Source: Oryzias latipes (lineage: Eukaryota; Chordata; Actinopteri; Beloniformes; Adrianichthyidae). Taken from it: a DNA stretch of 64,000 nucleotides. Position numbers and translations under genes: made by a program. How positions within the stretch are numbered: position 1 is the first letter of the stretch; the number at the start of each line of letters is the position of its first letter. Below the pieces are notes generated by a model. It was not told the DNA's origin, did no database searches, and saw nothing but the letters and a program-made list of their open reading frames with translations. Of this stretch, positions 1 to 64,000 are shown in pieces. Where the stretch lies: contig NC_019871.2 in NCBI RefSeq assembly GCF_002234675.1, positions 24,771,466 to 24,835,465 on the forward strand. Direction: 5' to 3'.

Positions 1-751
1 AAAATTTGAATCTTCATCACCATAAGAGGCTGGTGACCTTTAGGCAACATGATCACTGCTGGGATTACACGCTTTGGAATGATGGTGTGAGTTTGTTTGA
101 GACATTGTATGAGTGTTAAAGTCATGTTAATCTTGTTGTAATTCACACTGGGCACTCTTTTTTTATTGCCGGCCCCATCACTAGTGCGCGTACCTGCTAG
201 TCGCATTTCTTCACACTCCTGTCCTGATCATGAAAAGCTCTCATTACATTTTTATGAGCCTGTAAATAAAGAGCATGAGAAGTGCGAGCCACCAGAATGT
301 CACCGGGGAGACTCTTATGTAACATTTATTAGCCAGAGTTTAAAATAACAGCAAGGTTATATCAAAATGCGTGTTTTAGATGGTACATTTATAACAGTTT
401 TTTATTTGAAATTGATCTTTGTAGCCATTAACAGAAGAAAACTGTTATTGCAAAACTAAAAAATTGGTTAAAGGAATCTTTGAAGTTTGGTGTGGGTTGT
501 TTTTCTATGTAAATGCAAATGTAAAGCACTGGTTACATTTTGATATGAGTTTTTTTTTGCTTGTTTCTTTTATGCTAAAAGTTCAATTGTTTTCCTTTTT
601 TTATTTCCTTGGCAACAAAAAAAAGTTTTTCCTTTAAAAAAGCCATTAACATCTCATAGCATACAAAGTTAAACTTTACAAGTAATATTACTTTGTATTG
701 TTGAAGAGACTCGTTTAACCAAAAAAAATGTCAAACTGCTTTTAGCACAAA
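1..751. other. Non-coding AT-rich flank
   Basis: No convincing coding exon was found here on either strand. The stretch is AT-rich with short homopolymer runs. It probably belongs to the intergenic space or to a large kcnab1 intron, because the only kcnab1 exon seen (5375-5649) reads leftward and its downstream exons must lie left of the window. Short open frames lack any recognisable family motif. Confidence 0.6.
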
Positions 752-760
752 GAATCATAA

Positions 761-2571
761 ACCATCGGTGAGGACAGACTTCCCTCGACCCATCGGTGAG
801 ACCATGGAGAAGGACTATCGGTTGGCCTCGAAGAAATTCTGGCAAACCGTCCGGCGCCTCAGGAGGGGAAAGCAGTTCTCCACAGGCACAGTTTTAAGTG
901 CAGGTGGGGGGCTGTTGACCTCGACTGGGGACATTGTCGGGCGGTGGAAGGAATACTTTGAGGATTTCCTCAATCCCACTGACACGCCTTCTTTTGAAGA
1001 AGCAGAGAATGAGGACTTTGGGGTGAGCCTGTCTATTACCCGGGCTGAAGTCACCAAGGTAGTCAACGAGCTCCTCGGTGGCAGGGCCCCGGGAGTGGAT
1101 GAGGTCTGCCCTGAGTACCTCAAGTCTCTGGATGCTGTGGGAGTGTCTTGGCTGACACGTCTCTGCAGCATCGCGTGGCAGTCGGGAACTGTACCACTGG
1201 ACTGGCAGACAGGGGTGGTGGTTCCCCTCTTTAAGAAGGGGGACCGGAGGGTGTTCCAACTACAGGGGAATTACACTCCTCAGCCTCCCTGGGAAAGTCT
1301 ATGCCAGGGTACTGGAGAGGAGAGTCCGTCCGATAGTCGAACATCGGATTCAGGAACAACAGTGCGGTTTCCGTCCTGGTCGTGGAACAGTGGACCAGCT
1401 CTACACCCTATCTAGGGTGCTGGAGGGATTGTGGGAGTTCGCCCATCCAGTCCATATGTGTTTTGTGGATTTGGTGAAGGCATTCGACCGCGTCCCCTGT
1501 GGTATCCTGTGGGGGGTGCTCTGGGAGTGTGGGGTCCGGGGAGCCTTACTAAGGGCTGTCCGGTCTCTGTATGACCAGAGTAGGAGCTTGGTTCGCATAG
1601 CCGGCAGTAAGTCAGACCTGTACCCGGTCCACGTTGGACTCCGGCAGGGCTGCCCTTTATCACCGGTTCTGTTCATAGATTTTATGGACAGAATTTCTAG
1701 GCGCAGCCAGGGGCCGGAGGGGATCTGGTTTGGGGACCACAGGATTTCCTCTCTGCTTTTTGCAGATGATGTTGTCCTGTTGGCTTTATCAAGCCAGGAC
1801 CTCCAGCGTGCATTGGGGCGGTTTGCGGCCGAGTGTGAAGCGGCTGGGATGAGGGTCAGCACCGCTAAATCCGAGGCCATGGTTCTTGACCGGAGAAAGG
1901 TAGCTTGCCATCTCTCGGCAGGTGGAGTATCCTTACCCCAGGTGGAGGAGTTTAAATATCTGGGGGTCTTGTTCACGAGTGAGGGAAGACCGGAGCGTGA
2001 GATTGACAGGTGGATTGGAGCGGCGTCCGTAGGTATGCGGTCGCTGTATCGGTCCGTTGTGGTGAAGAGAGAGCTGAGCCGAAAAGCAAAGCTCTCAATT
2101 TACCGGTCGATCTTCGTTCCAATACTCACCTATGGTCACGAGCTATGGGTCATGACTGAAAGAACGAGGTCTAAAATACAAGCGGCTGAAATGAGCTTCC
2201 TCCGTAGGGTGGCGGGGCGCTCCCTTAGAGATAGGGTGAGAAGCTCGGCCACCCGCGGAGAGCTCGGAGTAGAACCGCTTCTCCTCCACATCGAAAGGAG
2301 CCAGTTGAGGTGGCTCGGGCATCTAGTCTGGATGCCTCCTGGACGCCTCCCTGGAGAGGTGTTCCGGGCATGTCCCACTGGGCGGAGGCCCCGGGGAAGA
2401 CCCAGGACACGCCGGAGAGACTACGTCTCTCGGCTGGCCTGGGAACGCCTCGGGGTTCCCCCAAAGGAGCTGGAGGAAGTGGCTGGGTCGAGGGAAGTCT
2501 GGGCATCTCTGCTTAGACTGCTGCCCCCGCGACCCGGTCCCGGATAAGATGGATGGATGGATGGATGGATG
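761..2571 (+). mobile_element. 5'-truncated Rex3 non-LTR retrotransposon (RTE clade)
   Basis: The stretch encodes a reverse transcriptase in two frames: about 768-1250, then about 1390-2547. A small frame-breaking change lies near 1250-1260. The second frame holds the palm motif FADDVVLLA near 1757-1785 and the LRQGCPLSP motif near 1640-1665. The 3' end is a short GATG/GGAT tandem tail, the hallmark of Rex3. The sites used for Rex3 PCR typing, as I recall them, match at about 1203-1222 and 1645-1665. The insertion is bounded by a 9-bp direct repeat GAATCATAA at 752-760 and 2572-2580, so it looks like a single, fairly recent 5'-truncated insertion. The apurinic endonuclease domain is missing and the frame is broken, so it is not autonomous. 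Confidence 0.9.
1390..2547 (+). pseudogene. Rex3 reverse transcriptase, C-terminal portion
   Basis: This is an open frame of 385 residues holding the reverse transcriptase palm and thumb and the C-terminal region of a Rex3 ORF2. DLVKAFDRVP supplies the first catalytic Asp and FADDVV the second and third. The C-terminal part, rich in Arg and Pro, is typical of fish RTE elements. The upstream part of the same protein (768-1250) is in another frame, so the protein is broken. This is a retroelement relic and not a host gene. Confidence 0.85.
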
Positions 2572-2636
2572 GAATCATAATTTGACTGTTTTGTGAGTTG
2601 ATTTTATGACTCTACACCGCTAACTTGACCAATTTG

Positions 2637-2965
2637 GGCAGCAGTGGCTCAGGGGGTTGAGCAGGTTATCCAATGATCAAATGATTGGCAGTTCGCTCCC
2701 CGCTCCCCCCAGTCAACTGCCGTTCTGTCCTTGGGCAAGACACTTCACCCTCCCTGCTTCCAGTGTGGCTCCACTGGTGTGTGAATGCGTATGAATGTCC
2801 CGGTGATGGTCAGAGGGGCCGTAGGTGTTAACTGGCAGCTATGCGTCTACCATCACCAGGTATACATGAGAAGTAAATGAATGTTGGACACATTGTAAGC
2901 GTGTTGAGCGTCTGGAAAAGCGCAGATAAATCAAATCCATTATTGTTAATAGATTTCGTCTTGGG
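2637..2965 (+). repeat. tRNA-headed SINE-like dispersed repeat
   Basis: The stretch opens with GCAGTGGCTCAGGGGGTTGA, which resembles a tRNA A-box, followed by a degenerate B-box-like segment. It then has the phrase TTGGGCAAGACACTTCACCC, which is common in fish dispersed repeats. It has no coding content. It lies just downstream of the Rex3 copy but outside its target-site duplication, so it is an independent element. The family name is not assigned. Confidence 0.55.
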
Positions 2966-4022
2966 ACTGTAGTGCAGGTCTGCCCAATCCTGTCCATCAA
3001 GATCTGCCACTCTGCCTACTTTACAGCTTTCTCTGCTTTCTCTGTGCCTTTGTCATAACTGCCCCGCGGTTGGATACGGGCTGTTAGCAGGGGAAAATGG
3101 ACAAATGGGCATGCAGGTGGCAACATTTTTAGAATGTATACTGCACAATGTAGAGCTAAAATGTTCGTGCACAGTTTTTTCTCTATAGGTCTTCTGCGAG
3201 AGACATGTCGTAGCAAACACGTAAAGGGTAAGGGAGAAGTAGGTGAGACGAAACCTGCACACTGCACAGGGAGCCCATTAGTGCTATTCAAGGGATAAGT
3301 GTGCATCCTTTGTGTGCTTTGTATTTGTAGCCTAACTTAGGAAGCTAGACAATCAGAGCATAGTATATGTGGGCATCCTACAGGCGTCCTACAGCCACTT
3401 TTGTATCATCTACACGCCCCTTGTGTAAAGCATTCACACACTGTCAGTAAGGACCTTACTAAAAACTGTAGTGTGGGGCATGGGCAACGTACGATAGCAT
3501 CACCTTTACATCATGTGCTTGTAACTTTTCGCCTGTAACTTATTTGTAATCCTTACAAACACTTCACAATACACACAGTGGTACGTTCCATTTTCATGAC
3601 ATTCTTGACCTCAAGGTGACCTGCTAGAGACAACTGCACTCCCTTTGAGACGTGGCCACACCTGTCTATGACCTTCGATGGACCAGGCAACCCAACAACC
3701 CCTGTACAGGTGAATGAGAATAAGGCATTACCTGACTCAGGTGTCTCATCATTGTGATTGACTGAACACACCTGATCCAGGTAATGAGCAGCAAGAGGTG
3801 CATAGAGAACTGGAAAACAGGCCGGGTGGTAGGTCTCAAAGACCTGCATTGGGTAGCTCGGCTACAGCGAGTTGAACTTCCCTGTCTTTCCAGTACTTGA
3901 TTTTCAATTTTTGATCCCTTTTTGTATGTTTTTTTTCTTTTCAATGTTTAACTTAGTGAATAAAAAATAGGACAGCCAAAGAAAGATAGCGCAAAGACAA
4001 AAAACTAGGAAAAGTCCTTATG
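2966..4022. other. Non-coding stretch
   Basis: I see no exon with splice sites or family motifs here. Two overlapping minus-strand open frames around 3016-3306 and 3553-3944 show no domain or homology that I recognise and are treated as chance. Confidence 0.5.
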
Positions 4023-4373
4023 TTAATCCTTTAACACCAGTGCTTTAGCTCCATCGTTTACATACATGTTTCTGCTTCAACTATTCAACCATTTGCCCAA
4101 TTAACATATTTCCAACTGATACTGAAGCGAAGAAAAGCGGCTTTGCGCTGATATACAACACTTTTCAGTAATGAAGTGCTTACACAATCAACATAAATCC
4201 GGTATTACATCGCAAATGTAGAGTGCTGCTTATTGGTGCAAAAAAAATGAAAAACCATTTTTCTCTGCATCAGAATCAGCTGATTTATGTTGATCGCTTA
4301 AAGAGTTACGGTGTCTAAAAAAGCGTGTGTTATTTAGGTGTCGTTGGTGACATCCTCAGTGTTACAGGGTTAA
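4023..4373. mobile_element. piggyBac-like TTAA MITE
   Basis: TTAA occurs at both borders (4023-4026 and 4370-4373). The inner ends are inverted: TCCTTTAACACCAGTG on the left pairs with CCCTGTAACACTGAGG read from the right on the other strand. The interior of about 340 bp is AT-rich with no open frame. TTAA target sites are characteristic of the piggyBac superfamily, so this is read as a non-autonomous member. Confidence 0.6.
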
Positions 4374-4559
4374 CAAACCTGAAGCTTTAAGCGTAAATAA
4401 ATAATTGACATAAGTGAAACAAGTCATCTAAAAATAATGGGATTTTTAAAAAAAATGTCTTTTTAAAGAGAAGAAAAAACTGAACAAGAGCCTGCAGCTC
4501 TGACAGGAGCAGACAGTTTTGTGTTATGTTCTGCATGTGTGTGTTTGGTTTTTGTTGGT

Positions 4560-4875
4560 GATTCACCTTTTCTTTCTATACAGGCTGAGTGTGGCTCCTC
4601 CCAGCTGATCCACACCCTCACCTGGTCTCTGGGGAGGAGTGCAGAGCCGTCTGCACTTAGCTGAATTAGCTTGCTCCCTATGTAAGTTGACTGCTTTCTG
4701 TATTCAGTGTTGGTATTTCTTTGTATGCTCACACAGTGTTTGGAAGTTCAGTTTGCTCCCTTGGTTTTGCTTTTTTCCTTTGGTGAAACTTTTTGTTATT
4801 AAATCATTAGATTTTTTGACTCGTGTCTGAGCCTCTTTCCTTGCATCTGGGTCCTCGCCAACCAGCCGGTAACAT
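4560..4875 (+). repeat. Possible LTR-type repeat fragment
   Basis: The stretch resembles the terminal part of fish gypsy-type LTRs by eye: a run-in with TTATTAAATCATTAG, then a CATCTGGGTCCT phrase, ending at GGTAACA near 4875. No matching partner LTR or internal coding region is present in the window. The call is weak and could equally be another kind of dispersed repeat. Confidence 0.25.
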
Positions 4876-5374
4876 TTTGGCTTTCTGTCACGCAAGAATC
4901 AAAACACTTCATCCAGCCCCCACGTGTTTTGTCACAATGGTGGTCGAAGATGTCAACACAGTTTAAATAAGGAAGACAGATGCTGACTACTAACTTTTAC
5001 AGCCTGATCCTACAAGTGACCTGTCATCTGGGAACGCTGATAGTTCACCTTTAATCCCTCTGAATCCTTCAGTAGTTAAGATGCTCTAAAAGTTTGAGAA
5101 TATTTTCTTACCTCAGATACAATTGACTGCAATACTTGACTGCATAGCCCCCATTGTGTTTACAAAATCTGCAAGAGCCCACATACTGTTGAGAGGGTTC
5201 TTTGTCGGTACAGTGTGTCTCCTTGAGCTTAAGTGAATCCAGACTATCATCGGTTACTGCCATGTGCCACCCTGACTATAAATGTCTCTACTATAAGTGT
5301 AAAGACATTGTTGGTCAGCTTTGGTGTTCCCCATAACCATGTAAAGCCACACAGAAATGCAAACCACAACGTAC

Positions 5375-5649
5375 CTGTAGAGCATCCCAGTCTTATGAGC
5401 GACGGTCTCGTCTTTACCCAGCCCAAACATTTTCAGGTACCAGTTGGTCTCCATCTCTCTGATCAAAGCTGCTTTATGCTGCTGCAGCGCCGATTTCTTT
5501 CCAGACGAGGAGCCGCGTTTGCCATCCAAAGAGTTGCGGGCTTTGGTGCCACTGAGGGAGGCCACCGATTGTTTGCGATGCACGTGAGATGGCTGGTGAA
5601 TGCCGGCTGGACCCCCGACGCCCCCCCCACTGCTCCGGGCAGCTAGCAT
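5375..5649 (-). CDS. kcnab1: Kv channel beta-1 subunit, Kvbeta1.3-type alternative first exon (partial gene)
   Basis: This is a single coding exon of 91 residues plus two bases. It starts at ATG 5649 and ends at a GTACGT donor (AG|GT at 5375/5374). The N-terminus MLAAR matches the inactivation-ball start of mammalian Kvbeta1.3. Arg5 is reported to bind PIP2 there, and the peptide plugs the Kv1 channel pore. Near the end, AALIREMETNWYLKM parallels the human ALLREVEMNWYLKL segment. The exon ends in KTGMLYR, the junction after which all Kvbeta1 isoforms continue into the aldo-keto reductase core. Length agrees with the human isoform-specific region. The core exons are absent and should lie left of position 1. 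The middle is Ser/Gly-rich and less conserved. No TATA box or other promoter was recognised. Confidence 0.85.
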
Positions 5650-8600
5650 GGCTCAAGACGCGGTTCACTCCAATCAAGCAGAAGATTGGGATGAAGAAGA
5701 ACCTCAAGGCGCAGTTCCTTCAATTCTGAGGTTTTGTCCACCAGAATAATGTCTGCTGACCACTTGTTTTTCCACAAGTTAATCAGTCAAAACAACTCAT
5801 TCCAACCTTTAGTTTTCTTGTAATGTCTTCTGGATTTTGTTTGTCTTTTATCTTCCTGTCTCTGTCTGTGTCTGTCTGTCTGTGCAGTGTGCTCTCTGCT
5901 CTCTTATAGCCTCATCAAGCCTGAAACTGGATCCCTGTTTCCTTGTCTCGTCACAGCATGCTGTGACCTAAAAGTAGGAAACCAAACATGCCATGGTGTC
6001 AACAATGCGTACGCACACACACACACACACACACTGCATACGTGATGGCTGCACACCACATGCCAAAAAGCAAACAAAGAAATGTTTCCTGTAGATATGC
6101 TCTGTGGAGGCACTGTTTGTAGTTTGTATCAGTGACAACGTTTTATTTTCTGTTTAAGCCTGATGAGAGGCAAAAATCATGTAAGGCCTTCAGCTGAAGC
6201 ACATGTTAAAGTCCATCAACTGTATGTTTAACATGAAAGCTACTCCAGGCTTCCTGCTCTGTCGAAATAAACAGAATAGTGACAACTATGATGCTCTTTA
6301 GCTTAACATGTAGCTTTAAAAACTCAAGTAGCCTGGTTTACCCAAGTACTTTCCTTGAAGGCCCAAAGCGTTTTACAGTCACAGTCACATTCACACACTG
6401 GTGGTGGCTCCGCCGCCAAACACTGGCGCCAGCCTTCCACCAGAGGCAAGGTGGGTTTCTGTGTTTCGCCCAGGAACACTTCGATACATGGGTGGGCTAG
6501 GTGGGAATGGAACTTGCGATCTTTCGATCAGGGGTCGACCGCCCTACCGGTTTGTAAAAACAAGTAAAAACCAGATCATTGATGTGTTTTTTAATTGATT
6601 TGGATTATTTTAAGCAATTTCAGCAATAAAAACAAAGGAAGAATGCAAAAAAAAATGTTTAATGCATAAATGTATTGAATCTTTTTCAAACGTTAATTCA
6701 TGACTCAATTAGAAATTCAAAAAAGTAAAGGTAAAGGATGCAATTTTTTGACAATAATTGCCCCTAATCTTAAAAAGATATTTGCATTTATACCTACAGT
6801 ACACACTAGGCCCAGAATGTCTATTAGATATCGAACATACATCTACTGTAGATGTCTACAGGACATCTCTGACAACTATTAGATATCTACCAAAAGTGTT
6901 CTGTAAGATATCTGCCTCTGATGTGCATTTGCTTACCCCCAGGTTGGGCTCGTTTCTTTAGATTTTAAAACACCCTTTTTATCATGCTAAAGATGAATTG
7001 AAGTTGTGCAGCTAACTTTACGGGTGTGCTAGAGACATCCTCACTTTGTGTGCCTTTGTTTCAACTAAGATCTCACTGTCAAATGTAGAGTGCCTTGTGT
7101 TTACTGGCATCCAACAATCAAGTCTTCCATTTTCAGATAAAGAACACATCAGGCATCTGACATTTAGCCCATGGCGTTCACACTGGACAAGCAGGGAGAG
7201 CCTTCCTCTGCTTCTTTTGTTTCTGTGTAATAGCTCATGTCCGCCACTTCAGTTGGGAGAGGATGAGTGCGAAATGTTGAAGCTGTGATAATCTGGTGAA
7301 TCTTGCACCAGGCTTTTCTCTTTCACAGCTCTATTCCGATACTTGAAAGACTTGGTGTCATAGAATTTCTAGCAGGACACAAACTGCAGTTCTTAAATTC
7401 TCCATCTTAATTAATTTGCAAACAGTTGGCTCTTCTGTGAATCAAAGGGGACGCCATCCATATGTCACTACCAAATCTGTTCGACCTGGTTTAACCTTCA
7501 ATGCATGTTCAATCACATGGACTTTTCAGTGGCCGCTTGAACACGAGTTGCTGAGGGCGGTGTGAACGTAGCTTTTATGTTAGCATTGGGTCAGCAGTTA
7601 TTTGTTAACATGAACACTTTTGGGGGGCTGTGGTGTAGAGTTAAAGTGGTTGACCTCTGATCTGAAGGTCGCAGGTTATGCACACTCCAAAAATAATTCT
7701 GTGGATTTACTTACAAGCCTTGCGTTGGGTGGTCGCATGCAACCACATTGAGTAATTGTTGTAAAGCATGCCCATATAAAATGATCTACGGAATCCCACG
7801 AGGATAAATATTCTAGATTCTACTCAAGAGTGTCGCGTAATCCCTTGCTGAAATGGTTGAGTAATGCAAAATATTAAATGCATATATAAATATTTACGTA
7901 AACATTTTTAAACTGTGAAAAATCAAAAGAGTTTGATGAAAATAACAAATTGCAGTTTAGTAAAAAAAATACATATTTCATTATTTTGAGTCCTCCATTT
8001 ACTATTACTTGTGTGAAATAAACAACATGTTTTTAGGAAACAGACTAATCAAAGCAAACTCTATTTGACATGATTCATTAAATTTAACTAAACAAATTGT
8101 AACATTTCAAGCTCAGTTTTCTAAATGATTGATAAATGGTGAGTCCTATTGGTTTTACTTGGATTTCATGGCTGGATAACATTTTTGTGTGAATCATCTG
8201 GAGTAAAAAAACTAAAGTATAAATAAATTGTAAATTATATTTAAGTTTTCTCTCTTTTGTCCCTTTTTATGATGACTTTACTAAGCAAAAAAAAGTGTTG
8301 CACTGTAAATATGGTGAGTTGAATAGAACAAGTCAGAGCAGTCATCCATTAAACATCCCCCGTGTCCCATCCTGTGTACGGAGAACCCTTCAGGTCTCTC
8401 ATTAGACCCTTGGAGATGTGCGACCTGAGAGGTCAGGTGAACAGATCAGTCATGGAGTGTCAGCCCTGAATTATTCACCCTGGTAAGGAGAGCTTGAAAG
8501 TACACTTGACATCGTTTCTGAGAGTTCCAAGGTAGAAATTGTGACGACTGCCCTTTGTGACTGACGGATAAACGGAAAAAGATGTTCTGCTTTCGGCGTC

Positions 8601-8679
8601 TGGTTTGTTATCTTCTCAAACCATAAAATAATGCAACATGAGAAAAAAGTGGAAAACATATTAATCAGGCAGGATATTA
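5650..8679. other. Non-coding stretch upstream of the kcnab1 exon
   Basis: No supported exon was found. It holds a CA dinucleotide run at about 6012-6033, a dispersed repeat at 6355-6560 and a tRNA-like repeat head near 7622-7690. Promoter elements for the kcnab1 exon would be expected at 5650-6500 but none is recognisable. The rest is AT-rich. Confidence 0.5.
6355..6560 (-). repeat. SINE-like dispersed repeat fragment
   Basis: This holds the run GCGTTTTACAGTCACAGTCA, a CACTTCGA...ACATGG segment and GGGAATGGAACTTGCGATC near 6510. On the opposite strand the last reads like a tRNA B-box (GATCGCAAGTTCCATTCCC). Such combinations are common in fish SINE-like repeats. Small open frames across it are not genes. 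Confidence 0.45.
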
Positions 8680-8918
8680 TTAACCTCTTCATGCCTGAAT
8701 TTATTTCCAATCAAATAAAAAATATTCAGTGTTGTTTTCCATTAAAGATGATACTATATTTAGCTGAGTCCTTAATTAAGTGGTGCATTGCTAATTAGTG
8801 ACATATGGTTTGGTGCCTGTTGTTGCAAATATGCATCAAACCATGACAGCTCCAAAATTATCTTAATGTAACATCGATTTAAACAAGCCTGAAATAAATT
8901 CAGGTGTCAAGAGGTTAA
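8680..8918. mobile_element. piggyBac-like TTAA MITE
   Basis: TTAA borders lie at 8680-8683 and 8915-8918. The terminal inverted repeats read CCTCTTCATGCCTGAATTTA on the left and CCTCTTGACACCTGAATTTA from the right on the other strand. The interior is AT-rich and non-coding. A relative with the same left end sits at 39781-39927, so this is a family, mobilised in trans by a piggyBac-type transposase. Confidence 0.7.
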
Positions 8919-11900
8919 ATAAATACATTTTAAAAAACTGTGTTCAAGAGGGAGCAAAAAGTAGCTGAGTGCTTGTGGACACGTGTCTCCTTAGTTCACA
9001 ATGTCGTGTAATTTATAAGTTAGTAATTATCCCAAATTTTGCTGGTATCTTTGGTCCTTTTTGGTCTACAAGGGGGTGTAATAGTACAAAACATCCTCCA
9101 GAATACACCAATGCAAATAAGTCCTTTGTAGAGGGCATTGAGAATCTCCCAACCACTGCACACTACTGTCTAAACACCTTTTGTTATCTACAGAGGACAC
9201 CTGTGGCTTTCAATGATCCTAAAGGTGGAGGGGTGTAGCTCTGGGAATTGTAGTTTTTATTTAAAAGAATCTAGCCTTTTTTAACATAATCACTCCAAAG
9301 AGATACTTTAGGTACTTTAGATTTTATTGTGTTTTCTTTGTCTTTTCGAATAATTACTGGTACTTGCAACAACTAAAAAGACATGACAGGTCCCTTTCCC
9401 CCCAGGTAGGTAAAATTATTATTATTCTGAAAATAAAATATTTTTGAGAAAATGTATCTGTTGTCCATTGAGGTTGTGCATTGAGGTTCCTGCTTTAAAG
9501 TGTTTCTCTTTTTAGAGTTGTCACTTTAGCACTGAGGAAAGTTATAGGTGAACAAAATCCATCAGCAAGGAGCTTTAAGTTTGATTCCTCCATTGAGACA
9601 CAAACTGATATAGTAAAAATGTCCACAGATGCGCACGCAAATGCAGATGAAACATCTAACATTTCCTGAAACTGCATTAGCAATAGATTTACATATTTTA
9701 TTCTTTCATTTTTGTCTGTCGAAACGTTTTTCTAAGGTTTGCATTGCTTTGTTTGAATGTTAGACATATATTTGAATATTGTGACATGTGAACTGACACA
9801 CGAGAGTCTTCAGGAAGGTGATATGGTGAAAAGGAGATAGAGGTGAATGAGGGAAAGACCCAGAAAAACGTACAGTCAGTCCAACAGGCCCCACCGATGG
9901 AAACATGGAACAGCTGCTCTTTCCACTATTGCATTAGGCAGAGCAAAGTGGAGCCTTTGCACCTCCCACTGGTCTCCTCTTTACTCTCAACTCATTAGCA
10001 ATAGTTATTTGTTTGGTCATGCAATGATAAGTTAACTCGAGAGGCTGGGAGAATTAGTGACGGCAATAGCTCTATAGAGACACGACACAGGAAGTACAGA
10101 AAAATGCCAGGTGAGCTCAAACACCATGTCTTTCTTTGGATTTGTAATAATAGTCATGAAGCGTGCCTGTCAAAGTAAAAGGGTCTGAAGTTGAACTAAA
10201 AACTTTGATGTTCAGAGTACAATTTTTGTTTCCTTATTCTGATGCTGAGTTTATTTTGTGAGGCGTATTTGTTCGATGTTACAGTACACCCTTGTTTGTC
10301 TCAGGGATTCAGAGCGCCGAACTAAAAAGTTCTGCCAGACATTTATTCCGAAAATCTTCTTTTCATCAAAAAAGCAGATTTATTTTCATGAATGATATTA
10401 AACAACAACCTGAGGTGAAGCAAAAAGGCTTCAGGGTGAACCTAAAGCCCAAAACACATCGGTCTAAATCCATGAAAAAACAAGAAAGTGAAAGAAAATG
10501 GAAAATTAGGACAAACACTAAACTTCTATAAGCTGGAGAAAACAAAGAATAAAGAAAATGGCAGTTTACGTCCACAGTTTTTGTCAAATACAGTTGACCT
10601 GAGCCAAACCGAGCCAAAGATATGATGGGACATGGAGATTTGAAAGCTGCCACCATCGGTTATGGTCTTATCAGCCGCCACTACTACCTAGAAATACCTA
10701 AAAACAACAAACACAAAAAGATTTTCAAAAAGTGCAAAGTTCCACTCACACATAGAAAAAAGCTTTGACAGAGTAAAAAGAAAAGCAGAATTATTATGCC
10801 ATAACATTTGGTCACAGGTTAACAGGGTGAAGATGAGAAATACATGTTCAATTTAGTGGAGGAAGATTTCTGTCAAGTGTCAACAGAAATCAGGACAGAT
10901 TATTGTGCGCTGCTGGACAGGCTACAGGCCTGAGTGAGGGAAACTTTTGGAGAAATTATAAAGTATAAACTTATTTCTTTATCTCCAGCAACAAATTTCT
11001 TGGTTTGTTAACATTGATATAGAAAATGTACTGTGATGCTCCATTTTTCTGGTGTCATTTTCACAGGCTTTTGACTCTGAAACAAAAAAGACTAAACATC
11101 ACTGTTATTTCGAATTCAGCATGACCTCGTGATGTGCCCACACAAATCTGGAATCCGTCTGTCAGTGTTGGTCTCAGAACCATCGGAGGGCCCCTAATGG
11201 TGTTTACAGCTTACAGTCTGTCACTGGGTGTAATGGAAGCTGCGTGTGAGCCCAAAAGGAAAGGGAGGTCTATAAATAAAAACTGAAATAGTCTTTTCTT
11301 TCTGAACTCGATCATTTCAGGAACTTATTTCACCTTAATTCATTTTAAAAAATCTGATCAGATGAGCATCAAACTGTCATAATTAGTGACCAAACCTTAT
11401 GTAAATGAAGTCCACAGTTGTTAAAGTTGAATTTTTTTAGGTCTTTGAAACGTCATAATTGCATTATCTGAATCACAAGTAAAACTCGGTTACTCTTCAT
11501 AGTAACCTGTTCATGGATGTAGTCAAACGTGTCGTCCTAAAACATGAGAAGTTCGGTGGGTTGAAAGCAAAAACCAGAAGGTGAAAAAGCTTTTCATCAA
11601 GTTCATATGAGTAATTTAAATTATTTTTTTAATGATTTTGTTAGATTTACATTTGATTTCATAAGTAATCGATCTATCTGTGAAAATAGTCATCCGGGAT
11701 AATTCCACATTCAAAAGAGTTTTTTTTAGAAAATGGGTCATCAGGACTTTAAGTTGCAGGTGTTTTTTTGGAGGTCTCCAACTTAAAAACTGATTTTTAA
11801 AGATCTTTAAAAATAGATTTTTCCAACGAATGGAGGGATATTTTTTTTTGTTTAGCCTAATCTCTTAACAAATAAATGTGTAAAATTTTGGCTATAAATG

Positions 11901-13182
11901 AATGACATAATAAAAAAATTCAAAAAGTCCTCCTGTGAGCTTCTGAAAAGGCTGGGATGGCACGAGTTCAATGAGTAGTTTTGCCTGCTCCTTGATCTGC
12001 TACAGCTGCCCAATGTGGTCTTTTTTATTTGTATATTTGTATTCTATGCTACTCAAAAAGCATCTAAAGTCATCTGAAACTGGAGTGAGACTGGCTGAAG
12101 TTCTCACAGAACACAGTAGCACAGTATAGTATTAATATGCCAAAATAAGCATCTGCTCGAGAGCCGCACTGCTCATGGTTTTTCCAAGTTTGTCATTTTT
12201 TTAATGCAGTTTCTTTTTATTAAAGTTAAGTCCCAGCATCTGAACCTAAAACTTTTACCTTATTGAAATGTTTCCCTTCTTGTCCAAGTGGCTTCATCAG
12301 TGTCAATCATCAAGGATGGTTCCATTGTAGAAAAAGTTTTTAAAAGGTGATAAGGACGTAGTTTTTCTTTAAGTTTGACACTTTTTGCGGAGGCAGAATG
12401 CAGTCTCAATTACCATTTTTAAAATACTTTTACAAATTTTTTATTTTTTTACTTAATACAAAAAAACAATTTTCTATTGTAAATTCATATTTATATTAGA
12501 CTTGTATTTTCATTTTTCCTAAAAAATGTATTCTACCTTAAAAAATAAGCCACTGTGAGGATGAATGAGGAAGATATCTACTTCCACTTTCATCAGACTC
12601 AATAAGAATCACACAAATCAGGAAAGAAAAAGCACAGAAATGTTGTAAATGTTTGCATGTGCAAAGACTGAGATGCAGCATGCACACACATGTGTAGCGT
12701 TACACGTGGCTGCATTTTTTCTCATTTTAGCAACAGTGTTCCTGTCCGCTCTGGTCAGCTGGCAGTGCATTAGAAACACATTCCTTCACCGCTCTGTCAC
12801 CAGGAGAATTTCTCACCGTCCACGCTGACAGCACTGATTGGACACAGTTCACAGCTTCACAGATGCCACAGGTCACATGTTCATGCGTGAGCACAGGCCA
12901 AAGAAGAGATGACAGGATGGGAAATGATGATGGTGAGAGAAAAGAAAAACATATTCTTGCATTCTTATAAAAGGCAAAGTATTGATCATTTTCTTTTAGA
13001 AGACGAAAGAAAAGTGATCCGCAAACAATTACAAAAACAATTAAAATAATAAGTGTGAATCCCTTTCAACACAATTGCTTCTTTTCAAATTAGTCCATCT
13101 CTGGCTCCCTCTAGTGGAATGAGCTGTGAAAAACTCCTAAAAACACCAGAAAATGTTATGAGTATTTTCTTTGGGTCCTTAT
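8919..13182. other. Non-coding intergenic stretch
   Basis: About 4.3 kb between the kcnab1 exon and the receptor gene has no exon I can support. Open frames at 8969-9238, 9495-9683 and 10292-10656 have no motifs, splice context or homology that I recognise. Composition is AT-rich with scattered homopolymers. Regulatory elements of either neighbour may be present but cannot be identified from this sequence alone. Confidence 0.5.
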
Positions 13183-13387
13183 CCCTTGTGCTATCTTAGA
13201 TGAGCCCACCCTTACATTGACGTGTTCTCCCTACCATGACAAAGGTGGATAAAGGTGGAAAGATTTCATGTAATCCATGGACACCAGTGAAGATCACAAA
13301 TCATTGAAGAAAAAAGGTTCAGAGCACTGTCTAGTGGGTCTAGATGACCCAACTCCAAATGTTAAAGTGCCTAGGATAGCACAAGGG
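13183..13387. mobile_element. Short TIR element (MITE), about 205 bp
   Basis: The ends are inverted repeats: CCCTTGTGCTATCTTAGA on the left, and CCTAGGATAGCACAAGGG on the right, which is its near-complement. The interior has a smaller inverted pair around GGGTCTAGATGACCC. There is no coding content. The flanks (TTAT and TAAC) do not give a clear target duplication, so the superfamily is left open. Confidence 0.65.
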
Positions 13388-13558
13388 TAACAAAAGATCA
13401 ATTTCACTATTTGGCTCTAATCAGTTGTTTAATCTTATTTTAACAAGTGTCGAAAATTTAATAAGTGACATCTGTTGATGTCAGTAAATATTGATAAACA
13501 TTGGTTAGTCTTAACTTAAAAAAAATGAGATCATCCAGAAAAGTAACACTAAAATATT

Positions 13559-13746
13559 TTTATTTCTTTCAAAAGAAAACATGTTACAGTGATCCTAAAG
13601 GACAAATATTGCTCCTTGAAGTACAGAAATCTTTCTATATATCATAAAAGGACTTCCTTGAAGTCTTGAAATAACTTTACATTTTTTGCATCACTGATTC
13701 TACCTATAGTGTACCAAATGACTGAACAATGAACTTCTTTTTTATT
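13559..13746 (-). other. Candidate poly(A) signals of the class C receptor gene
   Basis: On the minus strand AATAAA occurs at 13746-13741, only about 15 bases after the stop codon, and again at 13564-13559. Either would end the transcript with a very short to 200-base 3' UTR. This is motif evidence only. Confidence 0.4.
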
Positions 13747-13760
13747 ATCTGTAGTTATTT

Positions 13761-16700
13761 TTAATCTTGATCATCGACAGCAGTGGATGCATTGATCTCT
13801 GTAGCAGTTGTGGCGAGTGAGGCTGAGGTCCCAGTGGTTGTACCATCTCGCGGTTTGGGCCGGGGCTTCATCATCTCCTCCTTGTTGCGTTCAGGTTTGA
13901 CCAAAAGGATGTAACACTTGGGAAGGAAGATGCAGAACAGCAACCCAAAGCTGGAGGCCAGAATGGCAAAAATCTGGACGGCGACCATGAACTTGCCCCG
14001 CGTGCTGAGGTAAGCCGGGACAAAGGAGATCCACACGATGAAGAACACCAGCATCCCGAAGGTCACGCACTTTGCCTCACTGGAAGATGTGGACATCAAG
14101 ACATATTCAGCTGATCCAAAGTTAAATTCTTTAAATCTCTAGTTTCTGTTGACGATTTGAGGTGATACAGACCTGAAGTGGTCCTCGAGTTTGCGAGCTA
14201 TGAAGGCAAAGACAAAAGCCAGCAGGGCCAGCACAATGTCATATGCAAAGACGCAACAAATGAAGACAATGGAACCTTCGTCACACTCAAGAATAATCTT
14301 GATGTTCTGAGCTGAGGTGTTCTTGACGGGGTGTGGAGGGAGGATGATGAGCCACACCGTGCATGCTATGACCTAAACCAAAACGGAGAAAAGTTGTTTC
14401 TAAGAAACACATTTTAGAGTTTAAAGTTGGTTGAAATAAAATACTGAAGCTGAAATCTGCTCCCAGTTTCTTTATTTTTGTTGCTTTTAGATTACCTGTA
14501 CTAATGTTGCCACCATTGCTATTGTCCTCTGGTGAGCACAGGTGAGAATGTCCTTTTCTGGGGTGGGAAAGGTGCTGGCCTCATTGTTGATTGTGCTGGT
14601 TGCGATCACATCAGGACCGCCTCCGTTAGCCACATTTTCAGCTGCCGCTTTAGCAGCTTTGGCGGCTGCTTTGGCTTTGAGCCGAGCTGCTTTCAGGGCT
14701 TGAGCTCTGAGCATCAGAACTGCTGCTTTACCTGAAGCAAACAGGGAGAGGGTCGATCTGGACATGTTCAATTTAGGGGACTGCATCATCCATGACTCTG
14801 AATGTTTAAAAACAAAAGAAATGCGGCTCCTTCTGGTGACCCACCCATGATGGAGGAAAGGCAGAGAGCAAAACCCAAAGCCAAAGCCACTTGACTGGTC
14901 ATGCAGCTCCAGTGCTGAGGCTCTCCGAGGAAAACAATGGAGCAAAGGAAGGTCACCACCAAGGAGAAGAGCAACGAGAAGCTCAACAAAGGATCATTGG
15001 CTTTGACCAGAGGAGTGTCAATGTGCAGAATTAAAACAACCTGGAAAAATGTGTAGAGGAAGGCATTTTAATTTCAATCCCAAACAAAAAAATCGGATTG
15101 TGTGTGTGTGTGTGGGTGTGTTTGTGTGTGTGTGTGCTTTTCACCCCAACAGCTATGGTAAGTAAAGCTCCTAACGCAGCGATGACTATGAGAGTGATTC
15201 CCAGGGGTTCTCCAAAAGCCAAGAACTCTATGATTTTTGGCACACAGGTGTCATGGGCATCATTGGACCAGAAATCGCCGCTGCACAGGATGCATTCTCG
15301 AGCGTCTGTTTAAAAGAGGACAACAGGGAGCAAGGGAGTACAGTTTTTACCATCATTACAGGGTGTTTGTTGGCCACAAAGTCTTGTACGTGTGCACTTT
15401 TAGGGGATTGAATATGAAAAGTAAGGGAAAACAAAACCTCAAAAACGAATATAATTAACACATTTGAACAAGTGGTGCTGTTTTGCAAACTTTTAAACTG
15501 ATCTTATATGTGAAGTATAAACAGTAACATAACTAATACAGCCTTTCCCAACAGTTGCTGGGTAGGCTTCAGCAGCGCCATGACACTGAAAGGGTTTAGT
15601 AGGTGCTGAGGATGGATGGATGGATGGATGGATGGATGGATGGATGGATGGATGGATGGATGGATGGATGGATGGATGGATGGATGGATGGATGGATGGA
15701 TGGATGGATGGATGGATGGATGGATGGATGACGGATGGATTGATGGATGGATGGATGGATGGATGGATGGATGGATGGATGGATGGATGGATGGATGGAT
15801 GACTGATGGATGACACAATAAATTTGAAAAACAATATCTTTCATCTGTGATTTGAAAAAAAATCAAGATACATAATGGTTTTACATGCCTTGAAATTGTA
15901 TTTTTTAAATTATATAAAATATGAAACTATATTTATGAAAATAAAGATTAAATTGAGTGATTGTTATCAATATAATCTTCAATTAACATATGGGGGTGGG
16001 GGTTAGTCTTATTAAATAATCTTACAGGTGTAGGGAGGAGTCTCGCAGCCTTCCAAATCATACTTTAACTTTTTCTAAATCAGTTTTTTTTTTATTATTG
16101 TAGGAATTTTTGTTGTTACTGTAAATATTGCATTACCTGTACTTGTATTACTTTGCAGCCACAAAACAATTAAATAATCAAACACGTTTGGACTTGATCT
16201 ACTATGACTTAAAAGGATTCATTATTTTCTTAACATGATGAAACATAAAGGAGTTTAACTATTTTCCCAGCTTATGTTGTAAATGTAATTTATCATGAAC
16301 AGCAGTATTTTTTATCACATTGTGTGACAGTAAAGTAAAAAAGAAAAAAACTTTCCACTTTCAGCTTATTTGAGACTTTTCTGCAAATGTAAAAATGGTG
16401 CACTGACTGGTGGTGTTGCTGATTTCTCCATCAGCACACGGGATGCAGTCAAAGCAGCAGACTGGCTCCCCCTGCCGGATCCCCTTTCTTGTGCCGGGCT
16501 GACAGTTCTCGCTGCACACTGACCGCGGAGGCTTGTGCACAGAAAAGAAAGACACTACTGAGTAACCAATAAGTCACAGAGCAGTGCGCGTCCTTTGCTG
16601 CAGTTCATCCAGCATGTAACTGACCGTTGATTCATCGTTGTTCCAAACAATGGAGTCGTTCCTTATGTGCAGTCTGTCCTCTGGAGCTGCAGATCCATTG

Positions 16701-19700
16701 TAGTGCCCCACAGTGACATAGGATATCTCCCCGTCACCTCCAAGCTGCCAGTTAATGATGTCATAGTAGCCCTCTATGTCACCGTCAACAAAGTAGATCT
16801 CCTCCTCTGTGTTTGGCACTTTGAAGTGCACATTCTTCATGTAGTACATCAGCTGCAAACACAAATGCTGGGTTTCAAGCACAAATGACTGCACAAGCAT
16901 GTGCAAGCCATCTGCGGTATAAATGTCTGCGCTCACCTGCCACGGCTCAAAGTTGGTGATGTCTGCACAGCTTTTCCCCACAAAGGGCCCATTTCCTGGT
17001 TCACAGTGCTCAAGATGGTGCAGAGCATGGGCCACGGCATACACAGCTTTGTAAACACTGAGGGGAAACAGTTCACCGTATCACAGAACAAAGCTGTACG
17101 GATTTAAAGCAACTTAAAAAGTAGATTATTTAATAGAGGATTATGTTGGACAGCAGCTGCAGTAACTGGAGAAGCACCAAATAAATTAGCAGCATGAGTG
17201 ATTTAATGAAATGCAAGAACTGACCTGTAAGTGATTCTTAACTGGGAGACATCAGAGTAGGTGTTGCTGAGCTGAGCCACAGACTCAGTCCCAGTACACA
17301 ACCCATCAGGTACCCCTGCTCTGGACAGAGTGCGGTTCACCTCTCGGGCCATTCTCAGAGCTTTGCCGTAGTCCAACGTGCAATTAAACAACTGCAAGAT
17401 CACAATCAGGGCTTTAACATGACATCAGGGTTATTTTTTAAGAAGCCATTATTTCGTGCAATAAAGATTTCCCATAGAGACAATCCTCAATTTAGCAAAA
17501 AAAAGGGCCTCAGGCTGATGATACACTGTATGAAAACACACCGTCTCCCAGAATTCCTCAGTGAGTGGGTCAGCAAATGGATCCAGATCCAAAAGATGGC
17601 GCTGAAGTCCAGGAATCTCAGCCCTCTTCACCCCAAAACCCAGGGTTCCAGCTAAGACTGGGCTCACCTGCATGAACACACGCAAATGGAAACTTTAATG
17701 CACTATTTCATAAATTTGACGAGTCGGTCAGTTTCTGCTCAGACCCATGACTGTGTATAAGAACTGGACTGGGTGACCCCTCCTCCCTCACGTTTTAAAT
17801 AGGAAGTACCTGCAGGCTTCAATTAGCTAAAATCCCAAAGACTTTTATTGAGAAATAAACAACAACAACAAACTCAGTCATTATAATTGTCAGAATTACC
17901 ATTCTTGCTCCAATACCTTTTTAAAGGGATCTTGTTAATTGCAATTTTTTTCATGATATTTCTTTTCTTTATTGCAAGTCATTCTTAAACTGGCCAATTA
18001 GATGCCTCAATAAAAGTAGGTGTTGACCCCCATATAGAACGTTTGAACTGTTTGATGGACAGATTCTCCTGGGGTTGTTGTCTCCCAAGAAACTCACTCC
18101 TGATTGGACCAATCACTGCTTAATGACGATGTCTGGCTCCAACATGGTGGCAAAAATATGGTGACTGAATTAAACTTGATTCTTTTGGAACCATTTTCTG
18201 AAGGCGACGTCACACTCACTCGATCCAGATCTCACATACAGTCAACGGCTGAGGCAGAAGACAATGACTCACCCCGGGCTGGTTGATGAGGGCGGAGGTG
18301 ATCCAGGCCTCGCTGGCAATCCAGGTGCGGTTGGTCACATTGTGACGGAGCAGCTCAGAGATGAGCGGACTGAGGTCAACGTCTGACGAGAAGACCACAA
18401 TGATTTTGGCTGTGGACTCTACTATAGTTTGAACAACCCTCTGGATGGCTGCAGGGGAACTCACCTAAAGTTCAGACACGGGTTTAAAAAAAAAATGCCT
18501 GATAGCATCCGATTGGCTGAGACGTGAAACATCCGAGGTTTTACCTTTGGCAGGGTCTCAGAGAAAGAGATGCACACACCAGCTTCTTCCACCTGATCCT
18601 TGAAATCTTTGATGCCATACTTGCCATAATCATCCTCTGCAGCTATGATGCCCACCCATGTCCAGCCAAAGTGGAGCACCATCTGGGCCATTGCTGTGGA
18701 TTGGTGCTGGTCATTGGGAATGGTCCTCAGGAAGGTAGGAAACTGGAATTTGTTGTTCAAAGCGGAGCATGTTGAACAATAACTGACCTGAGGAAAAGAT
18801 GCAGGAAATTCATCATTTTCCCTGCGGTTTGTCCACCTTTGTTGTCATCAGGGTCATACCTGAGGGAAATGGTAAAGGCCAAGTATTCTGGCAGTGGCAA
18901 TGGACAGGTCAGAGCCCCCAGCACCCACGAGGGCAGCAAGAGGAGGCCCGTTACCGCACCGGTAGTTGGGTACTGCTTCGTCTTGGCCCGTCAGGTAAGT
19001 CAGAGTCCCTTCCACCGCCTTGGAGATGGTGAAGCAGGAGTCGTAGATGACGTAACCCAGGTCAGTCTTGGGCAGCAGGTCGTTCCTTTTGTTAATTTCA
19101 TTGATAGCAAACAGCATGGTTTGGGTCCAGCGGAAAGTGCGGAAGTTGAATCTGAAGGATTCCGCATCAAGAAGATTCAGGAAGCAGTTATTATTAGTTT
19201 ATTCAATGCACAATAAGTGCTTATTACTGCATTAACTTCCATTGATAGAGGGACCTCTTAAAGGAAATAGGTACCAAGAAAAATAACAGATGCATTTTTA
19301 GCACAATTTCAGCTTAATATTTCAGTTTCAATATTTGGTACTTCAAAGATGTGTTGATTAGTGTTGTACATTAACATGAATTCGATGTTTGAATGACTGT
19401 AGCTAATTGGTCCCAGAGTTGCTGCCTTGAAGTCCTGAGGTTATGGGGTTCAACATTTATCATCTTTAACATCAAGTTCAGATCCTAAGTTACAGGAATG
19501 AATTAATCTAAAAGAGCAGTTGAAAGAGTGTAAAAGGCATGAACCAGTCCAGGAAAACTGACTCAACTCACCCTTCACATCCTGAGGACACAGGTACCCT
19601 AGACGTGTTCCCATCATTAGAGGCAATGCGCTTGTGAACTGGAAACATGCCCCCAATAACAACCTTCTTCTTCTCCACATCTTTGTAGCTGTTCAGGTTG

Positions 19701-19795
19701 AACTTGGCCTTCAGCTTGCAGGTGGATTCTGCTGAAACGGATCCGTGAAGACAAAAAAGGGCACAGAATCCGAGCGCGAAGCTAATGATATCCAT
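13761..19795 (-). CDS. Class C GPCR, V2R/OlfC (CaSR-like) receptor, 14 exons
   Basis: Exons: 19795-19572, 19151-18860, 18787-18545, 18464-18273, 17667-17542, 17391-17225, 17057-16937, 16852-16625, 16531-16408, 15305-15145, 15040-14845, 14731-14496, 14372-14173 and 14079-13761. All junctions are GT-AG and in phase, giving 942 residues. Order: signal peptide (about 1-22), Venus-flytrap ligand domain, nine-cysteine domain (exon 9, exactly 124 bp as in CaSR/V2R genes, and exon 10), 7TM helices, short Thr-rich tail. Near-CaSR motifs are RTIPND, AAEDDYG and [15 protein letters not shown]. Family members sense amino acids, calcium or odorants at the cell surface and signal through G proteins; V2Rs act in olfactory neurons. 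Oddities: 8 extra introns against the usual six-exon plan, and a second intracellular loop enlarged by an Ala/Lys-rich segment. An in-frame upstream ATG lies at 19852; 19795 was chosen because it begins a signal peptide. The V2R versus CaSR-paralogue assignment is inferred. Confidence 0.88.
14496..14731 (-). CDS. Receptor exon 12: end of TM3, enlarged intracellular loop 2, start of TM4
   Basis: This exon of the class C receptor encodes residues about 692-770. It begins [10 protein letters not shown], the end of TM3, and ends IAMVATLVQ, within TM4. Between them lie an Ala/Lys-rich run (about residues 701-722, with repeats of [11 protein letters not shown] type), a Gly-rich turn and a Ser/Thr-rich segment. 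Ordinary V2R and CaSR proteins have about 20 residues here. No stop or frame break is present, and both flanking splice sites are canonical (acceptor TTCAG before 14731, donor GTAATC after 14496). Confidence 0.8.
15096..15137. repeat. GT microsatellite in receptor intron 10
   Basis: An interrupted GT dinucleotide run lies immediately downstream of the exon 10 donor (15145/15144). It is inside the intron. Short open frames running through it on either strand are artefacts of the repeat. Confidence 0.8.
15545..15813 (+). repeat. SINE 3' remnant with expanded GGAT microsatellite
   Basis: About 65 bases (15545-15610) match the 3' end of the tRNA-headed repeat at 20715-21120: GGGTAGGCTTCAGCAGCGCC against GGATAGGCTCCGGCAGCCCC. 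They are followed by about 200 bases of GGAT repeats with a few interruptions. The simplest reading is a 5'-truncated element whose tetranucleotide tail expanded. It lies inside receptor intron 9 (15306-16407). Open frames of repeated MDGW or HPSI residues here are not proteins. Confidence 0.75.
17940..18130 (+). repeat. Dispersed repeat shared with 60205-60300
   Basis: The run CTTTATTGCAAGT...TAAACTG-CCAAT-AGATG-CTCAATAAAA is present in both places with scattered differences. This copy lies in receptor intron 4 (17668-18272). The family is not identified. Confidence 0.5.
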
Positions 19796-20104
19796 CCTTT
19801 GTGACGGCTTGAAGAAGTTTAGAAAGCTCTCACCGGAGCAGGCGGCAAACAAGGCTGCAGCATGAGACAGGTGTCTCGTCTGCTCTCAAGGGAAAAGAGC
19901 CACAAACAGAAACAAACAGATGCAGAAGTGTAAAAAGGGGCAATGCTTTATAGTATTTTTTATCTCCTTACACTTTTTATTTCATGAACTTAACTGTTTT
20001 CATTTCAGCAAGCACTAAAATATGGTAGAAAATGATGCTACAACAGTTTTTTCTCTTTCTCAGAAACAGCAGAGAACACGCATTAAACCTACAAGTGTCA
20101 AAAA

Positions 20105-20310
20105 TAAGGGAGCTCAGCTTCATCTTTAGGCAAGACCCTTCATCCTACTGCCCATGTAGCCACAAGGGGTCCTGGGTCTGGGTTCCCCCGTGCCAGTCCC
20201 CAGCTCAGATAAAATCTGAGCATCCTGCACAAAAATCTTTGCCTAAGTACATGTATGGATCAGTGAAAGCTGACTTGCTGTGGTGACCCCTGGAAGGACA
20301 TGCCAAAAAG
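20105..20310 (+). repeat. Retroelement 3'-end fragment
   Basis: The segment ends in a phrase of the type GGATCAGTGAAAGCTGACTTGCTGTGGTGACCCCTGGAAGG. Phrases of this kind are common at the 3' ends of fish LINE/SINE copies. The complementary kind of phrase (GGCGCCACAGCC) appears at 55235-55440. It is not coding. Confidence 0.45.
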
Positions 20311-20714
20311 TGAAAAGCAAGTGTCAAGACTAAATTACATAACTAAACATTTATTATATTTCCAAGAAATGTGCTCACAGCTGATCCCTTTCAAACAGTC
20401 CTGCAGCACACTACTGTAAACTGCTAGAGGCCATGATTTAATTGTCAGCTGCAGGTGGCAATTTGTAGCATCCAAAAAAACAAGCCATTACAGAACAGTC
20501 ACTGTACCCAAATCAGCCTTGCCCCATGAGGATGGGTCTGCAAATGTGTCCAACCTGTTTGTTCATGTCTGTAAGTCTGCAGGGAGGAACACACCTGAAC
20601 CACCGGCACAGAAAGAGGCACATGCTGGACCTAAGTCTGTTCTTAATAACTATGAACAGCATCAATCCTGAGTACTTATCTTCTGAAGACTTTGTCCCCT
20701 TTTTAAATGTGTTG

Positions 20715-21120
20715 GTTTGGATCGGGCTCCATGGTGGCGCAGTGGTTAGCGCTCTTGCCTCACAGCAAGAAGTCTGCCGGGTTCAAGTCCCGGCTGGGGG
20801 AACTGAAAAACAACATCTATGGGGGACCTTTCTGTGTGGAGTTTGCTTGTTCTCCCCGTGCATGCGTGGGTTCTCTCCGGGGTCTCCGGCTTCCTCCCAC
20901 CGTCCAAAAACATGCTTCATAGGTTAATTGGCAATTCTAAATTGTCCATAGGTGTGAGTGCGGGAGTGAATGGGTGTGTGATTGAGGACATTCTACCCTG
21001 CGACAAACTGGCGACTTGATCAGGGTGTCCCCCCTGCCTTCACCCACAAGTGGCCTGGATAGGCTCCGGCAGCCCCGTGACCCCAAAAGGGATAAAATGG
21101 TATAGAAAATGAATGAATGG
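20715..21120 (+). repeat. tRNA-headed SINE-like element, longest copy
   Basis: The head TGGCGCAGTGGTTAGCG...GGGTTCAAGTCCC reads as RNA polymerase III A and B boxes of a tRNA-like promoter. The body follows the widespread fish repeat with TTTCTGTGTGGAGTTTGC and TAGGCTCCGGCAGCCCC. It ends in an ATGAATGG tail. Two shorter relatives follow at 21165-21425 and 22245-22400, and the tail part recurs at 15545. Confidence 0.7.
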
Positions 21121-21164
21121 TTTGGATCCTAACCAATGTAAAAAAATCCATTACAACATGAAAT

Positions 21165-21425
21165 AGAATGGGGGACCTTTCTGTGTGGAGTTTGCATGTT
21201 CTCACTGTGGATGCGTGGGTTTTCTCTGGGGGCTTCCTTCCAACGTCCAGAAACATGGTTAATTGGTTACTCTAAATTGTCCATAGGTGTGATTGTGGCC
21301 CTGTGACAGACTAGCAACCTCTCCAGGGTGTCCCCTGCCTTTGCCCATAAGTGGCCGGGATAGGCTCCAGCAGCCCTGTGACCCCGAAAGGGGAAAAAAA
21401 CGGTTTATGAAGATGAATGAACTAT
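21165..21425 (+). repeat. Second, 5'-truncated copy of the SINE-like element
   Basis: It repeats the body of the 20715-21120 element, from GGGGGACCTTTCTGTGTGGA to the GATAGGCTCCAGCAGCCC segment and an ATGAATGA tail, but lacks the tRNA-like head. A head-to-tail placement about 45 bases after the first copy suggests insertion near it or a local duplication. Confidence 0.65.
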
Positions 21426-22244
21426 TTTAACCCAATAAGAACCGTTTTTTTTTTGAATGAAAATTATGTGGGCAAATGATAAATCAATGAGCTCTTAAGA
21501 ATTATTAGTGTTACCGAAAAATGTCTGGTGTCTTGTGTACTTGGGATGAGCTCTGATCATAGATGAATAAACCCCGGAGCCTCTTGGTGATTAGAGATCA
21601 GACCGTGGCAAACATTGCTCCAGGTGGAACCATCTAGATTATTTAGAGACGACCATTCTTGAATTTAATGGTGATAATGTGTTCCTTATTGGTTGAGAAG
21701 AAAGGCAGGCTATTTCGCTACTAGTAGTTCAAAGTGAGGATCTGGCTTGTAGGGTGACGTAACAAACCTGACCTGTCCATTGCCAGTTGTGCTAAAGCTT
21801 CACTTAATGTTATTTAAGTTCAACTTAAGTTTTGCTTTCGATCAAGTTGTGCAGAGAAAAGCTGCATAAGCAACCTTTAAAACATCCAACATGTTTTGTT
21901 TTAGGTCCATCAATAAGTCTATCGATGGATTAGCCGCGTGTTTCCAAACGTTTGCCGCTGAACTCGCTAAATTCAATAAAATGGAAGTTATTCTTTCAAG
22001 AAGGAGCAGATATGAACAAGTGGAACTCACTCTTTAACGTTTGTACATTTGATCATAATCTAGCAACTTTTATTTTGGCAAACATGAACGTGATTTCATC
22101 AGGCAACACTCTGCAGGTTACTGGTTTATTCCAGCACCACCTTATAAAGTAAAAACTAAATGTTTCACAATAAAACAATGCAAATTAAAGTGAAAAAAAG
22201 ATATTTTAGAACAAAACTTAACCCTACAGAAACAAGTGTCCTGA

Positions 22245-22400
22245 GCTGGTTTGTAGTGGTTGACACTCTCCCTACAGTGAGAAGGCCCAGGTTCAAATCT
22301 CAGTTGGATCCTTTTCTGTGTGGAGTTTGCATGTTCACCGCATGCATGCCTGGGTTATTCCCCACAGTCCAAAACCATGCTGCATAGTTTAATTAGTAAC
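22245..22400 (+). repeat. Third, degenerate copy of the SINE-like element
   Basis: Only a degenerate tRNA-like head (GTTTGTAGTGGTTGACAC...GTTCAAATCTC) and part of the body (TTTCTGTGTGGAGTTTGCAT) remain. The 3' part is missing. Confidence 0.5.
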
Positions 22401-22824
22401 CTGTGGCAGGCTGGACTGACTGTTTTTCCCTGTTTGTATTTGTAAAATGTGTATGTGTGTTGGGGAGCTCTTATATGATCACGATATCACTTTTTATTCT
22501 TTATTTAACATAAAGCACCTGGTGTTCAGGAAACATGTTCTATAAATGAGAAAATCTATTTTTTGTGAGGATAAACTGATAACGACCAATTCATCCAGAT
22601 TCTTTCGTTGGGAAGCAGCGAGATCATTTTATAGCCATAGAAACTTGTTAATGACTTTTAAGGTCATTTAGATTGCAGTTTGGGTTTTCTGGGTTGCTTA
22701 AGAAAAGCACTTTGTATTAAAAAGTGTTTTGTTTCCTTAAACTACCTTTTTCTTTCCCTGTACATCATTACCATACATGTTAAAATAAAAATCCACCCAA
22801 TATCAAAGTTCCAACATTGAGATC

Positions 22825-22830
22825 TTTATT
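22825..22830 (-). other. Candidate poly(A) signal of gmps
   Basis: AATAAA occurs on the minus strand here, about 1.5 kb after the gmps stop at 24361. No closer canonical signal stood out in the GC-moderate stretch between them, so a long 3' UTR (about 22810-24360) is inferred. The open frames on both strands at 23405-23850 would then be UTR noise. Confidence 0.4.
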
Positions 22831-24360
22831 AAAGCTCAGTTTTCCATCGTACAAATATTGTTGAGACTGCATGCAGTGGCTTGGTTTGAGGCACGTTACC
22901 AAGGAGAATGAAAATCACTGACCAACAATGAAAGGATGAAATTGCATAACTTAATATTATTGTAATGTCCACTTTTGGCTCTTCTATGGAGACAAATGCG
23001 ACATAAAATGCACATTTATTAAAGGCAGAACAGAAGTAGAAACACAAAAAAAGCAACAAGGACAAGTCAGGAGAGAACATCTGGCTGAAAGTTAAGGACT
23101 CAATGATGGAAAAAAAAAGAATTCTGGAGGCAAGAGACCCACAACATTGCAGTTAAATGTTTATAATGAGGGTATAATACACTTTTAAAAACCCAGTTGA
23201 ACCTGGGCGCTATATTCACTAAGGTCTAAATGAGGAGGTTAGGATGAGCTGGACGTTGTGAGTGAACACAGCAGCTCTCCACCACGCAAATTATGAATGG
23301 GAAGGCTGCTCAAATGAACTTCTCACACTACACATTTATACACTTACGGTTCCTGTGAATGGGTGATTGATTGTGCTGATGTGGCACCTAGGCTTTACAA
23401 GTGACTAAATGTGCAAAACGCTGCCTCCACGCAACACAAAGCAGCCCAATGGTGAGGTGACAGGATAAACTCTACCGCTCTTATACTTAGACCTTTTTTT
23501 GCCTTTTTTTATGCTCCACATAAAAACACACGTACTGCAACATTTGGAGGACCCTGCTGCATCCTCATCTGTGGACAGGAGTCCCCACCAGCTCACACCA
23601 AGAAGAACCACAGAACAGGCACGTACACGGTTACAGCTCCAGTCGGCTTCCACCACAGCGGCACAAACTGGCTGCTGTCTGAGACGCAGCATCCACAGCT
23701 CCTGTCTAGCACATCCTCAGGAGTCCACTATGAACAATATAGTCCATAAGAGTTTTGGCAAAAGAGAAAAAAAACGTAAAAGTTGGTCGGTTCAGACAGC
23801 CTTTGTCATCACACGGCAAATAGGCAGAAATACACAACCTAAAAAGTGACGGCTAATTAGATTCAGCCCCTCCTCTCGCCCTCGGAGTTTCATAACATTT
23901 GTTCCTTGTACTCGTGCTTCACTCTTCCTAGCATGTCTGCTGAGGTGCCGCCTCAAGTCACGGTTTCTCGCCACCTGCTTTGCTGCTGACCTGGCAAAAC
24001 GGAAACGTTTGCTTTTTGTGTTAGCAGGGCAGAGAACTGTTGCGGAATAATCAAAAGTAACAATATATTAGTAAAAAGCAACATTGATTCAATCACTAAG
24101 CCAGAAAAGTTAAGACCAAGAAGGAGTGGTGGTGGGGGGGGGGGCAGAGCAGCAGCGCCTCTGCATGTGCACCTGTCACAGTAAGACACCCCCCCCCCCC
24201 CCGGGAATGTTGAAGACAGAAAGGGAGGTGGGAGGTTGTAGTTTTTGTTTTTTCTGTTTTTTTATTTGGGATAGAGACAGAGCAGTTTACCAGCACTCTG
24301 ATATCTGTTGAGTGTGTTTGCTCATTGTGTGTTTGTGTGTGTCCGGCAACATGAGGTGTA

Positions 24361-27300
24361 CTATTCCCACTCCGTGGTCCCGGGCGGTTTGGAGGTCAGA
24401 TCGTACATGACTCTGGAGATGCCGGGGATCTTGCTGATCTCGTTTACCATTTTCAGCACCACCTACAGGAAACACACCGAGAACATGATTCTGTTTAAAG
24501 ACCCACACGCATCATCTTTTGATCCATTCTTAAGCAATCCTAGAGGTCTTTTAATTATGATTATGCCATTTTTAGCCAAAATTAAAAAAATGAAATAAAA
24601 ATGTCATTTTCCAGGACATAGTTTCTGCAGAGCAGCAGGAGTTCATTAGAAATTTGCCTCAGAGTTGTGGGCGGGACCGTTGGCACAGAGCAACCCCACC
24701 CCCACTTCCCCTCCCGTTGCTGAGTCACAAATTAGCTGTTCTACAAACTGCATTTTTGCGTCTACTGCTGATTCACAATGATTTGAATAAAGAAATTCTC
24801 AGGAATGCGATTTTGAGCAGAATTTTCTTTAAACGTGTCCCCCAACATAAAAAAAAAAAATCCCATAAGAAAATGTTAAAAACACCAAAGACACAATTTT
24901 TCCATGTAGTGGGTCTATAAGGCTCTCCCTTCAAACTGCTGTGTCACCGGATCTAGGTATTTATCACAACCATGCTTTACCTCCTCTGAGATGTGGTTGC
25001 CAGGCGTGGCGGGGATGCCCGTCATGAAGTCGCTGGTGATAAAAGTGCGGATCACCACAGAGCGCCTGCAAGAGGGCTGCTTCTGCAGGGGGTCCCGGTC
25101 AAAGTGGAGGGGTGTGAGGATCACTGGCATCTGGCTGATCTTGCCCGAAAAGCCTGGAGATAAAAAAAAATAGATAAATAAAGATACATTAAAGTTTAGC
25201 TGATCATACATGAATCCAGCAAAAGCCTTCAAACAAAAATGAGAAATATACCATACACTTTGGAAAATAAGATGCATCAAATGTACGATGCAATATCAAT
25301 GAATGACTATTTTTACACATAAAATTAACCAGAGTACAGTGGTCTAATTCAATTTCAATGTTATTCGTTTAGCCCAAAATCACAACAACAGTCGTCTCGA
25401 TGGGTTTTGAACGCCCCCGTGTTTATTGTGGGGTTTAAGTCGTACAAATAACCCACAATAGACCAAAGTAAAGTAATCCTCTTTATTTTTTACAATAATT
25501 CTAGATGTTTTAAGGCTGAGAAAACTCCTCACTACACACTTGATACACTTTTCTCAGACAGACATGAACATTTTCACACTTTTTTCACTTGTTTAAACTC
25601 TGAAAGTTAAAGCCTTCGTAGGAAAATAAGTCCAGGATTATAGAATGAAAAAGAAGATCTGCTCGCGATTAAAGACTTGTGAAAATTTGGCAAACTGAAC
25701 ACCTTTTGTACAGGATGGAGGTGATTGGTTGACAATAGGACACAGAACACAACGCACTGCAAAACTCTGCACTGTTTAAGGCGCAATGCCAATTTTGGAG
25801 AATAGAAGACATAACTAAACTAAAAAAAGTGTAGTTATGTTGTTTTGATTTATTTTTCTATTTTTTCTTTAGAAATGACTGATTTCTCATTGCATTTGAG
25901 AAGAGAAATGTTTTTGTTCATTTACAGTGACATTTAAATAATGCAACCATAAAGAGGGAGATAGTGTAAGAGACAAACCAGTTCTGCTTCTGAGACAAAC
26001 TCCCATTTAAATAAAGGGAAGCATTTAGACCTCCACCTGCTTCAACTTCCCTACACTGAGAACATGTGGAGCTCCACATTTAGGGGCCACTTTTCCACCT
26101 AAGCTGGTATATTTAGAATAATCTTGATGGCATGAAAATACTTGAAAGATTGCTGATCAACTAGTATAGCTGTAAAGTAAGCTAAATGCGCTGGTGTTTC
26201 ACTTACGATTTACTTTTTTGTTTAATTGTAAAAACTGCTTATAAAGATTTAAATTGAACATAGAAAACATGGACTTGATAAATAAGAAGTTTTACAGATA
26301 CAAACCAAGAGAAAGTCCATCTAAAATTGATAAATTAAACACATTTTTTTCTTTTATATTAAAAACAGTTTATTCATAAATTACAAAAGAAACTAATTAA
26401 AGCACTGGACTTAAGTAAACAACTATATTTTCCACTAAACCACCTGTTTTTTGTTGTTGTTATTTTTGTATTTTAAAGGCTAATAAATTCATCTAAACTA
26501 CACAAGGTTGAAATTGTCTGAAATCCTTCAAGAACGCATACTTACCAAAATCTCTAAGAATAGAATGAGCCACAAAGTCCGCCTGTCTGAGCGTGCTCAG
26601 AACGCCTGTGGTCAGGAAAGTCGGGGTAATGTCTTGAGGCGGCTCCTTAACATGTGGTCCAAAAATATACACAACTCTAGGGAGGGGAAATAAGAGAAAA
26701 GTCAATGTAGGGATGTTCTGGTGATGTGTAAAATGAGTTGATGCTGCAGGAAGTTGGGCTCTACCTGTTGATGGTGTGGCACATACGAGGGATGAGTCTA
26801 GCCAGGAACATGAGGGATTCCCAGTGCGGTGATTCTTTACTTGTGACCCCGCACACATAACTGTAGGACCTACAATCCCCCTGGAAGAGAAAAACTCAGA
26901 CTTATACTCTGCATAGAATAGAAAACAAACTGGGAGTTAAGGAGAAGGTTAGATGTCATAAATGGCTTTCTGTTTTTGAGCGGGAGTTGCTTGTGTTTAT
27001 CCACAGCAGCCTGTCTGGCTCACAGTTTGAGGTTTGGCTCACATTTAAACCTGTGGTGTCAAACAGGAAGTGGAGAACACACCTACATCAATAAAACATT
27101 TTTAAAAAAAGAATCCTGACTCAAATGTTTATGAAATGAATAACAGACACTAATGTCACATGTGAAGAGCCAGAACATGTTTAGTCTTTTGTGTTCTCAA
27201 TACTCATAGGACCTATGAGTTCTGAGAACACAAAAGACTAAACGTTGTTATTGCCCCTCCATTAATAAAGACAAAACTCACAATGGTCACAGAAATAACG

Positions 27301-30300
27301 GAAAAAGACTAAAGTAATGAGTAGAAATGGATGGAATACCAATAAAAATCCACATCCCTCCTGGTTTCAGCTTAAATGATCTACTATGAGTGACTTCACT
27401 GACTTGGGCACACTTGGGCAGTGTTCCCACCAAACCCAATTGGCCCGCCGCTTCCGTTTTGAGCCGCTTCTGTCCAAAAGTGTGTATGTGAAGCCATCAC
27501 AATTTTCCATGTGGGAGGAGCTACAGCAAACCGTTCTTATTGAGTGCTAATTGATCCACCATAACAGACATGGAGGATGCTGGATGAGTAAATCGGGTTA
27601 TGTTGGAGGAATCTACATGGGCGCCCTGTCTGGGTTTATGAGAGAATTCAGCCCCGCTCCTGATACCCTGAGTCTGACCATCTACCGCTGGACAAGCGCC
27701 TGGATGGCGGACGCTTTCAGGGGTACGTTCGTCTCTCTGTGGCCCAGTTTGACGACTTGCTGTCCCGCATTTGTCCGAGACGGATAAAAACGAAGAATAA
27801 AAACAAAAGTAGTTTATTATTCTGGTCTTAATACAAATATGAATTTGGTGCAAGCACAAAGAGCTTGTCCTTCATGTTGGTTTTGGACTTCACTCAGTCC
27901 ACCTTAAGATGCCACTACCAAAGCAGTACAGCAGTGAATGCTGACGGATTTGATTCACCAATCAAGGTCAACGATTCACTGATTAAAACCCAATTCTTAC
28001 TACTTAATATTGTATTTGAACGGTTGTTATATGCGCGTCTTTTTACTAAATGCTTGAAAAATAAAAGTACATGTAGTTGAACACCACAATTTATGCTTAG
28101 CCCATGAGATCAGAATCACTAGCAGCGGTTACATGCGCAAAATATCTTGATTGGATCAATGATGGGATTAGAATTGGACAGAGCATGACATTAAAGCATG
28201 ACATTAAACCAGAGCAGTAGTGACACACGATCAGAATGAACCGTTTACATGAACAACAATCGGATCAACAATCGGCATAACCAGCCATCTCCATCTGAAA
28301 GAAATTTTGATCCGAACGAGTCTGATCGGGGCAGAATATTCCAAACACCGTGTTTACATGACACATTTCTCATCCGATCCGGCATCTCTCCGATTACTTT
28401 TGCCCATGTAAACGCAGACAAAACGCAATGATTTTTAAACAAAAGGCTATTTGTCCCTTTAAAAAACATCACACTTAACTGTTTTTCTGTCAACTCCATG
28501 GGTCAACAACTCCAGAAGTAAACAAAACAAACATTCCTGTTGCTATGTATGCATTTTCTTGATGTCATATTCAACCATGTTTTTTATTCAAAGTGTCGAT
28601 CATATTTAAACATCTGTTTTTCTAAACTTGTGTCAGTGAATTGAAATCCAGTCTCTTTTTTTTTTTCAATGAGGAAAAATACTTGAACGCTTTACTCTGA
28701 AAACGAGAAGCTTCAGCGACACTATTTTGAAGATGAATCTACTTCCGGTGACGGTAGGGTAGTCAGTATGTTTAGTTTGTATACTTAAAATCCAACATTA
28801 TTATTCAGTTTTAGTGATAGCTACATTACCTGAAGCTTATTTTTACTACTTCTACTATATTTATATAAATTGTTAATCAGCAATCTCTGACATCACAAAT
28901 ATTCATCCTCGTATCAGAGTATTCGGATACTGTGGTTGTTACACAGTAGAGTTCCTGATAAGTTTGGATATCTGAACTCTAGAAAATGTGCGTCACGTTA
29001 CCATTTAAAGCAGACGGCTCAATGCGCGAGTTGCGTTTGATGTGAAGGCAGCATTAGGAAAGATGTTCCGCCGTTTGATCGGCGGACCTACCTGGACGCC
29101 GACAGTTTTGATGGGCAGCAGAAAGGCATTGAGTGAATGGCGGCTGGTGATCTGCATGAGCTTCTCCTCCTCATCATCTGAAATGCAGGATTTAACTCTC
29201 TGGAGCAAGGCATGGGGCTGAAGAGAACAGAAAGCAGAGACGCTTGGAAAACAGCCAGCAGCTATCAGTTTTTAGCTGATGGAATGTTGAACCTTTTGTA
29301 AAAGGACTCTGGTTTTTCCACATTTGTCACATGGAATATTTCAGATGATCAAAGTTGAACAAACATATTCACATTTAAAAATCTACCTCCATTTTGAACT
29401 AGTTGTCAACAATTATCCCAAATCCAGGGTAAAAATTAACATTTACCTTCTGCAGTTATGTGGAAAAACATAATAGAACATCTCACATGTGCTTCAGCTA
29501 CCAGACTCATTGCATTTTAAATAAGAGACACGCTCTAGTGAATGGGATCAGTCATTCATCTGAAGGCTTAACAAAATGAGAAAGCAGCTTTAAGTTAAAA
29601 AATGACAGAAGGAGGCCAACAAAAAACCTGACAACTGTTCAAACTGGACATTTGTACTAAGGATGGATGCTCCACACAGCAAAACAATGCGTAGACCCCT
29701 TTAGTCAATGGTGTCAACTGTTTATTGGACCAGACAGTACCGGTCCAAAATCAGCTGTGAGTTCTGGAAACTAACAATTTTTCCTAAAGTATCTGTTACT
29801 GTTATTCTGACATTTCTGATTTGGTTGCTGTTTACGATTGGGTGACTGCAGGAGTCCAGCTTGCTCCTTAAGCAGGGTCATTAAACAACCAGTTATGGAT
29901 GCCTGTTATTATTATGGTCCACATAGTTTAACATGAAGATTGAAAGAACAGAGCATTTTACATCGTCATATCCAGTACAGACCAGACCACGGCTATTTCT
30001 TTGCAATTTTGAGTGCACTTGTATTTTAAACACTGCACTCTGTTCTGCGTCCTGATTGGCTGTTGACCCTGTCAACACCCGTACAGGAAGCGTTCAGTTT
30101 ACTATCTACACCAGTGTTTTTCAACCAGTGTGCCGTGGGAAATTGCCCTCATTAACTGATCTAAAAACATTTCCCATCTCCAGGATTTCAGCTCTGTGTT
30201 CATCCAAACAGGCCCTGATAAGGAATATAAAAGATCGTAAAATACTTTTTCTTTGAGTTTATTTTATTTTATTAAAGACATTTTGATAAGAATGACGCGA

Positions 30301-33300
30301 TTCAGCTGCACCTTCGGCTGTATTTTGGAAAAGTCCCGTCCCTTTACTGTCTCCACCAATCATTCCTGGGGGGCTTAATCACATGTCATCGGTCTGACCA
30401 ATCAGAAGTGCTTAAAGTCTTCACTTCCTTGTCCCGATTTAGCTTGTAAAGTCGCTCAGTTCTAACAAAAATAGCAGTTAAAGCTCGTCTTTAGCGGTGT
30501 AGCTTTGCACAGAATCCGGTATCAGACCGTGGAACAAGTGAACAAAACAATGAAGCTCCGAAAAGCGATCTTCGGCCGTTTTATGCACTACATCTCCCAT
30601 GATGCATTGGGTTGTGAGAGTGACAACGCACAAGGAGATCTGTTGTTAAACGTCTTGAAACCAACGAACACACATCAAACTGTTTTTAAATCTTCTAACT
30701 TAACTTTCATTGCATCTTTTAGAAAAAAAACAGCTGCAGTTTCCAGCTTTTTCTGTAACAATTATCTCATAAATGCATGTGAGATTGTGGAGGGGCTGTA
30801 GATCAATACAGACTATGAGTTTCTCCTTTTTTTTTAATTTTTGGATGCTGGTGTGCCACGGGATTTTTTTTAAGGTTAAAGTGTGCCGTGGCTCAGAAAA
30901 GGTTGAAAAACACTGATCTACACAAACCTTCAGTTCTGAGCAGATCTGTGTTTTTGATAACACATTTAAACCTATAATACTGGACTAGGTTTTCAATGAC
31001 ACTTTGAATGTTGAGTGTATAAACTTGTGCAAATGTTCATGTCTGTCTGAGGAAAGCTTAAACAGTGAGGGGTTTAAAATCTACAACCCTAGTACAAAGA
31101 TTTCACCTATTTTAGAACGTAACTTCCACGATAAATGGGACCTTTGTATAGCACATTCAGTTTTTTCTTAATGATCTGCAGTGAGGACAGACTACCCCAG
31201 GTAATAGAATACTTTCTTCTCTGTATAACTAACTAACTAACGACTAATAGAAAAGAAAAAAATAATTCTCTTTTGCAAGCTCATGTCAAGCAGGATAAGC
31301 ACGACTCAATTTTAACGATCATGTCTTATGCTTTGAGGTAATCACCTCAAACGGTCATCTGTACAATGTTCAGAGAGCAACGTTTGTGCTTTTTTCACCC
31401 AATAAAAACAAGGTCACGTCACCATTTATTTGATAATCAATCCACATGCATCCCCCCCTCCCCACCTCACTGACCTTTTTGACACTTGCAGAAAAGTCTG
31501 CGACGATTTTTAGGATATTGTTTGTTTCAGCAAAATCTTTGCAGATGTAAGGCTCCTCTGCACAAATCACTCTGATGGACAAACCAGGACCTAAGCGGCA
31601 GGACAACAGGGAGACAACGATCATTTTTAACAGACACACCAAAAAAAAGCTTTGAAGAAAACAGGAAAGCAAGGAGTTCAAAAGCAACTGTTGTGAATTA
31701 TATTAACGCGTTTAATGTATAATTTTAAGTGACATGGAAGGTGTTTTTGTTTTTACCAGGAAATGGATGTCGTGAGACGATCTCCTCTGGAAGGCCCAAC
31801 TCCCTCCCGAGCGCTCTGACCTCATCTTTATGAAAGTCTTTCAGCGGTTCGATTACTCTTCCCTGGACGGTGAATAACAGAGCACAATCAACATTTCTGC
31901 TGGAAGGAGGTGATTAAGTTGTGTGTTCGTAGCTTCCACAGTTGAGCATTCATGCAAAAGCATTTGACTAAACAAAGGAAAGGAATAAGTGACCACAAAC
32001 CAGAACGTTTGAGGCAGAACGTTTGAGGTTTCTTTTGCATTTTTAAGGAGTTTTGTGCGCTCCTGCAAAAACGTTCTACCTTCTAATGTATCTGTTTAAT
32101 CATTTTCTGAAATCTATCTGAGGAACAGCGGGTCTGTGCGATCAAATACCTCATCTCTGAGTTTGCGGATGAGCTCGGTGTCGTTGTGATGCGTTTTGAT
32201 GACCTCTGCTTTGCCGCTTGCAAGATGAGAGGCACTCTCAATGAGATCAGGCCTCAAGGTACCCTGAGCCAAGAAAACGTCCTCTGGGTTCAGATTCATC
32301 TCTCCGATTACTTCGTTAGCCACCTGCCAAGCAAGACGATTCAAAACGTGAGATTCAACAGTGGAGTGGGCGCTCGGGCACAAACGGAAACCTTTGAAAG
32401 CCACAACGCACTTTGACAAACGTGTCTCCGATAATTTTTCTTTTCTCCTCGGGGTTGGTGGTCATGTTTAAGGTCTTGCTGATGCGTTTTCGAGGTGTTC
32501 TGTCCTCTTCTGAGATCGGGAGGGTTGTCGTTCCATTGTAGAATGTGTGCGCCGCATTTATCACTAACGGAAAATATAAAATGCATGTGTAAATATGACA
32601 TTACAGAATACAATCACAGAACTTTCGAACAGATCGACATGTTTGGCTTAACAAGGACTTTCACAAAGAACGGTTTTCCAGAAGCGACTTCGCTGCTCAC
32701 CTTTGAGTTGGATGCCCAGCTTGGTAAGAGCTTCTTCCACACTTTGACTTTCCTTCTTCCTCATGAAGCCGTTGTCGATGTGAACTGCTATGACCTGTTC
32801 CCGGGGCAGAGCTTTGTTGAGGAGAGCCGTGCAAACGGTGGAGTCCACTCCGCCACTTAGCAGCACCTGAAAAATCAGAAACAGCATCTTAGCAAAGCCA
32901 TTTACACCACTATTGTTCATTATACTACCTATCTTGGTAGAATCTTGTTTTATCTATTAGCAGGCTTAAAAAAAAAACAGAACATTATTAATGGAAGTAA
33001 ATTAAGCTGAACAAACATATTTTATTTTCCTTTGAGTGTAAACTAGGGATGCTATAATTCTCTTTTTAAGAGCGAAAAGCATGATTCACCATTAAACCGA
33101 ATTGTGGGGAAAGTTAATCATTACATCCCTACTGCATCCCACAATGCTTCTGTTGAAACGTTCAAACACGTGTTGTGCCCAATTAAAAAGTGATTTATTG
33201 TTTAATTGAGTTAAACCTGGTTTAGTTTGAGACAACTGAAAGGTTTTTCTTCTTTGTTACTTACCTATTAGCAAAAAAAAAAAGGAGAAAAGAAATATTC

Positions 33301-36300
33301 TGAAATTTTTTATTTTTGCTGTTTAGTAATACACAAATCCTACTGAATCCAAAAGAGAACGTGAAAACTGAGGATTAAATCCAATGGTGGGAAAGTAACA
33401 CCCTTTTTTTCAACTTTTCCTGATTCAGATTTGAATAAATAAATACCCAGAAATGCAATTTTGAGTTTTATTTTGAATAATTTATGTCCTCCATCAAAAT
33501 GCCACAAGAACAGATTAAAAACTCCCAGAACATAATTTTCATTGGAATGGCTCTTTAACGTAAACTATTTAGCTAGTCCGACATAAACAAATTGCGTGGC
33601 GAATTTTAGGCTCCAACACAATAAGCACTGCATTCTGACACTCCTTAAAAATGCCCCTGCTGCTGCAGAAACGGACTAAATCTGTATCTGCAGCAAACAG
33701 TAAAAACCCTGTGATTTGAGCCCGTTTTATTCGCACGCTCATTTATCATCCTAACATTCCCCCTGGGATGAAGCCGAGTTTGAAAACACTCAGGGAATAG
33801 ACTATTCACAGACAGACCACAGTATAATTTAGGGGTTCAGTGAATTCCAGGGAGCTCCGTGCTGCTGCTCTTTCTCTCTGTGGAAGTGTCGGCCACACCT
33901 TTCACTCAAATGACGCTACATCAAACATAAAAGCCATCCTCTCAAAGAATTAACAGACTTTGCTCACCAGAACTTTAGATTTGTCCACTTTTTGTCTGAT
34001 CTCACTGATGCAGGACTGTTCACGGTTCAGAACTGTGAAATTATTTGTACATTCCGCAATTTCAAACAGGAAGTTGCGTAACATTTCCATGCCGCTCTCC
34101 GTTAAGTCGACCTCGGGGTGAAACTGTGTCCCATAAAGCTTCTTCTGTTCGTTAGCGATCCCTGAATGACAGAAGAAAACACAGAATTGATTTATTAGAA
34201 AGCAAATGTCATAAAAACCACTAATACCATGAAGTTTAGGTTAAGGTGACTGACGACACAGAAAAAAAAGCTAATCCTTAAACAAGGAGAACATTTTATT
34301 GCTCACCAATTTAAATAATTGATCTTTGAGTTCCTATCATTTTAGACATTTCCAAAAACACAATCCTAGACTTGTGGAAAGCCTTCCCAGAGGAGTTAAA
34401 ACTATTACAGCAGCAAATGGAAGCTCATATAAAAAAATAATAAACTCTTTAAAAAAAATAATAAACTCTTTGGAACATGAAAAGAAGATTCCTTAAATTC
34501 ATAAACATATGAAGGCCATGTGAGTGAATACTTTTGGACATATTAAGTGTTAAACATGGAAACCTTTAATCGGCAAAGATGGTAACATACAGTTAGGCAC
34601 ATTTTCAGTTTATGTGAAACCAGGTCACAGCTAATCTCATCTGTTCCTCACCAGCAATGATGTTTCCTGACTGTGCTACCACCTTAAAGCCCTCGGCCAC
34701 CTTATCCACACTGTCTCCATGGGTGAGCAGCACCAGTTCCTCTTTCTGAAGACCTCTGATAAGAAAAGAAAACAGACATCAGTGAAGATATGCAGTGCTA
34801 CTAATATGGCATTTGAGTTTCAGTTCGTGTTCATTTTTCAGTAAGTTAACTGAAATAAAACTAAACAACATTAAAATATATATATATTTTAATTCTGCAG
34901 ATCAGTTTAACACGTGACTGCTTAATTATTTTAACTAACTACTGCAAATAAAGGAGTTTTGACTTGATCATGAGGAGCAACAATGCAAGAGTTTGTAATA
35001 TTAATTAACATTTTCTAAGTAAATGTTTTTTTTTACGCCTGACCAGAATCCCTGGATTCATTTGTCAAACATAATTGGACTTGTAAAACGTGTAAAATTG
35101 TCATTTAAGCTTCCAGGAAGATGTTTGGAAATAAGTGGCAGTTTAAGGGACTTAAATACATCATGATGAATTAGATAAGGACAAACAACCACAAACATTA
35201 TTGGCTTGGGTTTTGATTGCTGCCATGTAAAAGCTAGAAAATATAAATAAATAAATTTAACAAGGGTCTTAAAAAAATGAGGCTTTTTTCAAAAGGTGGA
35301 GAATTTAGCACAATACATTCTCTAAATGTTTCAAGTGGAGGAAATGACAAAAATTAAGCATGAAATGGTAAATAGACCTAAAGCTTTTTGACATAAAAGT
35401 GTAAAAACAGTTATCTCTGATCCTTTTGTCTTTTAATGGGTGTTTATTGCCATAAAAAAGCAAAACACATGCATATATACAATAGAAAAAAACATTTCAG
35501 TCCACTCATAAAACCACAATACCTGAACAAGGAGCATGTGTTGTCCAACCCAACACTGAACACTCCATCTTCTCTCACGCTCTTTTTGTGCACAGTGCCG
35601 CCAAATACTTTATTCATCATCTATAACACAAAACTCACAGTTAATACGCAGACACTGAATTTAAAAAATCATCACATCAATTCTAGAGATGGAGCTAACT
35701 GGGCGACATTAGCATAATACGATTTTTTTTATCCTGCACAAGTCAAAGTACAAACACTTCTAAACAAAAACAAAAAAACACAGAAACCACTGCATGCATT
35801 TCAGAAAATACCTGCATCCCATAGCAAATCCCAAGGACCGGCTTCCCCATGGTGAAAATTACGGGGTCAAACCAAGGAGCATCTTCTGCATACACAGAAG
35901 CTGGACCTCCTGAAATAATTATTGCTCTAAGGAGGTTAAAAAAAAAAGGGAAAGAAAAATATATAGTCAGATGGCACAAAAAAAAATTGAAATTCTACAT
36001 ATAAAAGAAAGCTTCATAAAAAGGAAGAAGAGTGTTTCACCTGTAACCTTGTTCTCTGATGACAAAGGCGGGGGTCTCTAAGGGCAGGATCTCCGAGTGT
36101 ACACACAGCTCTCGCACACGTCTGTCTATCACCTTCCCATACTGGGCCCCCGCATCCAGGATCGCCACTGCCCCCTCCAAGGATCCATTCTGCTGTGAGG
36201 AACTGATCTCCAGCTGTACAGAGACAGAGTGAAAGAAAAAATTCACATGAAGCAGTTTCAACTTTAAACTCACGAGTATTATTTTTACGGGGAAAACCAC

Positions 36301-38382
36301 AGTAGACTGGCAGCTACTATAACTCAGTGTTGGTTTACTTGTTTTTGTTATTCTCTAATATTAACATGTTTTGACGTAGGGAGTGTGGTGGCATGCCTGC
36401 TACTCCTTTTTGGACTGCTTCCCACCACTTCTGGGTCAGAAACAGTCTACGAGCTGATCAGCTGTTGTTGCTTGGCAACCACAAAATACTTCCAGGGAAG
36501 CGTTGGGAGATCGCAGGAGAGGCTGAGGACACTGAGGTACTTCAGAGTTTGTGAGGCTTCTAAAGAGTTTTTTTATGATGGCGTTGTCACATCTGCCCTC
36601 TTCTACAGAGTGAGCTGCTGGGGTGGGGGTGGGGGGGCGGACGCACTGACAGGAAGAGGAAGAGGATTGACAAACTGGTGCGGAGATCGAGTTGGGAGGT
36701 CCCCTGGAGTCTGTGACTGTGGTGGGTGAGAAGGGGATGTTACGGAAACTGGAATCTATCATGGACAATCCTCTTCATCATCATCATCCTCTGCATGACA
36801 GCATGGGTGCATTGAGGAGCTCCTTCAGTTGGAGACTTTAACGCCTCGCTGCAGGCAGATCTTTCTTCTTGTCAGCTATTAGACCTCTCGTAGACACTGG
36901 ACAATAATTACTGTTATTAATTTATATGTGAATGTTTTGTTTTATTTATTATCCATCTGCAGTTTTTAAACACAGCTATGGTGACAAGGTAATTTTCCCT
37001 TAGTGGGATCAATAAAGTATTATTCTATTCTCAGTTAGTTCTCCATATGACCCACTGAGATACTGATTAAAGTCATGTGAACTCCATTGGAAACAGACTC
37101 GTGTGAAACGTGCTGTAACCATTTAGCTCCATCACATGAAATCCCAACGCTGTCAGCAGTCCCAGGCACGGGCGAGTGATTGAACGGACCAACTCACACC
37201 AGGAAGAACCTTCATGGATCATTCCAGAACATTTAAACCACTAGAATCCTCCAGCCAAACAAGGAGGTGTAGAAATAACACAGCGCATAGGCAAAATAAA
37301 AAGTTTAAAATATTAACAAAATAAAAGACTTTCAATGCTTTTTAACCCTCACATTATTTTCACCAAGAAATAATGTGAAACAGAAATTAAAGTCATTTAA
37401 TTTGTTTGCCAAAGACCCACACAAACTAAGCAATCACAAAAAAGCACTACATTTTAAACAAGTACACAGCTTGTTGTTTGGACGCTGGTGTAAACTGTTG
37501 ATTGGCTAAATGATCATTTAGGCTAATAGATTTTTCGATCAATCAAACCAAACAACCAAAGTTCACATCTAACGTCGGGTTGATCCCGAACACAACAGTT
37601 AGGAAATGAGGGAGGCACGAGCGAGGAGAACCATGACCCCACGTGGTTACCGAAAACACTTTAAAAACTAACCCGGTTTAACTAAAGCGGGTGAAATAAC
37701 CCATCTACGATCATGTACCTCGACAGAAAGTTCGGGAACATTAAAGATCGTTCAAACTTGATTAGATCGTCTGACAGCAGTTTCCACATACCGGTATCAA
37801 CCCAAGTTGGCTCATAAAAGCTACGTGTCGACCGCTGCAAAATGACAGTTAAGTGTGTGACAGATTGCAGCCGAGAGAATCGAAGAGATTACTATAAATA
37901 CAGACAATCACAAACAGACACGAGCACGAGTGGAGTTTATTATTGTGTTCGTGCTGTCGTCACAGCCCGAACCGTTGTAGCATGCTAACAACATGCTAGG
38001 GCAATGAGCTAGCTAACGCAGCATGCTAACTCCATGCGGCGCTGGAGGCGGTTCAGAGTGTCCACCATGAGAAAAAATAAAACAGGAACATAAACTGGAA
38101 CATTTAAACTAAATTATGAGCCATGCTATGCGTACAAACAACATGCCTGGATGTTTAGTTGTTACGAACCACTAACTGTGGCACGACAACAGTCTCAGTC
38201 TGTTCGTAGTACGTTTTCTCCCCCAACTTTCTCCCAATACGCAAAGAGGCCGTATTTCACCAGAGGGGGGTTAACCACGGAACCCCATAGCCGGACGGGG
38301 TTTTCTTTACTGAACAACTCCGGCAGGTGAGCTACGTCTCCCGTGTACTCACCTTGTTGCTGTCTCCGTTGCAGAGAGCCAT
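24361..38382 (-). CDS. gmps: GMP synthase (glutamine-hydrolysing), 16 coding exons
   Basis: Converts XMP, ATP and glutamine to GMP in the cytosol, the last step of guanine nucleotide synthesis. Exons: 38382-38353, 36213-36041, 35926-35812, 35620-35523, 34755-34652, 34161-33968, 32866-32701, 32563-32412, 32323-32150, 31862-31757, 31590-31475, 29217-29092, 26880-26765, 26676-26546, 25153-24981 and 24462-24361. The sum is 2076 bases, or 691 residues (human 693), all in phase. The class I glutamine amidotransferase domain is first, with nucleophile Cys102 in GICYGMQ. The ATP pyrophosphatase loop SGGVDS is at 242-247, and a C-terminal dimerisation domain ends in GTTEWE. Start MALCNGDS matches the vertebrate protein exactly. 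The exon 8 donor is GTGCGT, weaker than the others. Introns hold several transposons but no exon is disrupted. Looks fully functional. Confidence 0.97.
25345..25800. repeat. Dispersed repeats in gmps intron 14, including a Tigger-like partial copy
   Basis: 25348-25410 resembles the common fish phrase around TTTAGCCCAAAATCACAA. From about 25410 to 25800 the sequence aligns by eye with 53306-53590; both share CCTCACTACACACTT-ATACACTTTTCTC and GAAGATCTG-T--CGAT-AAAGA-TT segments. The copy at 53306 has intact TIRs, so this is a partial member of that family. Confidence 0.5.
27181..27241. repeat. 61-bp near-perfect palindrome in gmps intron 12
   Basis: The left arm 27181-27210 is complementary to 27212-27241 at 28 of 30 positions, with a single-base centre at 27211. 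It would fold into a long hairpin in RNA or a cruciform in DNA. No target-site duplication was recognised. Confidence 0.85.
27415..27795 (+). mobile_element. PIF/Harbinger-like transposase fragment
   Basis: Near 27700-27790 one plus-strand frame reads [20 protein letters not shown], a pattern like the N-terminal region of Harbinger/HARBI1-type transposases. The preceding region is open only in pieces. It ends soon after, so only a short relic is present, inside gmps intron 12. Confidence 0.45.
28124..28415. mobile_element. MITE with GTTTACATG-type inverted ends
   Basis: The left end GCGGTTACATGCGCAAAA pairs with GCGTTTACATGGGCAAAA read from the right end on the other strand. The interior repeats GATC/CGGAT motifs and is non-coding. 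Such ends occur in hAT-type non-autonomous families of fish. It lies in gmps intron 12. Confidence 0.6.
30112..30915. mobile_element. hAT-type non-autonomous transposon with 8-bp target duplication
   Basis: The ends are CAGTGTTTTTCAACCAGTGT on the left and its imperfect complement on the right (GGTTGAAAAACACTG at 30901-30915). A perfect 8-bp direct repeat ATCTACAC flanks it at 30104-30111 and 30916-30923, as expected for hAT insertion. Inside are GTGCCGTGG motifs near both ends. Open frames on both strands inside are short and I recognise no transposase. It is in gmps intron 11. Confidence 0.85.
33040..33440 (+). repeat. Dispersed repeat shared with 46425-46700
   Basis: Both copies carry AATTGTGGG-AAA-TTAAT-ATT-CATCCCTACTGCA followed by an alignable AT-rich tail. 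This copy is in gmps intron 6 and the other in slc33a1 intron 6. The class is unknown. Confidence 0.5.
36440..37031 (+). mobile_element. LINE 3'-end relic
   Basis: A decayed plus-strand reading includes [10 protein letters not shown] near 36600-36640, like the conserved FY-V-CWGGG segment near the C-terminus of several fish LINE ORF2 proteins. The element ends with GGGATCAATAAAGTATTATTC at about 37005-37030, a typical LINE 3' end. It lies in gmps intron 1. Frames are broken. Confidence 0.55.
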
Positions 38383-39780
38383 GGAAGACCGCCGTGTTTG
38401 CGTGAAAAGCTCTCCCCTTTGCCTCTCTGTCCCGGGTCCTCTCTCTCTGGCACACGGAAAAGCACGCCGACTACTGTTGGGAAAGCAGACTTGGAAATGT
38501 CAGCATCTCTCCTCTGGGAAATGACTTGTCAGAGTAAATAAATACGTCTGTTAGAACGAGGGCGGAGGGCAAACTTGGCTCGCGCTCATAAGAGCCTCCG
38601 CGCGGGTTGCGACGTTAGTGACGTGTGCAGCGGTAGTGCTAAATATATTTATTTTTACAAACATTTCTAACTTGCATTTCTCTCAAAACTATTAACGTTA
38701 CGTGTGCTTAAAGTGCCTTTTTTTTAATTTCTTTTGTTGTTGTTCTAAATGTCAAGACTCAGGCATAACAGAATTTGTCCAAAACTGTGGAGTCATGAAG
38801 TTGAATAAATTGCAAATTTTACTTTCCCTTTTTTATGTAAAACTATCCGTTCACAATTAAGTTATTACTCATTATTTACACAGATATTTCATATATCAAT
38901 GTGTGTTATGTTTTAACAATTCAATAACTATACCTAATCATATTTTGTGTGTGTGTTTTACATTTGTTGTAAGTAGGGACTAATTTCACACACCTATGCT
39001 TTATTTTATTTGATTTTTTACCTTAATTTATTGTTTTTTAGCTTTTCCCCCAACTGTTTACTGTTTGATACTTAAATAATAAATAAAATTACACTTTTAG
39101 TTCTGCTGAAGCCTTTTTAGAGCGCTTTGACATAACAGTAAAGAAGAAAATAAAAGTATATTTCGATCGTTATAGCTACTTTTTCAATGACATTTTTTTA
39201 AAAGGTAAAGTAGTTTAGAAAAAAGTGTAAAACATGTAGTGTTTTGCAAAATAACCTAATTTAATACATTTTCTCCTTGTGACATGAAAACACGAGGAAT
39301 GAGAAAACACAAGCCGTTTTCAATGAATGAATTAAACTTTATTTCTACAGCACTGTACAATGCCATCAGGGTGCCGAGGGGCTTTACAATGAAAATTGAA
39401 TAACAATTGAATTAATTAAAACCAAAAATAAATAACAAATTCATGATAAGACGTCAGATGAGATTTCAATAAAATGAGTACAGTAAAAAAGGATGCCACC
39501 AACTACTGACTATTAAAAGCCATTCAAAAAAGGTAAGTTAAATGCACATGCAGATTTTTACAAGACCATTTAATATAGTTGTTTTTTTCTGCCTAATTAA
39601 CTTTAATGACATCCTTAACACGTGTGTGACCTGACGCTAAAGTAAAAACATCATTATTCATGTGAGAAAACATTTTTAGAAATAAATTGGAAGAAACAGT
39701 AACATGCCGAAACCAGGTTGTGCATATTTTGCTTGTTAAATGCCTTGCGATGTAATATTAAACCACCTCTGAATTCTATA

Positions 39781-39927
39781 TTAACCCCTTTATGCCCGAA
39801 TTTATTTCCAATTATATGAGAAAATGTTCTTCAGGTTTTTTTTTCATTCATCATGATGCTAAATTAAGTGGAGTCCTAGATTGATCGGTACGTTACAAAT
39901 TAGCGAACTACAGTGTGAAGGGGTTAA
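39781..39927. mobile_element. piggyBac-like TTAA MITE, short copy
   Basis: TTAA borders are at 39781-39784 and 39924-39927. The left end CCCCTTTATGCCCGAATTTA matches the left end of the element at 8684. The right end, read on the other strand, begins CCCCTTCACAC. The interior is shorter than in the 8680 copy. Confidence 0.65.
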
Positions 39928-40959
39928 AAAACAAGATCTGTCTTACTTATTAGCTTTTTTAATTTATAGGTATTGTTAAGTGAATATGTACACTCGTCAA
40001 ACGGTTAGCCAAAATCAAAGCTAAAATGGTTCCATTGTAAGAATGGTCACCATATTAAAAACATGATGAAGACTTAACCCAAAGTATTTTCAGTCCCTGT
40101 TAATTGTCATGTTTTTGTGTTTGCTGTTTTCTTTTTACTAATAAATGGTATTAGTATTCAAATAAAATGAAATCTTCTCTAGAATGAGTTGACCTGGCAT
40201 GTACCATTGACTGAATGTACACACTTTGTTTTTTGTATCATTTCCATCGCAGACAAGACCATCAATACGACAACCACCAGACACAGCTTCTTTATCATCA
40301 GCCCCTCCACCAACCATCAGCAGTAGCACTGTTCACCCAACAGACTAAGACATGTGACAAGCTGCACTTTATGTACATTTTTACTTTTTAACACTTATTT
40401 ATGTGCGACCTCTGAAGCCAAGAGACTGTTCTTGTTAGGAGGACAATTAACAATTTTGTGGGTACATTTCTCAACATATCTACACATTCCTGTGGTAAAC
40501 CAGGCAGCAATAATAAATAGTTCATGGAGTTTGGTTTGTGGGAGAGCCCCGTACCCCTTCTATCACATGCCGTCACATTAAATCCTGCGTGTGTTGTCAC
40601 ATGTTCACTCAGAAGATAAGCGGCATCGCATGCTCTCACAGCAACCACAAGGCAAAGCATGCTGCTATTCATTACCCCTTAACTAGACGTTGGCTCATCG
40701 TGACCTTAACCAGTCAGTCCTTTCATCAAGGTCACCTGAAAACTTTGAGGGTTTGAAATGGTCATAGGAGTTAGTGTACTGATTAGAGATACATTGGGCA
40801 TCAAGTCAAACAACTGGTTTGTGAAACACAGAGATCTTGTTTTTATGACTTTAGAAGCTCAATTTATTTATGAAATTTGGAAGCTCAATCACATGTTTAT
40901 CTATAATTGCTACAAAATTAAGTTATTTAAATGAATAAGTAATGTCTAATTTATTTCAT

Positions 40960-41780
40960 TTATTTATTTAAGGGACAATGCATACAACAAACAGTGTAGA
41001 GTACTCTAAAAGTAATGAGACACTGTAAATATGCAGGATTGTAGCCTAGGCTAATTTCCATCCTCTGTCCCGTTCTGACCATGGTCAGTCACTAAGAGAC
41101 TAAAAATAAAATTAGTAAAATAAAGTTAAAAAGTACATATATTTCGTAAAATTGCATTAAATAAATGACATTAAATTAACATAACTCGGATAACGTTTAA
41201 AACAGTTTCAAATGAATAGTTCCCCAAAATATACATCAATAAATTCGCCAAAATCAGAACAAAACTATGACAACTGTGACCACTTTTTTCACCCCCCAAT
41301 GGTTTATTTTTACTTTTGTTAGCAAACAGTTTTCTTGCATTGTCCCTAAAGTTAGCTATGAGTGCAAGTTTGGTTTTCCATCACCCATGATCTTAATTGT
41401 TTTGAGAAAGATGGAAGTGTGGAGAGCTCTCGAATGCTTTCTGGGATTGTGTTCCAGGTTTGAGAGGCTCGAAAGGAGAAAACAGTCTGTCCAAAGCTGC
41501 TTTTTCTGGAAGGAATAATACAATCGCCTCTTGAACTTGATTCTGAAGTGGGGGAGGAGCCAGACCGTGAAGGATTTTATAGACCAAAATGCAATCTGCA
41601 TGTTGAATCATATTGTTGAAGCTCAGTAGATTGTGTTTCTGAAGTATTTTACAGTTATGGTGGCTTTTAGGCTTTTTGTTCAAAGTTTTCAGAGCTTGTT
41701 TGTGAACAGTTTGTAGAGATTTCAGAATGGTTCTGCATGCTGATGAATTTAATGTTGAACCTATTTGATTATATCAACAC
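40960..41780 (-). mobile_element. LINE reverse transcriptase C-terminal relic
   Basis: On the minus strand at 41393-41683 a frame contains KHNLLSFNNMIQHADCILVY and KILHGLAPPPL. This resembles the C-terminal region of fish LINE ORF2 proteins (LQK-NLLSF-NMIQHA-CVLVYKILHGLAPPPL). Frames upstream and downstream are broken. It is a relic in the gmps-slc33a1 spacer. Confidence 0.6.
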
Positions 41781-41985
41781 AAATAAACATGACAAAAAAC
41801 AAAATAAAGAAAAAAAGAAACCAATATAAATAAAAAATTACGCAAAAATGGAAATCAAAAGTACTTTTACTTAATAAATGTCACAATAATAATTGAAAAT
41901 GAAAAAACAAGTACAAAGAATCTTTTTACCCAGTTTATTTGTTTCAGTGATTTTAATTAAAGTGTCCCCCCATAACCTCTTTCGT

Positions 41986-42008
41986 CCCCCCCCCCCCCCC
42001 CCCCCCCC
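41986..42008 (+). repeat. Poly-C tract upstream of slc33a1
   Basis: An almost uninterrupted run of about 20 cytosines lies immediately before the probable non-coding first exon of slc33a1. Such runs are prone to length error in assemblies. Confidence 0.8.
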
Positions 42009-42295
42009 GTCTTCTACGTCTCTCCACTCAAGCGGAACCTTATGGCTTGTCTTTTGACACGTCAGCTGAAGCTACCGGACATATTTACGTGCTGCACCCC
42101 GGCACGGTTCCTGACACTTTTTCTGTTGATGTTCGCCGATGCCCTAACTTAAATCTCAACGGTAGTCGACTAACTGTTTTCCTACATTTTTGACAGGTTA
42201 TGAACAGGTCAATCATTTAGATCTGAGATTGATTTAGGTTGTGATCCATTCGTTTTTGTGTCCCGCTTTTTGATTTGTCATGCCGTCATCGCCAG
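42009..42295 (+). other. slc33a1: Probable non-coding first exon of slc33a1
   Basis: A CpG-containing stretch ends in GCCAG|GTAAT at 42295/42296, a good donor. A matching acceptor TCTCTGTAG is at 42982, followed by 42 bases of 5' UTR before the ATG at 43025. The 5' boundary is not visible. Joined, it would place a short upstream open frame starting at ATG 42280, with 13 codons and its stop before the main start. Splice assignment is inferred. Confidence 0.45.
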
Positions 42296-43024
42296 GTAAT
42301 GCATGAACTTGAACCAATCTATTTTCCTCCAAAAATTTAAATACGGTATCTTAAAATATATGTTAATCGTCTAAAAAGAAATGTTTATTTGATTTTAAGT
42401 TTTTTAAGCAAGTATGTATAATGACTCTGTTTTTATGTAATTTTTTTATTACTTTCTTCACCAAACTTCCGGTAGGCTTTTTTCCCCCCTCATTCATTTT
42501 CTTTTTCTTTTTTTCCAGCCGTTTTGTTAGATGTAGGTGAAGTTTATTTGCTTTATCGTGCCTGCTGACAAACCTTGGTGGATCACACCGCACTCTGTGA
42601 ACTGTAACTCTGATCCTATTTGTTGATTTATTTATTTGTTTTTACTTTATAACCGGAAGTCGTGATACCACTCACTGCTCATGTATTTGCTTATTATTGC
42701 TTCAACGATATTATTGTGAAAACATAATTATTCATGGAGGTGATAGATTTACAAGTTTGAATGTATTTAACTGGGGGACTTATGTAAAATGTTTTATTTT
42801 AATTACTAGTCACAAATATCCAGAATGTTTAATCAAATGTAACATTTAAATGAAACATTTATTTTTATCATTTTATTAATTTGATCCAGAAACTTGTGAA
42901 CTTGAGTTGATTTAAGGATTCAGCAGTGACACCTAACCCATAATGTGACATCTTCATCTGACTGTGTGCTGCTTCTCTGTAGATTTGCTGGGGGCACAGC
43001 GGGTTTGACGCCCACACCTCCACC

Positions 43025-46000
43025 ATGGAGCCCTTGGATTTAAACAGGCGCAAGAATGGACGGCAGAGGAAGCTGGCAGATCACCCGCCTCTAGAAAACA
43101 TGACGGACATGAGAGGGGTGATTAGCACCCCTGAGCCAGAGGTGGAGGAGGAGACGGAGGGTCTCATCAGTGGTGCGGACTATGAGGATAGGAGGCATCA
43201 CATGGCCCCAACCGGGATCCGTGGCGAGCTGGGGAATGTGCTCCTCCTTCTCTTCCTCTATGTGCTACAGGGAATTCCTCTGGGACTGGCTGGCAGCATC
43301 CCCTTGATCTTGCAGAGTAAAAATGTCAGCTACAGAGACCAAGCTTTCTTCAGTTTTGTCTTCTGGCCATTTAGCCTGAAGCTTTTCTGGGCACCGCTTG
43401 TGGATGCTCTGTACTTCAGCAGGTTTGGTAGAAGGTAGGAAACCCGTCCAAGCAAGAAAGCCGACTGCTTGCCTGATTGTATCTGTGGCTATGTCTGAAT
43501 TTGCTCACTACTTCCTAACCCAGCGATTTGCAACATTTAGCACTAAAAGAGCAATTGGGGCCAGTTTCTTAGAGATCAAACCCAGTGAGAAACACAAAGT
43601 CCTGCCTTACTTTTAAGGGGGGGGGTTATGTTTTTCTGGCCAGTAGGTCATTCATTTATAAAAATGTAGCTTTTAAATATTTACAATAATTGAATTATGG
43701 CAGTTTTCTTGTTTCTGTATAACAACATTAACTTTTACGTTTGACTGCAGCACACACACAATCCTTTCAAAATAAAATACATCATGTGTTAAATGGTATC
43801 CTCCTGCAGCAGCAGATTTACTTGAACTAAAAAAGCCAAGTATGGCATATTATATCTTTATGACTTTGATGCAATTCTATAAATGCAATTCAATACTTTA
43901 AGAACATTGCATCTGAACAGGAACTAGACACTGTTGTGCAGCAGAAGATCAGAAAATGGGATTTAAGCTCACCGGTGTTCCAATCACAGAAGATGACGTG
44001 TTAAAAATCTAAAAATAAAGAACAAAACTTATTCAACTAAAATAATCTACCAAAACTACAGACCTATTGTTTTTTTAAATTGTTTGCACTGTTCTTGAAA
44101 GCGCCGCGGAGGCATGAAAGAGCTGCATGTCACTGGGGCTTCAGACTCCTGCCCTAACCCCTAAATGACCGTCTTAGTGCCCTGGGTTTAATGCAATTTG
44201 GACACATGCTCACTACTTTTTTGTGTAAAACATGACATCAACCCTTTGCCAAAGTAAAAAAACTAATAAATATGAACTTTTTATGAATCTGATGTGTTCT
44301 AATGATGAAAACCTGGATGATATAGAAAAACAGAAATGCACATGGACCTTTTCAAATGAAAAATTGTGCATTTAGGTCTATTTTTGCTAATCTAGTGAGA
44401 AGTAATGCACTCTGATTTTTTTGTAGAGTCATCTTGGAATTTTCTAGGCCACTGGATTTTCAACAAAAAAATAAAAAAAGGTCCAACTATACATAGTGCC
44501 TACCCATGGAGTAGTGACTGAATATCTCCGACTATAATTTGTTTATGCATTTGTATTTTATTGGTTTACAAGTTTCTGTTTTCTGTTTCCACAGAAAGTC
44601 GTGGCTGGTGCCTACGCAGTACCTGCTGGGTTTCTTCATGCTTTATCTTTCTTTTACGGTTAATTCACTGCTCCAGAGTGAGAAAGGACCAAACGTGGTT
44701 GCTCTCACTGGAGTCTTCTTCATGCTTGCCTTCTTAGCAGCCACACAGGTAGTAATGATGAACGAGCGTATGCAGAACTCTATTCAGAGTGTAGTCCAGC
44801 TCTAAAATCCTTGGGGTTCCTCCTCTGTGTTTAAGGATATAGCCGTGGATGGCTGGGCTCTCACCATGTTATCCAGAGAAAACGTGGGCTATGCATCGAC
44901 GTGCAACTCTGTCGGCCAAACAGCCGGGTATTTTCTCGGGAATGTCCTCTTTCTGGCGTTGGAGTCAGCGGATTTTTGCAACAAATACCTCAGAGTAGAA
45001 CCCAAAGAGACGGGCATCGTCACCTTGTCAGGTATTTTTTTACACGCCCAAACATGAACGGTTATTTTTGTTTGATTATTTTTTACTATGAATTACATGC
45101 TTTCTCCCCCTTGCTGTCATTGTTCTGCTGCAGATTTCTTGTTTTTTTGGGGAGTGGTGTTCATGGTTTCCACCACCTTGGTAGCCATCTTCAAGAGGGA
45201 AAACGGACACGGCAAAGGGAAGAGGAGAGTCCCAGAAGAGACGCAGGGGGTCATGGAGACGTACAAGTTATTGTTCACCATTGTGAAGATGCCCACAGTC
45301 TTCACCTTTTGCATGCTGCTTCTCACAGCTAAGGTATCCATAGATGTTTAGATCGACACTTGAATGCAGTTATGACATAGAGGAAGAAAACGTTTTCCTC
45401 ATTTATTTTTTTGCTGTTTTTCTGTGTTTAGATGGGTTTTTCTGCAGCGGATGCAGTCACGGGTCTGAAGCTGGTGGAGGAAGGAGTCCCCAAGGAGCAG
45501 CTGGCACTGCTGGCTGTGCCCATGGTGCCTTTGCAGATCCTCCTACCCTTGATCATCAGCAAATACACAGCAGGGCCCCGTCCTTTAGACATTTTCTACA
45601 AAGCATATCCTTTTAGGTCAGAGCTTCTGCGGGGACAGAAAACCTCTGCAGGGGGGGCCGTGCAGAAAAAGCTAACGCTCTTTTGTTCTGGCTTGCAGGT
45701 TACTCATCGGGCTGGAGTATGCTTTGCTGGTGTGGTGGACCCCGAGTGTTAAACAGGAAGGAGGATTCCCGGTTTATTACTACGCTGTTGTGCTCCTGAG
45801 CTATGCGGTGCATCAGGTTTGGTGTTTTTATCATTTGAGGTTCACAGAAATTCTAAATGTTTAAAGAACCACTCCGATGTAAATGGTGTATTTTGTGTTT
45901 TTACATTTTCTTGTGGCATTTTGTGTGGCGTAACTCCTCCCTGCTTCACTTTGTTCCGATGCTTCCACCTGCAGACAAATAGATCCATGAACGTCTTTGT

Positions 46001-47667
46001 TTTCCTGGTCTGAGTGGGAATCTGGATCTAAAGTGTACGGCTGGATAGCTCTAATGTTGCTCACCGTTTTTGTTGCACCTCTAATGTTAGCTTGGGGTTG
46101 TGGGGGGCTGTAGGCTAGCGGGGAGAGTGTAAACAAAGGCATGATGGGAAATGAGCCCTCATTTCCCACCCACAACTCGGAGGGGAATTCCTAAGGAACT
46201 TGTGCTGCTCTGCAGAAACTACATCCTTGAAAACGACACAGGCCTTTTGATTGTGGCTAAAACCGCATCATCGTAGTTAAAAGACCACTGGGAGCGCTTT
46301 TAAAAAAGATCGAAAGATGTTTCAGAGTTTGTCTTAAGGGGTTGTTGGTGTGGAGAGACCCCACCCCCTTTGGCAGTCACCCAAAACTGAGCCCTGTGTT
46401 TACTCAAGGTATGCCACAATTCTAGGTTTAAAACCGTTGAACTGAATTGTGGGAAAATTGAATAATTGCATCCCTACTGCAAAACCAGCATGTCTGTTTT
46501 AAATTTAAGAAGGATTTACTATTTTATGACATTGAACTAGGCTTAGTATAAGCAACTAAAATGTTTTTCTTTGTTTTTATTTCCTAATCAGCAAATTAAA
46601 CAAAAAAGACTTTTCTGATTTTTTTTATTTTTATTTTTATTTTGTTGTACCTAATTAAAACAAAACCTGAAAATCGAGGTTTGTATTCACTTGTCGAGGT
46701 GAGTTGTTGCATTCCTACTTTCCACTCTCTCCTGCTAGCTTACAGCCCCCCACAACCCCAGCTTAACATTAGAGGTGCAACAAAAACGGTGAGCAGGATT
46801 GGAGCTGTCCAGACGTACAGTTTAGATCCAGATTCCAGCTCAGACCAGGAAAACAAAGACGTTCATGGATCCATTTGTCTGCAAGTGGAAGCATCAGAAA
46901 GAAGCAGACCCGGGAGCTTGTATTACATTTCCTGTCTCAGCTCATTTTCAAACATAATTTTTCCTCTGCTCCTGATTTACATAAAGAAAATCCTTGGAAA
47001 TGCAATTTCTCCATTATAAAAAAAATGAGAAAAACATGTTAAAAACATCAAAAACACAATTTTCGTTGAAGTGAGTCTAAGGTGTTGGCCTTAGACTCAC
47101 AGATGAGCACAGATCAATGGTTTTCAGCTCATCTGTTTCCCCCTGAAGGCTCCACAGCAGCCATCAATCTCTCTGAGACCATTTCTCTGGTGTTTTCCCT
47201 TTCAGGTGGTGTTATACAGCATGTATGTAGCCTGCATGGCTTTCCACGCCAAAGTGAGCGACCCCCTGATAGGTGGGACCTACATGACTCTTCTGAACAC
47301 GGTCACCAACCTAGGAGGAAACTGGCCCTCCACCATGGCGCTGTGGCTGGTGGATCCGTTGACCTCGAAGGAGTGCCGCGGAGCCGCCGCCCAGAGCTGC
47401 GGCTCTGCAGCCGAAGCTGAAGTGAGTGGGCGGAGCAAAGCAGCACTGCATCTACTGATGTCGGAAAGTCACCTGGTTTATCTCTGTTCCCCCCTCCAGC
47501 TGTGTGTGAAGGAAGGGGGCGCTTGTGTAACAACGCTAGACGGCTACTACGTGGAGTCCCTGGTGTGCGTGGTGATCGGGTTAACCTGGTGGCTCTGGTT
47601 AGGGAAGAAGATGAAGCAGCTGCAGGAGCGGAGCCCCGCGGCGTGGAGGTGCCGTGTGAATCAGTGA
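43025..47667 (+). CDS. slc33a1: Acetyl-CoA transporter 1 (ER membrane), 8 coding exons
   Basis: Imports cytosolic acetyl-CoA into the endoplasmic reticulum and Golgi lumen for acetylation of gangliosides and proteins. Exons: 43025-43434, 44595-44748, 44836-45031, 45134-45333, 45432-45616, 45699-45816, 47206-47421 and 47500-47667. The total is 1647 bases, or 548 residues (human 549), with all phases matching. A polar N-terminal tail of about 70 residues precedes a multi-span major-facilitator core. Near-identical family segments include LYVLQGIPLGLAGSIPLIL, QDIAVDGWALTMLSRENVGY, GFSAADAVTGLKLVEEGVPK and DPLIGGTYMTLLNTV. The start has a CACCATGG context. Only the N-terminal tail is poorly conserved. 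It is divergent from gmps, as in mammals, and convergent with rps6kb1. The last intron is only 78 bases and open in frame. A paralogue is unlikely given full-length identity to the family. Confidence 0.97.
45955..46131 (-). repeat. Left arm of a large inverted repeat in slc33a1 intron 6
   Basis: Read on the minus strand, this aligns with 46722-46905 on the plus strand at roughly 85-90 percent by eye. Both start near CTCTC(C)-GCTAGC-TACAGCCCCCC and end near GGAAGCATC. Both remain open in the same frame and share residues SPPQPQ-NIRGATKTVS and DQENKDVHGSICLQVEASE. It is a dispersed element of unknown class, possibly of coding origin. Confidence 0.7.
46425..46700 (+). repeat. Dispersed repeat related to 33040-33440
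   Basis: It shares AATTGTGGGAAAATTGAAT-ATTGCATCCCTACTGCA and an AT-rich tail with the gmps intron copy. Here it sits between the two arms of the inverted repeat in slc33a1 intron 6. Confidence 0.5.
46722..46905 (+). repeat. Right arm of the large inverted repeat in slc33a1 intron 6
   Basis: This is the plus-strand partner of 45955-46131. It is open through the whole arm, encoding the same peptide with conservative changes (for example TYSLDPDS against PYTLDPDS). The arms are about 590 bases apart, so the intron transcript could fold into a long double-stranded stem. Confidence 0.7.
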
Positions 47668-48710
47668 CCACCCAGCACGCCGCCGTTTCACCTCCTCAGA
47701 ACGGGCCGACAGCTCGACCCGCCGGAAATCCCCCCACCAACAGTCTGACGGAGCCCCTCTGGCTCTGCTTCGGCAGCTGCACTCACCAAACATTTGTCCT
47801 GAGATGTCTCACTTGTCTGTGACAAAACGTCCTATTTTATACAAAATTCACTTTTTTTCTATCATTTTTTTTGTTTTTGTTTTGCTGTTTGAAGCAGTCC
47901 AACCAAATCAGACTGAATTTCAGAAGAAAAAAAACTTTTATTTGCATGAACAGTAAAATGAAGCTGCACAGATGTGAATTCTCAACGTCTGATCCTTTCT
48001 AAATTGCATATAATTATATATGTATAGATGAAGACTTTATATATGTATTTATGAAGATCCTGGCACAATTTAACTCTAATGAAAAGAAAAGCCCTCATCA
48101 AAAGTATCTGGTTTTCCAACAACTGACTTTTTATGAATTTAACCTTTTTTTTTTCTGTTAATTGTGCCTTTTTTTACTTTGGGAGAAATGTTGGTCATGA
48201 AGTTCTTCTCTAATTCCCCGTTTTTAAGTTCTTTTATTTCAAGTAAGAAACTGTCAGAGCGGCTTTTTCCAGTGGGACCTTTCCTGGTTTTCTGTTGGGC
48301 ATTCCTCCAGTTATGTTTGGTGTAAAACATGAATCATTGCAGGATTCTGAGCACGACCAGCTCTGGGGGTTTCCACACGTTTCAACCTGCAACATGAGAA
48401 AACGTGTTTGTGCTTGAAAGTTGTTCATCTCCCAGACGCCTACGGTCATTGCAACATCATGTGACGTATAGCATATGCCATGGTCAGCAGCAGCTGAATC
48501 AGATTAGCTGTTTGTTCCTGAGGTATACAATACAAAAGCTGAAGGTTGATAGGAATTTTGTTTTCTTTTTTCTCTCGTCATTTTTACCTGATACTTCTGT
48601 TCTGGAAAACAGATTACATCCAGTGACGGAGATATGCATCAATCCTTTTCTACTCCCAAATTACCTTCACAGCAAAAACAAGAGATTTTGTTTATAGAGC
48701 TGGGAATAAA
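47668..48710 (+). other. slc33a1: slc33a1 3' UTR candidate with poly(A) signal
   Basis: AATAAA at 48705-48710 is the first canonical signal that fits well after the stop at 47667. The sequence is AT-rich with no supported exon. The region up to 49430 also holds a TTAA MITE, and the rps6kb1 transcript approaches from the other side. Confidence 0.4.
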
Positions 48711-49085
48711 TTCATGCCGGTTCGAGATTTTCAAGTATGATTTTGCTAAACTGCAACAGTTGTGACACAGTCAGAATTACAGACTAAAAGGTCAAAACGG
48801 TTCAACTATTCTTTGTTTTTAAAAACAATCTTTGTTTCTCTTCTCTTAGACTGAAAATCAGCTTTCTTTATGGGGCTTTCCTGTTTGTTTCTATTATTGT
48901 TTGTAGTTATTACTCAGAGCTTTATTTTGTAGAATCATGGCACTGTATTTCCTGAGTTTTGTTTTGCAGGTTTATGAGTAAAACTGTGCACTTTCTGAAT
49001 GTTAGGCTGGGTTTTTTCTGCAGTGTCTTCAAGTGGCCTACAGGTGGCAGTAAACTGCTGTGATTTCGGCAGGAAATCAATTGTT

Positions 49086-49240
49086 TTGACCCGGAGAACC
49101 CACGGGGTCAAATGTGGTCCTTTTTAGTTACGGTGTGTCTTTTAATTCACTAATTTTTTTTGGGTATTGCTATCCAAAATAGACAAAAGAAAAACTTTAA
49201 AAGCCAAGAAAAAAATGTTGTATGGGTTCTCCAGGGTTAA
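49086..49240. mobile_element. piggyBac-like TTAA MITE between the convergent genes
   Basis: The right border is TTAA at 49237-49240; the left is TTGA at 49086-49089, probably a mutated TTAA. The ends are inverted: CCCGGAGAACCCACGGGGT on the left, and CCCTGGAGAACCCATACA from the right on the other strand. The interior is non-coding and AT-rich. Confidence 0.6.
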
Positions 49241-49431
49241 ACTTTTAATGCATTTTTATTTTTACAACAAATTCTGTTTGAATTTGCACATATGTTGTTT
49301 ACCTCTTTATCAATTACAAATGATATCTGAAACTGATTTTTTGTGATTAAAAATATTCCCTCCGAGAGTTTGCTGTTTTTTTGTGTGTTTTAAAAAAACA
49401 AAGACGAGATGCTTTTACTTTCCATCTGCGT

Positions 49432-49437
49432 TTTATT
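49432..49437 (-). other. rps6kb1: Candidate poly(A) signal of rps6kb1
   Basis: AATAAA on the minus strand lies about 820 bases beyond the stop codon at 50256. It suggests a 3' UTR of about 0.8 kb. This is motif evidence only. Confidence 0.4.
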
Positions 49438-50255
49438 TATAACTTTATGTTTTAAGGAGTTCAAAAACCTCCTCAGGTGAATTCTGCTCCGTAAGGCCGT
49501 AAATGTTGCCCCAAGTCTGTTGAAGCCCAAAGCTGCGAATGGAGACCAGATCAACTGGTGCTACCGTCTCAGACTTGAATCCACTGCAGGGGGGTTTGGC
49601 GAGGGTCTGAATCCCCGGCGTCTCCTGGATGAAGGCGGGGCTCACAGGAAGCGGCGCTCAGATCTGTTTGTGGGCGACCCTTGTGAAGTGGGTCGTGCTG
49701 CTGTGTGGCATCGATGACTAACGGCCCCGGAGATGGCGTGCTGCACGTCAGCCGCTTCACAGCCATGAACTTACGCTGGAAAACGCTCCAACTTTTGATG
49801 CATAGCGGCTTATGCATCTACTGATAAGACTTTTTAAAACATGAAGCTGCACTTAAAGCAGAGCCTCTGCTTGTCATCTGCAGTTTTTTCTTTAAACAGT
49901 CATTTGAAGCCCATAGAATGTCATTCAGCACCACGGGGCGTTTTGTTACACTTAAAGCCTCGTATTAACTGCACTTGAGGCATCTTTCCTTACGCCAAAG
50001 CTGCACAGAACCTTGTGCTCGTAAAGACCTTTGATTCCCCAAATCACACTCGCGATAAAATCCTCGAAAACAAAAGTGCTGAGACTGCGGCGTCATCTGC
50101 AGCGCTCAGCTGAAACTGGCCACAGTGGCTTACATCCAGGTTGTGACGTATGTGTAGTGTGGAAGTGCAGGTGGGAGGTTTTACTGTCCCTTATGTCCAT
50201 AACTTTGAAAATATTACTCATGGGAGGGGAGGGAGAAAAAAAATGGAGTCACGGG

Positions 50256-59657
<9,402 letters not shown>

Positions 59658-60204
59658 GACATCCAGTTGCTGGGGTTGTTCTAGTCACAAACTCCAAGAA
59701 CAGCGAGCGGCGCCCACCTCATGGACAAACACACACGGCCGCCATAACCGGCTACTACAACGAGCATGCGCACTGTGCTACTCTGGAAAAGGGGCGGTGA
59801 CATTTTCCTACTACAGTCAGAAAATGCTTACATTTACTACACTATTTTTTAAATAAAACATTTTTCACGACTGCGCCACCTTAGAAATATCTGATTTCAT
59901 AGGCCAAGCCCGGTTTGGACCTGTTTAGTTACGGAATTGGAGGCTTTTCAAGGACAACAAAATGCAGTATGTCACTGCAACTGCAGGGGGCACTAACCAG
60001 TGCTTCATGTGCCCGTCCAAAGTCCGGATAAATGCAGAAGGTTGGGTCAGTAACATTGACTGTAAACAACAATTGACAGCTCAACCTCTCCCTTCTCGCG
60101 TTCCCAAAAAGAAAGTGCCATTGCTTCCTGATACGGGCGCCGCCATGCTATCTATTTTTAATGTGTTCTTGATAATTCTGTTTTTTGTTTTTTTTTTTTG
60201 GGGG

Positions 60205-60300
60205 GGGGGGTATTTTTTCTTTATTGCAAGTTATTCATGTTATAAACTGACCAATCAGATGGCTCAATAAAATCACGTGGTGCCCCCACATCTAACACTC
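60205..60300 (+). repeat. Dispersed repeat shared with 17940-18130
   Basis: It carries TTCTTTATTGCAAGTTATTC, TAAACTGACCAATCAGATGG and CTCAATAAAA, alignable with the copy in the receptor gene's intron 4. Confidence 0.5.
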
Positions 60301-60329
60301 AAATCAAGTGTTTGACATATTCTTCTTAT

Positions 60330-61080
60330 AGCCCGTTTTCAACGGTAAGGGTGTGGACTTCCAACAACCCCTCCCCTGAAACCCACCCACTCCAACCAGC
60401 TTGCACACACCTCTTCATCTTTTTCCAATTCTCTCTGATTCTCTGGACTATTGACCTTTAGGTCCTCCACCTTCATCCACTCTGCTCCCTATAACCTCAC
60501 AATCCCACTTGAATTCCACTCATTTAGACTCAGATAGTTTCTTACTGCAGCTGACCTTCAGTCTTCTCCTTTAGTCATCTCCTTTCCCAAGCAAACTTTC
60601 ATCTTTTACAATGTGCCTCCATCTGCTCTCTGATCTTATTATAAATTACAATGTCATCTGCCATCATTGTGGTCCACAGATATTCCTGTCTAATCTCACC
60701 TGTCGGTCTGTCCATCACCACAGCAAACAAGAAGGACCTCAAAGCTGACCCTTGGTGTTGTCCCACCACCACCTTGAACTCATCTGTCACACCTACAGCA
60801 CCTTAGAGTTCACAGGGATGTCTGGCACAACTCCAATGTCCTTCTCTGCCATTCCAGAGTTTCTCAAACAAACAGCTCCGCTCTCCATACTTTGTTCTGA
60901 CCTTCTCTGTTCTTCTCCAGCAGCTTCCTCAAAGCTAATAATGGAGATTGCATCTTTAATTCAAGTTTTGTTCCACATCATGCCTTCCCTGACAGCCTTG
61001 GGAATGGTGCATGAGAGCTCTGGGTTGTACTACCATGTGGTTGCAGAAAGGACTTCTGCCATAAAACTGACAGGATGAAT
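60330..61080 (-). mobile_element. Decayed LINE reverse transcriptase (RTE-like)
   Basis: The minus-strand frame at 60599-60790 contains TDEFKVVVGQHQGSALRSFL and MADDIVIYN, corresponding to the Q-GS-LSP and FADD motifs of reverse transcriptase. The FADD motif is altered to MADD and stops break the frame on both sides. It is an inactive copy within the rps6kb1-tubd1 spacer. Confidence 0.65.
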
Positions 61081-61652
61081 TCTCAAAAATGGAAAAAGCA
61101 TTAGGCCTAAAAATAAAAACGACACGATTGGTTGGGCAAAGAAAAACAACTAAAAGTCAAGCTAGTTTGAATTTTAGTTATTAAAAACACACACACAACT
61201 TAATAATATAATCAATTCAGTAAACTATGATGCCCACTGGGTAAACAAGATGTATTGTTTATTTTTAACTTGTGAAAGGTTTTATCTTCATTCTTTAAAT
61301 TCTGCCTTGTTTCTGAAAACCTTTTTTTTTGGTAAAAGTATGTTTTTTAATTAAGAATGTCAGTGAAATAAATTGGGTATTCAAATTAATGCTCCTTACT
61401 CTTTTCACACAGCGCTCCAAGTCCTCCAACCAATACATTTCCACTGCTGTTCCCTATAAAAACGCATTTGTGTAAGAAGGCATATGTCGTCGTTATATTT
61501 TGAAAATATTTCGTTCAAAGAAGTCTTATTTTGAAAAAACTTAACAGGAAGCGATTGTTCACAACACTTTGTGGCGGCAGCGCATGCGCTTTTCAAAATC
61601 GTAAAGGAAGTATTTGTTTACTGTAGCGCGAGTGCAGCGGCGTTCTGCTGCC

Positions 61653-62654
61653 ATGTCCGTAGTGACCGTCCAGCTCGGTCAGTGTGGGAACCAAGTGGGT
61701 CAGGAGCTGTTTGACGTCCTTTGCAGCGATGCGTTGGCAGCACACAGGAAAACGTACAGCACGGCCAGCTGTGAGAGGTTCTTCCATCTAACATCACATG
61801 GAGGTAATGATGCCGGCTACAAACCTGCTGGGGGTTTTCTGAGCAGACCCTTTATTTTATTTTATTTTCTACATTAGACTTAGAAGCCAGGGCGGTGCTG
61901 ATTGATATGGAGCCCAAAGCGATTAACTCCAGCATGACCAAGGCTCTGAAAGGTGGCAGGTGGAGGTATGGAGAAGCTTCCCACTTTAGTCAAAAGCAGG
62001 GATCTGGAAACAACTGGGCTAATGGGTAAGGATGGGTCCAGAACTAGAATCAACTACGCTGAGATTGTAGTCCAGAGAAAGGTAAGTGATTATCTAGTTT
62101 TGTGTTTCATGCCTCCGTCTAGGTTTTGCGTCCATGGTCCTCGTCACAAAGACGCAGTGGAGGAGCTGGTGAGGCGGGAGGTGGAGCGCTGTGACAGACT
62201 GGCAGGTCTCATGACCATGATGAGTGTGGCAGGTGGAACCGGCTCAGGTGTTGGCACCTACATCACTCAGTGTCTCAGAGACATCTACCCAGCATCGTTT
62301 ATCCTCAACCACCTCACATGGCCGTACGGGACAGGGGAGGTACAAATCTGTATTATGTAGTCGTCATGACGCAGAAATGTGCTTTTTCTGGTGACATTTC
62401 TGTCTCCAACTTTTTCTTTCAGGTGATCCTTCAAAATTACAACTCGGTGCTGACGCTGGCTCATCTCTACCAGCTGTCCGACGCCATCGTGGTGCACGAG
62501 AACGACACGGTCCACGGGATCTGCAGTCGGCTGCTCAACATCAAACCCATCGCCTTCACTGACATCAACAGAGTTATTGCTCATCAGCTGGGTGGAGTCC
62601 TGCAGCCGGCCTTAACCCCTGACTCAAATGGAGTCTACAGCCTGAATCCTCTTG
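61653..62654 (+). CDS. tubd1: Delta-tubulin, first four coding exons (gene runs off the window)
   Basis: Delta-tubulin is a centriolar tubulin needed for triplet microtubules and for spermatid and ciliary structures. Exons: 61653-61803, 61878-62025, 62123-62339 and 62423-62654, all GT-AG with matching phases. They encode 249 residues plus one base, about 55 percent of the human 453. The start [16 protein letters not shown] is the tubulin N-terminal nucleotide-binding segment. The glycine loop GGTGSGVG lies at residues 137-144. TWPYGTGEV is specific to delta rather than alpha or beta tubulin. The last exon ends NPLG|, where the human protein continues DLMEHLVPHP; that exon is not in the window. 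Divergent to rps6kb1, as in mammals. Confidence 0.93.
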
Positions 62655-63607
62655 GTGAGTGAGGTGCAAACCGTGGACAAAGTCGTTCCACTGTAATCGT
62701 AAGAAAACCCCACAGTGGCTGCTAAATAATTTAAAAGCTTTGATTCCATGCTCCGGGTGAATACTCGATTCTGATTGGCTGCTGGGTGTGCATTAAAACC
62801 TGATAACCGCACAGTAAAAAAAGAAGGTCCGGTCACCTAGCTTAAATTTTTCGTATCACATTTTTTAAACAAACCTTTGCTTCATCATTTGGACAAAAAC
62901 AAGCGGTCAGAGGTGAACTTTCTCTCTGAACTGATGCTTTATTCAACCAATCAGAAAGATCAGCATATATACATCGCCGAATCTTGACTGCAGCGGTGAT
63001 GCAGCGTCACGCGGACTGTTATCTGTTACGCACATCGCTTTTTGTGAGGAAAGCGATCCAAATCGGAAAAAAAAACAAGAATTAAGGACTAAAAACTGGT
63101 TAATATGTATTGCTTTTGTAAGTGACCATAGTATAAGCAGGTTAATGGCCTTCGAAGTCTGCGTTATTACTTTTTAACGCACTTCGCAGAAGCAGGTTCA
63201 GGCTTCCACGGCGTGCGTTAAAAGTAATAACGCACACTTCGTCGGCCATTAACCCTTACATAATAAATAAAGATCTACAACTCGTAGGAAAGTCAGACAT
63301 CACTTTTGAATCATTGCTTAACAGAATCCGCTAAAGCAACTGGATAAAAATGACAAGTCATAAAACTTTTGAGGCAATTTCTGTCTCCGATTTGAATGCA
63401 GTCTTCTCCAGACAGCATGGAGACGACTGCTCCATCACAGATGATCAACGTGATTTAGATCAGAGATCATCTAGAACAATGCAATATTTTGTTTGTGGAC
63501 ATTCTAGGATCATTTTTGCTTTTGGATTGGTATTGTTGTAGTGTTCATGAGACCATGCTGTCAGATAGCAGATTGTCCTATCAATGAAAGTTAGTAGTTG
63601 GGAGATA
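62655..63607. other. tubd1 intron 4 (part), with a foldback repeat
   Basis: No further tubulin exon is recognisable before the window end. The stretch holds an inverted repeat (63141-63253) and otherwise AT-rich sequence. The small frame at 63350-63541 has no family resemblance. Confidence 0.55.
63141..63253. repeat. Foldback repeat with about 42-bp arms
   Basis: Arm 63141-63182 is complementary to 63213-63253, apart from a few mismatches and one indel, with a loop of about 30 bases. The arms contain GTTAATGGCC and GCGTTATTACTTTTAACGCAC. It is in tubd1 intron 4. No coding content or clear target duplication was recognised. Confidence 0.8.
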
Positions 63608-64000
63608 CAGGGCCTTGCAAAAGTATTCGTCACTCTTGAACTTTTCAACCTTTTGCCACATTCCAGGCTGCAAGCATAAAGATATAAAACTATAATTTGT
63701 TGTGAAGAATCTACAACTGGGACACAATCATGAAGTGGAACGAAATTTATTGGACATTTCAAACTTTTTTAACAACTAAAAAACTGAAATATTGGGCGTG
63801 TGATTTTATTCAGCCCCCTTAAGTTAATACTTTGTAGTGGCACCTTTCAGTTTTGCACATCGAGAGACTGAAACTTTTGCTCATTCCTCCCCGCAAAACA
63901 GCTGGAGCTCAGTGAGGTTGGATGGAGAGCGTTTGTGAACAGCAGTTTTCAGTTCTTTCCACAGATTGTTGATTTGATTCAGGTCTGGACTTTGACTAGG
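63608..64000 (-). mobile_element. Tc1-like transposon end with transposase C-terminus
   Basis: A TA at 63606-63607 precedes an end starting CAGGGCCTTGCAAAAGTATT, which matches a widespread fish Tc1/mariner TIR. On the minus strand the last part encodes [17 protein letters not shown], ending at a stop after LFCGEE. The usual segment is SPDLNPIENLW. The Glu of that motif, the third DDE residue, is replaced by Asn and the C-terminus is shortened, so it is inactive. The remainder lies beyond the window, inside tubd1. Confidence 0.85.

Follow-up and report, generated by a model that had tools for sequence, protein, structure and literature searches.

A 14-exon medaka V2R gene, most likely an OlfCc1/Vmn2r1 orthologue, and what looks like intron gain across its receptor family

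The full-length OlfC genes of zebrafish are described, in a passage of PMC1764893, as six-exon genes with strictly conserved phases. What, then, is to be made of a gene of this kind whose coding region is divided into 14 exons, and does it stand alone in its genome? The gene that raises these questions lies in a stretch of 64,000 nucleotides (C13:24771466-24835465, hereafter the window), and the genome searched comprises 734 Mb in 25 contigs.

Structure of the gene and of its product

With the reading frames as anchors, a search for splice sites resolves positions 19795-13761 of the minus strand into 14 coding exons and 13 GT-AG introns, with a coding sequence of 2829 nt including the stop and a product of 942 aa. 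The exons measure 224, 292, 243, 192, 126, 167, 121, 228, 124, 161, 196, 236, 200 and 319 bp (the last including the stop), and the phases of introns 1-13 are 2, 0, 0, 0, 0, 2, 0, 0, 1, 0, 1, 0 and 2. A preliminary description of the window had given 14 coding exons of these sizes, GT-AG borders throughout and an intact frame of 942 codons, and it was right to the base. The parts of the gene are as follows, "private" marking sites found in no other aligned receptor.

13761..19795, minus strand: gene, most likely a family-C V2R (OlfCc1/Vmn2r1-like), 14 coding exons, 942 codons; from the gene model, Pfam, a CaSR-guided alignment and a tree
19572..19795, minus strand: exon 1, with a hydrophobic start that by eye is a signal peptide; ends in phase 2 and is followed by ancestral intron 1
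18860..19151, minus strand: exon 2, 292 bp, ancestral
16937..18787, minus strand: ancestral exon 3 (ligand-domain core), now exons 3-7 (18787-18545, 18464-18273, 17667-17542, 17391-17225, 17057-16937)
18465..18544, minus strand: extra intron 3, 80 bp, phase 0 after residue 253, private
17668..18272, minus strand: extra intron 4, 605 bp, phase 0 after residue 317, private; mostly dispersed repeat
17736..18248, minus strand: dispersed repeat inside intron 4, 67-77% identical to long matches elsewhere
17392..17541, minus strand: extra intron 5, 150 bp, phase 0 after residue 359, private
17058..17224, minus strand: extra intron 6, 167 bp, phase 2, splitting residue 415, private
16625..16852, minus strand: exon 8, 228 bp, ancestral
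16408..16531, minus strand: exon 9, 124 bp, ancestral (cysteine-rich domain)
13761..15305, minus strand: ancestral exon 6 (7TM and C-tail), now exons 10-14 (15305-15145, 15040-14845, 14731-14496, 14372-14173, 14079-13761)
15041..15144, minus strand: extra intron 10, 104 bp, phase 0 after residue 626, private; contains a CA-type simple repeat
14732..14844, minus strand: extra intron 11, 113 bp, phase 1, splitting residue 692, private
about 14571..14708, minus strand: Ala/Lys-rich insert of exon 12, lengthening intracellular loop 2 by about 40 residues relative to the other aligned receptors
14373..14495, minus strand: extra intron 12, 123 bp, phase 0 after residue 770, CAG|GT; site common to cluster genes g01, g13, g15 and g26
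14080..14172, minus strand: extra intron 13, 93 bp, phase 2, splitting residue 837, private

Intron 9, one of the ancestral ones, is 1102 bp long and has a long GGAT-type simple repeat at 15615-15805.

How far can a model of this complexity be trusted? A spliced alignment was guided by the CaSR protein of the same genome (locus L023, identified as CaSR by matching CaSR chains far above anything else), a query independent of the gene model, and it recovered 12 of the 13 introns at identical bases. The exception is the region of intron 11 and exon 12, where the alignment places two different introns, which excise the loop-2 insert; there is also an in-frame alternative acceptor near 14557 whose use would remove the insert together with part of TM3. 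These two points, and the derivation of the model from sequence alone, are what could be said for the view that some of the "introns" are coding or that the gene is a decaying pseudogene. Against it, retaining any of the eight extra introns would shift the frame (lengths not divisible by 3) or bring in in-frame stops, while the 942 codons are open, the domains and the amino-acid-binding signature are intact, and CaSR aligns across most of the exon junctions; we regard such an artefact as very improbable and infer that the gene is spliced in vivo as modelled. Ancestral intron 7, if retained, would cause neither a frameshift nor an in-frame stop.

The loop-2 stretch is 83 residues long in the window gene, whereas the 25 other rows that span it (all but g24) have 41-44, and the Ala/Lys-rich insert is absent from all 25 of these same-genome receptor rows. 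In class C receptors, loop 2 takes part in coupling to G proteins, and for that reason the insert may matter.

As to identity, the spliced protein matches ANF_receptor (2.7e-77), NCD3G (1.5e-20) and 7tm_3 (2.3e-66) in Pfam, and the flytrap, nine-cysteine and 7TM domains of class C GPCRs are all present. The closest solved structures by sequence are CaSR chains of full length (around 1e-227, the best at 3.9e-228), in an alignment with short loop gaps that spans residues 41-699 and 762-908 and leaves both ends and the loop-2 insert outside. The protein, a probable receptor for the smell of amino acids, has the signature for amino-acid binding complete, with eight of eight residues (S, S/T, R, D, Q, Y, G, D/E, a list taken from part of PMC1764893). 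A tree of 26 receptor rows, all from this one genome (zebrafish and mouse sequences were not included), places the window gene as sister to 22 V2Rs of a cluster on the same contig with support of 99/96, and CaSR outside the V2R group with 100/99; several rows, the window gene among them, are on long branches, for which the program warns that placement is less sure. The V2R/CaSR-like identity proposed at the outset is borne out. CaSR itself is ruled out: the window gene falls outside it in the tree, and a separate CaSR gene lies on C14. CaSR has a long C-terminal tail, and the window protein stops 34 residues past the CaSR-aligned region.

A position as sister to the main cluster is described for family-C V2Rs in the available part of PMC1601972, and the same excerpt names gmps and slc33a1 as neighbours of the family-C V2R in zebrafish, frog, mouse and human. 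Both have counterparts in the window:

31412..36213, minus strand: gmps exons (syntenic neighbour); piece 32120-32413 matches GMP synthase 2vxo, 2.2e-27
42986..47658, plus strand: slc33a1 exons (syntenic neighbour); Pfam Acatn in all 3 pieces tried, one of which matches 9m0s, 2.1e-34

The other gmps pieces were read by eye; 32681-32854 is a weak NAD_synthase match in Pfam, and for 31412-31621 and 36058-36213 the Pfam search gave no match. On account of the tree position and of this synteny, the window gene is most likely a family-C V2R and the orthologue of zebrafish OlfCc1 and mouse Vmn2r1. According to parts of PMC5966872, a large set of zebrafish olfactory neurons expresses OlfCc1, which has been proposed as a co-receptor of other OlfCs (PMC5966872, PMC1764893, each in part). 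By analogy, the window gene may be the broadly expressed receptor that, in microvillous olfactory neurons, pairs with V2Rs (OlfCs) of sparse expression. The protein is mostly ordinary for the family, with an amino-acid-binding flytrap, a cysteine-rich linker and a 7TM domain, and it is the structure of the gene that is not.

Elsewhere in the window, protein-kinase exons occupy 53127-58527 on the minus strand (Pfam Pkinase 2.8e-08 for one piece, the others by eye) and tubulin-family exons 61626-62659 on the plus strand (Pfam Tubulin 5.4e-14 for one piece, the others by eye). The open frame at 5314-5652, minus strand, resembles what we take to be the N-terminus, or first exon, of human kcnab1; it found no match in a sequence search of solved structures.

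Ancestral and extra introns in the V2R family

Five introns of the window gene are the ordinary ones of these receptors. They fall after residues 74, 172, 455, 531 and 572, with phases 2, 0, 0, 0 and 1, and share column and phase in 18, 21, 26, 25 and 26, respectively, of 27 aligned rows; nearly all the V2R and CaSR rows without one of them start or end at or before its site. The exons of 292, 228 and 124 bp are unchanged, as had been supposed, and the ordinary introns that flank them agree in residue and phase with those of CaSR and of the V2Rs that cover them. Comparison with CaSR, which in this genome has the ordinary introns only, and with the cluster V2Rs also confirms the eight introns beyond the ordinary five, four in the ligand-domain exon and four in the 7TM exon, each of which is thereby split into five. 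The family-C/V2R pattern of six coding exons with phases 2, 0, 0, 0, 1 is hence present in the window gene as five introns among thirteen; the eight extra ones are the variation itself and have no bearing on descent.

Is the departure peculiar to this gene? The V2R cluster at 12.465-12.689 Mb of C13, the same contig, yields 30 matches of the 7TM family, grouped into 26 genes. Sequences were obtained for 25 of them (the gene at 12671421 was left out) and 23 were counted, g12 and g17 being too fragmentary. Between one and six extra introns are found in 15 of the 23, and ordinary introns only in the other eight:

Extra introns per cluster gene: g01 5, g02 2, g03 3, g04 3, g05 2, g06 2, g07 1, g08-g11 2 each
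Extra introns per cluster gene, continued: g13 6, g14 1, g15 2, g26 4; none in g16 and g18-g24

These counts are lower bounds, because several models are incomplete: g18 is without most of exon 3 and everything upstream, g24 without the 7TM exon, and g02, g13, g14, g15 and g26 without 5' exons. The gene at 12671421 and g17 look ordinary, with single uninterrupted matches only. By locus, extra introns in the cluster occur in L028, L029, L031-L036 and L044-L046, with possible ones in the normally unsplit exons 2 (g01, doubtful) and 4 (g13). Two sites are doubtful, namely residue 139 in g01, on which two models disagree, and the 1468-bp gap at residue 795 in g13, which is perhaps not an intron; near residues 352-382, in a loop, some cluster models are uncertain and differ with the query.

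The extra introns total 47 and occupy 25 distinct sites, in phase 0 at 17, phase 1 at three and phase 2 at five. The window gene holds eight of the 47, the most of any gene, and seven of its eight sites (residues 253, 317, 359, 415, 626, 692 and 837) appear in no other aligned row. The eighth, after residue 770 in TM4 and in phase 0, is shared with four cluster V2Rs (g01, g13, g15 and g26). Five distant class-C loci (L019, L020, L025, L026 and L030), aligned at low identity, have introns elsewhere and none at the extra sites of the window gene. The idea of a burst of gain in one gene thus stands as regards the eight introns and their likeliest origin, a gain in the fish lineage, and fails as regards the one gene, since 15 of 23 cluster V2Rs are also affected and the residue-770 site is common to four of them. 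The window gene looks like the extreme case of a family-wide intron gain.

That the extra introns are gains, made after the split from zebrafish, is the most likely reading, and it rests on the published statement about zebrafish in part of PMC1764893. For the private sites it is also the simplest, because zebrafish OlfCs have six exons and CaSR in this genome is ordinary. Eight spliceosomal introns would have been added, four in each of two large ancestral exons, with the five ancestral introns kept, in a fish group where intron gain is already known; the timing, and gain rather than loss, we infer from these comparisons. The opposite view, in which the extra introns are ancestral and were lost in zebrafish, tetrapods, CaSR and the ordinary cluster V2Rs, draws on the residue-770 site, which is found in the same phase on both sides of the deepest split of the V2R tree and could be ancient and many times lost. 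It has to contend with the other seven sites, which are in no other V2R or CaSR row, with the distant class-C loci, which have no introns at these positions, and with the many parallel losses required, above all in zebrafish (PMC1764893, in part), and we consider it distinctly unlikely. The residue-770 site alone takes three changes on the tree, whose forks at that point are unresolved, and its distribution calls for two or more gains at one position or for a single old gain followed by many losses. The site encodes Gln-Val or Gln-Ala, and AG|G is present in eight of the 19 rows without the intron.

Taken together, it is quite probable, in our judgement, that the window gene is the fish OlfCc1/Vmn2r1 orthologue with eight introns added, most likely after the zebrafish split, and that many cluster V2Rs have also gained introns, mostly at other sites. 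A bolder reading, to which we would give a little less than an even chance, is that V2R intron gain has been heavy and family-wide (25 extra sites in one genome) with the co-receptor as its extreme, that introns entered the CAG|GT at residue 770 separately in the co-receptor and, one or more times, in the cluster, and that the loop-2 insert is a separate change which may alter G-protein coupling.

Possible sources of the extra introns

Vertebrates are described as seldom gaining introns, and how such introns arise is still debated. At 23 of the 25 sites (two were omitted for having too few rows), rows without the intron show AG|G in 6.9% of cases vs 1.4% at random sites, a value reached in 0 of 2000 draws, and AG|GT in 2.7% vs 0.34%, reached in 14 of 2000. 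The AG|G enrichment is carried by a few sites, as 21 of the 33 cases come from residues 201, 292 and 770, and at the seven private sites of the window gene AG|G was seen in no relative. The extra introns are short, with a median of 123 bp vs 110 bp for the ordinary ones.

The preliminary description had suggested looking for a source by comparing the introns with one another and with repeats, and apart from the repeat in intron 4 no source turned up. A dispersed repeat makes up about 85% of intron 4, and nearly all the matches listed fall inside it (40 of 5022 candidate places were scored). Were the introns, then, supplied by transposable elements, be they introner-like or born from an element, as proposed for slc26a2 of notothenioids in part of PMC12357937? 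Intron 4 invites the idea, yet about 92 bp of it lie outside the repeat, which is the size of a normal short intron, so the repeat may have entered an intron that already existed, which is no less likely than that the element gave rise to the intron. In genome searches that skipped very common words, introns 3, 5 and 6 match only themselves, introns 11-13 have no dispersed match among the matches listed, and the sole match type listed for intron 10 is a simple repeat. Comparing the introns with one another gave only short matches, and so did a comparison restricted to the five residue-770 introns (lowest E 0.03, within a very small set), although old elements could have decayed beyond recognition. 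An origin from transposable elements seems, on this evidence, unlikely.

More specific candidates fared no better. An introner would be an end-to-end copy of a dispersed element, and only intron 4 contains one, not end to end, decayed copies being possible. For the element in intron 4, a search for inverted-repeat ends matching at 12 of 14 bases listed none, and a repeat search gave seven short pairs, none linking both ends at high identity; by eye the two ends are weakly alike, to which we attach no claim. Tandem duplication of an exon piece, which would make an intron begin like the following exon or end like the preceding one, gave no signal in 45 of the 47 extra introns (two of more than 700 bp were dropped), with 0.299 vs a null of 0.312 at the 5' end and 0.317 vs 0.328 at the 3' end, and old events could have eroded. 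Separately, relatives of exon 11 were sought in viral contigs, where 150 pattern matches gave none that was confirmed, and the window carries a LINE-like reverse transcriptase open frame at 1240-2544, plus strand (Pfam RVT_1, 2.9e-33), with a further open frame just upstream (777-1334).

Insertion during the repair of DNA breaks, or sources too old to recognise, would fit better than recent transposon-born introns, because the introns are short, have no recognisable source and sit at sites which as a set (the private sites of the window gene apart) are enriched in AG|G; the mechanism is unproven.

Comparison with known intron gains

Intron gain in this fish group is already established, for serpins among others (PMC2746811, in part), and the window gene and the cluster V2Rs would be a further case. 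For fish V2R or OlfC genes, no report of it was found in the titles and abstracts of the open-licence literature, among the matches listed and with subscription papers outside its scope. What is unusual is the number of extra introns in one gene and how many paralogues are affected. A single multigene family in a single genome, whose members have 0-8 extra introns besides five invariable ancestral ones, makes it possible to test directly where introns insert and whether sites are used again; if the family-wide gain and the independent hits at residue 770 are true, the V2Rs would be a natural experiment on where new introns land. There is also a practical side to this, in that searches for fish V2Rs which expect a single 7TM exon would see such genes as fragments.

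With zebrafish OlfC​c1 and mouse Vmn2r1 (V2R2), the window gene shares its place in the family, as sister to the main cluster, and its neighbours gmps and slc33a1, and it differs in having 14 coding exons, where six are reported for zebrafish OlfC genes, and perhaps in its long loop-2 insert. In slc26a1, five introns were gained in the ancestor of Eurypterygii, some at sites common to paralogues (PMC12357937, in part), which is alike in the addition of several introns to one gene within the same broad fish group and in some sharing of sites; it is a different family, and those gains were dated with 81 vertebrates, vs one genome here. Among GPCRs, gains after the zebrafish split, several of them at proto-splice sites, are described for medaka, stickleback and pufferfishes in CHRM4a (excerpt of PMC6298421) and in MC2R, MC5R, P2Y and CHRM3 (excerpt of PMC3151243); these genes are usually without coding introns, and CHRM4a gained six and MC2R three, vs eight in the window gene. 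A related six-exon receptor, TAS1R3B of ray-finned fishes, has gained a single intron in each of exons 3 and 6 (PMC10781636, in part); these two gains are dated to early ray-finned ancestors, and the window gene has eight.
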